Origin: a virus
Length of the DNA stretch: 52,567 nt
Direction: 5' to 3' (one strand)
Virus record (IMG/VR): IMGVR_UViG_3300034104_007004
Location: 1 to 52,567 of that record
Positions 1 to 52,567 of the stretch are shown one piece after another; positions within the stretch are counted from its first letter, which is position 1; the number at the start of each line of letters is the position of its first letter. The notes beneath the pieces are model-generated. The model ran no database searches. It had not been told where the DNA came from and worked only from the letters and a program-made list of their open reading frames with translations. A program made the position numbers and the translations under genes.

Positions 1-918
1 TACACTTTGACCTGTAAATTGAGAGAAGTAACTTTCCCTATCTATACCGTTAGAATCAATTGAATTGAAGTATATTCCTCTGCCATTTATAGTCAATTCA
101 TTAGGGTTGGTAGTTCCTGTTTGGACTGCACCTTGGTTCATAATTGTATTACCTGTAGCTGGGAAGTTGTAAGGTAATACAATTAAATTAAATCCATAAC
201 CCGTCACAGGTATTGGACTTGTTGATGGTGTTGGGGTTAATGTTGGAGTTGGTTGAGGTTCTGATGTTGATGAAGGTGTTGGCGTTACTGGAACTTCAGT
301 TGAAGTTGCTGTTGGAGTTGGTTGAGGTTCTGATGTTGATGAAGGTGTTGGCGTTACTGGAACTTCAGTTGAAGTTGCTGTTGGAGTTGGTTGAGGTTCT
401 GATGTTGATGAAGGTGTTGGCGTTACTGGAACTTCAGTTGAAGTTGCTGTTGGAGTTGGTTGAGGTTCTGATGGTGTGGGTGTTAAGGTGGAGGTTAGTG
501 TTGGGGTAAGTGTTGGTAAAGCGGTTACAGATGGTGTTGGCGTTGGTGTTGGAGTTATTGACACCCAAGAATTCCAATAACCATTACTTGTTAACCATGT
601 TGACGCATCATTACCAGTTGCAAATGTTTGACCACTTGAGACATATTCCGCAATTTCAATAAAAGATGATTCGGTCAAAAACTCTGACCTGAAAAACCCT
701 ACCCCAGCAATTGGTCCATCAGGGCTTGGGTGGTTTTGTTCGGGAACTGAATAACATATTACATAACCTAAATCTTCATCAGGACCGTTCCACCATCTTA
801 CTCCTCCATATCCACCTGAATAATTTTGAGGTGTTATACCAATAGCAATTTGACCAACTTGTTCAGTTTCAGCAATTGGTGCTCCGGAGTTAAAGGCAAA
901 AGGACGAGCTGTGGGCAT
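1..918 (-). CDS. Thr/Pro-rich fibre-like virion protein, C-terminus beyond window
   Basis: An open minus-strand frame of 306 codons begins with ATG at 918 (MPTARPFAF) and runs without a stop off the left edge, so the gene is 3'-truncated here. The first ~135 residues look globular (aromatic and Gly-rich). They are followed by a Thr/Pro/Ser linker made of TPTPT and TSTEVPVTPTPSS-type units, partly as an exact 23-residue tandem repeat. A second globular part then reaches the window edge. The composition resembles the protein at 18178-19026. A stalk or fibre role is inferred from this low-complexity linker between globular parts; I recognise no named family. A TATTTATA box lies 15 nt upstream of the ATG, as for the virion genes. 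The Thr/Ser-rich linker would be a natural O-glycosylation substrate, but that is speculation. Confidence 0.8.
   Translation of the reverse strand, partial: MPTARPFAFNSGAPIAETEQVGQIAIGITPQNYSGGYGGVRWWNGPDEDLGYVICYSVPEQNHPSPDGPIAGVGFFRSEFLTESSFIEIAEYVSSGQTFATGNDASTWLTSNGYWNSWVSITPTPTPTPSVTALPTLTPTLTSTLTPTPSEPQPTPTATSTEVPVTPTPSSTSEPQPTPTATSTEVPVTPTPSSTSEPQPTPTATSTEVPVTPTPSSTSEPQPTPTLTPTPSTSPIPVTGYGFNLIVLPYNFPATGNTIMNQGAVQTGTTNPNELTINGRGIYFNSIDSNGIDRESYFSQFTGQSV
242..473. repeat. 69-bp tandem repeat inside the fibre gene
   Basis: Three essentially perfect 69-bp units (242-310, 311-379, 380-448) are followed by a partial fourth ending near 473. The unit is 23 codons in frame with the minus-strand gene and encodes a Thr/Pro/Ser-rich linker segment. 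The near identity at DNA level points to recent expansion and a length-variable stalk. Confidence 0.9.
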
Positions 919-933
919 TTTTTTCTTGTTAAT

Positions 934-941
934 TATAAATA
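934..941 (-). promoter_or_regulatory. TATTTATA box (putative late promoter) for the fibre gene
   Basis: Read on the minus strand the box is TATTTATA, 15 nt before the ATG at 918. The same box recurs upstream of most virion genes in the window. Its role as the gp55-type late promoter is inferred. Confidence 0.5.
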
Positions 942-944
942 CTC

Positions 945-976
945 TTTGGTTGTAAGTTTTTTCTTCACTATATTTG
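945..976 (+). promoter_or_regulatory. Bacteroidota-type promoter, TTTG-N20-TATATTTG
   Basis: TTTG (945-948) and TATATTTG (969-976) are separated by 20 nt, matching the known Bacteroidota housekeeping consensus (TTTG about 19-21 nt before TAnnTTTG). The next start codon is at 996. It is divergent from and adjacent to the late-type box of the fibre gene. Confidence 0.65.
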
Positions 977-995
977 TATTAAATTATTTTTTCAA

Positions 996-1910
996 ATGGC
1001 AAAGATTAAAGAAATCATTGAAATGGCCCCCGCTTCGTTCAAGATAAGTTTGTTGGATGTATTAATGGCGATGGATATGTCAAAAACAAAAAAATATGTT
1101 CCGTTAATGCTCAAGGTCATTCAAAACAAAAATGATGAAAATAACTCTAATAGAGTAGATGAAGATTTTAATGCTGAGATACAAGATTACTATGGAGTTT
1201 CGAATTTACCGGAAACTATTGACCCAAAAGTTGCTTACATGTTGTTGCAAATGATAGGTTCTGATACAACAAGAGATTTGATGAATTTTATGGATTCTTT
1301 TGAAAAGGGTTATTTTAAAGGTGTTGATATTACAACCATCACAACTAAAAAAGAATTAAGTCGGTTGAACGGTCTCACTGCTTTCAACAAAATTGGAAAA
1401 GAACTGGCAAAACAAGTTCAAAAAGATTTTGAGGATGAAGAATGGTTGGTTGTTCGACCTTTTACCTATGAATCATCAGTTAAGTACGGTTACGGTTCAA
1501 AATGGTGCACCTCAATGGAACAATCCGCTGAACAGTTTTTCCGTTATTCAAATAATGGCACACTGATTTATTGCCTAAACAAAAAAACAGGAGATAAAGT
1601 TGCGGCTTACTATGAAATAGGGGAAGGGATTTCTTTTTGGAGTGCTGAAGACAATAGAATAGATTCTATGTTTTCTAACTTACCAAATTACATTATGGGT
1701 GTCATTCGTGGAATTATTACTGAGAATCCTGTTACCAATGCCTCATTAAGTGTTAAAGTTTGGCAAAATTCGAAAAGTTTGTGGGACAAAAGTTGGAAAA
1801 AAGAACGCGTCTTGGAATCCCTCGATGAAACACAATTAGTAAATGTTAATGTTGAAGTTTTTACCCCCCAAGTTAATGATGGTACCGAGGTGTCTGAAAT
1901 CGAATGGTAA
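996..1910 (+). CDS. hypothetical protein with a YGxGxKWCTS motif
   Basis: The protein has 304 residues, and the ATG lies 19 nt downstream of a host-type promoter. The most characteristic segment is in the middle, about residues 165-215: a YGYGSKWCTS motif, then an aromatic stretch and GTLIYCLNKKTGDKVA. This resembles the 'YG..T.WCT' region seen in many phage proteins and in PcfJ-like proteins, whose biochemical role is unknown. The N-terminus (MAKIKEIIEM) is a short helix with an I-x-E, a weak match to the capsid-targeting pattern described elsewhere here. No membrane segment or signal peptide is seen. Function unknown; the family link rests on a single motif. Confidence 0.7.
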   Translation: MAKIKEIIEMAPASFKISLLDVLMAMDMSKTKKYVPLMLKVIQNKNDENNSNRVDEDFNAEIQDYYGVSNLPETIDPKVAYMLLQMIGSDTTRDLMNFMDSFEKGYFKGVDITTITTKKELSRLNGLTAFNKIGKELAKQVQKDFEDEEWLVVRPFTYESSVKYGYGSKWCTSMEQSAEQFFRYSNNGTLIYCLNKKTGDKVAAYYEIGEGISFWSAEDNRIDSMFSNLPNYIMGVIRGIITENPVTNASLSVKVWQNSKSLWDKSWKKERVLESLDETQLVNVNVEVFTPQVNDGTEVSEIEW

Positions 1911-1957
1911 ATTCCTGTAATTTACATTTTTAACAGAGTAGTTACCTTAAAGGTATT

Positions 1958-2749
1958 ATGTTTAACAAAACTTGTTTGCTCATTTATATTGGTAACGGAT
2001 ATTCTGAAAATAGCCCCTCCTATGATGATGCTTATACCTATTCCGTAGATATGCGAGATAACCGAGACAATCATAATAAGATGATTGTGGAACCTCTAAA
2101 GGAGGCTGGTTACAACGTAGATACTATGATTGTGACGAACAAACACAAGTATTACGATAAGTTTGTTGAAGAATATGGTGCAATCCCAATTGAATACGAC
2201 GAGGTTTCTCAAAGTGATTTGAAACTCATGACCAAAATGTATGAGTTTAAAGTTCCTGAAAAGTGGGGACCTGGTAACTTCAGAAGTGGCGGTAGATTTT
2301 TAAAACTTCACCGACCATTTCCTGACCATTATGACCAATATGTTTTTGTAAGGGCAGACGCTCATCTCAAAATGAGACTTGATGAGTTTAAGATTGACGA
2401 TAATAAAATGAATTATTTATGGGGTGAAACTGATTTCAGATATTTCACTGACATGAGACAAAAGTTTCTTGATAACTTGGGACCCGAAAGTTGGTTTTGG
2501 GATAACTATAATCGAGTAGCTGGGAATGTCTTGAGTGTTGTACCCAAGAAATATATCAAAGTTTTTTTATCTTACTATTGGCTCGAACATCTATCACTAC
2601 ATGGTATGATTCGGGATTTATCACCATTGATTACGGTTGAAAATGACGTAAACATCATGATGGGATTGGATAACTTTTATGTTACCGATATCAGATTTAC
2701 GGAAAACCCCGTCTATACATTCAATAAGAAAGATAAAAAACCATCATAG
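1958..2749 (+). CDS. putative glycosyltransferase-like protein
   Basis: This 263-residue soluble protein opens with a hydrophobic strand (CLLIYIGNGY). An EPLKEAGYNVD segment and a central YDQYVFVRADAHLK stretch follow. The last resembles the 'LLTRYD' acidic motif of the sugar-related protein at 51826-52566, so a GT-A-like fold is possible. There is no catalytic DxD as clear as in known families, so the assignment is weak. It follows the 996-1910 gene by 47 nt and is probably in the same transcript. A tRNA-Ala gene with its own promoter begins just after it. It may modify glycans of host or virion; the evidence is motif resemblance only. Confidence 0.5.
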   Translation: MFNKTCLLIYIGNGYSENSPSYDDAYTYSVDMRDNRDNHNKMIVEPLKEAGYNVDTMIVTNKHKYYDKFVEEYGAIPIEYDEVSQSDLKLMTKMYEFKVPEKWGPGNFRSGGRFLKLHRPFPDHYDQYVFVRADAHLKMRLDEFKIDDNKMNYLWGETDFRYFTDMRQKFLDNLGPESWFWDNYNRVAGNVLSVVPKKYIKVFLSYYWLEHLSLHGMIRDLSPLITVENDVNIMMGLDNFYVTDIRFTENPVYTFNKKDKKPS

Positions 2750-2780
2750 TTTGGTGTTTTGAGTTTTTATTGTATATTTG
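2750..2780 (+). promoter_or_regulatory. Bacteroidota-type promoter of tRNA-Ala
   Basis: TTTG (2750-2753), 19 nt, then TATATTTG (2773-2780): a perfect match to the Bacteroidota consensus. The tRNA-Ala gene starts 12 nt later, so transcription would begin a few bases before the mature tRNA. Confidence 0.75.
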
Positions 2781-2792
2781 TAAAAGAATTAA

Positions 2793-2866
2793 GGGCTATT
2801 AGCTCAGTTGGCTAGAGCATCTGCTTTGCACGCAGAGGGTCGGGGGTTCGAGTCCCTCATGGTCCA
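2793..2866 (+). tRNA. tRNA-Ala (UGC)
   Basis: A full cloverleaf can be drawn: a 7-bp acceptor GGGCTAT/ATGGTCC with two G-U pairs, a D arm GCTC/GAGC, an anticodon stem TCTGC/GCAGA with loop TTTGCAC giving anticodon TGC, and a T arm with GGTTCGAGTCC. The discriminator is A, and CCA is not encoded in full. Confidence 0.95.
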
Positions 2867-2894
2867 CATAATATGATTTTAAAAAACTAACAAT

Positions 2895-3053
2895 ATGTCA
2901 AAAAAGTATAGTGATAAACGGAAAGAATCTTGGAATCCTGAGGATTGGCAAGGTCGAAAAAAAGAACAGGTTGAATTTAATTATTTGATGGTAGGTGTTT
3001 CATTGACTATCTTTTTGTTATCAATTGTAGCATCTTTATTATTTATTCTTTAA
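2895..3053 (+). CDS. small single-pass membrane protein, 52 aa
   Basis: ATG at 2895 opens a 52-codon frame ending TAA at 3051-3053. The N-terminal 30 residues are highly charged (MSKKYSDKRKESW start). The last ~22 residues form one hydrophobic helix (LMVGVSLTIFLLSIVASLL) reaching the C-terminus, so an N-in tail-anchored topology is likely. It lies between tRNA-Ala and the 3057 gene, only 3 nt upstream of the latter, suggesting cotranscription. The function is unknown. Small tail-anchored proteins of this kind in phages are often lysis or superinfection factors, but nothing specific supports that here. Confidence 0.65.
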   Translation: MSKKYSDKRKESWNPEDWQGRKKEQVEFNYLMVGVSLTIFLLSIVASLLFIL

Positions 3054-3056
3054 TTT

Positions 3057-3689
3057 ATGTCAGTTCTTAATTCAAATATTCCAAGTTTCAAAGGGTTTGT
3101 AAGAAAATCTTTTTTTACAAAAAATGAACTTGACAAAGATGATTTTTTCAATGTTTACGTCTTTGCAATTCAATCTATTTCAGGGAAAATACTTACATTT
3201 CATGTCATGACAGATGATGGGATGGTTAGAAATAGAATACCATTATCTGAAGTATACACAAAAATTCCAACAAACGATATCCCCTTCAATTATAAACAAC
3301 TTTGGGATTGTTTTAGCGAGAATGTTTCTGTTATTGACTACGACTTTTTATCGTTTCACCGAGCACAAATTGTGTTAAGAGACGGTTCAAAAGTTTGGGG
3401 AACTTATATTTTTACTGTTGATTGGTATAATAACCCCTACAGTGATGAACCATCAGATTACAAGTGTGGGCATATTTTCAAATCAGACGAGGGATATCTA
3501 CTTTGTCAACCAAACAACAGAATTTTTTGGAGGGACTCCAATTGGGTAACCAAAAAACTACCTGATGATTTAAAACAATTCAAAGTGGATACCGATTTAC
3601 CCTCAGTTGAAAACCAATCTGACCGATGGGTCACCGAAGATTCTAACAATTTTTATTACGACATTAGAGAAAATGATACGACGACCTGA
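3057..3689 (+). CDS. hypothetical protein, 210 aa
   Basis: A soluble protein of mixed alpha/beta character rich in aromatic residues, with no signal peptide or transmembrane helix. I recognise no family. Its start lies 3 nt after the stop of the small membrane protein and a TATTTATT sequence sits 9 nt upstream, inside that gene. Its 3' end overlaps the next frame (start 3673) by 17 nt, so the two are translationally linked. It belongs to the compact run of small accessory genes at 2895-5337. Confidence 0.75.
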   Translation: MSVLNSNIPSFKGFVRKSFFTKNELDKDDFFNVYVFAIQSISGKILTFHVMTDDGMVRNRIPLSEVYTKIPTNDIPFNYKQLWDCFSENVSVIDYDFLSFHRAQIVLRDGSKVWGTYIFTVDWYNNPYSDEPSDYKCGHIFKSDEGYLLCQPNNRIFWRDSNWVTKKLPDDLKQFKVDTDLPSVENQSDRWVTEDSNNFYYDIRENDTTT

Positions 3690-3873
3690 TTTACGAAATG
3701 AAAGTCCTTGGATTAAAGTAGATAAACAAACTTACCAAATTCTTCAAATTGGTAGTTGGGAAGAAATTAACGAATCCGAAATTAATGGACACACAATGAC
3801 ACTTTCAATTTATGATTTGATTTGTGAGGACCGTTACGACAAAAAACTTATCGACGGGGTAGAAAATTCCTGA
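3673..3873 (+). CDS. hypothetical protein, 66 aa
   Basis: The likely start is the ATG at 3673 (MIRRPDLRNESPW), which overlaps the previous gene by 17 nt; an upstream in-frame ATG at 3607 would overlap far more. The product is a 66-residue acidic soluble protein with no recognisable motif. It ends 36 nt before the next gene, which has its own promoter. Nothing in the sequence identifies its role. Confidence 0.65.
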   Translation: MIRRPDLRNESPWIKVDKQTYQILQIGSWEEINESEINGHTMTLSIYDLICEDRYDKKLIDGVENS

Positions 3874-3874
3874 T

Positions 3875-3905
3875 TTTGAATATTCAGTTTTTCTTCGTAT
3901 ATTTG
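3875..3905 (+). promoter_or_regulatory. Bacteroidota-type promoter 4 nt before an ATG
   Basis: TTTG (3875-3878), exactly 19 nt, then TATATTTG (3898-3905). Only four bases (TTGG) separate the box from the ATG at 3910. Because transcription in this promoter class begins a few bases after the box, the mRNA would start at or very near the start codon, i.e. leaderless. Confidence 0.75.
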
Positions 3906-3909
3906 TTGG

Positions 3910-4509
3910 ATGAAAGTTTTATTCTTAGATAACGATGGGGTAATTTGTCTCTCCAATAATTGGGGTGGACGAACCAAGAAATGGGCTAAATACCGTTCTA
4001 AGAACCCTTCTTCTCCTGAGTCAAAGTCCGAAGCTCCCGTTGATGTTAGATTCGATAATTTCGATGAAAAATCAGTTAGAATTCTGAATGAGATTTTGAA
4101 AAAGACAGGTTCTGAAATTGTTGTCAGTTCTGATTGGAGATTCCACGCTACTTTGAACGAGTTGGGTGAATATTACCTATCACAAGGTGTCTGCAAAAAA
4201 CCTATCGCAACGACCGATATGTTTAAAGATATATTTCCATCTGAATGGGCAAAACTGAGATTCAGGGCTGACTTAGAATTAGAAAGAAGTATGGAAATTC
4301 AACATTGGTTGGATAATCATTCAGAAGTGACTCATTGGGTTGCGGTTGATGATTTGAACATGTCAATTGAGTTCTTAAGTAGTTATTTTGACTCTAAGGA
4401 TGGTTCAGAGAACAAACCAGGTCTCACGAATTTTGTTTTGACACCCAACTCAAACGAAGGAATAAAACAATCAGGTGTAAAAGAAAAAATCCTTAATTTT
4501 TTGTTATGA
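3910..4509 (+). CDS. HAD-superfamily phosphatase-like protein (HAD_SAK_2-type)
   Basis: This 199-residue protein begins MKVLFLDNDGVICLS, the HAD motif I (DxDGV) with the nucleophile and acid/base aspartates at residues 7 and 9. A conserved SSDWR motif follows near residue 75, characteristic of the HAD domains found in 'Swiss-army-knife' nucleic-acid repair proteins. A later VAVDDLN supplies the motif IV acidic pair. That family is predicted to remove phosphates from nucleotides or RNA ends, comparable to the 3'-phosphatase part of T4 Pnkp; the exact substrate here is unknown. It has its own host-type promoter with a near-leaderless start and overlaps the next gene by an ATGA. Confidence 0.8.
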   Translation: MKVLFLDNDGVICLSNNWGGRTKKWAKYRSKNPSSPESKSEAPVDVRFDNFDEKSVRILNEILKKTGSEIVVSSDWRFHATLNELGEYYLSQGVCKKPIATTDMFKDIFPSEWAKLRFRADLELERSMEIQHWLDNHSEVTHWVAVDDLNMSIEFLSSYFDSKDGSENKPGLTNFVLTPNSNEGIKQSGVKEKILNFLL

Positions 4510-4694
4510 AGTACTTAACTTATTTGATAATAACTCTCGCTTTCTTATCTTTGATAGCGTACGTCATTTGGCTCACGGATAATCCAATGTGGATTCTTAT
4601 GGTGTTTTTCGCACCATTGTTCAAGGACCTCCTGAAAGATTCAGATGACGACAATGACGATGAACCAAATAAAAACACTCAATTAAATGGCTAA
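4506..4694 (+). CDS. small two-helix membrane protein, 62 aa
   Basis: The ATG overlaps the stop of the HAD gene (ATGA at 4506-4509). Residues 4-23 and 28-42 form two hydrophobic helices. An acidic cytoplasm-like tail rich in Asp/Asn follows (DSDDDNDDE). The gene overlaps the next start by 8 nt, so translation is coupled on both sides. Its role is unknown; the tight coupling suggests work with the neighbouring 4687 protein. Confidence 0.65.
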   Translation: MKYLTYLIITLAFLSLIAYVIWLTDNPMWILMVFFAPLFKDLLKDSDDDNDDEPNKNTQLNG

Positions 4695-5337
4695 ATATAA
4701 ACTCCTTGTGAACGGATACGGATTAGACGGTTCCGCCCACACACTTACTGATGAAGAAGTTCAAACCATCCTATCTTTCAAAGAAAAAGAAGGTTATCAA
4801 AATTTGAGTGAGATGTACATGGACCTCCCTGAAATCTTGGAGGATTATGACCACTACACGACAAACTATTGGGTTACTACAACAACAATTGCAACTGAAA
4901 GTTTACACTTTGTGTTACTGAGTGAAAATGGCGAGGTTGTTTGGGATGTAAAACTTGATGAGTTAGACCGTCTCATGGATAAATTTGAGTATCCTGAAAA
5001 TGCCGAGGACCATGATAAGGATATTAATGGTGTTCCCTACGAAGGAAAAGAAAATATCTTACTTGTTTACGAAACCACCAAAGGCACAATGTTCGGGTTT
5101 GATATTGAGTCCGAAGAGGAACCAAAAGCAACTGATTTTGCTGTAACCATACAATCTATGGAAACACCGAAATACGAAGAGGAGTTGGTCTCAAAGGTAT
5201 TCTTCAAGGGTCAGGAGATGGAACGTAACTACGATGAGGAAAACTACCGTGGTAAGAGTCTGACTGTGGAACTCTTCACAATGGACGACCTTGACAACGA
5301 AGATGATTGGGATGATGATGACGATTCGGAAGAATAG
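4687..5337 (+). CDS. hypothetical acidic protein, 216 aa
   Basis: A soluble protein with an extremely acidic C-terminus (last ~16 residues almost all Asp/Glu) and acidic composition throughout. It overlaps the preceding small membrane-protein gene by 8 nt. The N-terminus (MAKYKLLVNGYGLDG) has a beta-strand start reminiscent of the 20233 protein (MSYLIYVNGLGPD), suggesting distant relatedness. No catalytic motif is visible. The acidic tail might serve in DNA mimicry or in partner binding, but this is guesswork. It is the last gene before tRNA-Ser. Confidence 0.7.
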   Translation: MAKYKLLVNGYGLDGSAHTLTDEEVQTILSFKEKEGYQNLSEMYMDLPEILEDYDHYTTNYWVTTTTIATESLHFVLLSENGEVVWDVKLDELDRLMDKFEYPENAEDHDKDINGVPYEGKENILLVYETTKGTMFGFDIESEEEPKATDFAVTIQSMETPKYEEELVSKVFFKGQEMERNYDEENYRGKSLTVELFTMDDLDNEDDWDDDDDSEE

Positions 5338-5346
5338 TTGTCTTTA

Positions 5347-5431
5347 GGAAGGTTGGCAGAGTGGTAATGCAGCGGTTTGCTAAACCGTACATCAATAAAA
5401 TGATGCGTGGGTTCGAGTCCCTCACTTTCCG
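5347..5431 (+). tRNA. tRNA-Ser (GCU)
   Basis: A class II tRNA with acceptor GGAAGGT/ACTTTCC, an anticodon arm with loop TTGCTAA giving GCT, a long variable arm (about 5390-5410) and a T arm GGGTTCGAGTCCC. Discriminator G, as expected for serine. CCA is not encoded. It lies 9 nt after the 4687-5337 gene and is probably processed from that transcript. Confidence 0.93.
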
Positions 5432-5441
5432 CAAAAGAAAA

Positions 5442-5464
5442 GGGACCAATTGGTCCCTTTTTTT
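5442..5464. terminator. bidirectional rho-independent terminator
   Basis: GGGACCAATTGGTCCC (5442-5457) is a perfect palindrome followed by a run of seven T and preceded by A-rich sequence on the other side. It sits between the convergent tRNA-Ser/accessory operon (plus) and the M15 peptidase gene (minus, stop at 5463), serving both. Confidence 0.85.
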
Positions 5465-6191
5465 ATTCTTCAGTATTTTGTTCTTTTCTAAGAGGTCGAT
5501 AGAAGGTAATTAAATCGTAGAGTTTTTCCCTTGGTTGTTCGACGGATTCTCCTAATCCCAACATCCTTCCTGCTTTACCAAAAAATTTACCTAAACCCTG
5601 TTTTTTGGCAAAATTAAGAATTTTACCAATATTTTCAGATGGTTCTTTTTCACCAAAGACATTATATCCGTCTTCTTCTGAAGTCTTACTCCCTTCGGAT
5701 TTTTCTCCTGTGTTAGAAATATGGAGATGGTTGAAGTGATTACCACCAGTATTGGTTTGCCAAAAAATTACTTTTGGATGAGCGTTTTCATCATCTGGGT
5801 TCCACACATAACCCATCTTAACAAGGGCGTCTTTTAACTTGTTTCCCTTCTCTCTGAATTGAGAGTTTCCAGTGGTGGAACTATTTGCTCCTCCCGAATT
5901 TCTACCGTCTATCACGGATACATCCACGGCTTGGTTACTTTTGTGTCTACTACCTTTACCTGTCTGAGCAGAAGGGTGGTCAGTTTTTACTGTGGTGATT
6001 TTTGGTTTCAGACCTACAGTTTGGGCAGCTTGTTCCAAATCATCCAAAAGAGCTCTATTGATGAGGTCTCCTGAAATATCGTCGTCGATTTCAATATATT
6101 CATAGTCACCATCTGATAACTTAATTAAATCCTCATTGAGCTTCATTAAAGAACGCATCTTGGTTAACTCCTCACGTAAAAGTTCTTTCAT
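5463..6191 (-). CDS. M15-type peptidoglycan peptidase with N-terminal capsid-targeting-like helix
   Basis: In this 242-residue protein, residues ~60-160 carry the zinc ligands of the M15 family (D-Ala-D-Ala or L-Ala-D-Glu peptidase): SRHKSNQAVD gives His83 and Asp90, and HLH gives His155/His157. It should cleave peptide bonds in peptidoglycan. The first 20 residues form a basic amphipathic helix ending KLNE, an L-x-E site like T4 capsid-targeting peptides cut by the prohead protease. There is no secretion signal. A TATTTATA box lies 3 nt before the ATG, linking the gene to the late class. I infer an enzyme packaged in the virion or released late; a plain endolysin is the alternative. Confidence 0.82.
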   Translation of the reverse strand: MKELLREELTKMRSLMKLNEDLIKLSDGDYEYIEIDDDISGDLINRALLDDLEQAAQTVGLKPKITTVKTDHPSAQTGKGSRHKSNQAVDVSVIDGRNSGGANSSTTGNSQFREKGNKLKDALVKMGYVWNPDDENAHPKVIFWQTNTGGNHFNHLHISNTGEKSEGSKTSEEDGYNVFGEKEPSENIGKILNFAKKQGLGKFFGKAGRMLGLGESVEQPREKLYDLITFYRPLRKEQNTEE

Positions 6192-6194
6192 AAC

Positions 6195-6202
6195 TATAAA
6201 TA
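6195..6202 (-). promoter_or_regulatory. TATTTATA box 3 nt before the M15 peptidase start
   Basis: On the minus strand TATTTATA is followed by three bases and the ATG at 6191. The spacing repeats that upstream of genes at 16298, 16800 and 40536. Confidence 0.55.
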
Positions 6203-6220
6203 CTCCGAAAAGAGGAATGG

Positions 6221-6294
6221 AGCGAAAGAGGGGATTCGAACCCCCGACCCTCGGCGTGACAGGCCGATATTCTAACCAACTGAACTACCGCACC
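6221..6294 (-). tRNA. tRNA-Asp (GUC) with non-pairing acceptor 3' strand
   Basis: D arm, anticodon arm (TCGGC/GCCGA, loop CTGTCAC, anticodon GTC) and T arm (GGGGG TTCGAAT CCCCT) are well formed. The 5' acceptor strand is GGTGCGG but the strand after the T stem is CTTTCGC, which cannot pair beyond the ends and two G-U pairs. That 3' segment is identical over about 10 nt to the 3' end of the neighbouring tRNA-Gly(ACC). Gene conversion or a recombination scar is likely, and it may not be functional without repair. Confidence 0.6.
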
Positions 6295-6303
6295 AAAAAT
6301 AAA

Positions 6304-6376
6304 GAGTCGAGGCAGGAATCGAACCTATCGCATCACATCGCAAAAAAGGACTGCTCTACCACTGAGCTACTCGACT
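6304..6376 (-). tRNA. tRNA-like gene (Lys-UUU-like) with disrupted anticodon arm
   Basis: The acceptor AGTCGAG/CTCGACT pairs perfectly, the D arm GCTC/GAGC is normal and the T loop TTCGATT is present with a partly mispaired stem. The total length of 73 nt is standard. The anticodon arm, however, is GTCCT-TTTTTGC-GATGT, which does not form a stem. If aligned by position the anticodon is TTT (Lys). It may be a decaying tRNA or an RNA with another use. Confidence 0.5.
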
Positions 6377-6401
6377 CTTTAAAAAAAGATACAACAAAAT
6401 T

Positions 6402-6788
6402 TCAAAAAACAAAATTTTCAGATAAATGTATTTTGTTTTGTTGATTATTCTTTGTTTTTTCAAGTCTGAGATAAAGACTTGTTGTAGTTTCATCAAATTT
6501 AGATGGTTCTACTTTATAACATATTTCTGTAATCGAATCAACTAAAATAATCCAATCAACAGTTTCCTTATAAGACACACCAGTTTCAGAGTAAAGTTTA
6601 CACCTAATAGTACCATTTTTTGGTGTAACAAACTTTACTTGAACTCTTTTTATCACACCAAATTTATCATCACAAATAATGTCATATGGACAATCATCAC
6701 CAAATGGTTTAGACACCCAATACCCTTTTTTTAGAAGGTGGGTCATAACCAATAACTCACCGATATCACCTTTTATATTAGTTCTCAT
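6402..6788 (-). CDS. PD-(D/E)XK endonuclease-like protein (PDDEXK_5 type)
   Basis: In this 128-residue protein the N-terminal part reads GDIGELLVMTHLLKKGYWV. PYDIICDD and a RVQVKF strand follow. The conserved Glu, Asp and Q-x-K are the catalytic pattern of the PD-(D/E)XK fold, close to the small single-domain group that includes the homing nuclease I-Ssp6803I. It should cut double-stranded DNA with metal ions. It is placed inside a tRNA array, next to two structurally damaged tRNAs, as expected for a homing element, although no intron is visible. A TATTTATA box lies 4 nt before the ATG. Holliday-junction or repair nuclease is an alternative. Confidence 0.75.
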   Translation of the reverse strand: MRTNIKGDIGELLVMTHLLKKGYWVSKPFGDDCPYDIICDDKFGVIKRVQVKFVTPKNGTIRCKLYSETGVSYKETVDWIILVDSITEICYKVEPSKFDETTTSLYLRLEKTKNNQQNKIHLSENFVF

Positions 6789-6792
6789 ATTT

Positions 6793-6800
6793 TATAAATA
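6793..6800 (-). promoter_or_regulatory. TATTTATA box 4 nt before the PD-(D/E)XK gene
   Basis: TATTTATA on the minus strand, then AAAT and the ATG at 6788. It is one of the boxes with a 3-4 nt spacer to the start codon. Confidence 0.5.
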
Positions 6801-6842
6801 TCGTAGAGTATAACAAAGGGTATGTAATGGTTTGATAAAAAG

Positions 6843-6915
6843 AGCGAAAGACCGGATTCGAACCGGCGACCCTGAGTTTGGTAAACTCATGCTCTACCAA
6901 CTGAGCTACTTTCGC
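6843..6915 (-). tRNA. tRNA-Gly (ACC), unusual anticodon
   Basis: All arms pair perfectly: acceptor GCGAAAG/CTTTCGC, D stem GCTC/GAGC, anticodon stem TGAGT/ACTCA with loop TTACCAA, T stem CCGG/CCGG with TTCGAAT. The anticodon at positions 34-36 is ACC, which reads GGU (Gly). The discriminator base is T, as usual for bacterial tRNA-Gly. Bacterial tRNA-Gly normally has GCC, UCC or CCC, so ACC is rare. GGT is the dominant Gly codon in the capsid gene at 30463. Confidence 0.85.
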
Positions 6916-6923
6916 AAAAAAGA

Positions 6924-6975
6924 AGACCCGGGCCCAACAAGCCGTGAAAACACGGAAGGGCCCTTTTGAAGGTCT
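6924..6975. other. compound hairpin between two tRNA-Gly genes
   Basis: Three nested stems pair symmetrically: AGACC (6924-6928) with GGTCT (6971-6975), GGGCCC (6930-6935) with GGGCCC (6958-6963), and CCGTG (6942-6946) with CACGG (6951-6955) around AAAA. On the minus strand it is followed directly by TCTTTTTT and then the tRNA-Gly(ACC), so it could terminate the upstream transcript or serve as a processing spacer. Confidence 0.6.
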
Positions 6976-6981
6976 AATTTG

Positions 6982-7054
6982 AGCGGTAAACAGGATTCGA
7001 ACCTGCGACCCCGTACTTGGAAGGAACGTGCTCTACCAACTGAGCTATTACCGC
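6982..7054 (-). tRNA. tRNA-Gly (UCC)
   Basis: Acceptor GCGGTAA/TTACCGC and D stem GCTC/GAGC are intact. The anticodon arm CGTTC/GTACG has one T-T mismatch and loop CTTCCAA giving TCC, and the T stem CAGG/CCTG carries TTCGAAT. Discriminator T fits tRNA-Gly. CCA is not encoded. Its 5' end abuts the stop codon of the 7055-7192 gene. Confidence 0.88.
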
Positions 7055-7192
7055 TTATCTGAAATATGTTGTGTCACCATGGATATTGTCCCATTCACAA
7101 ACGAAGGTTGTCTCAGGTTTTTCTACCTTTTCGACTACTTCGTCCAACGTAAACATATAATCCAAGTGGTCCTCGGGTGATTTTGTATTCAT
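7055..7192 (-). CDS. small hypothetical protein, 45 aa
   Basis: ATG at 7192 opens a 45-codon frame (MNTKSPEDHLDYMF start, DTTYFR end) with TAA at 7055-7057, directly abutting the 5' end of tRNA-Gly(UCC). The product is acidic and soluble with no known motif. It lies between tRNA-Thr and tRNA-Gly on the same strand, so it is probably read from the tRNA array transcript and released by tRNA processing. The coding case rests on an intact frame, charged composition and perfect fit to the gap. Confidence 0.55.
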   Translation of the reverse strand: MNTKSPEDHLDYMFTLDEVVEKVEKPETTFVCEWDNIHGDTTYFR

Positions 7193-7209
7193 TTAGTTTA
7201 ATAATGTTG

Positions 7210-7281
7210 AGCCGGCGGAGGGATTTGAACCCCCGACCAGCGGTTTACAAAACCGCTGCTCTACCACTGAGCTACGCTGGC
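7210..7281 (-). tRNA. tRNA-Thr (UGU)
   Basis: Acceptor GCCAGCG/CGCCGGC has one A-C mismatch at pair 4-69. The D stem GCTC/GAGC, anticodon stem GCGGT/ACCGC with loop TTTGTAA (anticodon TGT) and a T arm with TTCAAAT are regular. Discriminator T, CCA not encoded. Confidence 0.88.
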
Positions 7282-7313
7282 TTATAAATTTAAATATATT
7301 TAGTCAAAGAACT

Positions 7314-7490
7314 TTATTCAGAAATGTCGCTTTTGTCAAGGTCTGAGAGGGAAATTTCTTGATTTTTCCACGCTTTCCAAACATCAAAGTCTTTAAGTTC
7401 CTCCAATACCTCTTCACGAAGGAGAATGTATCCTTCAGGAGCCACGGTTGAGAACCTGACTTTTTTTATTTGGTCACGTGTTGGTTTCAT
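7314..7490 (-). CDS. small hypothetical protein, 58 aa
   Basis: ATG at 7490 opens a 58-codon frame (MKPTRDQIKKVRF start, DKSDISE end) with TAA at 7314-7316, exactly filling the gap between tRNA-Arg and tRNA-Thr. The sequence is charged with a basic N-terminus and acidic C-terminal half, predicted helical, soluble, with no recognised family. Like the 45-residue neighbour it appears embedded in a polycistronic tRNA transcript. Confidence 0.6.
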   Translation of the reverse strand: MKPTRDQIKKVRFSTVAPEGYILLREEVLEELKDFDVWKAWKNQEISLSDLDKSDISE

Positions 7491-7498
7491 AAATTTAG

Positions 7499-7572
7499 TA
7501 CCCCGAAAAGGATTCGAACCTTTGACCTACGCATTAGAAGTGCGTTGCTCTATCCAGCTGAGCTACCGAGGC
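7499..7572 (-). tRNA. tRNA-Arg (UCU)
   Basis: Acceptor GCCTCGG/TCGGGGT pairs with three G-U wobbles. D stem GCTC/GAGC, anticodon stem ACGCA/TGCGT with loop CTTCTAA (anticodon TCT) and T stem AAAGG/CCTTT with TTCGAAT. Discriminator A. It decodes AGA, the favoured Arg codon in this AT-rich genome. It is the first gene of the minus-strand tRNA array. Confidence 0.92.
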
Positions 7573-7604
7573 GTTTTACTTGTACAAATATAAGAACAAA
7601 TTCT

Positions 7605-7955
7605 TTATTTCCAAAACAATTGTACACAAAGAATCAAAAAACATAAAAACAAAGAAACTCCTGTTTTTAAAGTAATTGGTTCCTTCAAAATATACCAAGC
7701 CATTATGGAAAATACAGTAACCCCCAAGATAAATCCGATAATTCGGTTCGGCCATGTCTCACCGTCGTGTAAATCCACCATTTTTCTCGATGCCAAGATA
7801 ATGAGGTATCCCAAAGGGACACCCAAGATAGACATCAAAAAAGGGTGTTCCTTTATCCATTTATTCCACAGATGTCCTTGGAGTTGGTAGAAGGTAAACA
7901 CCTGTCCTAACACATAGACTATTAGGATAAATGCAATATCAAATAATTTTGTCAT
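7605..7955 (-). CDS. integral membrane protein, 116 aa
   Basis: Four hydrophobic segments can be seen (about residues 5-25, 40-57, 70-88, 96-114), giving a small multi-pass inner-membrane protein. The start overlaps the stop of the lytic transglycosylase gene by ATGA (7952-7955), so the two are translationally coupled. They form an operon with 8512-8832 and 8836-9486. Its place directly after a transglycosylase fits a holin-like or lysis-accessory role, but four helices with charged loops (VDLHDGETW) are not a standard holin pattern. Function unknown. Confidence 0.7.
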   Translation of the reverse strand: MTKLFDIAFILIVYVLGQVFTFYQLQGHLWNKWIKEHPFLMSILGVPLGYLIILASRKMVDLHDGETWPNRIIGFILGVTVFSIMAWYILKEPITLKTGVSLFLCFLILCVQLFWK

Positions 7956-8515
7956 TTCAATTCATATTTTTGTATTTGAACCCATTTGGATTTGTAGTTC
8001 AAATTATTGGATGTGTAACGGGCGTAGTGGTTGACCATAGGATGTCCTGTGTTGTAGAATCCAAGAGCCAAATCCCACCTATTGTACATTCTTTTGAGTT
8101 TTGTGAGCATTTTACAAGAGATGGTTACATTGAGTTCCAAATCCTCTCTGAGCTCCTTAGAGGAGAGTCTACGACCCGCATATTTGTGAGACCATCGGGT
8201 GATAATCTGCATGGGTCCTTGAGCTCCAGCTACGGAGGTTCGGTATGGGTTGTAGTTCCAATGGAACGGACCTCTGTAACCTGTTTCAAGATATGCCACG
8301 TTGTACAAGATATGTTTTGGTATATCGTACTCCTTTGATTTTTTTTCTAAGAGATGGTACATAAAAATTGAGGTGGGGGAGTTTGAATCACTCCCCATCT
8401 GATACAACTCATCTTCAAAAGTTTTATTAACTTGTTGATAGAGGAAATAACCCAAACCTAAGATTCCGAAAACAATCAAAAAGATAATCGTTTTGAATGT
8501 TTGTCGTGAACTCAT
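7952..8515 (-). CDS. membrane-anchored lytic transglycosylase (SLT-like)
   Basis: I choose the ATG at 8515 (MSSRQTF) because it overlaps the upstream stop as ATGA, giving 187 residues; a longer frame from 8542 would intrude into the neighbour. Residues ~8-27 form one transmembrane helix. The rest is a goose-type/SLT lysozyme-like domain with the catalytic Glu in LETGYRG, then GAQGPMQI and ALGFYNTG, the ordered motifs of the family. It should cleave the glycan strands of peptidoglycan from the periplasmic side. The N-terminal anchor and its partners suggest local wall opening during entry or lysis. Confidence 0.85.
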   Translation of the reverse strand: MSSRQTFKTIIFLIVFGILGLGYFLYQQVNKTFEDELYQMGSDSNSPTSIFMYHLLEKKSKEYDIPKHILYNVAYLETGYRGPFHWNYNPYRTSVAGAQGPMQIITRWSHKYAGRRLSSKELREDLELNVTISCKMLTKLKRMYNRWDLALGFYNTGHPMVNHYARYTSNNLNYKSKWVQIQKYELK

Positions 8516-8832
8516 TTTTCGGGGGCGTTGTGTTGACCCCAAAGGTTCTTAGCGTACACATTGAAGATAACCGTACCAATTCGGTCTTCCAAGATGATGT
8601 AGGTTCCTTTGGTTTTATCGATAATCATAAAATTATTATTTTCATCGATTGCCACGGTCACTTCATTCCGTGTGATAAACTCAGGCTTTCCGAGTTTGCT
8701 TAGTTCTTTTAGGGTGTTGTAGTAGTAACCCAAGGTAAAGAAGACCCCCATTCCCAAAATGATATAAAGGTAGTTTAGTAATACCTTGATACCACTTTTG
8801 AGTTTGTTCCAAAATTCAAGTAATAGTTCCAT
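8512..8832 (-). CDS. membrane protein, 106 aa
   Basis: An N-terminal amphipathic stretch is followed by a strong transmembrane helix (about residues 18-40, YLYIILGMGVFFTLGYYY). A soluble C-terminal beta-rich domain (VTVAIDENNNFMIID...) follows. It overlaps the lytic transglycosylase start by ATGA and begins 3 nt after the 8836-9486 gene, so it is in the same operon. It probably places its C-terminal domain in the periplasm together with the transglycosylase. I do not recognise the family; a spanin or holin cannot be claimed from sequence. Confidence 0.65.
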   Translation of the reverse strand: MELLLEFWNKLKSGIKVLLNYLYIILGMGVFFTLGYYYNTLKELSKLGKPEFITRNEVTVAIDENNNFMIIDKTKGTYIILEDRIGTVIFNVYAKNLWGQHNAPEK

Positions 8833-8835
8833 TTT

Positions 8836-9486
8836 TTAGTTTGTTTGGTTTATTAATTTATCATAAATTTCTGACAGTCGTTTTGTTTTTCCTTCGATAA
8901 CCGTGGTAAATTGATTAAGACCGTTGGTCCCACTGTTACCTCTTTCGTTATTGTGGGCGAAAAAAACTCCATTATTGTAAAGTTTATTCGGAGTGGAGTA
9001 TAGTTTACCCTCGAACTCCAAAAACCCATCACTTGTAAGTTTGACATCGTACTCTGTTTTTTTGTACACACGTTTTAGTTCAAGGTTTGGATATTTCTCT
9101 GAAAGTAAAAGAAGACGCTCGTCACGGGAATCCTGTTTTTCGGGTATAAGAACATTCAAATCCCCAATAGAAAAACCTTTTTTAGACATGTAGTTACTCA
9201 CAAACGATTCAATAGTTTTTTTATCGTCAATAAAAAACTCAGTAATGAAATCCGTGGTTCTGATTCTGATATCTTTTAAAAGGGTGTGGAGTTCTTTTTC
9301 GATTTCACTCATTTCATCAACCCACCATATTTTGAAAATCTTGACTTGGTAACTGGTATTGGTCCGACCCAAAGAACTCTGTCTTTCTGCGGGATTTATT
9401 GTTTTTCCAATTTTTATTTCAGATAAATCAACATCCTTGTTTAGGTGAGTATATTTTGCCAAATAAATGTATCCTGATTTTTCCAT
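8836..9486 (-). CDS. GIY-YIG-type nuclease domain protein (T5orf172/MUG113-like)
   Basis: In this 216-residue protein the first ~95 residues begin SGYIYLAKY and contain EIKIGKT. An RQSSLGRTN helix and a conserved EKELHTLL segment follow. This is the pattern of the T5orf172/MUG113 branch of the GIY-YIG nuclease superfamily. The C-terminal half carries no known domain. Such proteins are common in large phages and are thought to nick DNA, though many remain uncharacterised. It is first in its operon, and a host-type promoter sits only 4 nt before the ATG, predicting a leaderless message. Confidence 0.82.
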   Translation of the reverse strand: MEKSGYIYLAKYTHLNKDVDLSEIKIGKTINPAERQSSLGRTNTSYQVKIFKIWWVDEMSEIEKELHTLLKDIRIRTTDFITEFFIDDKKTIESFVSNYMSKKGFSIGDLNVLIPEKQDSRDERLLLLSEKYPNLELKRVYKKTEYDVKLTSDGFLEFEGKLYSTPNKLYNNGVFFAHNNERGNSGTNGLNQFTTVIEGKTKRLSEIYDKLINQTN

Positions 9487-9490
9487 ATCT

Positions 9491-9522
9491 CAAATATAGG
9501 GGAAAGATTCGGTGTGGTCAAA
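9491..9522 (-). promoter_or_regulatory. Bacteroidota-type promoter 4 nt before the GIY-YIG gene
   Basis: On the minus strand TTTG (9522-9519), 20 nt, then TATATTTG (9498-9491), then AGAT and the ATG at 9486. This is the second host-type promoter in the window with a 4-nt gap to the start codon. It overlaps the terminator of tRNA-Ser. Confidence 0.72.
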
Positions 9523-9544
9523 AAAAATCCCGACCTAGCTCGGG
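9520..9544 (-). terminator. terminator after tRNA-Ser
   Basis: On the minus strand CCCGA and TCGGG form a 5-bp stem with a short loop (9544-9529), followed by ATTTTTTT. It ends the Cys-cluster gene/tRNA-Ser transcript immediately upstream of the next promoter. Confidence 0.8.
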
Positions 9545-9559
9545 AAAACACATCGGATG

Positions 9560-9646
9560 TGGAGGCTCAGGGATTCGAACCCCGGGTACCCTCTCAAGTA
9601 CGCTTGTTTTCAAGACAAGTCCAATCAACCACTCTGGCAAACCTCC
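9560..9646 (-). tRNA. tRNA-Ser (UGA)
   Basis: A class II tRNA with acceptor GGAGGTT/AGCCTCC, anticodon stem CTTGT/ACAAG with loop CTTGAAA (anticodon TGA), a long variable arm (GTACTTGAGAGGGTAC) and T arm GGGGTTCGAATCCC. Discriminator A. Its first G is the last base of the TAG stop of the upstream gene, so message and tRNA share a nucleotide. Confidence 0.93.
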
Positions 9647-10035
9647 TATTGTTCTAATACTTTTGATAAGTAGTCACAATAATAGTTCCTACAGGTCTCA
9701 GGTCGGATATCGTAAACCGAACAACTACGGGTCGCCGTGTTGTACATCACACAGGGTTTACGAATCTTTTCCATGTCGACTTTGAATGCGGGAAAGTTAC
9801 CAGGTAACTGCCACACACTTCTGTCAGGGAACAATTTTGAGCCTTCTTCAAAATTAAAGAACACTTCTTTGAATTCCACTTCCCTACCGAGTTTTTTTGA
9901 GAGGTCGTCCAAGAAGACATCCCAATCGTTGATAGGTCCCATAATCCAATCTCTACCTTCGACATGACAACAACTTCCATCGTATCCATCAATTCCGTAG
10001 CATTTAAAACTACAGGTATCACAGTGAGAACTCAT
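9646..10035 (-). CDS. YkgJ-family cysteine-cluster protein
   Basis: This 129-residue protein has an N-terminal CDTCSFKCYG, a middle GSCCHV, and a C-terminal CVMYN...CSVYDIRPETCRNYYC. The final CxxY.xRPxxCRxYxC pattern is diagnostic of the YkgJ/UPF0153 family, thought to bind a metal (zinc or an Fe-S centre). Its biochemical role is unknown in any organism. It may act as a metalloprotein in RNA or protein modification. It is followed without a gap by tRNA-Ser on the same strand and is likely part of its precursor. Confidence 0.85.
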   Translation of the reverse strand: MSSHCDTCSFKCYGIDGYDGSCCHVEGRDWIMGPINDWDVFLDDLSKKLGREVEFKEVFFNFEEGSKLFPDRSVWQLPGNFPAFKVDMEKIRKPCVMYNTATRSCSVYDIRPETCRNYYCDYLSKVLEQ

Positions 10036-10061
10036 GGGGTAAAATTACGAAATTAGAATCA

Positions 10062-10092
10062 ATAAAAAAAGGGTTCCGAAAAACCCTTTTTG
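10062..10092. terminator. bidirectional terminator
   Basis: AAAAAAAGGGTT and AACCCTTTTT flank a short loop (stem about 10067-10091), giving a hairpin with T runs on both strands. It lies between the lipoprotein gene (minus, ends 10112) and the Cys-cluster gene. Confidence 0.8.
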
Positions 10093-10111
10093 AATTTGTG
10101 TAAAATATAAA

Positions 10112-10297
10112 TTATTCTACTTCGGGTTTTACTACCTCTGATGTTCCGTCAATTACTCCATCTTCCAAGACAGTCGAATCGAGTTCAACCACGACAGTGG
10201 TGTCAACAACGGTTTCTTCAACTACTTCAGTTGATTTAGTGGTGCAAGAAGCCAATAGGGCTACAGAGAGAAGTGAAAGCAAAAATCCTTTTTTCAT
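10112..10297 (-). CDS. small lipoprotein, 61 aa
   Basis: MKKGFLLSLLSVALLASC is a textbook lipoprotein signal peptide with lipobox LLASC; Cys18 would be lipidated after signal peptidase II cleavage. The mature part of about 43 residues is Thr/Val/Glu/Asp-rich with no folded domain, like a short disordered tether. It would sit on the inner or outer membrane facing the periplasm. Phage-encoded lipoproteins of this size are known to block superinfection at the receptor, a reasonable but unproven role here. It has a terminator downstream and no neighbour in the same operon. Confidence 0.75.
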   Translation of the reverse strand: MKKGFLLSLLSVALLASCTTKSTEVVEETVVDTTVVVELDSTVLEDGVIDGTSEVVKPEVE

Positions 10298-10362
10298 TTT
10301 GATATAAATTAAATTGTTAGAGAATTATAACATCATATAATTATTAGTCAAGGGGGGTAAAG

Positions 10363-10370
10363 TATTTATT
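10363..10370 (+). promoter_or_regulatory. TATTTATT box 4 nt before the metalloprotease gene
   Basis: TATTTATT, then ATCA and the ATG at 10375. It marks this isolated plus-strand gene as a member of the late (virion-type) class. Confidence 0.55.
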
Positions 10371-10374
10371 ATCA

Positions 10375-11802
10375 ATGAACGTTAGAATAAAACAATCTCA
10401 ACTCAAGAATTTGGTTGAGCAATCAATGGGTGGAGGATTTTCCCCACAGTACCAATCAGGTGAGATATCAAAGATTGCCAAGGATGGATTGGACCATAAC
10501 ATTTCAGCCGTCTTACAAATTGTAACAGCGTTTGTCCCAATGGTTGGACCATTTGTTTCTGCAGGTATTGGGTTGATGGATGCCGCTCAATACGCTAAAG
10601 AAGGGGACAGTACCAGTGCGGGGATTGTAGGTACCTTATCTATGTTACCATTTATTGGTCCTGTTGTTGCTAAAATTCCTGGTGTAAAAACTTTAGGTTC
10701 AAAAGGAATGGCGGCTTTGGGAAAAAAGTTGTCCTCGGGACAGAAGAATTTTACCAAACAAGAACAAGAAGTTCTGAAAGGTTTGTCTCAGAATCAAAGT
10801 TTGGTGAAAAGCGAACTAAGAAGACAAACTTTAAAAATGGATGGAGTTGCTCGTGAGGTTGCCAAACTCAAAGAAGCATACATTTCCAGATTGGGGCAAG
10901 ATTCTTACGAGAAGTTGTTAAAAAACTTTTTCAGAGGTGTCATTGACAAAGATACTTTTTTAAAGTCACTCAGAGCGGGTGGTAAAGCCCAACCAAATTT
11001 AGCAAACTTCATGGTAATCAAAGGTGTACGGTACTTTCAAAAAGAAGTTGCTGAGATAGAAAGGATTGCTTCCGAATTAACTCAGAAAAATTATGTCCCG
11101 AAAAAAATCACCATTTACAAATATGATAAATCTAAACTTCCATCAATACCCGTCACTATTACTATGGAACCGATGAATTTGTCTACAGTTCAAAAACTCT
11201 TCCCTAACATACCTACTTCAGCTCAAGCTTTTGTTTCTAAAGATAAAATGTATTTTGTCCCACAAAATATCAAAAATGTTGAAATAGACGATATGGTAAG
11301 TTTGATTACTCACGAGATGGGGCACATAAAAGACCCAGCAAGGGCAAGGAGCCTTAAGTTAAATAAAACTTATAAAGAGGGTCTACCAAAAACGGGGGAT
11401 GCTTATAAAATTCTGAAAAACACAACAAAAGGTACACCAGAATATGAACAAGCACTTAAAGAGTTTAACAAATATTATAAATTCCATCCTTTTGAGTTGG
11501 TTGCCAATAACGCAATGGTTTTAAACAACCTCACAACTCAAACTATGAGGATGATGAAGACAGAACGAAAAGGTGTTGTTCTCCAAGGACTACAAGAGGT
11601 GATTAATTTCTTTACCAAAAACAAAACCAAGATGTCATATGTCGGTAAAAAGATGTTAGTTGGACCTGAGATTCAAGAAAGTAAACTGAGCGCTCACATA
11701 GAAACTTTAGGAAAATATAATCAGAAAGAGTATAAAAAGTTGGCAGAAAAAATGGTAAGACAAGCCGAATACCTGAAATCTCAGGTAAATATGGCAAAAT
11801 AA
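10375..11802 (+). CDS. zinc metalloprotease-like protein (HExxH) with capsid-targeting-like N-terminus
   Basis: In this 475-residue protein, residues 1-17 (MNVRIKQSQLKNLVEQS) form a short basic amphipathic helix with an L-V-E site. Residues ~44-105 contain two Gly/Pro-interrupted hydrophobic stretches, possibly membrane-inserting. At 313-317, HEMGH (context SLITHEMGHIKD) is a zincin catalytic motif with His ligands and the general base Glu; the third ligand is not certain. It should hydrolyse peptide bonds. A TATTTATT box 4 nt upstream and the N-terminal helix both recur in virion genes, so I infer a protease loaded in the capsid and delivered to the host. A decayed toxin-like enzyme is an alternative. 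Confidence 0.75.
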   Translation: MNVRIKQSQLKNLVEQSMGGGFSPQYQSGEISKIAKDGLDHNISAVLQIVTAFVPMVGPFVSAGIGLMDAAQYAKEGDSTSAGIVGTLSMLPFIGPVVAKIPGVKTLGSKGMAALGKKLSSGQKNFTKQEQEVLKGLSQNQSLVKSELRRQTLKMDGVAREVAKLKEAYISRLGQDSYEKLLKNFFRGVIDKDTFLKSLRAGGKAQPNLANFMVIKGVRYFQKEVAEIERIASELTQKNYVPKKITIYKYDKSKLPSIPVTITMEPMNLSTVQKLFPNIPTSAQAFVSKDKMYFVPQNIKNVEIDDMVSLITHEMGHIKDPARARSLKLNKTYKEGLPKTGDAYKILKNTTKGTPEYEQALKEFNKYYKFHPFELVANNAMVLNNLTTQTMRMMKTERKGVVLQGLQEVINFFTKNKTKMSYVGKKMLVGPEIQESKLSAHIETLGKYNQKEYKKLAEKMVRQAEYLKSQVNMAK

Positions 11803-11846
11803 ACCCCCCAACGTTCACGAGTATCTTTAATTACCTATAGCGACAG

Positions 11847-12254
11847 TGGAGGTGGCGGGAATCGAACCCGCGTCTTGCTCAGTTTACCCATAAAGGACTA
11901 CATGCTTAGGTCAGGGTTTGTTTAACCCTCCGAAATATTTGGTTCCTTTTTTTCCATCGTTACCAACAACTGTGGAGGATTCACTTAAATCGGTAGAACC
12001 CTAAACGAGACCTTTATTCCTTTTAGGGTAGAAACCACACCGTGGGGACTTCTGTTTCTAGGTTATATGTCCATCGACCCATTGTTGCTGAAGCCTTAGG
12101 CTACAGTAACTTCCTCAGCAGAGAGAAGACCCACTGCCTCGAGTTTTGCGAAAGTATCGCCTTTTGATTGTTGCTTCCGTAGATTAAGGTGATAGGAAAC
12201 ATCTCACCGCATGCCCCGTATGACTAACCCTGCCAATCAATACCGGTCACCCCC
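11847..12254 (-). ncRNA. ssrA: tmRNA (SsrA)
   Basis: The ends form an alanine-tRNA-like domain: 5' GGGGGTGACCGG, with GGGGGTG pairing to the 3' CACCTCC, and a T arm GCGGGTTCGATTCCCGC. Discriminator A, CCA not encoded. Inside is a short frame (12161-12096) whose stop lies in the loop of the hairpin AGCCTAAGGCT, the usual tmRNA arrangement, followed by a region rich in pseudoknot-like complementarities. tmRNA with SmpB rescues stalled ribosomes and tags the nascent chain for proteolysis. Here it has its own host-type promoter and a structured leader. No smpB gene is visible in the window, so host SmpB is presumably used. Confidence 0.92.
12096..12161 (-). other. tmRNA tag reading frame, 21 codons
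   Basis: Reading from GGC at 12161 the tag is 21 residues, beginning GDTFAK and ending EEVTVA, then TAA. The preceding TCAAAA context and the stop in a hairpin loop fit tmRNA rules, although the exact resume codon is inferred. The end differs from the ALAA/LAA degron of host tags, and the tag is about twice the usual length. Confidence 0.65.
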
Positions 12255-12273
12255 ATTATTTTCAAAGAACAAT

Positions 12274-12360
12274 AAGAAATCACTTTCGCCCCCTGTATAG
12301 ACATTACGTCAGATGCTTAAGGTCAGCCTTAACTATTAAGGGAGCCACCTGTGATTTCTT
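12274..12360 (-). ncRNA. structured leader element upstream of the tmRNA
   Basis: AAGAAATCAC at the predicted transcript 5' end (12360-12351) pairs over 10 bp with GTGATTTCTT (12283-12274). Inside are CCTTAA, TTAAGG and a second CCTTAA, so the middle segment can pair with either partner in mutually exclusive hairpins. A GACGTAATGTC hairpin and a GGGGGCGAAA segment follow. The tmRNA proper begins 20 nt further on. The element has tRNA-like size but no T loop, and I recognise no known family. Confidence 0.55.
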
Positions 12361-12363
12361 ATA

Positions 12364-12395
12364 CAAAGATAAGTATTTTATTCCAAACTATCCAA
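12364..12395 (-). promoter_or_regulatory. host-type promoter of the tmRNA transcript
   Basis: On the minus strand TTG (12395-12393), 21 nt, then TATCTTTG (12371-12364), fitting TAnnTTTG. The predicted start is at about 12360, exactly at the first base of the leader's closing stem. It lies within the 3' end of the oxygenase gene. Confidence 0.6.
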
Positions 12396-13112
12396 CTCAT
12401 TTTTCCAAATTGCACGTGTAACTAATTCAAATTTTGGTTTTTGATTGTTATAATAATACAAGGCTAAACTTTTACGTGTTATACTTTCAGGACATTTAAG
12501 TGAATGGGGATGTCCATGAGGTGCTTTATCGATACTAAACATTACAACCCTATTGGAAATTGGCGATATTTTTTTACAAGGACCTGACATGTCTTTCCAC
12601 CAAAGTTCTAAATCACCATCCCATTGTTCATCCCAATAAGAGTTGAGATACACAAGTAAGTTGATATGTCTGAAAAGGTTTTCATTTATGTGACTATCAT
12701 TGAAATCGTGGTGTATTTCTAATCTCCCATCTCTACCTGTTTGGTGATACGCAGCATTTGTGTATTCATTTGATTCATGTGTAAGATTTTGAAATCCTGT
12801 TATCTCAGATACGAGGTCCAAAAAATATTTTGAATTCAAAAATTCAATAATCTCTTTCATTGTTGGAAGTAAGTTATTGAAATTATAGATTTGTTTTTTG
12901 TTCACTTGACTCTCATGTTGGTCATAGTCACCTCCCCCGACAAATCTCCAATTTTCAGATGGGTTTGATGAAATGAATTCAACTTCATCGAGAAGACGAT
13001 TGATGACATCTTCACGGAAAAAATCATCCATGACAATATGGTTGAAAGGAATATCTGTTTTGTATGCCCGAGAATATTCCGATATGTTTCTGAGAGTTTT
13101 ATTGCTTAACAT
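12378..13112 (-). CDS. 2OG-Fe(II) oxygenase (prolyl-4-hydroxylase-like)
   Basis: This 244-residue protein carries the iron-binding HxD (His134, Asp136 in EIHHDFND), a distal His in the APHGHPHSL segment (201 or 203) and an Arg in ITRKSLALYYY (213) for 2-oxoglutarate. The core of residues ~125-222 is a double-stranded beta-helix typical of the 2OG-FeII_Oxy_3 family. These enzymes hydroxylate amino-acid side chains or other small groups using O2 and 2-oxoglutarate; the substrate is unknown. Such genes are common in T4-like marine phages. It reads towards the tmRNA and its 3' end contains the tmRNA promoter. Confidence 0.88.
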   Translation of the reverse strand: MLSNKTLRNISEYSRAYKTDIPFNHIVMDDFFREDVINRLLDEVEFISSNPSENWRFVGGGDYDQHESQVNKKQIYNFNNLLPTMKEIIEFLNSKYFLDLVSEITGFQNLTHESNEYTNAAYHQTGRDGRLEIHHDFNDSHINENLFRHINLLVYLNSYWDEQWDGDLELWWKDMSGPCKKISPISNRVVMFSIDKAPHGHPHSLKCPESITRKSLALYYYNNQKPKFELVTRAIWKNELDSLE

Positions 13113-13126
13113 AGTTTCAAGATAAG

Positions 13127-13169
13127 TATTTATTGTGATATGTCAAAACCAATACAGACAATAATTTAA
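13127..13169 (+). other. TATTTATT box followed by a 9-codon ORF
   Basis: TATTTATT (13127-13134) is followed 5 nt later by an ATG (13140) that opens a 9-residue frame (MSKPIQTII) ending TAA at 13169. No longer gene follows until 13273, which has its own promoter. It may be a leader peptide, a remnant or chance. Confidence 0.25.
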
Positions 13170-13225
13170 GATTCAGACTATTTTATCAAAAGAAACTATT
13201 GTCAGATTCATTGAACAAATCTTAA

Positions 13226-13257
13226 CTTGTAATTGTTGATAATTTTCATTATATTTG
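13226..13257 (+). promoter_or_regulatory. Bacteroidota-type promoter of the peptidase gene
   Basis: CTTG (13226-13229), 20 nt, then TATATTTG (13250-13257), with the ATG at 13273. It matches the TAnnTTTG consensus, with a three-base TTG at the upstream element. Confidence 0.65.
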
Positions 13258-13272
13258 TGAAAAGATTATATC

Positions 13273-14103
13273 ATGACTCCTGAAAAATTTGAACTTCTTA
13301 AGAAAGTTCTATCGGTTCCAACCAAAACCTACAAAGAAGGTTTGATGGTTGAATTCATTACCAATTGGCTTTCTGAAAAAGGGATTCCACATTATGTTGA
13401 CGAACACTTGAATGTATACGCAACAAAACAATCAGAGCAGAATGTTGAATGGTTTCCTTGTGTCATTTCTCACACCGATACGGTTCATCACTTGGAAGAA
13501 ATCAATGTCAAGGAGGAGTATCTTCCGAACGCACAAGGAGATGTTAAGTTATCCCTGAAAGCATATAACGACCACGGAAAACCTACGGGAATCGGTGGTG
13601 ATGACAAAGCTGGCGTGTTTGCCTGTCTAACCCTATTGGAGGAACTCCCCGATTTAAAGGCGGCATTCTTTGTATCAGAAGAAACAGGTTGTCACGGTTC
13701 GATGAAAGCCGACCCCAAGTTTTTCAAAAATGTTGGTTATGGTATTCAGTTCGACGCCCCCGAGAATTGGATGGTCACCGAATATTGTTTCGGTCAACAA
13801 CTCTTCGAACGTGAATCCAAATTTTTTGAGGTCTGTGACCATATCCTAACCGAAGGTACAGGTGGTAATCAAAAATATATGGTTCACCCCTATACTGATG
13901 TCTACTCTCTACGAGGAATGTTTGACTTCCAATGTATCAATTTCTCAATCGGTTACTACGATTACCACACCGCAAACGAATATGTTGTTGTGGATGACGT
14001 TGAAAACGGAATCGATATGGGTAGGAAAATGATTGATTCTCTTGGTTGTAATCTTCACTTCAAAGAGAAAGAAAAACCAAAATACAGAAATCACGTTTGG
14101 TAA
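13273..14103 (+). CDS. M20-like zinc peptidase
   Basis: This 276-residue protein contains the metal-ligand motifs of the M20/M28-type di-zinc peptidases in order: SHTDT (His67, Asp69), GGDDKAG (Asp110/111), SEETGCHGS (catalytic Glu136/137), a PYTDVYS near residue 200 and a C-terminal YDYHTANEYV with the last His. Family members include peptidase T and aminoacylases, which release single amino acids from small peptides. It is shorter than cellular relatives and seems to lack the inserted dimerisation domain. A host-type promoter precedes it and a terminator follows. It may recycle amino acids from degraded host protein. Confidence 0.85.
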   Translation: MTPEKFELLKKVLSVPTKTYKEGLMVEFITNWLSEKGIPHYVDEHLNVYATKQSEQNVEWFPCVISHTDTVHHLEEINVKEEYLPNAQGDVKLSLKAYNDHGKPTGIGGDDKAGVFACLTLLEELPDLKAAFFVSEETGCHGSMKADPKFFKNVGYGIQFDAPENWMVTEYCFGQQLFERESKFFEVCDHILTEGTGGNQKYMVHPYTDVYSLRGMFDFQCINFSIGYYDYHTANEYVVVDDVENGIDMGRKMIDSLGCNLHFKEKEKPKYRNHVW

Positions 14104-14106
14104 TAA

Positions 14107-14133
14107 AAAAGGGGGATTTTCGTCCCCCTTTTC
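14107..14133. terminator. bidirectional terminator
   Basis: GGGGGA (14111-14116) pairs with TCCCCC (14123-14128), flanked by A6 and T4 runs. It separates the convergent M20 peptidase and ClpC-like genes and serves both. Confidence 0.88.
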
Positions 14134-14135
14134 TT

Positions 14136-16133
14136 TTACTTACCGAGTTTTATTTCCTCATTCTCAACTTTGAGTTTGTACTTCTTTCCTTCCTTGATTT
14201 TCTCGGTGAGAACCAATTCTGAAATATAGTCTTCAATCTTGTCTTGGATTGCCCGTTTGATAGGACGTGCTCCGTAGACCTCATCGAAACCGATTTTGGA
14301 AATGTAATCAACCAAGGTTTGGTCGTAACTGAATTCGTACTTCAACTCCTTCATACGTCCCATCAGTTTGTTGAGTTCCAAACTAACGATTTGGTTGATG
14401 TTCTCCTTATTCAAGGTCTTGAACACGATAGTGTCATCGATACGATTCAAGAATTCAGGGGAAAAGAAATGTTTCATTTCCTTCATCAGGATTTGTTTCT
14501 TAGCCTCCTCGTTGGAGTACTTGTTGGATGAGAAACCAATACCCGAACCAAAGTCTTGAAGTTTCCTAACACCAAGGTTTGTGGTCATGATAATAAGGGT
14601 GTTCTTGAAGTTGATTTTACGACCGAGTGAATCCGTGACATGACCATCATCAAGAACCTGAAGAAGGATTGAAAAAATGTCTTTATGGGCTTTTTCAACC
14701 TCATCAAACAAGATTACACAGTAGGGTTTGTTTTTAACTTGTTCGGTAAGTTGTCCACCCTCTTCATAACCTACATACCCTGGGGGTGCTCCAACCAAAC
14801 GAGATACGGTGTGTTTCTCTTGGTATTCACTCATGTCCATTCGGATAAGGGCGTCTTCAGAACCAAACATCTCTTTGGCAATTTGTTTAGCCAAGTGTGT
14901 TTTACCCACCCCAGTTGAACCCAAGAAGATAAACGAACCAATCGGTCGGTTGGGGTCTTTGATTCCAATACGATTACGACGAATAGACTTGACGATTTTC
15001 TCGATTGCCTCGTCCTGTCCGATAACCTTTCCTTGAATGGACTTATCCATGTTGATAAGTGCTTTGGTGTCGTCAATGGACATCTTATTCACTGGAATTT
15101 TGGTCATCGAGGAAACCACATCATAGACTTGTTCTGCTGAGATGGGATTACGAGTAGAAGCAAACTGTTCCTCGTACTTCTTTTTTTCAGCATCGAGTCG
15201 TCCCAAGACTTTACGTTCTTTGTCACGGAGTTCTGCTGCTTGTTCGTAATTCTGACGTCTTACAACATCCATCTTCTGTTGTTTCACATCAGCAGCTTCC
15301 TTCTTGAGTTTCTCGATGGACTCAGGAACCTTTTGGTCGGTTTGGGAACGGGCACCAACCTCATCCAAGATATCGAATGCTTTGTCAGGGAACTCACGGT
15401 CTGTGATGTAACGGTCAGCTAGTTTGACACAGAGTTCAACAATCTCATCCGAGTAAGAAACCTTATGATAGGATTCGTACTTATCACGGATATTCTTGAG
15501 AATCTCGATGGTTTCAGAAACCGTTGATGGGTCAACGATAACCTTTTGGAATCGACGTTCAAGAGCGCCATCCTTTTCAAAAGATTTGCGGTATTCATCC
15601 AAGGTGGTAGCACCGATACATTGAAGTTCACCCCGAGCAAGTGCTGGTTTGAAAATGTTGGAACCATCCAAAGAACCGGATGAATTACCTGAACCAATCA
15701 AGGTGTGAATCTCATCGATAAAGATGATAATATTGGGATTGTTTTGAAGTTCTTCCAAGATAACCTTGAGTCGCTCCTCAAACTGCCCACGATACTTTGT
15801 ACCGGCAACCACAGCGGTTAGGTCCAAGTTAACAATTCGTTTGTCTAACAAATTTTTGGGACACTCCCCTTCGACAATCTTCATCGCCAAACCCTCAACG
15901 ATAGCGGTTTTACCACTACCAGGTTCACCCAAGATAATTGGATTGTTCTTCTTTCGACGTGAAAGAATCTGAGCAATACGGAGGATTTCCCTCTCCCTGC
16001 CAATGACAGGGTCAAGTTTTCCTTCGGTCGCCAACTTGTTCAAATCCCGTGAGAAATTATCCAACACAGGGGTTCCCGATTCAGATTTCTTTCTGCTGGT
16101 GGTTTTGTCGTCGTCGTCCATTGTTTCGTTCAT
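14136..16133 (-). CDS. ClpC-like AAA+ unfoldase without N-domain
   Basis: This 665-residue protein has two AAA+ modules: Walker A GEPGSGKT (69-76), Walker B IIFIDE (~136-141), arginine finger in ALERRF (~190-195); a UVR-type linker ([12 protein letters not shown], ~297-308); then Walker A GSTGVGKT (405-412), ILFDEVE and a C-terminal sensor domain (GARPIKRAI). It starts just before the first module, so the Clp N-domain used for adaptors is missing. IGF at 532-534 lies where ClpA/ClpC dock on ClpP, so partnership with host ClpP is likely. It should unfold and feed proteins in an ATP-dependent way. It is divergent from the UVR protein gene at 16298 across a region with repeated TGACA-N3-TGTCA sites. 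Confidence 0.92.
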
Positions 16134-16166
16134 AGTATTTGATTTTTTTACAAAGGTTAATCAAAA

Positions 16167-16277
16167 TTTGGACAATTCCAAATCTTTTGACAATCTGTCA
16201 TATGAAAATAAATTTTCCTGACATTTTGTCAGTAATTTGATTTTGGTACGTAACTTGACTATCATACCACAAAGATA
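16167..16277. promoter_or_regulatory. regulatory region with twin TGACA-N3-TGTCA palindromes
   Basis: Two perfect palindromes, TGACAATCTGTCA (16188-16200) and CTGACATTTTGTCAG (16218-16232), have centres 31 bp apart, three helical turns. A third inverted repeat, TTTGGACAATTCCAAA, lies at 16167-16182. For the minus strand a TATCTTTG box (16277-16270) could be the -7 element of the ClpC-like gene, with a poor upstream element. The arrangement is what a dimeric repressor would bind, downstream of the start point of the unfoldase gene. Confidence 0.6.
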
Positions 16278-16286
16278 AACAAAAAA

Positions 16287-16294
16287 TATTTATC
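16287..16294 (+). promoter_or_regulatory. TATTTATC box 3 nt before the UVR protein gene
   Basis: TATTTATC, then ATT and the ATG at 16298. It is the same 3-nt spacing as at 6191, 16800 and 40536. Confidence 0.5.
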
Positions 16295-16297
16295 ATT

Positions 16298-16756
16298 ATG
16301 AAAAACAGAAAAAACTTTTTTAACGCATGGGAAGACTTCGATGAAATCTTCCGTCAATTTTTTGGTCACGAATCAATGATTCGTGGAGATAGAGAAGTTG
16401 AAAAGGGTAAAGACAAAAACGGTGAATGGACTAAAAATACATACACCTCAGAAGACGGTCAAATCCAAATCCACAACTTTGTTAGAACTTCAACCTTCCC
16501 TGAGGAATTTATTAACATGTTTGCGAAACCAAGTAAGAAAACTAACACAATCGAAAACCTCAAACGTGAATTAGATAGAGCAGTGGAGAATGAAGATTTC
16601 CTCTTGGCAATCAAAATCCGTGACATGATTAAGGAAAAAGAAAGTAATAAAGATATTGTTGAAAAACTCGAGAAAGACCTAAAGAACTCGATTGAAAAAC
16701 AAGATTTTGAAACTTCGATAAAAATTAGAGAAGAACTCAAAAAATACCAAAACTAA
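16298..16756 (+). CDS. UVR-motif protein, possible ClpC adaptor (McsA-like)
   Basis: In this 152-residue protein the C-terminal half contains two UVR motifs (about residues 87-113 and 122-149), each of the form LxxxLxxAVExEDFxxAIKIRDxI. These helical hairpins are known from UvrB, ClpC and the ClpC adaptor McsA. The N-terminal ~80 residues are aromatic and acidic with no zinc-binding cysteines, unlike McsA. It is transcribed divergently from the ClpC-like gene, which itself carries a UVR-type linker. I infer that it binds the unfoldase and presents substrates or controls its activity in place of the missing N-domain. The role is untested. Confidence 0.75.
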   Translation: MKNRKNFFNAWEDFDEIFRQFFGHESMIRGDREVEKGKDKNGEWTKNTYTSEDGQIQIHNFVRTSTFPEEFINMFAKPSKKTNTIENLKRELDRAVENEDFLLAIKIRDMIKEKESNKDIVEKLEKDLKNSIEKQDFETSIKIREELKKYQN

Positions 16757-16762
16757 TAGAAA

Positions 16763-16786
16763 CCCTCACATAAAGTGGGGGTTTTT
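16763..16786 (+). terminator. terminator after the UVR gene
   Basis: CCCTCAC (16763-16769) pairs with GTGGGGG (16775-16781, one G-U) around ATAAA, followed by TTTTT. A late-type box begins 3 nt after the T run. Confidence 0.85.
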
Positions 16787-16788
16787 AA

Positions 16789-16796
16789 TATTTATT
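16789..16796 (+). promoter_or_regulatory. TATTTATT box 3 nt before gene 16800
   Basis: TATTTATT directly follows a terminator and precedes the ATG at 16800 by GGT only. The terminator, box and start codon fit within 38 bp, which strongly suggests a functional promoter here. Confidence 0.6.
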
Positions 16797-16799
16797 GGT

Positions 16800-17147
16800 A
16801 TGTACGAAAAACTTTTAGATAAATACCTCCAAAATTCGGTCACATGGCAAAATGTCAAGGAGGCTTACATCGCCATACGTTCAGAACTTAAAAGACTCGG
16901 ATATTCCGAAGAAACACTTGAGCGTGTCGACCATATATCAGCCGAGTTAGTTAAACAACAAATGATTTTTGGACACGAATTAAAGCAACTAAGAAAAGAG
17001 TTCAAAAGTATCTTTGGACTTGACGACCACGAACGGGTGTCTGTTTACTTAGAGAACAAAATAAAACCAATAAATGACTTATTCCCTCTGAACGATGTCG
17101 ATAACGAAAGAAGAAATACAAGGGACAAAAATCCTGAACGAGATTAA
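16800..17147 (+). CDS. hypothetical helical protein, 115 aa
   Basis: A predicted all-helical soluble protein with alternating charged and hydrophobic residues (LDKYLQNSVTWQNVKEAYIAIRSELKRL type segments, abbreviated here). It is preceded immediately by a terminator and a late-type box. Its end overlaps the KTSC-domain gene by about 50 nt in another frame, so the two are coupled. There is no known family. It could be a small structural or assembly chaperone, judging only from its late-type box. Confidence 0.65.
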   Translation: MYEKLLDKYLQNSVTWQNVKEAYIAIRSELKRLGYSEETLERVDHISAELVKQQMIFGHELKQLRKEFKSIFGLDDHERVSVYLENKIKPINDLFPLNDVDNERRNTRDKNPERD

Positions 17148-17337
17148 ATCCTCAAATATGGTTCGTAGTGAGTACGACACCTCAACAAAAAAAATGATTG
17201 TTGAATTCAGCAATGGAAGTAAATATGAGTATTTGGAAGTACCACACAAGGTGTACACTCAATTTAGAATGTCGGAATCACAAGGTAAATTTTTTACCAT
17301 CAATATTTCCAAAAAATTCCAATACAACAAACTCTAA
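17095..17337 (+). CDS. KTSC-domain protein
   Basis: An 80-residue protein whose residues ~20-77 match the KTSC domain: SSNMVRSEYDTSTKKMIVEF, then a YEYLEVP strand and a C-terminal basic KKFQYNK. KTSC domains are small beta-rich modules found in phages and in proteins near lysyl-tRNA synthetases, with unknown function. Starting at 17095 it overlaps the previous gene by 53 nt; an ATG at 17158 would start just inside the domain and is less likely. A late-type box for the next gene follows within 10 nt. Confidence 0.75.
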   Translation: MSITKEEIQGTKILNEIKSSNMVRSEYDTSTKKMIVEFSNGSKYEYLEVPHKVYTQFRMSESQGKFFTINISKKFQYNKL

Positions 17338-17345
17338 ACCATTCG

Positions 17346-17353
17346 TATTTATT
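17346..17353 (+). promoter_or_regulatory. TATTTATT box 4 nt before gene 17358
   Basis: TATTTATT, then AAGG and the ATG at 17358, at the head of the structural-gene region. Confidence 0.55.
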
Positions 17354-17357
17354 AAGG

Positions 17358-18110
17358 ATGAGTGACGAGACGAACATCCTTGGCAGTTTTGGTTTACAAG
17401 ATACACTTAATCCCAAAATTTGGGAAAACGCTGATAGCGCCAAAGACTCACGTATGAAACCAAAAGTACGTGAAGCCCTTATGAAAATTGCGGAAAAATT
17501 TCAAGGGGATTTATCTGAAGACTTAAAAGTGGATGATGTAATATTGACAGGTTCATTGGCAAACTTTAATTGGTCAAGATACTCAGATTTTGATTTACAC
17601 TTGGTTATTGATTATAAAGAATTCAAAAATCAGTCGGAATTATATGAAGAACTTTTTCAACTGAAAAAACAACTCTTCAATAACAAACATGACATCAAAA
17701 TTTTCGGATATGAAGTTGAGTTGTATCCACAAGACGCTGAAGAACAACATTTCAGTAGTGGAGTATATTCAGTACAGAATGACAAATGGGTTAAGACACC
17801 CTCTAAGAAAACGGAAGAAATTGATAGGGAGACTTTGAGGAGTAAGGCCAATTCTTGGAAACAAAAAATTGAGACTTTAATTTCCGACATAAAAAAAAAT
17901 GGATTAGAAAAATCTGAGACCAAACTAAAAACTTTTAAAGATAAATTAAAAGAGTATAGAACCGCTGGTTTGGAAAAGGGCGGTGAGTTTTCTTACGAAA
18001 ATTTGGTCTTCAAATACCTCCGTAGGTCAGGTCTTATAGAAAAACTTTATGACACAGTCAACAAACAATCTGATAAAGAACTATCAGTTGAGGTAAGAAA
18101 AGTAGATTAA
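17358..18110 (+). CDS. nucleotidyltransferase-fold protein
   Basis: In this 250-residue protein, residues ~55-85 carry the polymerase-beta-type signature GSLANFNWSRYSDFDLHL: the G-S helix start and the D-x-D metal-binding pair (DFD), with a further acidic residue (ELY) after the next strands. The C-terminal part is a helical, basic segment. Minimal nucleotidyltransferases of this class transfer a nucleotide onto proteins, RNA ends or small molecules; the target is unknown. It sits under a late-type box right before the virion genes. A role in modifying host or virion components is possible. Confidence 0.78.
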   Translation: MSDETNILGSFGLQDTLNPKIWENADSAKDSRMKPKVREALMKIAEKFQGDLSEDLKVDDVILTGSLANFNWSRYSDFDLHLVIDYKEFKNQSELYEELFQLKKQLFNNKHDIKIFGYEVELYPQDAEEQHFSSGVYSVQNDKWVKTPSKKTEEIDRETLRSKANSWKQKIETLISDIKKNGLEKSETKLKTFKDKLKEYRTAGLEKGGEFSYENLVFKYLRRSGLIEKLYDTVNKQSDKELSVEVRKVD

Positions 18111-18151
18111 GGGATAATTGGAATATTTATAAGTTAAATAATTCCCTTTTT
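18111..18151 (+). terminator. weak terminator-like hairpin
   Basis: GGGATAATT (from 18111) can pair, with a 2-nt bulge, with AATTCCC (18140-18146), followed by TTTTT. The loop itself contains one TATTTATA box (18124-18131). A second box lies just downstream at 18158. Confidence 0.4.
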
Positions 18152-18157
18152 AAGGTA

Positions 18158-18165
18158 TATTTATA
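18158..18165 (+). promoter_or_regulatory. TATTTATA box upstream of the TP-rich protein gene
   Basis: TATTTATA, 12 nt before the ATG at 18178. A second copy lies at 18124-18131, so the gene has two boxes 34 nt apart. Confidence 0.5.
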
Positions 18166-18177
18166 GGAAAAAAATAG

Positions 18178-19026
18178 ATGGCAACCATAACATATCTAAT
18201 AGCCCCTTGTGCCGGTGGGTCGGCAGTAACCGTTGAGTTTAGTGCGAGCACATTACCCGTAGTTGGAGGAAACTATTATTTGAACTTTACGGGTGATACA
18301 ACACCAGGTTGTTATGAGGTTGCTGATACCGCCGAACCAGGTACAGGAACTGATGAGGTTACAGGTGCTTTAGGAACTAATTATGGTGATTGTGTAACGT
18401 GTTTAGAAGCAAACGTAACTCCAACTCCTACCCCGACATCCACAGTCACCCCCACCCCAACAGTAACATCTACGAGAACTCCAACACCAACACCAACGAG
18501 AACGGTTACTCCAACAGTCACGAGTTCGATTACACCAACACCTTCGGTTACAAGTAGTGTGACACCTACAGTTACGAGAACTTCCTCGCCAACTCCTACT
18601 CCTTCAGTTACAACAACCGTTACACCATCAATAACTCCAACTCGAACTGTTACTCCATCTGTAACATCTTCACTAACACCAACACCATCAGTAACTTCAA
18701 GTGTTACCCCAACCCCATCTGTGACCCCAACGAGAACAGTCACACCTACGGTGTCTCCAACAAGCACTGTTACCCCAACTGTGACTAGTACTTCTACTCC
18801 CACCCCAACACCAACAATGACACCAACACCATCAAACTTTGGTATTTTTGAGGTTGATGTTCAATATACCTATTATGATTGTTACACTTGTTCGGGTGAT
18901 ACAATTTCAAGACCAGTTCCACACCCTGTGGATTGGGTACCTGTTGGCCCTAACGGACAACGCCAAGGCACGGTAATCGATATGAGTGCTGTTGCTCTTG
19001 GTGGATTTAACGGATTAAATAACTAA
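18178..19026 (+). CDS. Thr/Pro/Ser-rich virion protein
   Basis: This 282-residue protein has an N-terminal ~80-residue beta-rich domain with several Cys. A linker of about 140 residues follows, made almost only of Thr, Pro, Ser and Val in TPTPT/TPSVTSSVTPT units. The C-terminal ~65 residues form another Cys-containing domain (YYDCYTCSGD). The layout of two small domains joined by a flexible stalk resembles the edge gene at 1-918. There is no signal peptide, so export by the general pathway is not expected; it is more likely a head or neck fibre. The linker is an obvious candidate for glycosylation by the phage sugar cluster, which is inference. Confidence 0.78.
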   Translation: MATITYLIAPCAGGSAVTVEFSASTLPVVGGNYYLNFTGDTTPGCYEVADTAEPGTGTDEVTGALGTNYGDCVTCLEANVTPTPTPTSTVTPTPTVTSTRTPTPTPTRTVTPTVTSSITPTPSVTSSVTPTVTRTSSPTPTPSVTTTVTPSITPTRTVTPSVTSSLTPTPSVTSSVTPTPSVTPTRTVTPTVSPTSTVTPTVTSTSTPTPTPTMTPTPSNFGIFEVDVQYTYYDCYTCSGDTISRPVPHPVDWVPVGPNGQRQGTVIDMSAVALGGFNGLNN

Positions 19027-19042
19027 TAACAAAAACAAGACC

Positions 19043-20236
19043 ATGGCAAAACTAAAACCTATCGGTAGTGAAAAACTACAAGGTGAGGACAAACTCAAAA
19101 GAATTATGGAAATTGCAACATTCCGAATGCCAAATTCCACAATTTCTGAAAGCTCCTCTGATTACTCAATCGGTTTGGTTGACGGAAATACCTATCATAT
19201 TGTAAAAGAAAAAAACGGTTACATTATTAAGAAGGGTGTTAACGAATCAACATCTGATTATATTGAGCCAATCGAAAATAGAAAACATTATAACTCTTAT
19301 TCACAAGCGTTGAAGAGACTTAACTTAATAATTAAAGAAGTTAATACCTTGAATGGACATGAAGAGGAGGTAACTCTTTTTGGGGAACAAAAAAAGTTTG
19401 TTCTTAAGTCTCCAAGACCAATGGAGCCTGTCGCACCTGTGGCAGATGAACCAGCAGTTCCTGCTGAACCACCTGTGGTACCTGAACCAGAATTACCACA
19501 AGATAACGCTGGTGAAGAAATAGATGTAACTACAAGTGACGAGATGGATATGACGGACGTACCTTTGGATTCAGAGGAAGGTAATATCGGCGGAATGGAA
19601 GTTGACGACAAAGTTTCTTGGAAGGTTATTCAAAAACTCACAGGTAAACTTACTCAGAAATTGAGATTGTTTGCCGATGATGAAGAAATGACTTCTGAAA
19701 ACATCAAGTATGTTATCAACATGGTGTTATCGTCATTAGATTTAGCTAAGTTATCGACTGAAGATACTGAAGATATCATGACTAAGTTTGAGGACATCGA
19801 AGCTGGTGATGAAATGGATATGGGTTCAGAAATGCCAATGGGTGAACCTGAAGTTGACATGAGTGATGAAGAAATGGACATTTCGATGGAAGGTCCAACA
19901 GACGAATCTTATGGAAAAACACAAATTTACGATTCTTTGTATAAGGAAAGTAAAGTTGACAAAGTATTGAGTAAGTACTTTGAAATCACTGAATCTGAGA
20001 AAAAGTTCAACAAGGAAGTTAATAAAGAACGAAAGTCTTTAACTGAGAGTCAAATCAATTTCATGATTGACAAAATTGAAGAACTTTCTCAAACAATTGA
20101 ACAAGAATTGGCGGGAAAAGAATTTGTAAAAGAAAATTCGGATTTTCGTTTGGTTGGAAAAACTAACTTGAACAATTTGGTTTTTGAAAACAAGACTAAA
20201 CAGGTAAAAGTATCTCCTGAAGGAATCGTATTATGA
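19043..20236 (+). CDS. hypothetical acidic virion-region protein, 397 aa
   Basis: The N-terminal ~110 residues look folded. They are followed by a Pro/Ala/Glu-rich segment (~125-175), a helical domain (DDKVSWKVIQKLTGKL...), a Met/Asp/Glu-rich acidic stretch (~255-290) and a C-terminal coiled-coil-like region. The acidic Met-rich style is shared with the scaffold protein at 28904, suggesting an assembly role. Near the start is an I-M-E triplet (residues 21-23), a possible prohead-protease site. It overlaps the next gene by 4 nt (ATGA at 20233). I do not recognise its family; position ahead of the terminase suggests neck, scaffold or assembly factor. Confidence 0.65.
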   Translation: MAKLKPIGSEKLQGEDKLKRIMEIATFRMPNSTISESSSDYSIGLVDGNTYHIVKEKNGYIIKKGVNESTSDYIEPIENRKHYNSYSQALKRLNLIIKEVNTLNGHEEEVTLFGEQKKFVLKSPRPMEPVAPVADEPAVPAEPPVVPEPELPQDNAGEEIDVTTSDEMDMTDVPLDSEEGNIGGMEVDDKVSWKVIQKLTGKLTQKLRLFADDEEMTSENIKYVINMVLSSLDLAKLSTEDTEDIMTKFEDIEAGDEMDMGSEMPMGEPEVDMSDEEMDISMEGPTDESYGKTQIYDSLYKESKVDKVLSKYFEITESEKKFNKEVNKERKSLTESQINFMIDKIEELSQTIEQELAGKEFVKENSDFRLVGKTNLNNLVFENKTKQVKVSPEGIVL

Positions 20237-20628
20237 GTTACCTTATCTATGTAAACGGACTTGGTCCTGACTACAAGGGTAACAATTTATACGAGTTTAT
20301 CTTTTCGGATGAGTTGGACGTTTGGGGTGAGGCATGGGAATCAAATCCATCTAATGGATACCCTTCTCCTCCTGAGCTCAAACACATTAGGAAAGTAGGT
20401 ACACTCAGAAATACCGATATAAAATTTGAGTTAATTCAAAATTCCGATTTTTTCAACATGTCAGATGCCATGGATGATGTTGTTGCGTTGGGTTGGGAAG
20501 TAAACGAAGAGAATGTTGGTAAACGAATGGTGTTCCGTTTCGGAGAAGAGGAAAAGACCGTTAAAAATAAACTTTACGAAAGAGATTTGATTCTCGAATT
20601 TGAAAAAACTGTGGTTTATGAGAACTAA
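20233..20628 (+). CDS. hypothetical protein, 131 aa
   Basis: The ATG overlaps the preceding stop (ATGA), so it is translationally coupled. The N-terminal MSYLIYVNGLGPDYKGNNLY and a W-rich segment (VWGEAWESN) suggest a compact beta/alpha domain. It resembles the start of the 4687 protein only loosely. There is no catalytic motif and no membrane segment. Its place in the head operon suggests a virion or assembly role, otherwise unknown. Confidence 0.65.
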   Translation: MSYLIYVNGLGPDYKGNNLYEFIFSDELDVWGEAWESNPSNGYPSPPELKHIRKVGTLRNTDIKFELIQNSDFFNMSDAMDDVVALGWEVNEENVGKRMVFRFGEEEKTVKNKLYERDLILEFEKTVVYEN

Positions 20629-21502
20629 TAACAAAACAAAAGCTCTTATGGGAATGGGACTGAGTCTCAATGTGATTTCCAAATTGAATGAAAATCAAAT
20701 CAATACTCTTTTTGAAAAGTTTGGTCTTTTAGAACAAGGCGCTGTAATGATAAGTGCGGATAAGGCAAGTCGTGACCCACAAAAGTTGAAGGATTTGACC
20801 GCAAGAGGTATTAATATAAGAATCGAAGGGGATGTAACTGAAGATAATGTCGACGTGACGGGTTCTGCTATGGGAGGAGCTACGACACAAGCTCCACACC
20901 AAATTATGTCTCCTGATGGAATGGGAGATGACAGTGACAAGGAAATTGACAAATATGAGGACATGACAGAACAAAAGTCAAAAGAACTCAAAAAGAAAGA
21001 GTCAAATCCATTTGCTATATGCCACGCTCAACTTGGTCCTGAAAGAGATGACAAGTTTGAGAGATGTGTTAAAAAGGTTAAGAAAAGTTTAAAGGAGGGA
21101 GAATCACCCTATGCTTTTTTCATTGAAGAAAAAATCGTATCTTTGGTCGAGAGTTACATCCAACCAAGAATGACAAAAAAAGATTTAATGAAAATGATTG
21201 AGGAAACACCTATGATACGTAAACCCCTATACCGTCCCAAGACTAAGGGACTTGTTGGGAATATGAAAATGAACAAACCAATTGGTAAACTTATGTCTTT
21301 AGGTAAGACGATGGCTACCGAGGACGCACCAACAACTGCTCCACCAAAAACAAGACCTACCACTAAGCCAAGACCAGGTGTTAGACCATCTCATCCAGGT
21401 AAAAACCCGAAACCGGGTGTTAATCCTGAACCAAAGGCTATGGCAGAAAAGGCTAAAAAAGATGTGTTGAAAATTATTAAGGACATTCTCAATGGCAAGT
21501 AA
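20618..21502 (+). CDS. hypothetical virion-region protein, 294 aa
   Basis: The ATG at 20618 overlaps the previous gene by 11 nt; a TTG 18 nt upstream is possible but unnecessary. The middle contains a small Cys pair (PFAICHAQLGPERDDKFERC). A helical segment ending KKDLMKMIEETP follows (I-E-E, a possible prohead-protease-like site), then a Pro/Thr/Lys-rich low-complexity tail and a last helix VLKIIKDILNGK. The protein is basic overall. I recognise no family. Its position three genes upstream of the terminase, and overlap with the next gene by 11 nt, place it in the virion operon. Confidence 0.62.
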   Translation: MRTNNKTKALMGMGLSLNVISKLNENQINTLFEKFGLLEQGAVMISADKASRDPQKLKDLTARGINIRIEGDVTEDNVDVTGSAMGGATTQAPHQIMSPDGMGDDSDKEIDKYEDMTEQKSKELKKKESNPFAICHAQLGPERDDKFERCVKKVKKSLKEGESPYAFFIEEKIVSLVESYIQPRMTKKDLMKMIEETPMIRKPLYRPKTKGLVGNMKMNKPIGKLMSLGKTMATEDAPTTAPPKTRPTTKPRPGVRPSHPGKNPKPGVNPEPKAMAEKAKKDVLKIIKDILNGK

Positions 21503-22706
21503 AAGAATTAAAGAACAAATCGATTACGGGGACACTCCCGAAAGAATGAGTCGTTCCTTGGAGAGAAAAATTTCTGACCCTCAATCTCCGTTTGCCGTCA
21601 ATCCGGCGTTTGAAAAAAAAGAAGAAGACGTACAGAGACTAATAACTAATAGATTTAAAAAAGTTGCTGAAAAGTTGAGAAGTTCGACTGGATTTCCTGT
21701 GACTGACCAACAAGTACAAATGATGCTTAATATGGAATTAATTAGAGCAGTCAACATAACAATGCGGATTGAAAGCCAACACAATGAAGAACTCGTGGAT
21801 TTGGCTATTGAAGCTTCATTAGAAGAAATTCAAATGCCTGAGGATTGGTTTGAAATTGATGCTCATTTAGGTTTCGACCGAGCACCTGAATTACCCATGG
21901 GAGGAGGAAAACCTCCGAAGGTATCTATGGGCAAAGAGTATGATGTTACTTTAGAAATGCACAAGAGGAATATCATCAATGCTATAATTCAAGGTACCTC
22001 AAAAAAAGGACACTATGTTTTTCAAAAACCTGAAATACGTGAACGACTTGATGATATAAGTCCACTTTTATACGATAACTATCTGAAAATTATGGCTCTT
22101 AATGACTTCTTGTATTTCACTCAGGACCAAGCGATAGAAAATTGGTCTCAAACTCAAACTGGAGTTGGTGGATACGTAAAATTAGAAGATTCAGATAGTT
22201 CTGATGAAGACGGAGATGGCGCTCCTGACACACGAATAAAAGCTTCGGGTATGATTTTCCCGATTTTATGTCACGAGATTATCAAAGGTTTGGAAGAAGC
22301 TAAAGGTAGATACGGTTTTCCTGAGGATGAAGAAATTAGACAAGTAGTTTTACAAAAGACTGATACTTTACCTATGGAGTCGTGGACACTGAGAATCGGA
22401 CCTGAAATCGTTGAAAAACTCAGATTTGCGTTACCTGATGAGGTCTACGAAGATGAAAATAAAGGAATAATAAACTGGTTCCAAATGGAACTCTATAAAC
22501 TTCCTGCTGAGGAATTTCTAAAAATTATTGGGAATATCATTTCCGAGGACCGGTCAAAGAACAGGAAAGGGGAAGAAAGTTTCAAAGAAATTCTACAAAT
22601 TGCCAAAAAGAAAAAAGAAGAATTCGAAGGATTTGAGCCAAATGACTCAGATGACCAAGATGGTTTAGATTTCTTAGCAGGATTGGGTATTTCCCGACCT
22701 GACTAA
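21492..22706 (+). CDS. hypothetical virion-region protein, 404 aa
   Basis: A soluble, mostly helical protein with several acidic linkers (EDSDSSDEDGDGAPD near residue 235), no signal peptide and no known motif. It is translated in overlap with the previous gene (11 nt) and ends 8 nt before the terminase gene, so it belongs to the same operon. In T4 the genes at this place encode neck, tail-completion and small-terminase proteins. The length and helical character would allow a neck or tail-completion protein, but there is no sequence proof. Confidence 0.62.
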   Translation: MASKRIKEQIDYGDTPERMSRSLERKISDPQSPFAVNPAFEKKEEDVQRLITNRFKKVAEKLRSSTGFPVTDQQVQMMLNMELIRAVNITMRIESQHNEELVDLAIEASLEEIQMPEDWFEIDAHLGFDRAPELPMGGGKPPKVSMGKEYDVTLEMHKRNIINAIIQGTSKKGHYVFQKPEIRERLDDISPLLYDNYLKIMALNDFLYFTQDQAIENWSQTQTGVGGYVKLEDSDSSDEDGDGAPDTRIKASGMIFPILCHEIIKGLEEAKGRYGFPEDEEIRQVVLQKTDTLPMESWTLRIGPEIVEKLRFALPDEVYEDENKGIINWFQMELYKLPAEEFLKIIGNIISEDRSKNRKGEESFKEILQIAKKKKEEFEGFEPNDSDDQDGLDFLAGLGISRPD

Positions 22707-22714
22707 GAAAGTCT

Positions 22715-24478
22715 ATGACTAAAGAACAACTAATTATTGAGTATAAAAAATGTCTTAAGAGTACCCCCTATGCTCTTAGGACTTATTTACAAACCTACGA
22801 TAACACAATTTCTAGGTATGTTCCTTTGGAGTTGTTTTCTGACCAATTTGAGTTGGTAAATGACTATGAAAATTTTAATGAAAATATTGCCCTGAAATAC
22901 AGACAAGCAGGTGTTTCTACCGTGACAGCCGCTTGGGCTAGTAAAAGACTTGCTTTTGCTCGTAAAGAAAAACCTGAAAAAGTTTTGATTATTGCAAACA
23001 AACTTGACACCTCTGTTGAATTTGCAAATAAAATTAGGGCATTTATCGAACAATGGCCCAGTTGGGTTGGTATTGGATTTTCTGGCGAAAAAAATGCCGC
23101 AAAACACTATAAATTGAATAATGGTTGTGAGGTCAAGGCGGTTGCCACTTCTAAGGACGCCCTACGTGGATACACACCTACGATTCTTATATTTGACGAA
23201 GCGGCTTTTATCGAAGCCGACAGTGATTTTTGGCCGGCTTGTATGGCGTCACTATCTACGGGTGGTAAAGTTATCGTTATTTCAACCCCTAACGGATTCG
23301 ACCCTATCTACTACGAAATCTACGACCAAACACTTCGTGGAATGAATGATTTCAAAATTACTGAAATGTATTGGTTCCGTGACCCACGTTATACAAAAGA
23401 TTTGTATATGGTAAAGTGTAACGACATTGTTCACTATCTTCTTAACAAAGAGGAATATCCAAAAGACGTCGTTGTGGATTTATCCCATGAGAATCACCGC
23501 GAAAGAACTCTGACCGATTTACAAGCATTCATTGCCGACGGATACAAACCATGTTCTTCTTGGTTTGAGAGTATGGTAAAAAAATTCAAATACGACAAAC
23601 GTAAGGTTGCGCAGGAATTGGAGTGTAACTTTTTAGGTTCTGGCGACAACGTATTTGACTCTCAGTTGGTTCAGACAATCATGAAAAATGATGTTAGGGA
23701 ACCGGCAGCCAAACTTATTGGTGGACAACTTTGGATTTGGAAAGAACCTGAGAACGGACACAAATATGTCATGGGAATTGACGTTTCCCGTGGTGATTCC
23801 GAGGATTTTTCATGTATTGAAATTATTGATTTTGACAGTAGAGAACAGGTATTGGAATTTGTTGGAAAAGTCCCACCTGATATTTTAGCGGAGATTGGTT
23901 ACAAGTGGGGTAATATGTACAACGCACTTTGTGTTACGGATTTGACTGGAGGAATGGGTGTCGCTACTTCAAGAAAATTACAAGAACTTGGGTACGAGTT
24001 GTTCTACTATGATGGGGTGGATATGACAAATTTGTGGAAGTTTGACCCAAGAGTCAAAGACAAAATACCTGGAATTAATTTCAATAGTAAAAGAGTCCAA
24101 ATTATTGCGGCATTCGAAGAAAACATTCGACATGAGTTTAAAGTTAGGAGTAGTCGTTTGATTAATGAAATGGGTACATTTGTTTACATCAATGGAAGAC
24201 CTGACCACCAAAGAGGTCATCATGATGATTGTATCATGTCTATCGCCATCGCTCTTTATGCCGCGGAGGCGGCTTTTCCATCTTTGGTAAAGGTTACCAA
24301 CCATACCAAAGCGATGATTAATTCATGGGCGACCCATGTGAATGAAAATACTGAAAGGTCTGATTTTTTTAATCCAATGATTCCACAATTCCCGAATCAA
24401 AATGGAATGGGTAGACCAAACCAACAAGTATCTCGTGAGGATTATCAGAAATACGGATGGTTATTTGGTATCCGTTAG
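22715..24478 (+). CDS. terminase large subunit (T4 gp17-like)
   Basis: In this 587-residue protein the N-terminal ATPase carries a variant P-loop (YRQAGVST, 62-69), a Walker B ILIFDE at 157-162 followed by AAF, and the coupling motif VISTPNG (~188-194). The C-terminal RNase-H-fold nuclease has MGIDVSRGD (Asp356), VTDLTGG (Asp409) and a late HHDDC acidic pair (~residue 520). It translocates DNA into the prohead at the portal and cuts the concatemer. The P-loop has Val in place of the usual Lys, a variation known in several TerL groups. It is followed directly by the portal gene, as in T4. Confidence 0.95.
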   Translation: MTKEQLIIEYKKCLKSTPYALRTYLQTYDNTISRYVPLELFSDQFELVNDYENFNENIALKYRQAGVSTVTAAWASKRLAFARKEKPEKVLIIANKLDTSVEFANKIRAFIEQWPSWVGIGFSGEKNAAKHYKLNNGCEVKAVATSKDALRGYTPTILIFDEAAFIEADSDFWPACMASLSTGGKVIVISTPNGFDPIYYEIYDQTLRGMNDFKITEMYWFRDPRYTKDLYMVKCNDIVHYLLNKEEYPKDVVVDLSHENHRERTLTDLQAFIADGYKPCSSWFESMVKKFKYDKRKVAQELECNFLGSGDNVFDSQLVQTIMKNDVREPAAKLIGGQLWIWKEPENGHKYVMGIDVSRGDSEDFSCIEIIDFDSREQVLEFVGKVPPDILAEIGYKWGNMYNALCVTDLTGGMGVATSRKLQELGYELFYYDGVDMTNLWKFDPRVKDKIPGINFNSKRVQIIAAFEENIRHEFKVRSSRLINEMGTFVYINGRPDHQRGHHDDCIMSIAIALYAAEAAFPSLVKVTNHTKAMINSWATHVNENTERSDFFNPMIPQFPNQNGMGRPNQQVSREDYQKYGWLFGIR

Positions 24479-24486
24479 TATTTATT
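24479..24486 (+). promoter_or_regulatory. TATTTATT box upstream of the portal gene
   Basis: TATTTATT begins at the last two bases of the terminase stop. It is followed directly by an ATG opening a 9-codon frame (24487-24516, MYYTKLSLS) and then, 1 nt later, the portal ATG at 24518. It could be a promoter with a short leader ORF. Confidence 0.45.
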
Positions 24487-24517
24487 ATGTACTACACTAA
24501 GTTAAGTTTATCCTAAT

Positions 24518-26380
24518 ATGGACCAAAAGAATATGACAGTATGGCAAAGGTTATCGAGGGCTCTCGGTCCTGATGCTTTACTGAGTCAAGATTTCCCAAC
24601 TTACAAGTTCGACAAAAAAGAACTTCTGAGAACTACAGACAAAGCCACTTACGAGAAAGAAAAATTACAGGGTCAACAAAGTGTTTATTTGGCAAACCAA
24701 TTTGCTAAAGTTGAGAGTAATCTTTACACACAAGCAATCTACTACGAACCAAACAGATTGGCTTCGTACTACGATTTCGAGTCCATGGAATATACCCCTG
24801 AAATTTCAGCCGCTTTAGACATTTACGCCGAAGAATCTACCACACCAAATGAAGATGGGTATATTCTACAGATTTATTCTGAATCAAAAAGAATCAAATC
24901 AGTGTTAGCCGACTTGTTCAATAATAACTTGGACATCAACACCAACTTACCTATGTGGACAAGAAATACATGTAAGTATGGTGATGATTTTGTATACCTA
25001 CGTTTGGACCCCGAAAAAGGGGTAATTGGTTGTCAACAACTTCCAAACATCGAAATCGAAAGATTTGAAACAGGTATGATGGAAAGAAATATTACATCTG
25101 ATGTCAAACCTTCAAAAGAAAACAAGGGTCTTACTTTCCAATGGAAAACAAGAAACATGGAATTTCAACCATGGGAAATTGCTCACTTCAGATTATTAGG
25201 TGATGACAGAAAACTTCCTTATGGTACTTCCATGTTAGAAAAGTCACGTAGAATTTGGAAACAATTGTTGTTGTCAGAAGATGCAATGTTGATTTATCGT
25301 ACCTCGAGAGCGCCTGAAAGACGTATCTTCAAAGTTTATGTTGGAAACATGAACGATGACGATGTTGAAGCATATGTAAACCGTGTTGCCAATAAGTTTA
25401 AGAGACAACAAATTGTTGATTCGAAAACAGGGCAAGTTGATATGAGATTCAACCAAATGGCGGTAGACCAAGATTACTTTATACCTGTTCGTGACCCATC
25501 GACACCTTCACCAATTGAAACTTTGGCGGGAGCTCAGAACTTGTCTGAAATTGCGGATATTGAATACATTCAAAAAAAGTTGGTGACAGCTCTTCGTATT
25601 CCTAAGGCTTTTCTCGGATTCGAAGAAACGGTTGGAGATGGTAAAACTTTAGCGTTGATGGATATTCGTTTCGCACGTACCATCAATAGAATTCAAAAGT
25701 CCATGATTCAGGAGTTGAACAAAATTGCAATTGTTCACCTTTTCTTGTTAGGATTTGAGGAAGAAATTTCGAATTTCACTTTAGGACTGACCAACCCATC
25801 AACTCAAGCTGATTTGTTGAAGGTAGACATTTGGAAAGAAAAAGTTCTTCTTTATCGTGACATGGTTTCAGACCCTGGTAATGGAATTCAACCAACTTCC
25901 TCTACTTGGGCAAAAAAACATATCTTTAATTTCTCTGATGAGGAAATTCGTTTGGACTTGTTACAACAACGTCTTGAAAGAGCTATTGGTGAGGAATTGA
26001 AACAGACTCCTGTCGTTATCAGTAAGACAGGATTGTTTGATACTATTGACAAACTTTATGGAACAAAAGGTGGTGGTGAAACCACCGCTCAAGCAACCGC
26101 TGCGGGAGAAGAAACTGTTCCACCACCAAGTATGCCGGGTGGTTTATCTGATTTAGGGGGAGAAACAGGAGAACCTGACTTGGGTGGTGAAATTCCGCCA
26201 GCAGGTGAAGAAGCTGCCGCTGCTACCGCAGGTGGAGAAATTACTCCCGAGTCAAAAAAGAGGGACATGAATATATTGATTGAAAGTGATATGTGGAGTA
26301 GTAAATTTTTGGATTTGGGTGTGGGGCAACAATCTTTAGGAGAAATTGGGGATGAATTAGACAAGTTGTTGAATTCGTAA
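24518..26380 (+). CDS. portal protein (T4 gp20-like)
   Basis: This 620-residue protein is found directly downstream of the terminase. Segments typical of T4-type portals are present: an N-terminal LASYYDFESMEYTPEISAAL, a central region with KYGDDFVYL and a stem/crown region with IPKAFLGFEE and KTLALMDIRFARTI. The last ~100 residues are a Gly/Ala/Glu/Pro-rich linker with a final LGEIGDELDKLL. It forms the dodecameric ring at the capsid vertex through which DNA passes and to which the terminase docks. Length and gene order agree with gp20. Confidence 0.93.
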   Translation: MDQKNMTVWQRLSRALGPDALLSQDFPTYKFDKKELLRTTDKATYEKEKLQGQQSVYLANQFAKVESNLYTQAIYYEPNRLASYYDFESMEYTPEISAALDIYAEESTTPNEDGYILQIYSESKRIKSVLADLFNNNLDINTNLPMWTRNTCKYGDDFVYLRLDPEKGVIGCQQLPNIEIERFETGMMERNITSDVKPSKENKGLTFQWKTRNMEFQPWEIAHFRLLGDDRKLPYGTSMLEKSRRIWKQLLLSEDAMLIYRTSRAPERRIFKVYVGNMNDDDVEAYVNRVANKFKRQQIVDSKTGQVDMRFNQMAVDQDYFIPVRDPSTPSPIETLAGAQNLSEIADIEYIQKKLVTALRIPKAFLGFEETVGDGKTLALMDIRFARTINRIQKSMIQELNKIAIVHLFLLGFEEEISNFTLGLTNPSTQADLLKVDIWKEKVLLYRDMVSDPGNGIQPTSSTWAKKHIFNFSDEEIRLDLLQQRLERAIGEELKQTPVVISKTGLFDTIDKLYGTKGGGETTAQATAAGEETVPPPSMPGGLSDLGGETGEPDLGGEIPPAGEEAAAATAGGEITPESKKRDMNILIESDMWSSKFLDLGVGQQSLGEIGDELDKLLNS

Positions 26381-26388
26381 TATTTATT
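26381..26388 (+). promoter_or_regulatory. TATTTATT box after the portal gene
   Basis: TATTTATT starts right after the portal stop and lies 20 nt before the ATG at 26409. Confidence 0.45.
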
Positions 26389-26408
26389 GTTGATAAAATA
26401 CAACCCCA

Positions 26409-27116
26409 ATGACCTTCGGACAGATAAAATCCATAATTGAAAAAAACTTAGTTGAATCATACAACAAGCCTACTTCCTTTAAACAAACTTTAAGGGAATT
26501 CAAACATAACGTTTTAGAAAATAAAAATTTTGCCAAACTATACTCTTTGTATGATGATTTATTGTCACCTAAAGGTTTGAAAGAAACGGAGGCAAGAGAA
26601 TACCTTGACGAAGGTATTGAAGTGATTAGACATATTCTCAAGACTACTCAACTCCCCAAGAAAGGTGGTGATGTGGTTAATGTTTACGAAGATTTGGACA
26701 ATTTGGTTTATTACACCAAAATCAACATCCAAGAAAGATTAGAGTCAAGAAAAAATATTCTCAAAGCTTTGATGACTGAAACTTCAAAGAAAAGAGAATC
26801 TGTTAATATACCAATCAAATCGATGGTAAACATAGCTAATCAAACTATTCAAAATTATTTGACAAGTTTGGATGAAACAACAAAAAAAGAAGTGTTTCAC
26901 ATCTTGGCATCTAAGTCGGATGACTTGGAAAAAGAATATACAAACCTGAAAGATTCCACAATTTCAAAATTAAATTCTTTATACGAGGAACAATCTGAAT
27001 CTGAAATGAAAACAAGAATTTCAGAAACAATTGAAAAAATTCAGTTGGAAGATTTTGACCAAGTTAATTATATTAGACTAAAACAACTCGAAGAGTCACT
27101 TAGTCAAGAGAATTAA
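26409..27116 (+). CDS. putative prohead core protein with capsid-targeting N-terminus
   Basis: A 235-residue, strongly helical and charged protein between portal and protease, where T4 has the core proteins gp67 and gp68. The first 16 residues (MTFGQIKSIIEKNLVE) form an amphipathic helix ending in L-V-E, the type of cleavage site used by T4-type prohead proteases. The rest is coiled-coil-like. I infer an internal core or scaffold-associated protein that is trimmed on maturation. No sequence family is recognised, so the call rests on position and N-terminal motif. Confidence 0.65.
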   Translation: MTFGQIKSIIEKNLVESYNKPTSFKQTLREFKHNVLENKNFAKLYSLYDDLLSPKGLKETEAREYLDEGIEVIRHILKTTQLPKKGGDVVNVYEDLDNLVYYTKINIQERLESRKNILKALMTETSKKRESVNIPIKSMVNIANQTIQNYLTSLDETTKKEVFHILASKSDDLEKEYTNLKDSTISKLNSLYEEQSESEMKTRISETIEKIQLEDFDQVNYIRLKQLEESLSQEN

Positions 27117-27282
27117 GTTTCTGTTTGTAAATTGCAGACAATTTTTGTTTTCGTCTAACTACTGATTTTTTCGTAAACTCTTTTCTCCCATTCAAAATTT
27201 GGGACTGTTTGGTTTTGATTACTTTGGATTTCAAAGTCTTTAAAGCTTTTTCTATGTTTGAGTTAACAATTACAATTAGCAT
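27100..27282 (-). CDS. rpsU: ribosomal protein bS21
   Basis: A 60-residue basic protein whose NIEKALKTLKSKV, RKEFTKKSVVRRKQK and AIYKQK segments follow the bS21 pattern closely. bS21 binds the small ribosomal subunit near the anti-Shine-Dalgarno region and helps mRNA choice. In Bacteroidota, bS21 is reported to contribute to hiding the anti-SD. Some large phages carry their own copy. Here it lies on the strand opposite to the head genes and overlaps the end of the 26409 gene by 17 nt tail-to-tail. No SD is seen at the usual distance (a GGAG lies about 33 nt upstream). I infer replacement of host bS21 to favour phage messages. Confidence 0.85.
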   Translation of the reverse strand: MLIVIVNSNIEKALKTLKSKVIKTKQSQILNGRKEFTKKSVVRRKQKLSAIYKQKLNSLD

Positions 27283-27360
27283 ATTTAAGAAATATTTTGG
27301 AAATCCGAAAAAGACTCCTATAATTAAAGAAAATAAACGGAAAGAAATATTTCAACCCAC

Positions 27361-27831
27361 GTGAAAAAAGGGAAAACAGTAAAGATTAACCAATACGATT
27401 CATTAAAAACTTTGTACGGTACAGTTGATTCAAAAAATCTTAAATCATTATACATAAACATTCAAACGTGGGTAATTCCCGTTCAAGATTCCGAAAATTG
27501 GACCCGTGTGGTAGGTAATTTATCTCGTGATGTGAAACATTCTGTATACGAGAGTTTAGACCGAAATTTGTTCAAAGAAAATTTTATTGTGGATTTAGAC
27601 TTAAGGACAAGTGGTATTCGATTAGAAAAACATTCTTTCATGAATTTAGAGATTAATTTATTTACTAAAGAAAAATTGGATTTCAAAGGAAATAAATTAA
27701 AAGATTCAATCAAGAAAATTTTGAGGGAAGTCTACAAAGATTGTGTTATGAAAAATGATTATTTTGTCTTTTCCAACTCTAAAGAAACGGGTGAAAAGAA
27801 AACTAACCTATATCCTAATATTTATCTCTAA
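27361..27831 (+). CDS. putative prohead core protein (gp68-position)
   Basis: The frame opens with GTG at 27361 (MKKGKTVKINQY) and gives 156 residues, basic and rich in Lys. It lies directly before the prohead protease gene, where T4 has the small core protein gp68 of similar length. No motif confirms this; the call is from position and size. No ATG in this frame gives a better start. A TATTTATC box for the next gene lies within its last codons. An unrelated small structural protein is equally possible. Confidence 0.55.
   Translation: MKKGKTVKINQYDSLKTLYGTVDSKNLKSLYINIQTWVIPVQDSENWTRVVGNLSRDVKHSVYESLDRNLFKENFIVDLDLRTSGIRLEKHSFMNLEINLFTKEKLDFKGNKLKDSIKKILREVYKDCVMKNDYFVFSNSKETGEKKTNLYPNIYL
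27819..27826 (+). promoter_or_regulatory. TATTTATC box before the prohead protease gene
   Basis: TATTTATC lies in the last codons of the preceding gene, 13 nt before the protease ATG at 27840. The sequence TCTCTAAAAGAGA next to it forms a small hairpin. Confidence 0.4.
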
Positions 27832-27839
27832 AAGAGATA

Positions 27840-28556
27840 ATGAAAGATTTAAAAATTTTGGGTCCTCGTGATACGGGTAAGGGTATCCTTATTGAAATGG
27901 ACGCGGGATATGTGTCACCCAAAGATATACTAAATGAAGATTTTTTAAAAGAACAAAAAGATTTAGATTATAGAAACCCTTTTGAATTCTACGCCGTTCT
28001 ACAGAAGTATGGTGTACCTAATCGTAATGGTAGGGTATACCCTGAAAGAATTCTCAAAAGAGAAGCTGACAAGTACAAAAACATTATTAAGAAAGGACTT
28101 TCAACTTCAGAGTTGAATCACCCTGAATCTTCATTAATTGACCTCGATAGAGTATCCCACATAATCACTGATATTTGGTGGGATGGAAATATCTTGATGG
28201 GAAAACTCAAACTTCTCACTTCACCAGGTTTTCACGAAAAGGGGATTGTATCCACAAAGGGAGACATAGCAGCTAACTTAATGAGACAAGGTGTTACGAT
28301 GGGAGTTTCTTCAAGAGGTGTAGGTTCTTTGGCTAAAAAGGGTGAACAAAATGAAGTACAAGATGATTTCGAGTTAATTTGTTTCGATTTGGTATCCTCA
28401 CCTTCAACACCTGGCGCTTATCTATTCAGTGATGTTGATGACAGGACTCAATACGAAGAAAATCTTGATGAAGAAAAAAAACAACTCGCTCAGAGTCACG
28501 GAATGGAAAAATCTGTTGATTTAATGAAAAAATTATCCGATTTTTTAACAAGATAA
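27840..28556 (+). CDS. prohead core protease (T4 gp21-like)
   Basis: In this 238-residue protein the SELNHPE segment supplies the catalytic His (~residue 99), MGVSSRGVG the catalytic Ser (~residue 157-160) and FELICFDLVSSPSTPGA the conserved acidic region. Together these are the triad and fold of the T4 gp21/herpesvirus-assemblin type proteases. In T4 it is activated in the prohead and cuts capsid and core proteins after (L/I)-x-E. Its position between core and scaffold genes matches T4. Its likely substrates here include the scaffold, the major capsid protein and the proteins with (L/I)xE helices listed in the findings. Confidence 0.92.
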   Translation: MKDLKILGPRDTGKGILIEMDAGYVSPKDILNEDFLKEQKDLDYRNPFEFYAVLQKYGVPNRNGRVYPERILKREADKYKNIIKKGLSTSELNHPESSLIDLDRVSHIITDIWWDGNILMGKLKLLTSPGFHEKGIVSTKGDIAANLMRQGVTMGVSSRGVGSLAKKGEQNEVQDDFELICFDLVSSPSTPGAYLFSDVDDRTQYEENLDEEKKQLAQSHGMEKSVDLMKKLSDFLTR

Positions 28557-28569
28557 AAAAATCAAAAAC

Positions 28570-28779
28570 ATGGATGAGAAATTTTTTGTAGCGAAAGTTG
28601 TTTACGATATGCCTGATGAAAACTCAGGTAGAATTAAAAAAATCCGAGAGGAGAAGTTGGTAAAGGGTTATTCCGTTACTGACGTTGAGGCTAAAGTTAC
28701 TGAGAAGTATACAGGGTTTCAACACGATTGGAGAATTTTTTCAGTAAGCGAAAGTAAGATTGATGAAGTAATCGATTAA
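28570..28779 (+). CDS. hypothetical protein, 69 aa
   Basis: A small charged protein of one beta-alpha unit (FFVAKVVYDMPDENSGR...), with no motif. It starts 13 nt after the protease stop behind an A-rich leader (AAAAAAATCAAAAAC), the kind of leader favoured in Bacteroidota. It is followed by two strong terminators, so it is the last gene of this transcript. A gene often lies here in T4-type phages, but no homology is recognised. Confidence 0.6.
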   Translation: MDEKFFVAKVVYDMPDENSGRIKKIREEKLVKGYSVTDVEAKVTEKYTGFQHDWRIFSVSESKIDEVID

Positions 28780-28783
28780 TTAG

Positions 28784-28809
28784 AAGTGGGGTAACCCACT
28801 TTTTTTTTG
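28784..28809 (+). terminator. terminator 1 before the scaffold gene
   Basis: AAGTGGG and CCCACTT pair around GTAA (28784-28802) and are followed by a run of T to 28808. Confidence 0.88.
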
Positions 28810-28811
28810 TT

Positions 28812-28862
28812 GTTCATTTCTGTCATTTCATCCGTTTGGATGTGACAGAAATGAACTTTTTT
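28812..28862 (+). terminator. terminator 2 before the scaffold gene, very long stem
   Basis: GTTCATTTCTGTCA (28812-28825) pairs over 14 bp with TGACAGAAATGAAC (28843-28856). An inner CATCC/GGATG stem tops it, and TTTTTT follows. Two strong terminators in tandem isolate the capsid genes from upstream transcription. Confidence 0.88.
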
Positions 28863-28873
28863 ATTTACTACAC

Positions 28874-28881
28874 TATTTATA
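28874..28881 (+). promoter_or_regulatory. TATTTATA box for the scaffold-capsid transcript
   Basis: TATTTATA lies 12 nt after two terminators and 22 nt before the scaffold ATG at 28904. It is the only promoter-like signal I can see for the scaffold and major capsid genes. Confidence 0.6.
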
Positions 28882-28903
28882 AGGTAAATAATAACATTTT
28901 TTT

Positions 28904-30430
28904 ATGCAAGAAACTAAAAATTTAGTTGAAGAGGCTCTGATTCAAATGAAAAACGTTGAAGATGTTATAGCCGAAAACGCAAAAGGAATACTTGCTTCTA
29001 CAATGAAGGAAGAAATCAGTCAGTTAGTAAAAGAATCTCTTACCGAACAAGATGTCGAAGATGAGATTGAAGTCGATACCAAATTGGAATTACCTATGGA
29101 TACTATGGGTGATGAAGATGAAGTTGATTTTGACATGGGTAATTCTGAGGATGACGACGAGTCGGAAGACGAACTCGAAATGGATTTTTCAGATGATACT
29201 ATCGATTTAAGAGACGCATCAGACGAGGAAATTTTGAAAATTTTCAAAGCTATGGGTGAAGAAGACGGAATTATTGTTTCTAAAGATGACGACGAAGTTC
29301 ATATTAAGGACAATAATGAAGATGTGGAATACATCGTTAAAATGAACGAATCGGAAGAAATGGACGAAGAGTTAGAAGAAGGTGACATGGAGTTCGAAGA
29401 ACTTGATGAGGCTGACCCTGACTTGGAAGCTGTATTATCTGCTTTGTATAATTCTAACTCTAAAGAAATGGAAGAAGAAATGGACGACGAAGTAGTCTAT
29501 GAAATCGAAATGTCAGAAGACGACGAGATGGAAGAATCTATGGAAATGGATGAAGAGGAAATGGAAGGGTCTATGGAAATGGACGAAGAAATGTATGACT
29601 CTGAAATGGAAGAAGGTTCTGAAGAATACAATCTCGAAGAAGCTAAGATGACTGTAAAACCAAAAGGCGTTGGTATAGGAAGTCCCAAATTTAAGTATGA
29701 TAAGTCATTACCTAAAAAGGGCTTCGATGAAGATAAAAAAGAGGGTCCCAAAACTATGGGAACTGGCAAAGCTAAATTCGAATTTAAAGAAGGTGAAACA
29801 GAAGGTGAAATGGAAGAGGACTATGGTTCTAAGAAACACGAATACAGACGTAAGAAAGTAGACGGTGTTGAAAAGAAATCTGGCGAAAAGAAAGGACATT
29901 ACAAAGATTACGAAAAAGAAGAAACGAAAGAGGCTGCTAGAACTTATGGAATGGGCTCTAAAGAGGGTAGAGGTTTGAGAAAAGGAATCACTAACAACCG
30001 TAATTACGTATATGGTAATAATGGTGTGAAGGTTGAATCTGTAGAAATTGAATTAAAAGTTCTCAGAGAGAAAAATGAGGAGTACAGACAAGCACTCAAC
30101 ATTTTCAGAGAGAAACTTAATGAAGTTGCTGTATTTAACTCAAACTTGGCATACGCGACCCGTTTGTTCACTGAACATTCGACTACCAAAAAAGAAAAAA
30201 TCAATATCTTAAGAAGATTTGATTCTGTAGAAAATCTTAAAGAATCAAAATCTCTCTATAAGACAATCAAAGAAGAATTGGGTAAAACCACAACACAGAG
30301 TGTCAATGAGAACGTTGAAAGAAAACTCAACAATCAAATGACTTCAGGTTCCTCAGCTTCATTGATTGAATCTAAGACATACGAAAATCCTCAGTTCATG
30401 AGAATTAAGGATTTGATGTCAAAAATTTAA
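28904..30430 (+). CDS. prohead scaffold protein (T4 gp22 position)
   Basis: In this 508-residue protein, residues ~40-250 are extremely acidic with many Met/Glu/Asp. They are followed by a Lys/Gly-rich charged middle and a C-terminal coiled-coil (~380-465, EIELKVLREKNEEYRQAL type). It lies between protease and major capsid protein, as does T4 gp22, and has the low-complexity helical nature expected of a core that is degraded during maturation. The N-terminus (MQETKNLVEE) has an L-V-E site within the first ten residues. There is no direct sequence match to gp22; identification is by position and composition. Confidence 0.8.
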   Translation: MQETKNLVEEALIQMKNVEDVIAENAKGILASTMKEEISQLVKESLTEQDVEDEIEVDTKLELPMDTMGDEDEVDFDMGNSEDDDESEDELEMDFSDDTIDLRDASDEEILKIFKAMGEEDGIIVSKDDDEVHIKDNNEDVEYIVKMNESEEMDEELEEGDMEFEELDEADPDLEAVLSALYNSNSKEMEEEMDDEVVYEIEMSEDDEMEESMEMDEEEMEGSMEMDEEMYDSEMEEGSEEYNLEEAKMTVKPKGVGIGSPKFKYDKSLPKKGFDEDKKEGPKTMGTGKAKFEFKEGETEGEMEEDYGSKKHEYRRKKVDGVEKKSGEKKGHYKDYEKEETKEAARTYGMGSKEGRGLRKGITNNRNYVYGNNGVKVESVEIELKVLREKNEEYRQALNIFREKLNEVAVFNSNLAYATRLFTEHSTTKKEKINILRRFDSVENLKESKSLYKTIKEELGKTTTQSVNENVERKLNNQMTSGSSASLIESKTYENPQFMRIKDLMSKI

Positions 30431-30462
30431 AAAAATAAAATTCCTTAAAAAAAATTAAAAAA

Positions 30463-32256
30463 ATGGGAGCATTACTTGAATCAGGTCTTGTTGGTAACAT
30501 CGGTCTTAAGCACCTTAAAGTTATCAAAGAAGACACAATCAACAAATGGGAAAAATTAGGTTTCCTCGATGGACTTAAGGGTCACCTTAAGGAGAACGTA
30601 GCTCAGTTGTATGAAAACCAAGCTTCACACTTAATCAATGAAGCATCTTCAACGGCTGACTCAGGTTCTTTCGAAACTGTAGTTTTCCCAATCGTTAGAA
30701 GAGTTTTCTCTAAACTTTTGGCTAACGATATCGTATCAGTACAAGCTATGAACCTACCTATCGGTAAGTTGTTCTACTTCGTACCTAACATTCAATCATA
30801 CGAGAATGCACAGAATCAACACTGGGCACCTTACGGTTCTCCTAACGCAGCTGCAGACCAAACACCTAACAGCGGTTATGACTACCAAAACACTAAAGAC
30901 CTTTACGATAGATTCTACGAAGGTAACGAACCAGCTCTTGACCCACCAGGTCTTTACGACTACTCAAGAGGTCAGTTCTCGGCAATCACAGGTGACTGTT
31001 CTACAGTAGCTTGGGCTGGTGACCAATTGATTCTAACAGCGTATGGACTTGATAACTATAGAAAAGTTCTTCTTGTTATGTCAGGTTTTGCAAACGCAGG
31101 TGCTGGTCAATTGATTGGTCCTGATGGTAACCCAATGGACACTGAAACTTTCCTTGCAGGTTTGGAAATCAGAGGAGTACTTGGAAACGTTTACACGTCA
31201 GCAAACACTCAGAACAACTATCTCTTTAGAGTTGTTACTCAAAGATATGGTGATGGTATCGTTCAATACGGTCAAGATGTAACATTAGGGTTCCCCAACT
31301 CTAAGACTGATGGTGGAACTTACTATAACGTCTGTGATGCTTACGGTAAAATCTACTTGGAAGTTGACCTTCAGACACCAGTTTGTGTTACATGTGGTCC
31401 TTCTATGGATGGTTACACAGGTTCATCGTTCTCTTCGAACTCACTTGTGAACACTTCATTCATCACTACTTACAGAATTTACAAGAACTTGGAATTCGAA
31501 GACAGATTAGGTGAAGTTTCTTTCGACCTTGAGTCTGTAACAGTTTCTGTTACTGAAAGAAAGTTGAGAGCACAATGGTCACCTGAAATGGCTCAAGACG
31601 TAGCTGCGTTCCACAACATTGACGCTGAGGCTGAATTGACAGCGTTATTGTCTGAACAAGTAGCTGCTGAAATTGACCGTGAAATCTTGAGAGACTTGAG
31701 AAAAGCTGCGGCTTGGAACTTGAGATGGGATTACAACGGTTGGAAGAGACTTGGAAATGGAAATGGTTCAAACCCTTACACTCAGAAGGACTGGAACCAA
31801 ACCCTTATCACAGCAATCAACCAAATCTCAGCACAAATCCACAAATCTACTTTGAGAGGTGGAGCTAACTGGATTGTTGTATCTTCTGAGGTATCGGCTA
31901 TCTTTGACGACTTGGAGTACTTCCACGTATCAAACGCAGCTCCTGAGCAAGACCAATACAACATGGGTATTGAGAGAGTTGGAACATTGGCAGGTAGATA
32001 TCAAGTTTACCGTGACCCTTACTTCCCAGCAAACCAAGTATTGTTGGGTCACAAAGGTACATCGTTACTTGACACAGGTTACATCTACGCACCGTATGTA
32101 CCTCTACAACTCACTCCTACAATGTACAACCCATTCAACTTTACACCAATCAAGGGTATCATGACCAGATACGCTAAGAAGGTGGTGAACAACCGTTTCT
32201 ACGGACGTATCACAGTTGATGGTGTAAGAACATTCGACTTGAGAGAATTGAGATAA
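30463..32256 (+). CDS. major capsid protein (T4 gp23-like)
   Basis: This 597-residue protein has an N-terminal ~60-residue helical region ending HLINE-A, a likely prohead-protease site (I58-N-E60, cut before A61), as T4 gp23 is trimmed. The mature part starts with FPIVRRVFSKLLANDIVSVQAM, closely resembling the gp23 MVRRAIPNLIAFDICGVQPM region. The C-terminal half contains the long E-loop/P-domain-like stretches of the HK97 fold. Codon use is markedly biased (GGT for Gly, AAC, TTC), as expected for the most abundant protein. It follows an A-rich leader and ends in a strong terminator. Confidence 0.95.
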   Translation: MGALLESGLVGNIGLKHLKVIKEDTINKWEKLGFLDGLKGHLKENVAQLYENQASHLINEASSTADSGSFETVVFPIVRRVFSKLLANDIVSVQAMNLPIGKLFYFVPNIQSYENAQNQHWAPYGSPNAAADQTPNSGYDYQNTKDLYDRFYEGNEPALDPPGLYDYSRGQFSAITGDCSTVAWAGDQLILTAYGLDNYRKVLLVMSGFANAGAGQLIGPDGNPMDTETFLAGLEIRGVLGNVYTSANTQNNYLFRVVTQRYGDGIVQYGQDVTLGFPNSKTDGGTYYNVCDAYGKIYLEVDLQTPVCVTCGPSMDGYTGSSFSSNSLVNTSFITTYRIYKNLEFEDRLGEVSFDLESVTVSVTERKLRAQWSPEMAQDVAAFHNIDAEAELTALLSEQVAAEIDREILRDLRKAAAWNLRWDYNGWKRLGNGNGSNPYTQKDWNQTLITAINQISAQIHKSTLRGGANWIVVSSEVSAIFDDLEYFHVSNAAPEQDQYNMGIERVGTLAGRYQVYRDPYFPANQVLLGHKGTSLLDTGYIYAPYVPLQLTPTMYNPFNFTPIKGIMTRYAKKVVNNRFYGRITVDGVRTFDLRELR

Positions 32257-32279
32257 TCTATCTCAATATACAAACTAAA

Positions 32280-32302
32280 GGGGACCTCGGTCCCCTTTTT
32301 TT
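32280..32302. terminator. terminator after the major capsid gene
   Basis: GGGGACC and GGTCCCC pair around TC (32280-32295) and are followed by seven T. It lies between convergent genes; on the minus strand the flanking sequence is A/T-rich but lacks a long T run. Confidence 0.9.
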
Positions 32303-32480
32303 ATTTCCCGTGTTTACAAAATTTAGAATCGTAACCAAAATACAAACACCTGAAAATTTCTACTTCAGTTCTTAAGGGTTGATATTTGTCACCAATGTAT
32401 GGTTTATGACCATTTCTAACTGCCATGGTTAATTTGAGTTCTCCCTCTACAATTTTTTTGATAATATCTTTTTCAGTCAT
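32301..32480 (-). CDS. small hypothetical protein, 59 aa
   Basis: ATG at 32480 opens a 59-codon frame (MTEKDIIKKIVEGE start, KFCKHGK end) with TAA at 32301-32303 at the edge of the capsid-gene terminator. The product is basic, with a helical N-terminus and two Cys near the end (FRCLYFGYDSKFC). It lies on the strand opposite the head operon, downstream of the 32516 gene and separated from it by a hairpin. No family is recognised; the frame, length and composition support coding. Confidence 0.55.
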   Translation of the reverse strand: MTEKDIIKKIVEGELKLTMAVRNGHKPYIGDKYQPLRTEVEIFRCLYFGYDSKFCKHGK

Positions 32481-32488
32481 AACTAAGC

Positions 32489-32512
32489 AAAAAAAAAGTC
32501 CTTAACGGACTT
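32489..32512 (-). terminator. terminator between two small minus-strand genes
   Basis: AAGTCC and GGACTT pair around TTAAC (32496-32512), with a long T run on the minus strand (32495-32489). It follows the stop of the 32516-32743 gene. Confidence 0.8.
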
Positions 32513-32515
32513 ATT

Positions 32516-32743
32516 TTAAATTTCTTTTTCTATGGATGGTTTATTTAACATTCTTAAAGATTTGGACAATATTTCTGCCTCTTGTAATGTAAATATGCCG
32601 GAGTGGTAAGATTTCTCTAAAGCAACCTGTAAAACATAAAATGCTTGAGGTTCTGATAAATCTAAAACTAATTTTTCAAAATCCTCGGGTCCTGTATATT
32701 GGATTTTATCAAACAAAACACCTATTGAATTAAATTCTTCCAT
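32516..32743 (-). CDS. hypothetical protein, 75 aa
   Basis: A small acidic, largely helical protein (DFEKLVLDLSEPQAFYVLQVALEKS) without membrane segment or motif. Its ATG at 32743 lies within a T-rich leader on the plus strand, and it has a clear terminator behind it. It is divergent from the 32777 gene, 33 nt away. The function is unknown; it may be a small regulator given its own transcription unit. Confidence 0.62.
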   Translation of the reverse strand: MEEFNSIGVLFDKIQYTGPEDFEKLVLDLSEPQAFYVLQVALEKSYHSGIFTLQEAEILSKSLRMLNKPSIEKEI

Positions 32744-32758
32744 TTTTTTATTTCAAAC

Positions 32759-32766
32759 TATTTATG
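32759..32766 (+). promoter_or_regulatory. TATTTATG box before gene 32777
   Basis: TATTTATG lies 10 nt before the ATG at 32777; the last base differs from the TATTTATW form. Confidence 0.4.
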
Positions 32767-32776
32767 TTAATATACT

Positions 32777-33505
32777 ATGGAAAAGAAAAATTTAAAGGAA
32801 TCCACAGGAGCGGTTAATGCTGGTAGTTTCAAAGTACCTTTGAATTTAGCTCCACACATTTGGGATAAACATACTGTCGCCCCTTTTGATATTCCTGCTT
32901 CAGAATATGTGTCGAACGCCAATGCCTATGATTCATACGACGGTCAGATGCAAACAAACAAGAAACAAATTTCTAAGAACGAAAGAATTGCCCTTAAAAA
33001 GGCAAAAATTGCCAAGAAAAATTTCACACAAAATGATGCTGGAGGTAATCCAATTAATGGATACGACCCAAGTGCCGTTAAACAACCTGGTACACCTGAC
33101 TATATTAAAAAAATTGCCAATCTACCTAAATCAGATTACGAACCAATTATGATAAAAGAAGATTTAGCGGTATGGTTTGGTACAAAGAAAAAACCAAAAG
33201 GGTCCAAACAACCCAAAGGTCCTTGGGTAAACATTTGTAGAAAAAAAGAAGGTGGCGGACATCCACCCTGTGGTAGACCTGAAGGGGAGTCAAAGGGATA
33301 TCCTAAGTGTAGAGCCGCGGGTGTGGCGTCAAAAATGACTGATGCACAGAAAAAAGCTGCTTGTGCTCAAAAAAGAGCCGCCGAAAAAAAAGACCCCAAA
33401 GTTGGTAAGGGTAACAAACCAACTATGACGTCTTACAAACCAAAGAAAAAAAATGAGGGACTGAGAGACCTAATACAGAAAGTTCTTAAGGAGTCTTTTT
33501 TATAG
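32777..33505 (+). CDS. phage protein with basic GGGHPPCGR domain and C-terminal targeting-like helix
   Basis: This 242-residue basic protein has a C-terminal half with KGPWVNICRKKEGGGHPPCGR, a YPKCRAAG and a KKAACAQKRAAEKK helix. This Cys/His-containing basic pattern is shared by many proteins of marine T4-like phages and suggests a small metal- or DNA-binding module. The last 14 residues (LRDLIQKVLKESFL) look like the (L/I)xE helices seen at the N-termini of other proteins here, but at the C-terminus. It is transcribed alone from a late-type box after the capsid gene. A DNA-associated internal virion protein is a reasonable guess. Confidence 0.62.
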   Translation: MEKKNLKESTGAVNAGSFKVPLNLAPHIWDKHTVAPFDIPASEYVSNANAYDSYDGQMQTNKKQISKNERIALKKAKIAKKNFTQNDAGGNPINGYDPSAVKQPGTPDYIKKIANLPKSDYEPIMIKEDLAVWFGTKKKPKGSKQPKGPWVNICRKKEGGGHPPCGRPEGESKGYPKCRAAGVASKMTDAQKKAACAQKRAAEKKDPKVGKGNKPTMTSYKPKKKNEGLRDLIQKVLKESFL

Positions 33506-33531
33506 TTGTATCCTTTTTATCAGGTGAAGGA

Positions 33532-33852
33532 CTATGGTTTACAGGTATCTTGAGGTATTTCAGATGTTTTATTGGTATCGCCCAAATTTGTTTGAGTTGG
33601 TAATTCCCCCTTTTTTTCTGTTTTTTTTGGTACCACTACTTTCTCTATAGGTTTTATTTGAGGTGTTGGTCCACTCAAAATTTCAATAGGTATTGCGACA
33701 ATTGGGTCTTGATTAACAACTCGTAATTCACTTTTACCGAGAGTTGAAGGAAGGATGTCTTTGAGGTTAATAACTAAAAGAGTCAAAAATGTCCCAACAA
33801 AGAGCATAGTTAAAAAACCAATGTAAAATAAGGTATGGAAGGGATGTTTCAT
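33532..33852 (-). CDS. single-pass membrane protein, 106 aa
   Basis: One N-terminal transmembrane helix (about residues 7-30, LFYIGFLTMLFVGTFLTLLV) is followed by a Pro/Lys/Thr-rich extracytoplasmic-like tail with no folded domain. It overlaps the upstream gene by ATGA (33849-33852). The 'helix plus Pro-rich tail' design resembles TonB-like or spanin-like proteins that span the periplasm, but no motif proves it. Its 3' end faces the 32777 gene across a 26-nt gap. Confidence 0.62.
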   Translation of the reverse strand: MKHPFHTLFYIGFLTMLFVGTFLTLLVINLKDILPSTLGKSELRVVNQDPIVAIPIEILSGPTPQIKPIEKVVVPKKTEKKGELPTQTNLGDTNKTSEIPQDTCKP

Positions 33853-34253
33853 TTAACTTCGTGTAAAATCTTTTTTAGTGAACTTTGAATGTTAGAGGTA
33901 ATTTGTTTTTCAAATTCATCTCTTCTTTTTTCAACCTCTGTATCAAAGTAGTCTAACAACTTTGTCCAAGGTTTATCTGTAACATAGATATCGTAGGCAT
34001 AGACGTGATTAATGATTTTGATTCTATGACTGTCAAGAATAATAAAAACATCCGAAGTTTCACTTTTAATATATCTTTTCCCACTTCTTGGTGTAAGTAA
34101 CAATGTTGATTCTTTATGATTAATCAACGTCTTACAAATTGAAATAGAGTCGTTTTCGTAAATTGATTTTTCATAATCCGTTTCAATGTAACGGAAAACA
34201 CGGATGGTTTGTCTTTGAACAAACCGACGGAACTTGTGGTAGAGGTTATACAT
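33849..34253 (-). CDS. hypothetical protein, 134 aa
   Basis: A basic N-terminus (MYNLYHKFRRFVQRQTIRVFRY) is followed by an alpha/beta domain and a C-terminal charged helix. There is no membrane segment or motif. It is the first gene of a two-gene operon under a perfect host-type promoter (34271-34301) with 17 nt between box and ATG, and is coupled to the membrane-protein gene downstream. The host-type promoter suggests early expression, so it may be a membrane-associated host-takeover factor; this is inference. Confidence 0.65.
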   Translation of the reverse strand: MYNLYHKFRRFVQRQTIRVFRYIETDYEKSIYENDSISICKTLINHKESTLLLTPRSGKRYIKSETSDVFIILDSHRIKIINHVYAYDIYVTDKPWTKLLDYFDTEVEKRRDEFEKQITSNIQSSLKKILHEVK

Positions 34254-34270
34254 ATGTAGATATTTGACTA

Positions 34271-34301
34271 CAAATATACAACATCAAATTCAAACTACAA
34301 A
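34271..34301 (-). promoter_or_regulatory. Bacteroidota-type promoter, TTTG-N19-TATATTTG
   Basis: On the minus strand TTTG (34301-34298), exactly 19 nt, then TATATTTG (34278-34271), and the ATG at 34253. It lies at the stop of the 34303-34782 gene. Confidence 0.75.
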
Positions 34302-34302
34302 G

Positions 34303-34782
34303 TTAACAATATACTCCCGAGCATCTTTTTTTTCCATCGAGACCTGGCATTCTACCTTTACAAACTTGAACGGCGTATCCGTTTGCGTAAGCACTTGGGT
34401 ACACATCGAATTTTGATTTTGCGGCTGCTTTACCTCTTGCACACAACTTAGTACCTGTTTTCTTTCTTCCCTCTATTATGGTAACATCATCCATCATAGA
34501 CATATCCATTTCAGAATCTTGAGTTTCGTTCATAAGAAAATCAAAAACTTGGTCCATGTTTTCTTTTGCAACGGTAATGTGGTCGTCAGCCCAATCGTGA
34601 CCGTTTTCCAAAATATGATTGATTACCTCATCATCTAACTCCAATAAAAGTTCTGCTTGTCTTTTGATTTGTTCAAGATTACTGAAGAACATATAACGAC
34701 TATGTTCATGTTCTGATTCCTTAATAACTTTATTGACTAATTTTTGTAAGTCTGTTGCTGTGAGTTTGATTACCTTTTTCAT
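34303..34782 (-). CDS. phage protein with N-terminal targeting-like helix and C-terminal Cys-rich domain
   Basis: In this 159-residue protein the first 22 residues (MKKVIKLTATDLQKLVNKVI, then KE) form a basic amphipathic helix with an I-K-E site. The middle is an acidic helical region. The C-terminal ~50 residues carry KLCARGKAAAKSKFDVYPSAYAN and a VCKG...RCSGVYC pattern, a compact basic domain found in many marine phage proteins of unknown function. It overlaps the 34779 gene by ATGA, and a TATTTATA box lies 34 nt upstream. An internal virion protein is inferred. Confidence 0.65.
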   Translation of the reverse strand: MKKVIKLTATDLQKLVNKVIKESEHEHSRYMFFSNLEQIKRQAELLLELDDEVINHILENGHDWADDHITVAKENMDQVFDFLMNETQDSEMDMSMMDDVTIIEGRKKTGTKLCARGKAAAKSKFDVYPSAYANGYAVQVCKGRMPGLDGKKRCSGVYC

Positions 34783-36293
34783 TTTTTATTAACAATTTGG
34801 AATTGTAATGTGTTTTTATAAATATCTTTTTCCCCGCTTGTATCCACTTTGATGTCCACAAAGTATTCGTTAGGTATTTTATCTCTCATATCAAAGATAA
34901 AATAGTATTCGTTGGGTGTACGATTTACAGGTGTCCAATCTTGAACCTGAACTTCTGTAGTACCTTCTCTAACATAAATTCTGTAATAAACGTCAACGTT
35001 TTCTAACATGACATTTGCCGACCATTCTTGTTTTACAACAACCCCAATCTTTCGTGTCTCGGTGTTAAGAATTTTTTCGTTTTGTAAAATACCGTAAAAA
35101 CTGAATCCATATTTTTTGGGTTCTTGAGATAATGACCCAATTTGAATTCCAGCTTGATAGGCTTGTAGAATAAACTGATTTTCGACCGTTGGAATATTTT
35201 GTCCGTTAATCTTCAAGTTAGTCCAATTATCGTAAAATACACACGGCGTTGGTGAACCTGTAAATACATTCGGAATTGTAACTTCATATACACCTTTAGT
35301 CACGGTACATGCTGTTAGTCCTTCAGCCCCCACGACAGGGTCACCTGATTGGTCTAACACATCAACAACAGGAAGTTCATCCAAGTTTTTAAAATCACCA
35401 TTCTGATAAATGTATAAATACAATTTATTTGTTTGGTTTTTTAGGAACAGATTTCTGTCATCCTGAATAAGGTCGTTGTATGTTGTCTGTAGAAATGGTT
35501 GGTAGAAAGTTTGAGTTAACCTTCCAAAAAAACCAACACTATAAGACTCTGTAAGTCCTGTTAGTCTTTCGAGGTCTGGTTTGTAGGCGATTCCCCACCC
35601 AGTAACACCTGTTAATGAACCATCAAGTATTGAATTGATTTCGTTGGTCATATCAAAATTTGCATCTTCATTACCAAACTCGAAGTGTTGTTCATCAATT
35701 ATTGTGATGGCTGAATAATTTAGTCCTGTCAAACCTGTAAGACTATTGGAGTTGTCGTAGAGACCAGGTTGAGACCAATTGTTCACGGTAGTTCTTTGGT
35801 ACCAGTTGGCTGGTCTTGTTGAGAACATAATGTCATTGTTCTGTTGTATCGCGGTGATTGAACCTGAAACTCCATTTTTTGTTAGTGCTTGAGTATAGTC
35901 ATACCCAACACCTTCGTCCCATAGTTGGGGGGTTCCTGTAGTACCTGAAAACTTTGGTATTCTAAAAAGAATCAAATCAAATGACGTTGCTCTTTTTCTT
36001 CCGTTAGACATATTGGTATTGAGCAAATCATCATCGAATGACGATGTGTTGGTCATTGTTAGGGTATGGGTCATTGCTGAGGTACAACCTGTTGAGATTT
36101 CTCCTGTGGCAAGTTTTTCTTGAAGAAGGTCTAAGTCTAAATCAAAGATAAAACGAGTAAAACCAAAGTTCGGTACAACCAAGTCGGATGAACCAAAATT
36201 TAACTCTACTACAGGGTTTCTACCCGTGTTTGTATAGGTGTTTGAAAGTAGTGTATCGTTACGACCAAAATACGACCTTAAAATTGACATCAA
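34779..36293 (-). CDS. putative tail/baseplate structural protein, 504 aa
   Basis: A beta-rich protein with many Thr, Asn, Gly and aromatic residues and no signal peptide or enzyme motif. The composition and length are typical of baseplate or tail-fibre connector proteins. It is the promoter-proximal gene behind a TATTTATT box (11 nt before the ATG) and lies next to the gp5-like hub gene, so tail or baseplate is the likely place. I recognise no named family. The call rests on context. Confidence 0.62.
   Translation of the reverse strand: MMSILRSYFGRNDTLLSNTYTNTGRNPVVELNFGSSDLVVPNFGFTRFIFDLDLDLLQEKLATGEISTGCTSAMTHTLTMTNTSSFDDDLLNTNMSNGRKRATSFDLILFRIPKFSGTTGTPQLWDEGVGYDYTQALTKNGVSGSITAIQQNNDIMFSTRPANWYQRTTVNNWSQPGLYDNSNSLTGLTGLNYSAITIIDEQHFEFGNEDANFDMTNEINSILDGSLTGVTGWGIAYKPDLERLTGLTESYSVGFFGRLTQTFYQPFLQTTYNDLIQDDRNLFLKNQTNKLYLYIYQNGDFKNLDELPVVDVLDQSGDPVVGAEGLTACTVTKGVYEVTIPNVFTGSPTPCVFYDNWTNLKINGQNIPTVENQFILQAYQAGIQIGSLSQEPKKYGFSFYGILQNEKILNTETRKIGVVVKQEWSANVMLENVDVYYRIYVREGTTEVQVQDWTPVNRTPNEYYFIFDMRDKIPNEYFVDIKVDTSGEKDIYKNTLQFQIVNKK
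34817..34824 (-). promoter_or_regulatory. TATTTATA box inside the 3' end of the 34779 gene
   Basis: TATTTATA on the minus strand lies 34 nt before the ATG at 34782. It could allow independent expression of the downstream tagged protein. Confidence 0.35.
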
Positions 36294-36304
36294 TTAGTTT
36301 TTCT

Positions 36305-36312
36305 AATAAATA
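36305..36312 (-). promoter_or_regulatory. TATTTATT box before gene 34779-36293
   Basis: TATTTATT on the minus strand directly abuts the stop of the hub gene at 36313 and lies 11 nt before the ATG at 36293. Confidence 0.5.
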
Positions 36313-37821
36313 TCAATTCAAACGAATATATTGATTAAGTACCTTTTGGTTGGCGTCATTAAGTGCGGTTAATACCTGAGCTACGGTAATACCGTCTTCT
36401 GTAACGGGGACGGGAGCTTCACCAGGGAACGCGTGGGTATGGGAAATAACGAATCTAACAATGAAATTAAGTAGTTCCAATAGTTCTTCCCCTCTGACCA
36501 TAGAAGATGTATTAGGACGAATATTAAAACCTATTTGTTCTTCATTGAACCCATATAATGAATTGTCAAAATTAATTTTTTCTTTGCCTGGTATTGATGA
36601 GAATTGTGATAGAAGATAAAGGTAGTTTGCCCCCATCAATCCATACGTTTCAGGAACCGCCGAATTAATTCTATCACGAAAAGATTGGATTACAAGTTGT
36701 AGGGGTTGACCTGTTTTGTTTTGTTCGATGATTAATCCCCACCCTCCTCGTTTATCGTTTGTGTTTAATTTAATACTTTGATATATGGCGGATAAATTAC
36801 TTTTTGTGAAAGAATCCGTGGATGTTTTCATCAAATTATAATTCAGTGGAGTTGGTCTGAAGAAAATTGGGAACCTGTCTTCCAACACATTAAACAACAC
36901 TACTCCAGTCTTGGTTTTTAATTTTGAATTACAAGTATCAATAAATCCATTAATAAAATTTATTGTGGAAACTTGGTCTAAATTACTAAAGTTCTCTTGA
37001 GCAACAATCAGTTTCAAATTCTCCACATTTGAATCCACTTTAAGATTGTCTGAGGTTGTGAGTGGAGATGGAAGTAATCTGTATAATCTTACCGAACCAT
37101 TAAAGACGGGGGGAGAAAGTTGTGTTTCAGGATTGGTAAGGTCATATTCAATCAAGAATTTTACCTGTACGTTTTTGACACTAACTTGACCTTGTTTTTG
37201 AAGGGCACCAAAACTGACTTTTTGTTGTAGTTTTGAGAGTTGAAGGAATGCTCGATTGGGGTTGGCAATGGGGGATACACCGTTTCTAAGTTGTCCTTGA
37301 AATCTTGACGCTCTCAAGAGAACCTCATCCTCTTTTACAATCATATCCGCACTTCCACGACCCATGATTGCTTTATCACTGGGTTCAGGAAACACTCCCC
37401 TACTTCGAGTATCTTTGTAACTTCCGTCTAAGTTTCTAATAAAGGTCGCCCCCGAAATTTGCAGACCATTAATATCGGTATATTTTTGTTCTTGATTGTA
37501 ATCTTCTTGACCAATATTTTGTATCCTTGAAAATGGGGCTTGAACGTAATATCTGTTAAGAAATGGCGCATCCGAATTGTGATAGTAAACCTGTACTAAT
37601 TCATCAATTTGAGGTACGGAGTAAACAAAGATTGGAAGTAGCGAGTTGAAAACAAATGGGTCGTTGTCTTGCCATTTATCAAGAAGTTGATTGAAACCAT
37701 TACCAGCACCTAACTGGATTGCGGCAATCCTATCTGTGATGACTTGGATTCGACATCTTCCTAAATTAAGAGGGTCTTGGTTATCTACAACCTTACCATA
37801 AAACCAATTACGCTCCGCCAT
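36313..37821 (-). CDS. baseplate hub/spike-like protein with N-terminal OB-fold (gp5/VgrG-like)
   Basis: In this 502-residue protein the first ~120 residues read NWFYGKVVDNQDPLNLGRCRIQVI. This is the 'x-G-x-V-x-x-x-x-D-P-x-x-x-G-R-x-x-V' pattern of the OB-fold at the base of T4 gp5 and VgrG spikes. A later segment (FVFNSLLPIFVYSVPQIDELVQVYY) corresponds to the P-[LIV]-x-PxxGxxVxVxF strand. No lysozyme domain follows; the remainder is unassigned. It is expected at the baseplate centre, guiding tube and tip. It overlaps the 37808 gene by 14 nt. Confidence 0.75.
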   Translation of the reverse strand: MAERNWFYGKVVDNQDPLNLGRCRIQVITDRIAAIQLGAGNGFNQLLDKWQDNDPFVFNSLLPIFVYSVPQIDELVQVYYHNSDAPFLNRYYVQAPFSRIQNIGQEDYNQEQKYTDINGLQISGATFIRNLDGSYKDTRSRGVFPEPSDKAIMGRGSADMIVKEDEVLLRASRFQGQLRNGVSPIANPNRAFLQLSKLQQKVSFGALQKQGQVSVKNVQVKFLIEYDLTNPETQLSPPVFNGSVRLYRLLPSPLTTSDNLKVDSNVENLKLIVAQENFSNLDQVSTINFINGFIDTCNSKLKTKTGVVLFNVLEDRFPIFFRPTPLNYNLMKTSTDSFTKSNLSAIYQSIKLNTNDKRGGWGLIIEQNKTGQPLQLVIQSFRDRINSAVPETYGLMGANYLYLLSQFSSIPGKEKINFDNSLYGFNEEQIGFNIRPNTSSMVRGEELLELLNFIVRFVISHTHAFPGEAPVPVTEDGITVAQVLTALNDANQKVLNQYIRLN

Positions 37822-38020
37822 TTCGATTTTGATATTCTTTCAATATCCTATTGTAAAGTTCTTCAATTTTATCCAAATAAAAACTCATCCCAATGATTGA
37901 GTTTTTAATTTCTTCAAACTCTTGAGAAAGTTTATCCATACTCTCCTCAAGTTTGGTGTTTGGTATCTTGTCTACGTTGACGGCGTTTTCCTGTATTACT
38001 TTAAATTCTTCTTGTGTCAT
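37808..38020 (-). CDS. small coiled-coil protein, 70 aa
   Basis: The likely ATG is at 38020 (MTQEEFKVIQENAV), 1 nt after the upstream stop; a longer frame to 38062 would run into the 38022-40166 gene. The product is one long charged helix with heptad-like Leu/Ile spacing, fit for a coiled coil. It overlaps the next gene (hub) by 14 nt. It may be a small baseplate or assembly protein; there is no family evidence. Confidence 0.6.
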   Translation of the reverse strand: MTQEEFKVIQENAVNVDKIPNTKLEESMDKLSQEFEEIKNSIIGMSFYLDKIEELYNRILKEYQNRNGGA

Positions 38021-38021
38021 A

Positions 38022-40166
38022 TTATGTCGCTTTACCAAATATTTCAACATAGCCACCAGCAACAGGGGGTGTTATACCAAAGGCTTGAAGTTTTCCGTTA
38101 GCCAAGAACTCATCGTATGTTCCACCGGTCTGTGCTATTAGGAATTGTACCATTTTATTGGGTGAACCATCGGGTAGAGGTCCCGTCGGAATTCCGTATT
38201 TTTGCATGATTTGAATTGACCTTAAAACCGCTCGTTCTGAAGATATACCTGGTAATCCCTTGGATAGAAAAAGAAGTTCTCGACTTATGCCTGGACTAAG
38301 TGGGATGTTTCTTGAAATAAGTTTTAAAATCTTTTGTATTTGAGCAACCAAAGACCTACACTCTCGATAACTCGTGAAAGTATCTATCACAAATTCACCA
38401 ACTTCTAAAAGAGAGCTCACCATTAAAACATACTTGTTTCTTGTAGATTTGTATATGTCTCTTAGAATTGTTTTGATTAATCTTAGTAGTTCCTTTTTCA
38501 AAATCTCAAAAAGAATTTCTAAAAATAATTCCAAAATTCTTCCTACAACACCAAACACAAACTTTTTAAATTTCTTAACAAAATCAACTCCGCTTAAAAC
38601 TTGTTGGTTTATTTGACTATTCAAATTATTTGCCTGACCAATTTGTGTATTAGTTTGTTGTACAACTTGGTTCCCCTGAACTACGATATTGTTGGCAAAC
38701 CCCAAAACTTGGTTTTGTATAACTTGTTGAAAAGTTAAAATCGGTAATAGATGTTTAGGTGTTAGAACAGAGGTAATGATGGCGTTTTGAAATTTGTCCA
38801 ATAAATCTTGGTTAAATGGGTTTTGTAAATCTATCGTTGGTCTTAAAGTATCTTGAGCCCATTTTTCCGGAATAGAATCCAATATTCTTTCCATTTCAGA
38901 AACTTGTTCCTCAATAGTAAGATTTTCTAAACGGTCCCCCAAATCAATCAATTGGTCCTGAAGTGAATCATTATCAACAGGTAGTTTGATATTATCACAC
39001 TCCACGTATTCTACAACGTTGTTTTTAAAGTTGTTTGCGGTTTGATTAATAAATCGTTCATCTTGTTCTGTAAATTCGAAAAATTGGTCATCAACCACAT
39101 CAAGTTCGGATAGTTTTGCAGTACCTGCGACATCTATTTCTGACTCTCCACCCTCACATCTTCCTAAGATTCTATTGATTATAAGATTTAGTCTTGTTTG
39201 ACCTTCAATTTGATTGATTGAAAGAGAATTATTCAAAGTACAAACAGTTAAATTTAACAAATTACCCAATAATGTTTTTGCATCAAACATTTTTAGGGTT
39301 TTATAATAATCAATTAAAGATTGTCCAATAGTATTGGCTGAGTAGATTAAAGGACTACCAGGGGGAGGTGTTATAGGAGAACCACTTCTGTCTAATAAGA
39401 ATACTCTAAAGTAGTCCCCTTGTACTTGATTCTCGTTTGTTGGGGAGTACTTGATATCAAAAATGTTTTGTTGTGAAACTCCGTCGTATGGAACACCAAA
39501 TTGGTCTTTAAAAGATGTATTGTTGTTTTCAATACGTTCCCTAAGTTCAAAATTCATTGGAAACTTTTCGGGTTGACCTCCGTAGTTAATATACTGAGTT
39601 AGACTTCCAATCTGTTTTTTCTCGTAATAGATTTTTCCGAGTTTTGATGTTGTCTTTAACTTTAAAGACCCGCTCCAATCTATGTCTTGAATGCGAACAT
39701 AAACCCCTTCTTGTGGGCCTAAATCACCCAAGGATGGTATGGTTTGTAATGTTATTTGACTAATCGCTTTGTATGTTTGTTCTTGTGAACACCCTAAGAC
39801 TTTAAAGGCTTCTTCAGCAACTATTTGACCAACTTTAGGTTCAAGTTTCAATGCTGACTCTAAAAAAATTTTCCTAATTTCTTTCAAAGACTCGGGTCCT
39901 TTACCTTTAGTCGCTCCAATCAGTTTAATTAACTCGTTATATGATGTTGGAGTATTCCTTTGAAATCGTTTTTGTTGTTCGGCAATCTTATTGAGTTGTG
40001 TCGCGTAGATTCCCGTATATTGAGCTTGTGAATTTCCTTGTAGTTTTTGAGTATCAACCTCACTTTGTGAAACGGCGTTATAAGCTTGGAGAGCTGATAT
40101 TTGACTATCAATATCTTTGTAGCTCTGAGCAATGTCGGTTGATTGAAGAAAATCTTTTAAAGGCAT
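38022..40166 (-). CDS. large tail/baseplate protein, 714 aa
   Basis: The N-terminus (MPLKDFLQSTDIAQSY) is helical, residues ~130-300 are beta-rich, and residues ~470-600 include a long helical stretch with many Leu/Ile/Lys (FVFGVVGRILELFLEILFEI). This stretch looks like a packed helical bundle or a membrane-active segment rather than a single transmembrane helix. No enzyme motif is visible. It is flanked by the small 40168 gene and the coiled-coil and hub genes in one operon, so it is a candidate baseplate wedge or tape-like component. Family unknown. Confidence 0.6.
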   Translation of the reverse strand: MPLKDFLQSTDIAQSYKDIDSQISALQAYNAVSQSEVDTQKLQGNSQAQYTGIYATQLNKIAEQQKRFQRNTPTSYNELIKLIGATKGKGPESLKEIRKIFLESALKLEPKVGQIVAEEAFKVLGCSQEQTYKAISQITLQTIPSLGDLGPQEGVYVRIQDIDWSGSLKLKTTSKLGKIYYEKKQIGSLTQYINYGGQPEKFPMNFELRERIENNNTSFKDQFGVPYDGVSQQNIFDIKYSPTNENQVQGDYFRVFLLDRSGSPITPPPGSPLIYSANTIGQSLIDYYKTLKMFDAKTLLGNLLNLTVCTLNNSLSINQIEGQTRLNLIINRILGRCEGGESEIDVAGTAKLSELDVVDDQFFEFTEQDERFINQTANNFKNNVVEYVECDNIKLPVDNDSLQDQLIDLGDRLENLTIEEQVSEMERILDSIPEKWAQDTLRPTIDLQNPFNQDLLDKFQNAIITSVLTPKHLLPILTFQQVIQNQVLGFANNIVVQGNQVVQQTNTQIGQANNLNSQINQQVLSGVDFVKKFKKFVFGVVGRILELFLEILFEILKKELLRLIKTILRDIYKSTRNKYVLMVSSLLEVGEFVIDTFTSYRECRSLVAQIQKILKLISRNIPLSPGISRELLFLSKGLPGISSERAVLRSIQIMQKYGIPTGPLPDGSPNKMVQFLIAQTGGTYDEFLANGKLQAFGITPPVAGGYVEIFGKAT

Positions 40167-40167
40167 T

Positions 40168-40536
40168 TTACTTCATTTTGTATGTGGGTTCATCATCCAC
40201 ATTTGAGTCTTTGTCAATGAGTGAATTTATCAAGTCGTCGTCTAAATCTGACAAACTAAAATTATCTTGTTTGCTGTTTGATTTTTCCCAAATACTTGAC
40301 TGAAGTTTTGAAAGGGTTAATTTTTTTTCGACACAATCATTGATTACTCTTTGTTGTTTTTCGATAACAGGACCAATCGACTTCATGTCTTCAGGTTCCT
40401 TCATCATTGAAATCATCTTGTTTTGAATCCTTATTGCAGTATTTCTTTGTTCTACAAGTTCATTATAGATTTCCTGCATCAAGGATAAGATGGAATCCTT
40501 CGTGAAATTAATTTCTTTTTTTTGCGGTCTTGGCAT
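40168..40536 (-). CDS. hypothetical coiled-coil protein, 122 aa
   Basis: A helical, charged protein (SILSLMQEIYNELVEQRNTA region) with an acidic C-terminal tail (DLDDDLINSLIDKDSN). A TATTTATT box lies 3 nt before the ATG, so it heads the tail operon that continues to 36313. It ends 1 nt before the 40166 start. It may be a small tail or assembly chaperone; no homologue recognised. Confidence 0.62.
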   Translation of the reverse strand: MPRPQKKEINFTKDSILSLMQEIYNELVEQRNTAIRIQNKMISMMKEPEDMKSIGPVIEKQQRVINDCVEKKLTLSKLQSSIWEKSNSKQDNFSLSDLDDDLINSLIDKDSNVDDEPTYKMK

Positions 40537-40539
40537 ATT

Positions 40540-40547
40540 AATAAATA
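40540..40547 (-). promoter_or_regulatory. TATTTATT box 3 nt before the tail operon
   Basis: TATTTATT on the minus strand, then AAT and the ATG at 40536. It also lies just after the stop of the sigma factor gene. Confidence 0.55.
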
Positions 40548-40573
40548 TTTTGAACCACGAAACCCAAAATTTT

Positions 40574-41320
40574 TTAGTCCTTCATTTTAGTTTGGACTAA
40601 AAGATAAAGTTTTTTGAACTTTTTCATGGAGTTTCGTATTTCTTTTGTTGTTAAGTTTGTCATCTCTCTCAATGACAAAAGAATGATGTTTTTATTGAAT
40701 TTGTTATTGTCAGTACCAGCAAAAATTGAATCGTAATTTTCAAATAGGTCAATTAGAGCATATCCAAGTTTCTTTTCACTTTCTGAAAGATTTTCGTTTG
40801 CAATAAAATTTTTCAAATCGGAAAGATATGTGTTAATTAATAAATCGGTCTCAACAACGTCAATATCAATTTCATATGTCAGGTCAGGTCTTTCCTCAAG
40901 ACTTGAAGAAATATCTTCGTAGGAAATTTTACGATTAGTTTCTTTTTGGTCTTTAATGATTTGACCCATCAAATAATTTTTACAAATTGTACCAAAGTAT
41001 GAATACGCCTTTTTATTTTTGTCGGGTTTAAACTTATCTACTTTGGTCATCAGGAAAGAATGTGTATCCACATTAATTTCTCTAAAATCCATATCTTTCC
41101 TATACAACTTGTACCTCCGAATAATCGAAGATATCATCTTATCTAAAGGACCTCGTAAAAATTGGTTGTAAATTTTATTTTTTTCTTCGTAGGATTCGGC
41201 GATAAGAAAGGCTCTTACAGCCTCCTCCTCACGCACATCAAAATAATTAGTTGTAGTTGCTTTCCTACCCCTTTTTTTTGATGTGACATCTTCGGTTTGT
41301 GCCGTTAAAGCCTCAATCAT
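40574..41320 (-). CDS. late sigma factor (T4 gp55-like)
   Basis: This 248-residue protein resembles sigma-70 region 2 in its central part: RRYKLYRKDMDFREINVDTH, then KFKPDKNKKAYSYFGTICKN and YLMGQIIKDQ. The KAxSYFxxxxKNxLxxQ pattern is typical of gp55-type late sigma factors of T4-like phages. They recognise only a -10-like box and work with a sliding clamp. The DNA-binding region 4 of ordinary sigma factors is not evident. I infer that its box is the TATTTATW motif found before virion genes here. It overlaps the upstream GT gene by 1 nt. Confidence 0.85.
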   Translation of the reverse strand: MIEALTAQTEDVTSKKRGRKATTTNYFDVREEEAVRAFLIAESYEEKNKIYNQFLRGPLDKMISSIIRRYKLYRKDMDFREINVDTHSFLMTKVDKFKPDKNKKAYSYFGTICKNYLMGQIIKDQKETNRKISYEDISSSLEERPDLTYEIDIDVVETDLLINTYLSDLKNFIANENLSESEKKLGYALIDLFENYDSIFAGTDNNKFNKNIILLSLREMTNLTTKEIRNSMKKFKKLYLLVQTKMKD

Positions 41321-42126
41321 TAAACATTTTCTGAAGTATAATTTATGGTTCTATCGTCTCTAAAAAAGTATTCTTTTTTTGCCGTTTGTACCCAAAACTT
41401 TACTTCGTCATCGACCATTCTTTCTCCACCAAACTTATAGTTCCAAAACACCGAGCCTTCTCTCATATTCGTATGTTTATATCCCAAACGAGGGATAGTC
41501 ATGATGTTTACTGAATTATATGTAAGTCTCAGTAGAAACTCGTAGACAAAGGTAAGTTTGATACTTGATTTAAAACCACCAAAATCATCATAAACAGTTT
41601 TTTGAAAGACCATACCTGATGTTTGGAAGTTTTGATAATCTTGTAAAACATCATTTGTTAAAATACCCATTTCTTGTGAGAAGTTAGCGGCAAATACTGC
41701 TTCATTGGTGAAACCAGCAAAAACTCCTTTTTCATCGGTGTCCACTACTACTGGTAAAAACGCCTGAACTTCAGGAAAAAACTCGATATATTTTTGGACG
41801 TTATCAAACCAAATATTGGCATATTCATCATCAAATTCAAACAACGAGACCCATTTTGTGGTTGATTGTTCAATACCAAAATTAACTTGAGTACTGTAAC
41901 TTGGTTCTTTATTCCAAACAACAGTTCTAACATTTAATTCACCAAAATCATAAGATTCCAAATATGAATTTAGTTGTTCTTCTACAGTTGCTACAATCAA
42001 CAACTCTTGTACTTGAACTTTTTGGTTTTTGATTGACCCAATTGCTTTAGTAAAATACTCATCAAAATCTTTCGCTAAAGAAGATTTGATTGGTAGGATA
42101 ATTGTTAAGTCTAATTTGTTACTCAT
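41320..42126 (-). CDS. family-2-like glycosyltransferase
   Basis: In this 268-residue protein the N-terminus LDLTIILPIKSSLAKDFDEYF is the first strand and nucleotide-binding loop of GT-A enzymes. WVSLFEFDDEY near residue 93 provides the acidic metal-binding motif. The later YKHTNMREGS lies where GT2 enzymes bind the acceptor. It should transfer a sugar from a nucleotide sugar in the cytoplasm. It overlaps the sigma factor gene by 1 nt and follows the 42130 gene by 3 nt, at the promoter-distal end of the glycan cluster. Confidence 0.78.
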   Translation of the reverse strand: MSNKLDLTIILPIKSSLAKDFDEYFTKAIGSIKNQKVQVQELLIVATVEEQLNSYLESYDFGELNVRTVVWNKEPSYSTQVNFGIEQSTTKWVSLFEFDDEYANIWFDNVQKYIEFFPEVQAFLPVVVDTDEKGVFAGFTNEAVFAANFSQEMGILTNDVLQDYQNFQTSGMVFQKTVYDDFGGFKSSIKLTFVYEFLLRLTYNSVNIMTIPRLGYKHTNMREGSVFWNYKFGGERMVDDEVKFWVQTAKKEYFFRDDRTINYTSENV

Positions 42127-42129
42127 AAC

Positions 42130-43185
42130 TTATTCAGAAAATTTAGATATTTGTTCTTCCATAGAAGACGCTCTATTGTTTAGGTAGGATTCAAAAAGTT
42201 CGATAACTTTTGCTTCGTATTGTTCACGAGTTTGAAGCGAATCCGCGGTGTTTTTGATATTTGTGTAAACCTCTTCAGAGATGTTGTCCTCTAACCAATT
42301 CTGTGACCAATCTGCTAAAAGTTCAGGAAGAATAATTTCATCTTTGACCCAAATACCATTGTTTTCATTCATCCAAGAAGGAACTAATTCAGGCTGAATA
42401 CCAATTACAGGTACGCCAACTTTCATTGATTCCAATGGGAATGTACCATAGGCACTTTTCCTATCAATCCAAACCGAAACAAAACACTCTTTAAGCGCAT
42501 CCGCGAATTGTTCTTCAGTCAAACCTCTCATGTCTCTAAATGTAAACCAACGATATTGTGGGAAACGAAGGTAGAATGTTTTGATTAAGTTGACAGTGTC
42601 TTCTTGTTCTCTCGAATGAACTCCAATTATTGGCATTGGAGGTAAAGTTCTTTTTTGAAACTTGTCAGAAATGTAGGGTTCAATGACATCATATGAAATG
42701 TTTCTAAAAACACGAGTAATGTATTCTTTTTGTTTTTCAGATGTGGTAATACATTTTAAAAACCCATATTGATTCCAAGTTTGACCTGGTTGGAGAGTCT
42801 CTAACATGTGAGCATATTGTTGTGTCAATACGATTTTAGCACAAGGGAGGGACTTTACTTGGTCCATCATAAACGCAAAAATCTCAGGTACAACTAAAAA
42901 ATCATCAGGAGTTACTTCAATTTTTTGACCTTCGATGGATTGATGTGGAAGTTCAGTCATATACTCTTGACCCATCCAACTACCAACACCGTTGTAATCT
43001 TTTTTTTCGTGTAAAACTACAACGTTGAATCCATTTTTATGAAGTGTTAATGCCATGTCGTATATGTATCTGATAGAGGCTTTGGCGTTACCTTTGGTAT
43101 CATGAATAAAAAAGAGAAATTTAGATTTTTTCTCCCTCAAATTTTGAATAGAATTTTTTACTTTTGAAATTTGTTCAGAATCCAT
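42130..43185 (-). CDS. GT-B glycosyltransferase
   Basis: In this 351-residue protein an N-terminal Rossmann-like domain starts at KFLFFIHDTKGNAKAS. The C-terminal half contains PMPIIGVHSR and YGTFPLESMKVGVPVIGIQPE, the typical GT4 donor-site motif (E-x7-E-like loop with GxPVI). It should transfer sugars from UDP-, GDP- or dTDP-sugars to a phage or host glycan. It starts 1 nt before the small 43187 gene and is in the same operon as the sugar genes further upstream. Confidence 0.8.
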   Translation of the reverse strand: MDSEQISKVKNSIQNLREKKSKFLFFIHDTKGNAKASIRYIYDMALTLHKNGFNVVVLHEKKDYNGVGSWMGQEYMTELPHQSIEGQKIEVTPDDFLVVPEIFAFMMDQVKSLPCAKIVLTQQYAHMLETLQPGQTWNQYGFLKCITTSEKQKEYITRVFRNISYDVIEPYISDKFQKRTLPPMPIIGVHSREQEDTVNLIKTFYLRFPQYRWFTFRDMRGLTEEQFADALKECFVSVWIDRKSAYGTFPLESMKVGVPVIGIQPELVPSWMNENNGIWVKDEIILPELLADWSQNWLEDNISEEVYTNIKNTADSLQTREQYEAKVIELFESYLNNRASSMEEQISKFSE

Positions 43186-43186
43186 T

Positions 43187-43462
43187 TCAATAATGATTAA
43201 TTAAGTTTTTATTTAGTAGTGAGTTGAAAGCAAGTTTAAAAGGTATTGAAGCATCAAAATTTTTCAAGCCCAATTTTTCGTCGTTCACTTCATTTTCCAT
43301 CATTACGACGTCTAACATAAGTTTGACAAGTTCAAATTTGATTACGTTGATTTTTTGTTCTGAAGAACCTGAAAACTCAGTTTCTGTCAAATCTTTCATA
43401 TCTATGTACTTTTCGATGGCATCAAAATCGATAAAGTAAGTTTCATTAAAAACTTGTAACAT
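43187..43462 (-). CDS. hypothetical protein, 91 aa
   Basis: A small acidic helical protein (KYIDMKDLTETEFSG; KINVIKFELVKLMLDVVM) that overlaps the 43446 gene by 17 nt and precedes the glycosyltransferase by 1 nt. No membrane segment or motif. The short gap and overlap show that it is translated as part of the operon. It may be a small phage-conserved assembly or regulatory protein, but I see no evidence for either. Confidence 0.62.
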   Translation of the reverse strand: MLQVFNETYFIDFDAIEKYIDMKDLTETEFSGSSEQKINVIKFELVKLMLDVVMMENEVNDEKLGLKNFDASIPFKLAFNSLLNKNLINHY

Positions 43463-44054
43463 TCAATTTTTTTATTGTTTCGTTTAAATCCTTAAACTCT
43501 TTTATTGTAAATTCTTTTTGAATTTCTGTATTGTATGCAGATTCGAATTTTATTACTTTTTTGTTTTCAGGATGGTTTAATAATAAGTCGGGACTTGCCG
43601 TAAGTAAAACATCTACCTCATCCCACATAGAATCTATAGTAATTTTACTATAAAATTTTACCTTTTCTACTTGGCAACCAAACTTTGATAGAAAAAATAA
43701 AGTTGCAGGTTTAGATTTTCCAATCTCATCCGATACGATTAGTATTTCATGTTGGTCACGATTTTTAACATAAAATTCATTAAAGTCGACAAATGTACTC
43801 ATTTCAACCGATGGTGAGTGTGCAAAAATCTCCATACAATGTTCAGTGTATAAAAAATCGTAAACTTCATCCTCGTTTTGAAATTTCAAATGTTGGGAAA
43901 GATTTAAAGAGGTAATATCGGAAATAATACCATATTCGAAGTCACCCTCTTTTTTCTCAATCAAAGGGTTGTCAATATACCATTTTTCATACACCTGTAA
44001 AATTTTGGTGATGGTATCTCGTAGTACCCCGTTAATTTCAATTCCTACCTTCAT
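43446..44054 (-). CDS. HAD-like nucleotidase/phosphatase-fold protein
   Basis: In this 202-residue protein the N-terminus MKVGIEINGVLRDT resembles HAD motif I but with Glu/Asn in place of the two aspartates. ILIVSDEIGKSKPATLFFL supplies a motif II/III-like strand with Ser and Lys, and DEVDVLLTASPDLL resembles motif IV. The loss of the DxD nucleophile suggests a degenerate, perhaps non-catalytic member. It overlaps PhoH by 17 nt. The assignment is by fold resemblance only. Confidence 0.6.
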   Translation of the reverse strand: MKVGIEINGVLRDTITKILQVYEKWYIDNPLIEKKEGDFEYGIISDITSLNLSQHLKFQNEDEVYDFLYTEHCMEIFAHSPSVEMSTFVDFNEFYVKNRDQHEILIVSDEIGKSKPATLFFLSKFGCQVEKVKFYSKITIDSMWDEVDVLLTASPDLLLNHPENKKVIKFESAYNTEIQKEFTIKEFKDLNETIKKLNVTSF

Positions 44055-44784
44055 TTGTATTGATGTATCTTTGTAAAATTTTTGTGATTAAAGGATTACG
44101 AACAATATCGGCATCTTTAAATTCATGAACCCCAATTTGTTCCATGTTACCAAACCTTTTAATTGCGTCAAAAAGTCCTGATTGTGTTTTGTCCTTATAT
44201 CTATCGGTTTGGTCAATATCACCTGAAATAAAAAATTTTGAGTTGAACCCGATACGAGTTAATAAAAGTTTCATTTGATTGGGAGATGAATTTTGTGCTT
44301 CTTCGAAAAGAAGGATAGAATTATCAATATTCATACCTCTCATGTACGCAAGTGCGAAAACCTCAATGACCTCCAAATCTTTTAGTCGTTCCCGTACATC
44401 CTTACCAATAATTTTATTAAGAAGATAATATGTGGGGAAAATATATGGGTCCAATTTTTCTTCAACATTACCAGGTAGTGAACCAAGTTTTTCTTCAGCT
44501 TCAACTGCGGGTCTTACGATGATAATTTTTTCATAGGGTGTATTAGGGTCTGCAATCAAATCAATTGCACACTTCATTGCAATATAACTTTTACCGACTC
44601 CCGCGGGACCTGAACAAATTGTTATTTGAGAATTATGAAGTTTTTCATAATATTCTTTTTGACTTACTGATAAAAATTTTTCTTTGGTTTTTCTTTTGAT
44701 AATCGAACTAATAATTTCTTTTTTAGAACGATATTGTTCGTCTCCGTTATTGGAGCTTCCGCTTTGGATGGGTCTCTTCTTCAT
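44038..44784 (-). CDS. phoH: PhoH-like ATPase
   Basis: In this 248-residue protein a P-loop GPAGVGKSY (~residue 58-66) and a Walker B-like ILLFEEAQN (~residue 157-165) are followed by a sensor region FISGDIDQTD. These are the motifs of PhoH, an ATP-binding protein related to the helicase superfamily I core that many phages carry. In bacteria it is linked to RNA metabolism and phosphate stress, but its activity in phage infection is unsettled. It is in the operon between the 44791 gene and the HAD-like gene, overlapping the latter by 17 nt. Confidence 0.92.
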   Translation of the reverse strand: MKKRPIQSGSSNNGDEQYRSKKEIISSIIKRKTKEKFLSVSQKEYYEKLHNSQITICSGPAGVGKSYIAMKCAIDLIADPNTPYEKIIIVRPAVEAEEKLGSLPGNVEEKLDPYIFPTYYLLNKIIGKDVRERLKDLEVIEVFALAYMRGMNIDNSILLFEEAQNSSPNQMKLLLTRIGFNSKFFISGDIDQTDRYKDKTQSGLFDAIKRFGNMEQIGVHEFKDADIVRNPLITKILQRYINTNEGRN

Positions 44785-44790
44785 TTAATA

Positions 44791-45285
44791 TTATTTAGTA
44801 CGTTCCCGAGTTTCATGGGGTGCTCCGAACTCTCTTTTGTATACGGTCTTCCCTCCGTCAGGACTTTCATAGATATAAATTTTTTCTGTTTTTGAAGTTT
44901 GAGTTTTATAATCCTCATAACTTTTTTGTTCCTTCAATTCCGAATTTGTCATTTGGTTTATTTTGTTTTTTAGTGAGAACCTCTCATCATTAGTATAGTA
45001 AACTAATCGCGCTAATTCTATAAATTCTGAGTCAAATCTTTGATTTTTTTCAAAAATCCTCAATTTATCTTCAACATCCCAAAGTTTAGAATTGACCTCA
45101 ATTAAAGAATCGTAAAGTTTTTTAATTTCAATATTCTCGAAATATACCTCAGAGATTTTGTTCAATTCATTATACTCTTTTTTTACCTCAAAGAGTTTAT
45201 TTTGGTCCTTAATATTTTTCTTTTTTACTTGGAGGATAGATAATTTATCAATAAGTTCTCCAACACTAACAGGTACTTGTATCAT
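44791..45285 (-). CDS. DUF6165-like protein of the glycan cluster
   Basis: The likely start is the ATG at 45285 (MIQVPVSVGELIDKLSIL), 1 nt after the upstream stop, giving 164 residues; a longer frame to 45348 would overlap the methyltransferase. The N-terminal motif IxVPVSxGELIDKLxIL is the hallmark of a small family seen in LPS and sugar clusters of bacteria and phages. Its role is not known. The remaining two-thirds is a charged coiled-coil-like helix with a basic tail. Confidence 0.7.
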   Translation of the reverse strand: MIQVPVSVGELIDKLSILQVKKKNIKDQNKLFEVKKEYNELNKISEVYFENIEIKKLYDSLIEVNSKLWDVEDKLRIFEKNQRFDSEFIELARLVYYTNDERFSLKNKINQMTNSELKEQKSYEDYKTQTSKTEKIYIYESPDGGKTVYKREFGAPHETRERTK

Positions 45286-45286
45286 G

Positions 45287-46042
45287 CTATTTTGTGCAAA
45301 TAAAGGTAATTTTATAATCAGTTGCTTTTGCAATTTCTTGGTCGTCAAATTTGGGTATTATATTCAAAACTTTCATTCCTGAAATCTCAATCAAAGATTT
45401 TAAAATATCTGGTGTCCAAAGTTTGTGTAAAATACCGTATTTGAAATTGTCCACTTTTTCATTTTCAGAAAAAACATCCACATTAGTTTCCACCAAAGAC
45501 CATGAATCAAAAAGATTCGTAGTGGTTTCTGATTGTAGTTCTAAAGTATACCAATCATAGTTAATAAACTTCTTTTGAATTTCAGTTGGTAATTCAATTC
45601 TACAAGCGGTACCATTCCAACAATCAAAAATGAAAGTACCACCCTCGTTTAACTTACATTTTACGTCTTCAAAGAACAAGGATAAATCTTCGAGTGTCTG
45701 AATGTGATTCACCACATTAAACATAGAAATCACAGTATCGAACCTACCTTCAACATCACTTACACTACCATTATGTAATTCAATGTTTGTGATGTTGTTT
45801 TGATTAATTTTTTTCTGAGCTTCGTTTAACATTGGTTCAGACAAATCGACCCCAACAACTTTTCTGAAGTATTCGGAAAGATAAATTGAATGATTGGCAG
45901 TTCCACAACCAATATCTAACAAAGAGTCTTTGTTTTCTGAGTGTCGATATATTAAATTGGATTCAATTTCATAATCTTTATCGATATGAATTGTGTCGTA
46001 GTATTTTGAATATTTGTCAAAATATGTTTCAGACATTTGCAT
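45287..46042 (-). CDS. class I SAM-dependent methyltransferase
   Basis: In this 251-residue protein motif I LLDIGCGTANHSIYL (~residue 37-51) and the acidic VVGVDLSEPML bind S-adenosylmethionine. FDTVISMFNVVNHI is motif IV and GGTFIFDCWNG a later strand. It probably methylates a sugar or a glycan-linked residue, given its place between sugar-nucleotide genes. It overlaps the epimerase start by 14 nt. An ATG at 46036 (MSETYF) is an equally good start. Confidence 0.85.
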   Translation of the reverse strand: MQMSETYFDKYSKYYDTIHIDKDYEIESNLIYRHSENKDSLLDIGCGTANHSIYLSEYFRKVVGVDLSEPMLNEAQKKINQNNITNIELHNGSVSDVEGRFDTVISMFNVVNHIQTLEDLSLFFEDVKCKLNEGGTFIFDCWNGTACRIELPTEIQKKFINYDWYTLELQSETTTNLFDSWSLVETNVDVFSENEKVDNFKYGILHKLWTPDILKSLIEISGMKVLNIIPKFDDQEIAKATDYKITFICTK

Positions 46043-46961
46043 AGGGGTCGTTGTATTTTATAGTTTTTATACCTCTAACAAGTTCATCGATTCCTTCCTC
46101 AAGTGAGATTGTAGTTTCAAATCCGAGACTGTTAATTTTGTCGTAAGAAACTACATAATCTCTTTTATCGGCATCCATTCCGATATCTGCCAAGTGTAGG
46201 TAGTAATCGACTTTACTCTGAATTAGATTACAAACATCACGTTTGCTGTAGTTCATTGAATTTCCACCAACATTATAAATTTCACCTGTCATTTTTTTTT
46301 CGTTTTTGATGGCAAATTGGAATGAACGGGCAATGTCTTTTACGTGTATAAAGGTTCTCATAAAATGAGACTCATAAACTACAATGTATTTTTGATTAAT
46401 TGCTTTATTAACAAAATCATTAATCAATAAGTCCAATCTCAATCGAGGAGATAATCCAAAAGCGGTTGCGAATCTATATGCCGTAGAGTTCGAATTTTCA
46501 ATGAGGTACCTCTCAGCCTCTGTTTTGGTTTCTCCATATAAACTAAGTGGATTGAGTGGGGTTTCCTCTGTACAGATTCCCTCTTTTACCGCTCCGTAAT
46601 TACTACCTGTAGAACCAAACAAAATGTATTGTTCAGGACGTAACATATCAACCAATCTCTTGGTAGATTCCAAATTCACCTCTTTAGCTAAAACTTGATT
46701 TTTTTGACATGCTGGGTAACCAACAATTGCCGCTAAGTGAATTATGACATCATGGGATTGAACGATTGGCTCAAGTTTTTTAGTGTCCCTGATATCACCC
46801 TCAACGAAAGAAAAATTGGGATTTATAAAGTTGGTGAATAAACTATTTCCACCAAACATAAGACTATCGTATACGGTAACTTGGTATCCAGACTTAAGGA
46901 GTTCAGGTACTAAAACACTACCGATATATCCAGCACCTCCTGTAACTAAAATTCTTCTCAT
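46029..46961 (-). CDS. NAD-dependent sugar epimerase/dehydratase (GalE-like)
   Basis: In this 310-residue short-chain dehydrogenase-like protein, TGGAGYIG (7-14) is the NAD(H)-binding loop, GDIRDT a second nucleotide contact, and YGETK gives the catalytic Tyr142/Lys146 with Thr/Ser near 118-120 (FGSTGSNYG). It acts on a nucleotide sugar in the cytoplasm, changing stereochemistry or removing water; which is not decided by sequence. It overlaps the 3,5-epimerase-like gene by ATGA (46958-46961). Confidence 0.88.
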   Translation of the reverse strand: MRRILVTGGAGYIGSVLVPELLKSGYQVTVYDSLMFGGNSLFTNFINPNFSFVEGDIRDTKKLEPIVQSHDVIIHLAAIVGYPACQKNQVLAKEVNLESTKRLVDMLRPEQYILFGSTGSNYGAVKEGICTEETPLNPLSLYGETKTEAERYLIENSNSTAYRFATAFGLSPRLRLDLLINDFVNKAINQKYIVVYESHFMRTFIHVKDIARSFQFAIKNEKKMTGEIYNVGGNSMNYSKRDVCNLIQSKVDYYLHLADIGMDADKRDYVVSYDKINSLGFETTISLEEGIDELVRGIKTIKYNDPYANV

Positions 46962-47473
46962 AGGTAATCTACAAATTGGTCTCTTTGTGAGAGAATCGGA
47001 TTATTGATTGGGAAATATGCCCCCACTTTTGGGTCGTCCCACTTTACGGTGAATTGTTTTCCCTGTCCCTCATAAAGGGTTGATTGTTTGTAGTGGAACA
47101 TTGCTGTTTCACTCATAACCAAGTGGGCGTTTCCGAACATTGGTGGGATGAGAATCTGTGTTCTGTTTTTATCGTTTAAGGCGAATGATTCCCACTTAAG
47201 ATAAGTAGGACTATCAGGTCTCATATCAACAATCACTTGATACAAACTTCCATAAAGACAAGAAATCAACTTGTGTGTGTTTTGGTCTCCGTGGAAACCT
47301 CTTAGGGTGTGTCTTACTGAAACACTAATATCATCTTGTTTAAACTCTACACCGAATTGTTGGTAAAGTTCAACATTCCACGTCTCAACATATTCACCAC
47401 GAAAATCTTGGAAGATTTCGGGTTGTATAATTTTTACATCTTCTCCGAAGACTTTACTATAATTAAATTTCAT
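46958..47473 (-). CDS. dTDP-4-dehydrorhamnose 3,5-epimerase-like protein (RmlC fold)
   Basis: In this 171-residue protein DFRGEYVETW, HTLRGFHGDQNTHKLISC (His61 as catalytic base) and the strand VDMRPDSPTYLKW follow the RmlC cupin order. The FHYKQSTLYEG segment carries the Tyr. RmlC converts dTDP-4-keto-6-deoxyglucose to the rhamnose series. This short version might instead process another keto sugar. It overlaps both neighbours by a few bases, so it is made together with the epimerase and methyltransferase. Confidence 0.85.
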   Translation of the reverse strand: MKFNYSKVFGEDVKIIQPEIFQDFRGEYVETWNVELYQQFGVEFKQDDISVSVRHTLRGFHGDQNTHKLISCLYGSLYQVIVDMRPDSPTYLKWESFALNDKNRTQILIPPMFGNAHLVMSETAMFHYKQSTLYEGQGKQFTVKWDDPKVGAYFPINNPILSQRDQFVDYL

Positions 47474-48206
47474 TTTTTTCTAAATAAATTGTAAAACTGG
47501 GGTCTATTGGTTTATGAGTTTTGATGACTTTGTAGCCATTCATTTCTGCAAACTTTTTCATGGTTGATTGTGAAAAATAAAATAAATGGTCTCCGTCTTC
47601 GGTAATTTGTTTCCATTCTGATTTCAGAGTGTTATGAGTTTCCGATTCGATATCATGAGTACCAATTACCAAAATCCCGTTCTGTTTTAACCTCTTATAA
47701 CATTCATCCAAAAATTTCTTAGGGTCATCTAAATGTTCGATAACGTTGAAACAAGTTATTACATCAAAATCGGTGTCTTCGAGATTTTCTAAAAGAGTTG
47801 TACTGAGATTTATCGGCTCGTATTTTTTTTGACCATATTCTATACATTCCTTGTTTGGGTCGATTCCTAAAGATTCAAATCCTAACTTGTTTGCGGAATT
47901 TACTAAGAAACCCATAGAACAACCCACATCTAATAATTTACCTTCTTTTTTAAATTCAGTGATAAATTCCATACGTTCATCACTTATAAATTCGAATTCT
48001 TCAATCCTGTCGTAAATGGACTTTTCTCCCTGTAAAATTTGGTAGGTTGTCCAATAATCATTTTCGTAGGCGAAGTCAACGTTTGGTCTATCTTCGATTA
48101 CTGAATAAATAAATTCACAATCACACTTTATAATCTTGTTATTGTATTTTGGGAATTCGTAGATAACCTCACCCCCATGTCCACCACATAATAAACAACT
48201 TACCAT
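47463..48206 (-). CDS. class I SAM-dependent methyltransferase with N-terminal Cys motif
   Basis: In this 247-residue protein the N-terminal CLLCGGHG, with a CDCEF further on, can bind zinc. Motif I LLDVGCSMGFLVN (~residue 87-99), SLGIDPNKEC and ITCFNVIEHLDDP form the SAM site. The layout with an N-terminal Cys cluster resembles sugar C-methyltransferases (NovU/TylC3-like), though the C-terminal part of those is missing. A sugar-modifying methyltransferase is likely. It overlaps the aminotransferase gene by 7 nt. Confidence 0.82.
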   Translation of the reverse strand: MVSCLLCGGHGGEVIYEFPKYNNKIIKCDCEFIYSVIEDRPNVDFAYENDYWTTYQILQGEKSIYDRIEEFEFISDERMEFITEFKKEGKLLDVGCSMGFLVNSANKLGFESLGIDPNKECIEYGQKKYEPINLSTTLLENLEDTDFDVITCFNVIEHLDDPKKFLDECYKRLKQNGILVIGTHDIESETHNTLKSEWKQITEDGDHLFYFSQSTMKKFAEMNGYKVIKTHKPIDPSFTIYLEKNEI

Positions 48207-49312
48207 TTTTTGAAATTATTAATCGATTTACAGATGAATTTTATTTGTTCTGTTGTTATACCCACCCATGATGGGAGACAAACACCTTCATCGTACAACC
48301 TTTCAGAAACGCTAAGGTCTTTTTTGTGTTTGAAAAATCTTAACAATGATGTGTCCTCATAACAAGGTTGTTTATGGAGAGGGTAGAAAAATGTTCTTGG
48401 TTCAACTCCTTGGTCTTGTAAATAAGCCATAAGTTGCGAGCTCCCACCTGGTACTGTAATACAAACTCTAAAAGGAATGTGAGTTGAACCTTCGAGTGGC
48501 TCAATAATGCGAATTGATGGGTCTAAGTATTTTTTGTAGGTTTCGAGGATTTTTTTCTTCTTTTTTACAATCTCGGGAAACTTGGTGAGTTGGACCAATC
48601 CTATTGCGGTTTGTAAGTCAGTCATACGAAAATTGTAACCAATTTCAGGGTGAATAAAACTTCCACGATTAATTCTTCCTTGGTTTCTCATATAAAGAAG
48701 TTGGTTGTAGATTTCTTCGTCGTTTGTAACAACTAATCCCCCTTCTCCTGTGGTCAATGTCTTGTCTGCAAAAAATGAAAAACTACCTACTTCTCCGAAA
48801 GTACCAGCTTGTTTTCCATTCCACTTCACACCAACCGCTTGAGCGGCATCTTCAACAACTTTGAGTTTGTGTTTTTTCGCAAACAACATTACCGCATCCA
48901 TATCACACGCCATCCCATAAATGTGGACTGGCATGATGGCTTTAGTTCTTTTTGTTACAAGTTTTGCGGCTTTCTTTAAATCAATGTGTAAGTCACTTTC
49001 TTGTACGTCACAGAAAACAGGTTTTGCCCCCACCATTTCAATGGCGTTTGCCGAAGCGATAAATGTAAAGTTAGGAACAATAACCTCATCCCCTTTCCCA
49101 ATACCGAGAGACTTGAGAGCCATGTACAAAGACAAGGTCCCGTTTGGTGCTAACACACCATATTTTACTCCCATCATTTTGAGGAGTTTATCAACAAACT
49201 CTTTTGACTTTGGACCTTCAGTAATCCAGTTAAGGTCAAAACAAGATTTTATTGCTTCGTATTCTTGATTATCAAGATAGGGTTGAAATTGGGGGATTTG
49301 ATATTGTGACAT
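48200..49312 (-). CDS. DegT/DnrJ/EryC1/StrS-family sugar aminotransferase
   Basis: This 370-residue PLP-dependent enzyme has the family motifs PNGTLSLYMAL (cofactor phosphate), VEDAAQAVG (Asp155 under the pyridine ring) and SFFADKTLTTGEGG (Lys184, the Schiff-base lysine), followed by a MRNQGR segment. Full length. It transfers an amino group from glutamate to a keto sugar nucleotide, producing an amino sugar for a glycan. It lies in tight overlap with the methyltransferase gene and 8 nt after the HAD-nucleotidyltransferase fusion gene. Confidence 0.93.
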   Translation of the reverse strand: MSQYQIPQFQPYLDNQEYEAIKSCFDLNWITEGPKSKEFVDKLLKMMGVKYGVLAPNGTLSLYMALKSLGIGKGDEVIVPNFTFIASANAIEMVGAKPVFCDVQESDLHIDLKKAAKLVTKRTKAIMPVHIYGMACDMDAVMLFAKKHKLKVVEDAAQAVGVKWNGKQAGTFGEVGSFSFFADKTLTTGEGGLVVTNDEEIYNQLLYMRNQGRINRGSFIHPEIGYNFRMTDLQTAIGLVQLTKFPEIVKKKKKILETYKKYLDPSIRIIEPLEGSTHIPFRVCITVPGGSSQLMAYLQDQGVEPRTFFYPLHKQPCYEDTSLLRFFKHKKDLSVSERLYDEGVCLPSWVGITTEQIKFICKSINNFKKW

Positions 49313-49320
49313 GTTTAATT

Positions 49321-50694
49321 TTAGTATCTTTTTCTATTAAGGTAAACATTGAGGTCTTCAGGTGTTCCTAAACCCCACATTGTTTGAATTTCATAAGTTC
49401 TAATTTTTTTACCATCTTGGATTGCTTCATTAAAAACGGGACAAACATAAAACTCGTTGTTGACCCGAACATTCTTTTCAATCATTTGTTCGGCGTATTT
49501 TACGTAATCCGAACCTTTAGACCAATAATAAATCCCAACGGTTGCAATGTCAGATATAGGGTTTTTTTCCGCAACTTCTGTAACGTACCCATTCTCATCA
49601 AGTTTGGCGAAAGACCATTTGGGGTGAGTGGCTTTGAAAGTGACAATTCCACCATCAGAATTTGTTTCCGACATCTTATACATAAATTCGTTAGAGTCCC
49701 ACTCAATAAATTGGTCGGAGTTTGCCATAACCAAGGGAGAATCATTGTTGATGTATTCTTTAGCCAATAACGTAGTAACAGCAGCACCTTCAGTGATACC
49801 ATCAACTTCAACAATCTTACAACCAGGTGATACTAAATTAAGGAGGGCATCGAGGTTATACTTTTCACGATGACTTTTTTGTACGATGTAAATGAATGTT
49901 GCATCCATATTTATATTCTCACTCACCAATTTAATCATAGGTTCACCTTCGACATCAATTAGTGGTTTGGGAAAAGTGTATCCCGCTTTTTCAAATCTTG
50001 AACCTGCACCTGCCATAGGAATTAACACATTCAATTTATCATCCTTCCATTTAGGTGTTGTCATCATAACTTGTTTTTCTATTTCTTGTAATTTTTTATA
50101 GACATTTTTTACATTAACGTCTGAGGGATTTGCAACTCTCAAAATATGTGAATTAGTTCGAGATGCCGCTAACAAACCATAAGGGGAGTCTTCAACAATT
50201 AAAGTTTCTTCAGGCAAAACTCCCATTTTTGAAATACACTTCCAATACATTTCGGGGTGAGGTTTTGAATTTGAGACATCTTCGTTGGAAACGATGAAAT
50301 CAAAGAATTCAATAATCTCCAATTTAGACAGAACAGTGAGAACCGTTTTTCTAATTGAATTACTACAACACGCAATTTTATATCCTTTCTCAGAAAGTGA
50401 CGAAAAGAGTTGAATTAATTCGGAATTAGGTTCAAGACTACCGAGAAGGTTTAAAGTAATTCTTTGTTTTTCATCCCATATAGGTTTGTGATAATCTAAA
50501 GATAATCCTTTGTCCCTTGTCAACATATCTAATTTTTGTTGGGTTTTTAGTCCATCGAATTTACTCAGATGTTCGTTCCAATCAATTATACATGATTTAT
50601 CGAATTTTGAAATTGCCAAATTCAAAGCGTCATAATGAATATTCTTAGCCTCAACAAGAACTCCATCCAAATCAAAAATTATAAGTTTTATCAT
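49321..50694 (-). CDS. HAD phosphatase-sugar nucleotidyltransferase fusion
   Basis: This 457-residue protein has two domains. Residues 1-205 are a HAD phosphatase of the phosphoglucomutase type: DLDGV (Asp8/Asp10), SNSIRK, Lys144 in NSKPHPEMY and EDSPYG (168-173). Residues ~220-457 are a nucleotidyltransferase with PMAGAGSRF (227-234) and FPKPLIDV, as in sugar-1-phosphate nucleotidyltransferases. The fusion could make a sugar phosphate and activate it, or remove a phosphate before activation. It begins the sugar-nucleotide part of the cluster and overlaps the 50691 gene by ATGA. Confidence 0.9.
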   Translation of the reverse strand: MIKLIIFDLDGVLVEAKNIHYDALNLAISKFDKSCIIDWNEHLSKFDGLKTQQKLDMLTRDKGLSLDYHKPIWDEKQRITLNLLGSLEPNSELIQLFSSLSEKGYKIACCSNSIRKTVLTVLSKLEIIEFFDFIVSNEDVSNSKPHPEMYWKCISKMGVLPEETLIVEDSPYGLLAASRTNSHILRVANPSDVNVKNVYKKLQEIEKQVMMTTPKWKDDKLNVLIPMAGAGSRFEKAGYTFPKPLIDVEGEPMIKLVSENINMDATFIYIVQKSHREKYNLDALLNLVSPGCKIVEVDGITEGAAVTTLLAKEYINNDSPLVMANSDQFIEWDSNEFMYKMSETNSDGGIVTFKATHPKWSFAKLDENGYVTEVAEKNPISDIATVGIYYWSKGSDYVKYAEQMIEKNVRVNNEFYVCPVFNEAIQDGKKIRTYEIQTMWGLGTPEDLNVYLNRKRY

Positions 50695-51125
50695 TTGTAG
50701 TGTGAAATGTTATCTGAACATATACCAAGACAATCGAGCTTAATATACTTGTAATTTGTTTTTTCCGGTAAAACCCAAATACTATTTTTCGAGACTTTTT
50801 TACCAGGATAAACCCACGGGATTCCTTTGGAAGTTAATGTATAATCATCTTCTTGATGCCAAAAACAATGTATGTTTGGATTTTCAAGCATTTTAAAAAG
50901 AGAGTCTTCATTTTTTGCGTGACACCAAAACTTTTCATTTTCTAAAAAAGATTCCTCAATTGAATAAAATGGTTCGTCATGACCCAAATAAAATTTTCCG
51001 TCAACAAACCACACATCGATTTCTACTTCAAACCCTTTCTCCAGTGCGTTTAGAACATAATAAGGAGAGTTTTCTGAATTTGCTATTCGTCCATCAACAT
51101 TACCCCGATGTGAAATTAGAATCAT
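50691..51125 (-). CDS. GDPD-like phosphodiesterase
   Basis: The start is the ATG at 51125 (MILISHRGNV), which overlaps the upstream stop as ATGA; an upstream TTG would be non-standard. The 144-residue protein has ISHRGN with the catalytic His, EVEIDVWFVDGKFYLGHDEP with the acidic metal ligands and second His, matching a short glycerophosphodiester phosphodiesterase domain. It lacks the C-terminal strands of cellular enzymes. In this cluster it may release or trim a glycerol-phosphate or sugar-phosphate unit. Confidence 0.8.
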   Translation of the reverse strand: MILISHRGNVDGRIANSENSPYYVLNALEKGFEVEIDVWFVDGKFYLGHDEPFYSIEESFLENEKFWCHAKNEDSLFKMLENPNIHCFWHQEDDYTLTSKGIPWVYPGKKVSKNSIWVLPEKTNYKYIKLDCLGICSDNISHYK

Positions 51126-51826
51126 AACCAAGAACGTAATTTTGAAACCTCATCATCAGACAAAACTTTTCTGTCTTTAGATATGAATCTTGGTTTTAAA
51201 AGTTTTATTTTCGAATCAATATTGAGTTCGAACTCATACTTACTTTTTACTTTTTGAGACCACTTAACATCTTCAGCTTGTCCCCACCTCAAACTTTCAT
51301 CGAGTGGAAACTCTATCATCACACTTTTTTTTGCAATCCAAAACCCTCCACTGAAATACATAAATTTCGTTAAATCTCTTACGTCGTATGGTAGTAAAGT
51401 TGTTGCATTAGAAAACATATTAATAATTTCCCAATCATGATATCGATTACCATTAATGTCGGTAATTGGATTCATGAGTAAATGAAAATCATTTCCATAT
51501 TTCAACATGTTTGCATACCACTCTTTATCTAAAGAATAATAGTCATGCATGAAAACAATATTTTCATACTTTGAATTTTCAATTATTAAATTTTTCTTTT
51601 TTGTTATCCAACCAAAATATGTTTGGTCATCGAAAGGAATATGTGTTAAATTGTTATACTCGGAATAAACGTGTTCACCACCAACAATAACAATTTCATA
51701 ATTCGGGATTTTTTGAACTTCAATCGTATTAATTATTTTTTTTATACGCTCATAAATTTTAAAACTTTCAAGGGATTCCCTGTGATTTTTTTCTGCCGCA
51801 GTAACAATTCCAAATGTAAAATCCAT
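51122..51826 (-). CDS. glycosyltransferase-like protein
   Basis: This 234-residue protein has MDFTFGIVTAAEKN at its start and YEIVIVGGEHVY, followed by NIVFMHDYYSL, the acidic motif of GT-A enzymes, and GGFWIAKKSVM later, as in family-2 enzymes that contact the acceptor. No transmembrane segment. It overlaps the GDPD-like gene by 4 nt and the neighbouring 51826 gene by 1 nt, so these are expressed together. The sugar specificity is not visible. Confidence 0.75.
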   Translation of the reverse strand: MDFTFGIVTAAEKNHRESLESFKIYERIKKIINTIEVQKIPNYEIVIVGGEHVYSEYNNLTHIPFDDQTYFGWITKKKNLIIENSKYENIVFMHDYYSLDKEWYANMLKYGNDFHLLMNPITDINGNRYHDWEIINMFSNATTLLPYDVRDLTKFMYFSGGFWIAKKSVMIEFPLDESLRWGQAEDVKWSQKVKSKYEFELNIDSKIKLLKPRFISKDRKVLSDDEVSKLRSWL

Positions 51827-52566
51827 TAGTCTAATTTTTTTATTTCAACTGTTTCATTTGACTTCATAACAGTATTATTAAGATATCGTTCCAAAGTCCA
51901 AGTTTCAGGTAAACGACCCACACAATAAATGGATTCAGTAATACCTAATTCAACAGTTCTATATCTAGTGATTGCGTGTCCTGATGGTAAATTAGTCAAA
52001 TCTCCACCATTTTTCTCAAGAAAATTCACGTATTCACTGTCCAAATTAAAATATTCATCGAGTCTGTCGTAAATTAAAGACCAATTTTTTATATTTCCAT
52101 AACCTGAAATAAACCAAGCATCCTGAAATCCTAAACCAAACTGATTATGAAACCAATGACTTACATAAAAATTTTCGGGTGACATAGATTCAAATGGGAA
52201 AGGTTGAAAAAAAATTGTGTCATACCTTGTCAGTAAAACAAGGTCGTAGTCTTCATCGACTAATTCAATCGCCTTCTTTATCGAATAAAACCTTGAATAG
52301 TTATTATTAAGGTAATCTTTTGTATTCCATGGACCATGAGGAACAAAGTCATAGTGTTTGTATGGGTGGTCAAAAGATATTTGTTTTTCTAACAAGTATT
52401 TTTTTGGTTTGTACAACTCCAAGAGTTTTTGACTTTCTTCAAAGTCATCATTCCAACCATGAAGGAAAACATCCACATTTTCTTTTAGTATGTTTTTTTC
52501 TAAAAATTCATAGGATTTTTCAAAAGATTGGATTTCCCCTCTTTTGTTTCTACCTGTAAATTTTCC
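51826..52566 (-). CDS. glycosyltransferase-like protein, 5' end beyond window
   Basis: The reading frame stays open to the right edge (about 247 codons visible; the first are GKFTGRNKRG). The upstream start is therefore outside the window, and the internal GTG at 52476 is not needed. VDVFLHGWNDDF near the visible start and DYDLVLLTRYDTIFFQPFP (acidic motif) fit a family of sugar-transferring proteins with GT-A fold. SGYGNIKNW and a final helix follow. It resembles the 1958-2749 protein in the acidic-motif region. It is the most upstream visible gene of the glycan operon. Confidence 0.72.
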   Translation of the reverse strand, partial: GKFTGRNKRGEIQSFEKSYEFLEKNILKENVDVFLHGWNDDFEESQKLLELYKPKKYLLEKQISFDHPYKHYDFVPHGPWNTKDYLNNNYSRFYSIKKAIELVDEDYDLVLLTRYDTIFFQPFPFESMSPENFYVSHWFHNQFGLGFQDAWFISGYGNIKNWSLIYDRLDEYFNLDSEYVNFLEKNGGDLTNLPSGHAITRYRTVELGITESIYCVGRLPETWTLERYLNNTVMKSNETVEIKKLD

Positions 52567-52567
52567 A

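Follow-up and report, generated by a model that had tools for sequence, protein, structure and literature searches.

The window analysed in this study, a fragment deposited as a virus record of 52,567 bases in IMG/VR, contains a locus in which a tmRNA gene and a gene coding for a ClpC-like unfoldase are found in close proximity. The locus starts with a one-piece, full-length tmRNA gene (ssrA, positions 11844-12254, reverse strand), which is followed by genes for a 2OG-Fe(II) oxygenase (12378-13112, reverse), a single-domain metallopeptidase resembling PepT and M42 enzymes (13273-14103, forward), a double AAA+ unfoldase of 665 residues lacking an N-domain (14136-16133, reverse) and, divergent from the latter, a protein of 152 residues containing two UVR motifs (16298-16756, forward). 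Three conserved flanking genes on the forward strand (16800-18110), encoding an unknown protein of 115 residues, a KTSC protein and a nucleotidyltransferase, anchor the locus and are ascribed no role in the following. The major head protein, portal, terminase and head protease of the phage are T4-like, and the closest terminases from isolates include one of a Flavobacterium phage (27.5% identity). Between portal and head protease resides a gene for the ribosomal protein bS21 (27100-27282, reverse; Pfam PF01165, 37.1 bits), a marker of the lineage located outside of the module described here. The same bS21 arrangement is the signature of a group of phages with predicted Bacteroidetes hosts (Chen et al. 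2022, PMC9723584), and moraphages, which infect Flavobacteriia, carry genes for a Clp ATPase, a peptidase, HSP20 and DnaK (2025, PMC12619734). In light of the shared reverse-strand bS21 next to portal and protease, the same set of Clp ATPase, peptidase, HSP20 and DnaK genes and hosts among the Bacteroidota, the window phage probably belongs to the same broad group. Neither of the two papers contains an occurrence of the term tmRNA (PMC9723584, PMC12619734), and the tag and the partner slot next to clpC described below are equally absent from both. The phages carrying the tmRNA-clpC locus constitute a large and abundant family of aquatic Bacteroidetes phages, which we have characterized from sequences alone, mostly on fragmentary contigs and with many loci being near-copies of each other.

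Two further genes are located within the interval. The oxygenase, identified by Pfam and not mentioned in the first-pass annotation of this DNA, is a variable passenger outside of the core; in the first 94 sequences its family is matched only four times, and part of these matches derive from copies of a single contig. Conversely, the M20-like peptidase, which had been noticed between the tmRNA and the UVR gene, is indeed present (Pfam M20, 26.6 bits compared to a cut-off of 24.6). Its AF2 model (pLDDT 88) finds its best Foldseek matches in PepT tripeptidases and M42 aminopeptidases, the HxD motif of the Zn site is conserved in all 196 relatives, and the family comes in two forms, one of about 276 residues on one strand and another of about 345 residues on the other. 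We consider the peptidase to be probably an accessory part of the module.

A phage tmRNA with a conserved tag

The presence of a tmRNA, as proposed in the first-pass annotation, was confirmed by a match to the Rfam family RF00023 with 80.7 bits (gathering threshold 47) that covers the full model from position 1 to 374. ARAGORN did not call the tmRNA in the window and detects it in relatives. The acceptor stem read from the sequence (GGGGGUG/CACCUCC) contains the G3.U70 pair that confers alanine identity, and the 3' CCA is not fully encoded. Compensatory changes are found in 31 of the 37 base pairs predicted by RNAalifold in an alignment of 27 relatives, and a tmRNA is contained in all 14 long records examined, 13 of which exceed the Rfam threshold.

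The tag reading frame (12096-12161, reverse) encodes the peptide GDTFAKLEAVGLLSAEEVTVA and begins with the GGC resume codon, terminating at a UAA stop located in the usual stop hairpin. From relatives we have automatically extracted 61 distinct homologous tags, 53 with a length of 21 and 8 with a length of 22 residues. Within the 21-mers, G1, K6, G11 and A21 are invariant (53/53) and L12 nearly so, with several synonymous codons in use at positions 6, 11, 12 and 21. A further few tags contain T, N or Q in place of K6 or end in VTI or VTVS. The ratio of pN/pS amounts to 0.62 in the tag frame, a value that is only moderately low, compared to 0.85 and 1.39 in the other two frames. As judged from these sequences, the tag reading frame is conserved at the level of the peptide. 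When used as query, the nucleotide pattern of the tag core identified 108 stretches in viral contigs, and all 106 that could be retrieved are part of a tmRNA. In 58 of these 106 stretches, a clpC gene is contained within the retrieved sequence, always upstream and on the same strand.

The described features place the phage RNA next to bacterial trans-translation, where tmRNA and SmpB act in conjunction with ClpXP or ClpAP. Both share the same tmRNA architecture, the resume codon and a tag frame with a stop hairpin, and SmpB is present in a few of the phage relatives. Unlike its bacterial counterpart, the phage system is virus-encoded, carries a fixed tag of 21-22 residues with a conserved internal core and has its tmRNA retained together with ClpC instead of ClpX. 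Phage-borne tmRNAs as such have been described in the Bxz1/Wildcat group, phage G, Streptomyces phages and the OM43 phage Melnitz (PMC4131195, PMC9004378). In the parts of these reports that we consulted, the tags differ from those of the present family and no linked Clp unfoldase or ClpP is mentioned.

Since most tags end in hydrophobic residues followed by Ala, as observed in host SsrA tags, the phage RNA could merely boost or replace the tmRNA of the host and deliver its products to host ClpXP, with the phage ClpCP being directed towards host, defence or scaffold proteins. Such a role would find a parallel in many actinophage tmRNAs with host-like ALAA tags. The tags of Flavobacterium hosts end in YALAA. 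In the phage family, in contrast, the tags differ in their ends, many of which do not resemble LAA (VTVA, VVGA, VVTA, VTI, VTVS), and hardly vary in the internal K-x4-G-L core. A search of 84,980 bacterial and archaeal genomes with the core pattern returned only two matches, neither of them in a tmRNA. Both are located in ordinary GC-rich DNA, so that the searches lend no support to the tag being a bacterial one. Taken together, we regard a route via host ClpXP as quite improbable.

An unfoldase without N-domain and its exchangeable neighbour

The unfoldase finds its best match of known structure in ClpC from S. aureus (PDB 6em8), with which it aligns from residue 12 onwards over residues 152-802 (743.6 bits). 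The alignment encompasses two AAA+ modules and continues through a short M-domain of the ClpC type without large gaps, in accordance with the two-module ClpC lacking an N-domain that had been assigned at first pass. Walker A and B motifs, pore loops and the M-domain are conserved in 212 homologues. The IGF tripeptide at the position of ClpP docking resides exactly where it was initially placed, at residues 532-534 (14532-14540, reverse), and is retained as [IVML]GF in all 212 phage proteins. The gene leaves no room for an N-domain, since the divergent UVR gene begins 165 bp upstream. Because a Clp_N domain is absent from the window protein and was detected in none of 16 records, either free or fused, we refer to the protein as 'ClpC-like, N-domain-less'. 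An assignment as ClpB or ClpA was rejected, as the respective scores of 828 and 727 bits are below the NCBIfam equivalog cut-offs of 1232 and 993 bits.

The general organization resembles bacterial ClpC-ClpP complexes working with MecA or McsA/McsB in Bacillota or with ClpS in mycobacteria, which contain the same two AAA+ modules, a short M-domain with a UVR-like tip, an [IVML]GF docking loop and a ClpP with an intact triad. They differ from the phage set, where any N-domain is missing in the genomes examined and where the partner is either a UVR protein without zinc ligands, HSP20 or DnaK. At the tip of the M-domain, which carries a UVR-type motif (15216-15263, reverse), Y296 of the window protein aligns with F436 of S. 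aureus ClpC, and a Tyr occupies this position in 210 of 212 phage proteins. In S. aureus, ClpC is proficient on GFP-SsrA if removal of the N-domain is combined with the mutation F436A, whereas it is not proficient if F436A is introduced in presence of the N-domain and inactive if the N-domain is deleted with the M-domain intact; the authors ascribe the reading of the SsrA tag to the central pore (PMC12583610). Similarly, ClpC1 from M. tuberculosis unfolds an SsrA-tagged protein, and the mycobacterial adaptor ClpS acts through the M-domain independently of the N-domain (PMC6274998). A phage protein acting on a ClpC is found in Gp53 of SPO1, an adaptor-like modulator (PMC6873191). Its target is the ClpCP of the host, whereas the phages described here bring their own ClpC, a tag and usually also ClpP.

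The gene divergent from clpC occupies a position that we denote as slot. In the window it codes for a protein with two UVR stretches (Pfam, 42.3 bits), as recognized in the first-pass annotation. A family alignment of relatives drawn from IMG/VR and an AF2 model (pLDDT 65) suggest an N-terminal helix, a three-stranded sheet and the two UVR motifs. The protein matched neither PHROGs nor phages in INPHARED, and a Foldseek search with the N-terminal part of the model of pLDDT 65 retrieved only a weak match to RadD (E 0.016). We have rejected its identification as McsA, as none of 162 family proteins contains a CxxC motif and the NCBIfam McsA score is 26 compared to 210 bits. We likewise make no claim of homology to HSP20, given a profile comparison that aligned only 13 columns with 4% probability. 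Both proteins begin with similar helices of the pattern F-[ND]-x-[LM]-[FM]-x-x-[FI]-F.

Across 212 ClpC loci, the slot is occupied by a UVR protein in 144 and by HSP20 in 40 cases, and never by both. The remaining 27 assessable loci include four with a DnaK of 619 residues (Pfam HSP70, 860 bits), two huge phages and about 21 loci where no slot gene is recognizable, which suggests that the partner is not obligatory. A fifth DnaK occupies the slot in L188. On a tree of 108 ClpC sequences the slot label changes 17 times, with at least 10 changes of the UVR label being forced by well-supported branches alone, and among the records searched no HSP20 was found outside of those carrying it in the slot. 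The exchange indicates a place for a proteostasis partner rather than for one fixed adaptor. It also weakens the initial proposal that the UVR protein would replace the missing N-domain, since the slot contains HSP20, DnaK or nothing in other loci while every ClpC still lacks the domain. A profile of the UVR repeats from slot proteins instead matches the tip of the M-domain in 212 of 212 phage ClpC proteins, with KLKKELKKAIENQDFEKAIELRDQIKKL found in the aligned pair. This shared motif points to the M-domain rather than the N-domain: the UVR protein may act as a soluble mimic of the M-domain tip and compete with M-domain contacts.

Linkage of tmRNA, clpC and clpP

A search with ClpC as bait provided 80 viral loci, and the enlarged set comprises 212 ClpC loci. 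In the 157 loci where both genes are found, the tmRNA is invariably located downstream of clpC, at a distance of 0.9-6.3 kb and in 156 cases on the same strand. The joint presence of tmRNA, ClpC and a partner in related phages, a check that had been set beforehand, is thus strongly borne out. Within the loci found with the ClpC bait, the tmRNA was encountered wherever the stretch was long enough, except for the huge phages L092 and L093. Seven loci with more than 5 kb of retrieved downstream sequence, the two huge phages and five others, show no tmRNA in this stretch. One tmRNA-less stretch, L272, is located on the contig of G025, where a tmRNA follows a little further on. The two huge phages, identified by ClpC similarity (LR745206 and LR756502), contain an N-domain-less ClpC, ClpP and SmpB, with Rfam matches to tmRNA that remain below the threshold. 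The same arrangement was returned by baits other than ClpC, namely the tag, the UVR protein and a flanking gene: searches with the nucleotidyltransferase yielded at least 600 matches, and the block recurs in the best 80 of these. A recurrence over more than 200 related loci implies that the arrangement is not due to chance.

The conserved synteny of the whole region, which extends to genes without evident connection such as those encoding the KTSC protein and the nucleotidyltransferase, might reflect nothing but shared ancestry, with clpC and tmRNA as core genes that have nothing to do with each other and only share a frozen part of one phage lineage. Against this, both the genes and the distances between clpC and tmRNA vary, the peptidase changes its type and strand and the slot content was replaced repeatedly. 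Moreover, the identities of tmRNA and ClpC are only loosely correlated (r = 0.49), with 86 pairs of loci sharing more than 85% identity in the tmRNA and less than 75% in ClpC, and 446 pairs showing less than 65% in the tmRNA and more than 85% in ClpC. The sequences thus indicate that tmRNA and clpC alleles recombine while the gene pair is kept, neither of the two being lost despite frequent discordance. We therefore assign a very low probability to common descent as sole cause of the linkage.

A gene for ClpP is contained in 26 of 40 records of the lineage (11/20 and 15/20) and in 10 of the 11 records with a length of at least 158 kb. It is absent from G002 (187 kb) and G003, which both provide enough sequence. 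From the coordinates, clpP is located on the strand of clpC in 26 of 26 cases and 13-48 kb downstream in 25 of them. The encoded proteins (Pfam, about 195 bits) find their best solved relative in a bacterial ClpP (168 bits), and an alignment of 11 of them shows an intact catalytic triad of Ser, His and Asp throughout. They are distinct from the T4-type head protease, which is encoded by a separate gene. The window itself contains no ClpP, since its contig continues for just 14 kb beyond clpC and does not reach the region where G001 and G012, its relatives of 83-84% identity, encode the protein (about 27-29 kb downstream). The presence of an intact ClpP in most relatives suggests that the peptidase of the host is not needed, contrary to the routing through host ClpP that had been proposed. 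Of the initial interpretation, a quality-control module consisting of tmRNA, ClpC and a partner has been retained, whereas the routing through host ClpP is not supported and the case for the UVR protein as stand-in for the N-domain is weakened. SmpB is encoded in four records of the lineage, three of which have the gene no more than about 0.7 kb away from the tmRNA.

The same data bear on the question whether the genes provide two independent services, with the tmRNA rescuing ribosomes and ClpC together with the slot chaperone serving as disaggregase or as aid in the folding of large quantities of virion protein, and the tag not being a substrate of ClpC. HSP20 and DnaK are classic chaperones, the conserved block adjoins structural genes as would suit a folding aid for virion proteins, and the heat-shock proteins of moraphages were interpreted by their authors as folding aids or in terms of counter-defence (PMC12619734). 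The two records lacking ClpP despite ample sequence would be compatible with the same scenario. Conversely, the docking tripeptide is kept in each of the 212 ClpC proteins, unlike in ClpB-type proteins dedicated to disaggregation, ClpP is found in all but one of the 11 long records, and the core of the tag stays constant while the slot partner changes. The latter suggests that the tag is more likely read by ClpC, the constant part of the module. We thus consider a separation into two services to be unlikely.

A candidate virus-owned pathway

We favour the view that the locus forms the core of a virus-owned pathway for trans-translation and ClpCP proteolysis, a proposal that we regard as reasonably probable. 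From the observed gene content, linkage and conservation, we infer how tag recognition, partner binding and degradation would proceed. The phage tmRNA, in conjunction with host SmpB or the phage SmpB present in some relatives, would rescue ribosomes stalled during infection and attach the conserved peptide of 21-22 residues, instead of the tag of the host, to incomplete proteins. ClpC, whose ATPase sites, pore loops and docking loop are intact, would thread the tagged proteins directly, since the central pore is where tags of the SsrA type are read, and since the N-domain poses a barrier. The loss of this domain probably lets the phage ClpC read the tag at the pore. The phage ClpP, intact in most relatives, would be its peptidase partner, and the PepT-like enzyme could plausibly trim the ClpP products, thereby supplying amino acids for virion synthesis. 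The slot partner, whether UVR protein, small heat-shock protein or DnaK, would feed or activate ClpC, and the UVR protein, with its two copies of the M-domain-tip motif, could do so by breaking the contacts through which the M-domain keeps ClpC in its inactive state. Against this pathway stand the inactivity of the N-deleted S. aureus ClpC with intact M-domain, as the phage proteins keep an aromatic Tyr at the tip, the huge phages combining an N-domain-less ClpC, ClpP and SmpB with no tmRNA above threshold, the lack of ClpP in G002, G003 and the window itself, that of a slot partner in about 21 loci and the only moderately low pN/pS of the tag frame. More tentatively, and with greater doubt than for the pathway as such, ClpC might be a dedicated reader of the phage tag at the level of the pore and the UVR protein a detached, soluble copy of the M-domain tip that opens the resting state of the enzyme, with the whole pathway being owned by the virus and operating in parallel to, and insulated from, that of the host.

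Whereas the parts are of known kinds, we have found no description of their assembly into a module of tmRNA with its own tag, N-domain-less ClpC and exchangeable partner in the open-access literature searched. To our knowledge, no virus was previously shown to own the whole route from ribosome rescue to proteolysis. If correct, our proposal would describe the first such case, among aquatic phages of an abundant group, and it would provide a natural counterpart of the N-domain-deleted ClpC that has only lately been studied in the laboratory. The family would also supply some 60 naturally occurring tags, along with unfoldases paired with UVR proteins, HSP20 or DnaK, as a resource for studies of substrate choice in Clp proteins. 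Finally, it suggests why tmRNA is present in large phages in the first place: the RNA could sustain the work of ribosomes and allow amino acids to be reused upon destruction of host mRNA or upon stalling of translation by defence systems.

Lineage marker and other regions of the window

The window contains a bS21 gene on the reverse strand (27100-27282), located between the genes for the portal and the head protease, an arrangement that is a marker of Bacteroidetes bS21 phages. Close to the structural genes, and within a conserved neighbourhood, resides a 282-aa protein (18178-19026) with a long Thr/Pro repeat (TPTPTVTxT). A T5orf172/MUG113 (GIY-YIG-type) protein (8836-9486) is found within the tRNA region, and a minus-strand cluster (43446-52476), whose members on reading appear epimerase-, aminotransferase- and phosphatase-like, looks like a set of nucleotide-sugar and surface-glycan genes.

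Variation of clpC and tmRNA among related loci

In the related viral locus L203 (4359-6584), the gene of the ClpC-like unfoldase is interrupted within the Walker A motif of its first AAA+ module by an intein-like insertion with the terminal sequence ...SHN/CGKT. Two ORFs make up clpC in L201, and a ClpC fragment is present as a separate piece in L176, L271 and L272. The tmRNA is encoded on the strand opposite to clpC solely in L248 (484-872; 1 of 157 loci). The huge phages L092 (LR745206, 635 kb) and L093 (LR756502, 642 kb) combine a ClpC lacking the N-domain with ClpP in two to three copies, with SmpB and with a ClpS, and no tmRNA above the Rfam threshold was found in either.

The position divergent from clpC

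Full-length phage-encoded DnaK, divergent from clpC in L050 (5972-7831) and L188 (623-2479), occupies the site of the UVR protein or HSP20 in relatives. Beside this position, at 16800-17337 of the window, lie genes for an uncharacterised protein of 115 aa and for a KTSC protein; both are kept there in most loci and are possibly connected with proteostasis.

Follow-up and report, generated by a model that had tools for sequence, protein, structure and literature searches.

Does the tmRNA gene of a T4-like virus furnish unfinished proteins with a tag that departs from the degradation signal of its host, and which protease would such a tag address? The question was raised by a virus record of 52,567 bases (the whole stretch analysed here, in the following called the window), which encodes a T4-like capsid protein (PF07068), a portal protein (PF07230) and a terminase. 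For this locus a tag had been predicted that is unusually long and lacks the ALAA end, and that might send proteins to another protease, such as a phage unfoldase, or stabilise them. The features on which the following analysis is based are compiled in the table.

Positions of the tmRNA gene, its tag and the linked protein genes in the window
Feature	Position	Strand	Basis
tmRNA (ssrA) gene, 408 bases, CCA not encoded	11847..12254	minus	Rfam RF00023, full length
Tag frame: GGC resume codon, 21 codons, TAA stop	12096..12161	minus	translation, A at -4, frame-specific conservation
Helix 5 hairpin, tag stop codon in loop	12084..12110	minus	folding prediction
M20-type metallopeptidase, PepT/tripeptidase-like, 276 aa	13273..14103	plus	Pfam PF01546, E 6.8e-6
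ClpC-like AAA+ unfoldase, 665 aa, two ATPase domains	14136..16133	minus	Pfam, nearest solved structure

The window contains a real tmRNA gene with a real, conserved tag of phage type. Model RF00023 matched 12254-11844 of the minus strand over its positions 1-374 (80.7 bits, E 8.3e-30, gathering score 47); since CCA is not encoded, the end of the gene was placed at 11847 instead of 11844. The tRNAs of the window do not encode CCA either. Read from the sequence, the acceptor stem (5′ GGGGGUG, 3′ CACCUCC) harbors the wobble pair G3-U70, which we take to be the alanine identity mark. A tRNA-like domain formed by both ends, an A at position -4 of the resume codon, an open frame and a stop codon in helix 5 were all present. 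The whole RNA folded modestly better than shuffled sequences (z -1.84), and in 79 of 91 distinct sequences from related phages the loop of a predicted hairpin held all or part of the tag stop codon. ARAGORN gave no tmRNA at this site. Its readings of three relatives agreed with ours (GNTFAKMATLGLTREASVVAA in L310, GNTFAKLEAFGLMSAERVAVA in L209 and GNVINKLSAVGLIRAEEAVVA in L240), while in L311 it began too late (AEEATVVA) and the tmRNAs of L312 and L313 were missed.

Translation of the tag frame yielded GDTFAKLEAVGLLSAEEVTVA, 21 codons ending at a TAA, and this tag together with its stop codon occupied exactly the predicted interval. The two remaining frames of the same stretch read AILSQNSRQWVFSLLRKLL and RYFRKTRGSGSSLC, each closed by a stop codon, and neither has an ALAA end. 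The original prediction of a long tag without this ending was thus borne out; a host-type ssrA degron, i.e. about 10 residues with LAA or a similar end, is not what the window encodes.

Relatives of the tag were sought with sequence patterns and through the Clp protein. Searching with a pattern built on the tmRNA's 3′ part recovered 18 viral stretches; a second, degenerate one that describes the end of the tag recovered 73 viral contigs, in all of which the tag was in frame and immediately followed by a stop. The same tag pattern gave 36 hits in 84,980 bacterial and archaeal species, none of them in a tmRNA. As the degenerate pattern fixes VTVA, the uniform ends of the 73 contigs are uninformative. 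To avoid this bias, 80 loci were gathered by means of the Clp protein and searched with a profile restricted to the part of the RNA that follows the stop codon. Of 79 new loci obtained in this way, 64 revealed a tmRNA, and each of these 64 carried a tag of the family type. In the other 15, the sequence ended at most 3.4 kb past the Clp gene, so that they were probably cut short, the tag being situated 2.0-6.6 kb from Clp elsewhere. The ends of the tags in the Clp-gathered set varied, and a shared ending was dropped as the defining feature of the family.

Altogether, tags were readable at 154 loci on 150 contigs, comprising 21 residues in 138 and 22 residues in 16 cases; they represent 71 different peptides and 88 different DNA sequences. 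Their consensus is approximately G-N-[TV]-[FLI]-x-K-[LM]-x-x-[LIV]-G-L-x-R-x-x-x-V-x-x-A. G11 and L12 were constant in all 154 tags, G11 being required by the search pattern for the 73 contigs and the tag of the window itself, but not for the other 80 loci. Not one tag ended with LAA. A final A was present in 149 (by set 74/74, 59/64 and 16/16), and some tags ended with VVTI, VTVS, VVEA or VVKA. The interior (K6, L/M7, G11, L12) was more constant than the penultimate positions. An A at -4 of the resume codon was found in 154 of 154 members, and of the 143 resume codons that were read, 137 were GGC, while GGA and GAC occurred three times each. The tmRNA backbone had strongly diverged (58% mean column identity among ten members). 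The phage tag is a conserved family that is constrained in its interior, beyond its end.

The peptide itself looks to be under selection, judged from its codons. For 75 distinct 21-codon tags dN/dS was 0.46 in frame and rose to 0.76 and 1.32 when the frame was shifted; 44 distinct tags of the Clp-gathered subset gave 0.49 versus 0.75 and 0.98. As the compared pairs are related, these values are descriptive ratios and not a test. The tag had no Pfam match and no match in named phage records, and a search of 15,107 open stretches from the family loci revealed no copy of it; the idea of a tag derived from or common to a phage protein was rejected.

Many of the family tmRNAs have unusual T-loops. 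Group I introns interrupt the T-loop in L006, L010, L013, L015, L016, L018, L022 and L023 (Rfam), according to our own reading after its first base, and a break of the same kind was seen in L049, L050, L058, L066, L074, L075, L124 and L151. In bacterial tmRNA, four T-loop sites have been described (PMC11915505, in excerpt). The T-loops of L052, L053, L059, L136, L149, L174, L176 and L180 lack the usual TTCGA and contain AGTCGGA, GGCGG or similar sequences.

The best relatives of the capsid protein include phages of Flavobacterium, Rhodothermus and Microcystis. Together with the G at the start of many host tags, these relatives point, though not firmly, to Bacteroidota as likely hosts. In a sample of 61 Bacteroidota genomes, 59 possessed a tmRNA over the cut-off, and ARAGORN was used to read the best 30 of these 59. 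The tags comprised 9-10 residues and ended with AA in 29 of the 30, the thirtieth (L338) being miscalled; the phage tag therefore differs from the host type in length and end. According to a database paper from 2025, tags of 10 residues are the commonest among its 97,179 sequences (PMC11915505, in excerpt). Flavobacterium phage immuto, Microcystis phage Mel-JY01 and Rhodothermus phage RM378 were considered as cultured models. Their capsid protein is related; they gave no Clp match and no tmRNA over the cut-off (Mel-JY01 showed a single 17-bit fragment below it), and were rejected.

The neighborhood of the tmRNA gene is conserved as well. The phage Clp was detected in 49 of 49 tag-bearing records (the 48 longest of the 73 contigs and the window) and in four of four more. 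Among solved structures it is closest to ClpC, and it has two AAA domains and a loop for ClpP docking (IGF at residue 532; G533 and F534 constant in nine diverse members); its NCBIfam scores fell under the cut-offs of the ClpB and ClpA models. Since the alignment begins at ClpC residue 152, the phage protein lacks the N-terminal adaptor-binding domain. At all 120 loci holding both genes, Clp and tmRNA reside on one strand with the tmRNA 2.0-6.6 kb downstream, and at all 120 the M20 peptidase gene, which was not a selection criterion, lies between them. H67, D69, D110, E136, E137, D161 and H232 of the peptidase were found in 121 of 121 sequences and D111 in 118; these positions presumably are the metal-ligand and catalytic residues. 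A structure model (mean pLDDT 84.5) best matched the PepT aminopeptidase 3gb0 (E 7.7e-12). With these positions and a modelled M20 fold, the enzyme appears to be PepT-like. ClpP was encoded by six of the 49 tag-bearing records, 18-29 kb downstream of Clp, and three phage ClpP sequences have an intact Ser-His-Asp triad by our own reading. Its absence from the window is uninformative because the sequence stops 14 kb downstream of Clp. None of the 49 records contained an smpB gene.

Other genes occur in this region. A 2OG-Fe(II) oxygenase gene (PF13640; 12378-13112, minus strand) is located between tmRNA and peptidase in the window, and a similar gene was found at seven loci. At 116 of 120 loci, a protein family of 337-650 aa with no assigned function is encoded between Clp and tmRNA; the relative in the window is found elsewhere, at 996-1910.

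We also determined tags of other phage tmRNAs. A generic tmRNA pattern retrieved 114 viral stretches with 99 new loci, 17 in the long-tag family and 82 others. Where several tag starts fitted in the latter, the start after TAAAC or a similar sequence was chosen. By this heuristic reading, at least 13 of the 82 loci encode tags of at least 25 residues, belonging to several unrelated types (e.g., AEDTEVDALLAQAEYIFNNADEFVTADVEEALFA and AKVITNAVKSVKSFLTNAAESMFACEDELCLMAA); tags of 25-34 residues were read at L224, L229, L233, L238, L244, L248, L261, L279, L281, L282, L287, L290 and L297. Six of the long-tag loci lay on tested contigs, which were devoid of this Clp. Conversely, one of 19 non-family tmRNA contigs of at least 60 kb contained a Clp, which is 57% identical and located 23 kb apart from a tmRNA with the 9-residue tag GKETFAFAA. 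A general rule connecting long tags with a phage Clp was therefore rejected, and the argument from Clp linkage is limited to this family. Two huge phages with Clp disclosed no tmRNA over the cut-off.

The 484 kb phage LR756508.1 has a tmRNA at 92434-92880 (L305), for which we read a 36-residue tag ending with KPAAV and ARAGORN gave GRRKPLSW. A second tmRNA-like piece of 112 bases without a tag is present at 414804-414915 (L309), and the Clp of this phage, 48% identical to the family Clp, is encoded far from the tmRNA. Phage tmRNAs with odd tags are known from mycobacteriophages. In the Mycobacterium phages MrMagoo and SlimJimmy (L351, L352) we found unannotated tmRNA genes with the tags AAFVAADYAVGV and AAFVDADYAVAA; by our own reading, these two cluster M phages have 12-residue tags. 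Long tags in several unrelated groups suggest that the tags of phages hold information beyond the host degron. Reports of such tags are probably too few, ARAGORN having missed or misread some of them.

What, then, might the family tag do? Our tentative reading, which falls slightly short of being probable, is a phage module for trans-translation and degradation, with a tag that serves as a degron for the ClpC-like unfoldase encoded by the phage itself. From the charging of the RNA to the recycling of amino acids, including the tagging step and the binding of the tag by the phage Clp, the following course is what we infer. Host SmpB and the phage tmRNA would rescue stalled ribosomes during infection, and the tmRNA would append its own alanine and the 21-residue tag of phage type to the unfinished protein. 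The unfoldase would recognise the tag, mainly by its conserved interior, and hand the protein to ClpP, encoded by the phage in some relatives and otherwise supplied by the host. The PepT-like peptidase would cut the resulting peptides down towards reusable amino acids. In this way the virus may possess its own protein-disposal line during infection. The step in which the phage Clp reads the tag is assigned less than an even chance. A more specific version is possible and correspondingly more doubtful: the interior, approximately G-N-T-F-x-K-[LM]-x-x-[LIV]-G-L, could be the recognition element of the phage ClpC lacking its N-domain, which together with the linked tripeptidase and ClpP would, with no need of host ClpXP, break down stalled proteins of host and phage to amino acids. 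Of the predicted routing to a phage unfoldase, the ClpC-like gene adjoining the tmRNA at 120 of 120 loci stood up to analysis, while the reading of the tag by its product keeps the conditional form given here. Long tags without Clp elsewhere, the single Clp with a short tag, and Clp without tmRNA in two huge phages count against the module.

Alternatively, host ClpXP might accept the tags, most of which still end with a small hydrophobic residue. The N-terminal part would then be a second element that accelerates degradation, either by docking an adaptor or by giving unfolding a longer handle, and the linked Clp and peptidase would do other jobs. The A-ended tags (149 of 154) are consistent with this idea, as are unrelated phages with long tags, several of them AA-ended, on contigs without such a Clp; the ends VVTI, VTVS, VVEA and VVKA, however, lack the AA of the 29 readable host tags, and the linkage of unfoldase and peptidase to the tmRNA would be left aside. 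We regard this explanation as unlikely without being far-fetched.

It is improbable that the tag does not serve destruction at all and instead shields or re-targets rescued proteins, by stabilisation or by delivery to a phage or host partner. LAA is absent from all 154 tags and the interior is constrained like a binding motif, but the motif occurred in no phage protein searched and has no known partner. The linked unfoldase, the peptidase and, in some relatives, ClpP fit poorly with stabilisation, the other fate that had been envisaged for the tag. The phage might also need nothing but ribosome rescue; the exact tag would then be of little consequence, and its proximity to Clp a matter of inherited gene order. 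Tag ends do vary, the members have their gene order by common descent, and this descent alone could account for the synteny of Clp, peptidase and tmRNA; conservation specific to the frame across 21-22 codons amid a diverging RNA, and the constant GL of 154 tags, make this explanation quite improbable. Finally, a false call or a decayed tmRNA with an untranslated tag, as might be suspected from the ARAGORN miss in the window and the odd or intron-bearing T-loops of some relatives, is very improbable in view of the full-length Rfam match, the A at -4 in 154 of 154 members, the in-frame conservation, the stop codon in a hairpin loop and the independent ARAGORN reading of relatives.

The data define a conserved phage family in which the tag occurs jointly with the unfoldase and the peptidase. 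A simple reporter assay could address whether a phage substitutes a degradation signal of its own for that of the host, and if the proposed module is true, it would provide a new orthogonal pair of degron and unfoldase. Within the open-licence literature searched, no listed title or abstract described this tag family or the linkage of Clp, peptidase and tmRNA.

Compared with the one-piece tmRNA of Bacteroidota, the phage RNA shows the same full RF00023 match, tRNA-like ends, A at -4 and stop in helix 5, and its tag starts with G like many host tags. It differs by 21-22 instead of 9-10 residues, a conserved interior and an end without LAA. Streptomyces phages likewise carry a tmRNA gene in a lytic-type genome without smpB, but their tag is short and ALAA-ended (annotated as ANSKFAFALAA). 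In huge phages, tmRNA and SmpB have been reported (PMC7162821, in excerpt). For the methylophage Melnitz, amino-acid recycling by a phage tmRNA has been proposed; its gene is a two-piece one, and the available part of the article mentions no special tag, Clp or peptidase linkage (PMC9004378). Like ClpC and ClpA, the phage unfoldase has two AAA domains and an IGF or VGF loop, whereas it is devoid of their N-terminal adaptor-binding domain. The nearest parallel in kind is the ssrA tag of Mesoplasma florum, which is altered in length and sequence and, as stated in the accessible part of the source, was shown experimentally to be matched to Lon (PMC8138137). There, as proposed here for the phage, the tag is matched to a protease other than ClpXP; in contrast to the phage module, that system is cellular, employs Lon rather than a ClpC-like unfoldase, and has experimental proof of its own.

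Follow-up and report, generated by a model that had tools for sequence, protein, structure and literature searches.

bS21 is the ribosomal protein most commonly reported in viruses (PMC9723584, PMC9976891). In the main text of Chen et al. 2022 (PMC9723584), Bacteroidetes jumbo phages of clades a-e carry bS21 on the reverse strand, among the genes for the terminase large subunit (TerL), the portal, the protease and the major capsid protein (MCP), and the authors describe late expression together with the head genes, an argument based on Tyr54, and a divergent, co-transcribed neighbour named bS21_CN. In Flavobacterium johnsoniae, ribosomes lacking bS21 translate rpsU, the host bS21 gene, by means of an extended Shine-Dalgarno sequence (SD), which creates a feedback loop, and it has been suggested that this host loop could counter a phage bS21 (McNutt et al. 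2023, PMC9976891). That a phage bS21 changes which mRNAs the ribosomes accept has already been proposed in these two papers. More distantly, bS21 of the pelagiphage HTVC008M, which is also viral but comes from a phage whose host belongs to a different phylum (Alphaproteobacteria), entered E. coli 70S ribosomes (Mizuno et al. 2019, PMC6375957).

We analysed a stretch of 52,567 nucleotides (IMG/VR record IMGVR_UViG_3300034104_007004, here called the window), with a GC content of 0.36, which comes from a large phage of Bacteroidota carrying its own copy of bS21. The gene lies in a T4-type head module with the order TerL, gp20 portal, 235-aa ORF, bS21 (minus strand), 156-aa ORF, S77 protease, 69-aa ORF, 508-aa ORF and gp23 MCP. 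The features used below are the following.

22715-24478, plus strand: terminase large subunit (PF03237, E 9.3e-12)
24518-26380, plus strand: portal protein, gp20 type (PF07230, E 8.8e-75)
26409-27116, plus strand: 235-aa ORF without a family match, convergent with bS21 and on the opposite strand to it in 81/81 loci
27100-27116, both strands: tail-to-tail overlap of bS21 and the 235-aa ORF, 17 nt
27100-27282, minus strand: phage bS21 (rpsU-like) gene, 60 aa, ATG start, identified by PF01165, PDB bS21 chains and dN/dS
27283-27360: intergenic region of 78 nt from which bS21 and the 156-aa ORF diverge
27289-27294, minus strand: TATTTC, a promoter-like box that ends 6 nt upstream of the bS21 start codon
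27332-27338, plus strand: AATAAAC motif, 22 nt upstream of the 156-aa ORF
27361-27831, plus strand: divergent partner ORF, 156 aa, GTG start, adjoining bS21 in 75/76 testable loci
27840-28556, plus strand: prohead protease, S77 type (PF03420, E 1.9e-24)
28904-30430, plus strand: 508-aa ORF in scaffold position, with no family above the cut-off and a role suggested by its position
30463-32256, plus strand: major capsid protein, gp23 type (PF07068, E 3.2e-72)

The 60-residue protein, which begins MLIVIVNSNIEKALK, has PF01165 (Ribosomal_S21) as its sole Pfam match (E 2.7e-9; 37.1 bits against a gathering cut-off of 27), and its closest PDB relatives are the bS21 chains 9i5v and 7jil, the latter from the F. 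johnsoniae ribosome (PMC9723584). It matches the NCBIfam model TIGR00030 (S21p equivalog) below the curated cut-off (23 versus 28.95 bits), so the phage protein has diverged and we file it as a bS21 homologue, not as that equivalog. Comparison with five relatives gave 8-25 synonymous and 1-8 nonsynonymous differences, with dN/dS values of 0.029-0.050. Purifying selection acts strongly on the ORF in its own frame, where the differences are mostly synonymous, so it is a working gene; alignment with the host bS21 start makes its ATG secure. The original prediction, a bS21 homologue on the opposite strand between core genes, was exact as to coordinates, strand, start and length, and it was borne out by the agreement of Pfam and PDB chains, by the selection on the gene and by the presence of TerL, gp20 portal, S77 protease and gp23 MCP nearby. 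Identities of 37-54% to the bS21 proteins of the 395 genomes searched are too distant to assign a host. Three Bacteroidota genomes (G073, G080 and G096) have two or three bS21 copies each. Among named phage records, bS21 homologues were found in three distant uncultured ones, and the 156-aa partner in none.

A search of viral_contigs gave 336 relatives of bS21, the best 80 of which were kept and, together with the window, form a set of 81 loci. Throughout this set every detected homologue of eight head-module ORFs is opposite in strand to bS21: the 235-aa ORF was detected in 81 loci, the partner in 79, the portal in 77, the protease in 74, the 69-aa ORF in 64, TerL in 63, the 508-aa ORF in 62 and MCP in 42, counts in which misses may include genes past the end of the stored piece. 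The tail-to-tail overlap with the 235-aa ORF measures 4-26 nt in 57/57 unique loci, and a scan of the window found no terminator-like site between the two genes. The gene had been described as antisense inside the head operon; its opposite strand is confirmed, but it does not lie within a head gene, the antisense contact being the 17-nt overlap of its tail with that of the 235-aa ORF, and the single operon did not hold up, as by sequence most head genes have a box of their own. The constancy of strand and overlap, and the missing terminator-like site, are what would be expected if the antisense position itself were the function, with transcription of the bS21 strand interfering with head genes or vice versa. 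In compact phage genomes convergent genes commonly overlap by a short stretch, and the strong purifying selection acts on the protein. Together with the co-expression of bS21 and head genes reported in PMC9723584, these points make an antisense function very improbable.

On the other side of bS21, the 156-aa ORF apparently corresponds to bS21_CN (family fam498), the divergent neighbour described by Chen et al. (PMC9723584), a comparison by position and orientation, which agree in 79/81 loci. A separate scan with the partner gave 80 loci; by script bS21 adjoins it in 73, and in two more (L278 and L301) bS21 is present in a longer frame missed by the script; four of the remaining loci were too short and one, L294, has the partner without bS21. 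In L294 a hairpin with a T-run (about 2865-3005) stands in the place of bS21, between the 235-aa ORF and the partner, so on the evidence of this one short contig the partner can exist without bS21, possibly as a natural loss or a state before gain. Chen et al., in contrast, describe bS21_CN as missing from two outgroups lacking bS21 (PMC9723584). No match for the 156-aa ORF was found in Pfam, PHROG or NCBIfam. Its AF2 model is alpha/beta (mean pLDDT 84.9) and had no match with E <= 0.001 in a Foldseek search of PDB; the one strong fold match is the uncharacterised viral model A0A8S5L9A5 (E 1.7e-11, TM 0.77/0.82). We also considered a bS6-like protein and set it aside, as 1ris came at Foldseek rank 42 with E 0.093; with VIA-align all Z were < 8, which is uninformative either way on this likeness. 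The homologous divergent regions (96 unique) are 71-102 nt long, with a median of 95, and AATAAAC is found 18-27 nt before the partner start in 84/96 of them, compared with 22/96 for the reversed sequence and 5/96 for the reverse complement. Judged by this placing, the motif perhaps marks the 5' end of the partner mRNA or its vicinity.

The phage and host proteins differ in the N-terminal helix and agree at the residue linked to anti-SD masking. Position 54 (F. johnsoniae numbering), where an aromatic residue is the mark of a Bacteroidota bS21 that helps to mask the anti-SD, is Tyr in the window, Tyr in 80 and His in 6 of 86 unique phage proteins, and Tyr in 140/141 host proteins, the remaining one having a gap. 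Since the position is aromatic or His in 86/86, masking is probably kept rather than lost. Residues L19, V23, I24 and Q28, on the other hand, are invariant in the 86 phage proteins, whereas the hosts mostly have F/Y19, F/Y23, E/D24 and V/A/T/I28; position 21 is Ser in 81/86 phage proteins and Arg or Lys in 140/141 hosts. These differences agree with the divergent positions of Chen et al. The sequences thus point to a phage bS21 that probably retains anti-SD masking and differs in its N-terminal helix. A tree built from 35 phage rows and 59 host rows (thinned; 64 columns; bootstrap unsettled) parts phage from host bS21 by one branch, with support of 100/99, a single split that indicates an old phage lineage and not a fresh pick-up, at least with respect to the sampled Bacteroidota hosts. 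The aromatic position, the phage-specific N-terminal residues and the separate clustering of phage and bacterial bS21 are all shared with the phages of Chen et al. (PMC9723584).

It is plausible that such a protein alters the mRNA choice of the ribosome. In the form proposed by Chen et al. 2022, bS21 would be swapped so that specialised ribosomes prefer phage late mRNAs, and the phage-invariant helix residues, set against those of the hosts, and the late co-expression (PMC9723584) both fit this proposal. No feature of phage mRNAs was found to track bS21 carriage, however, and the near-leaderless spacing described below is equally rare with or without bS21. We give this explanation a serious chance, a little short of even; it is compatible with the one that we favour, from which it differs in the purpose of the swap.

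The phage gene belongs to the same protein family as F. johnsoniae rpsU and its product to the same ribosomal site, but the leader of rpsU includes an extended SD, whereas the phage gene lacks an SD and, if the box upstream is a promoter, also the room for one. We paired upstream sequences with the 16S tail, using host rpsU upstreams as a positive control. The last 35 nt upstream of the bS21 gene in the window gave -3.3 kcal/mol, in line with the earlier observation that no SD is seen at a normal distance; the best pairing among 32 unique phage upstreams was -3.5 kcal/mol. Autoregulation by an extended SD is associated with about -13 kcal/mol or stronger, a level reached by 0/32 of the phage upstreams and by 20/29 host rpsU upstreams in one set, 8/29 in Flavobacteriales and 18/74 in a set of mostly Bacteroidales. 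A GGAG about 37 nt upstream of bS21 was rejected as SD, being present only in the closest relatives and upstream of the predicted transcript start. The SD is probably lacking for want of a leader, of which the mRNA would have next to none. In Flavobacteriales a strong extended SD is missing from 21/29 unique rpsU upstreams (L162-L192), several of them from small genomes, so the actual host of the phage may have no rpsU feedback loop; going by the upstream DNA, autoregulation of rpsU may be absent in those Flavobacteriales.

What does stand upstream of the phage gene is a conserved box. An unbiased count of 6-mers in the upstream regions of the window ranked ATATTT and ATTTAT highest, with a strand bias of 20 versus 7 and 21 versus 8 of 60, and ATATTT starts 13-16 nt before the ATG in 39/40 unique 60-nt bS21 upstreams (chance 0.042 per sequence). 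We then took the window and 240 locus entries of three overlapping viral_contigs scans, leaving out copies whose stored piece did not include a start or 60 nt of sequence before it, which gave 97 unique upstreams that are not independent events. The strict box TATTT[ACG] ends 4-10 nt before the bS21 ATG in 83/97, exactly 6 nt before it in 50, and a relaxed box (TATTTN or TATATG) has the same spacing in 92/97; the exceptions number 14 and 5, respectively. The box varies by clade (TATTTG, TATTTC, TATTTA) while its spacing to the ATG is constant, a purine and A stand just before it, and in many clades GTCAAAA is found, mostly 26-28 nt upstream of the box. A clade-variable box with fixed spacing and a second element is what would be expected of a bipartite promoter. 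We rejected the idea that a full promoter of this bS21 type also occurs elsewhere in four related records, as its strict pattern matched once, at bS21 itself, in 1/4.

The same box serves as a comparison within these phages, where gene starts are longest-ATG or profile-based guesses. A near box (4-10 nt) was found in 0/73 portal, 0/78 235-aa ORF, 0/90 156-aa ORF, 0/82 scaffold-position 508-aa ORF and 0/39 MCP upstreams, in 7/84 for the protease and in 2/9 for TerL. Upstream of neighbouring genes the box generally lies at 11-34 nt: about 30 nt for the portal, 11-26 for the 235-aa ORF, mostly 23-26 for the 508-aa ORF and mostly 14-15 for the protease, with no box for MCP. For four genes, one in the window (before 16800) and three in two further bS21-phage records, the box comes directly after a terminator-like hairpin with T-run whose end is 12-14 nt from the ATG, so that a longer leader would hardly fit.

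The -7 element of F. johnsoniae reads TAHHTTTG; across 241 probable promoters the gap between it and the transcript start is 4 or 5 nt, and 87% of predicted leaders are longer than 10 nt, with a mean of 33 nt (PMC6847099). The phage box has the TTTG-like core of this host element, and the invariant first T is missing in most clades. If the Flavobacterium rule is applied, the bS21 transcript in the window would start at about 27283-27284, with a leader of 1-2 nt, and across the phage bS21 upstreams the leader would be 0-5 nt, without an SD. We infer from the position and form of the box that it is a late (or host-type) promoter and that the bS21 mRNA is leaderless or nearly so. Host rpsU upstreams differ: TAnnTTTG/C occurs within 110 nt in 118/133 unique sequences, mostly 30-65 nt before the ATG, and ATATTT at the phage position in 4 of 133. 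The box could instead be a translation signal, an A/U-rich element for bS1 or a Kozak-like context, in a longer leader and with no promoter, and its tight spacing to the ATG at the usual place of an SD would suit such a role. The same box occurs 11-34 nt before neighbouring genes, though, sometimes right after terminators, its second element lies mostly 26-28 nt upstream in many clades, and it was the top motif of an unbiased k-mer search, with strand bias. We consider a translation signal unlikely. Host-type TATATTTG boxes were observed upstream of the window genes at 996, 3910, 8836, 13273 and 33849, and TATTTAT boxes before late genes; by their motifs, the window probably has two promoter classes.

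The near spacing is not limited to bS21. A box ending 4-10 nt from the start was found in 12/60 window genes, bS21 included, and in two other bS21-phage records in 11/130 and 10/101 ORFs (expected 2.2 and 1.6), counts that again use longest-ATG or profile-based starts. We rejected near-leaderless mRNA as a general signature of bS21 phages, as the spacing was present in 5/185 ORFs of bS21 loci versus 28/691 in 80 portal relatives lacking bS21. Being no commoner in bS21 loci than in these relatives, it is a habit of a minority of the genes of these phages, bS21 among them with few exceptions, and not a phage-wide shift. Flavobacterium phage vB_FspM_immuto (NC_055915) resembles the window in its T4-type head gene order and TATTTAT boxes, but no bS21 was found in the 49-kb stretch searched, other ORFs occupy the position of bS21 and its partner, and a box ends 0-7 nt from the start in 3/55 genes.

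We lean, if not strongly, towards the reading that a near-leaderless mRNA supplies the phage with a replacement bS21 whose synthesis lies outside the host feedback. The gene's own late (or host-type) promoter would give an mRNA with a 0-5 nt leader, which could not reach the platform of the 30S subunit where bS21, bS18 and bS6 hold the 16S tail; with the platform out of reach, translation of this mRNA would be independent of which bS21, if any, the ribosome carries. In many Bacteroidota, host rpsU is read through its extended SD by ribosomes lacking bS21, an arrangement that keeps bS21 in step with ribosomes. Phage bS21, made outside this loop and late in infection, would exchange into host 30S subunits, where it would hold the anti-SD closed through position Tyr54, the replete ribosomes silencing host rpsU, and would place a different N-terminal helix beside the mRNA exit. 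That this escape from rpsU feedback lets the phage flood the cell, keep ribosomes replete, shut off SD-driven rpsU and so take over the ribosomes late is a more tentative proposal, possible and rather doubtful. Several points stand against our preferred reading: the actual host may have no feedback loop, given the 21/29 Flavobacteriales upstreams without a strong SD, the near spacing neither tracks bS21 carriage nor is exclusive to bS21, 14 and 5 of the 97 bS21 upstreams lack the strict and the relaxed box, the first T of the box is mostly missing, and E. coli ribosomes carrying the pelagiphage bS21 were only about 5% active in vitro (PMC6375957). The last point would be expected if phage bS21 served for host shut-off, poisoning host initiation or removing the function of host bS21 without favouring phage mRNAs. 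Late genes need translation while bS21 is being made, however, position 54 is kept in 86/86 proteins, and the loss of activity may, according to the authors, be a cross-species misfit (PMC6375957). A shut-off role thus seems to us improbable.

Several other features of the window were noted. Of its nine tRNA genes (2793-9646), seven form a minus-strand group at 6.2-9.6 kb. A ClpB/ClpA-type AAA+ unfoldase is encoded at 14136-16133 on the minus strand (PF07724, E 2.7e-69, and ClpB_D2-small); in a speculation of McNutt et al., phages of this kind may have a protease directed at host bS21 (PMC9976891), and no ClpP was noticed among the family matches in the window. There are also a HAD_SAK_2 domain (RNA-repair type) at 3910-4509 on the plus strand and, on the minus strand, a T5orf172/MUG113 domain at 8836-9486, a 2OG-Fe(II) oxygenase at 12378-13112 and an aminotransferase at 48200-49312.

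The kind of bS21, its placement and its proposed role have thus already been published, and the near-leaderless layout is apparently an unreported feature. We did not find this layout for phage bS21 in the open-licence PMC literature: no paper listed by the searches treats it in its title or the opening of its abstract, the word "leaderless" is absent from the main texts of PMC9723584, PMC9976891 and PMC6375957, and the first of these treats neither promoters nor leaderless mRNA in its main text. If the near-leaderless reading fails, the published model is unchanged. The system is tractable, since Flavobacterium genetics and ribosome assays exist. If the reading is true, the box, conserved about 6 nt from the start in divergent phages, would offer a simple, leaderless and feedback-free answer to the question of how a phage bS21 succeeds against a host that itself titrates bS21.
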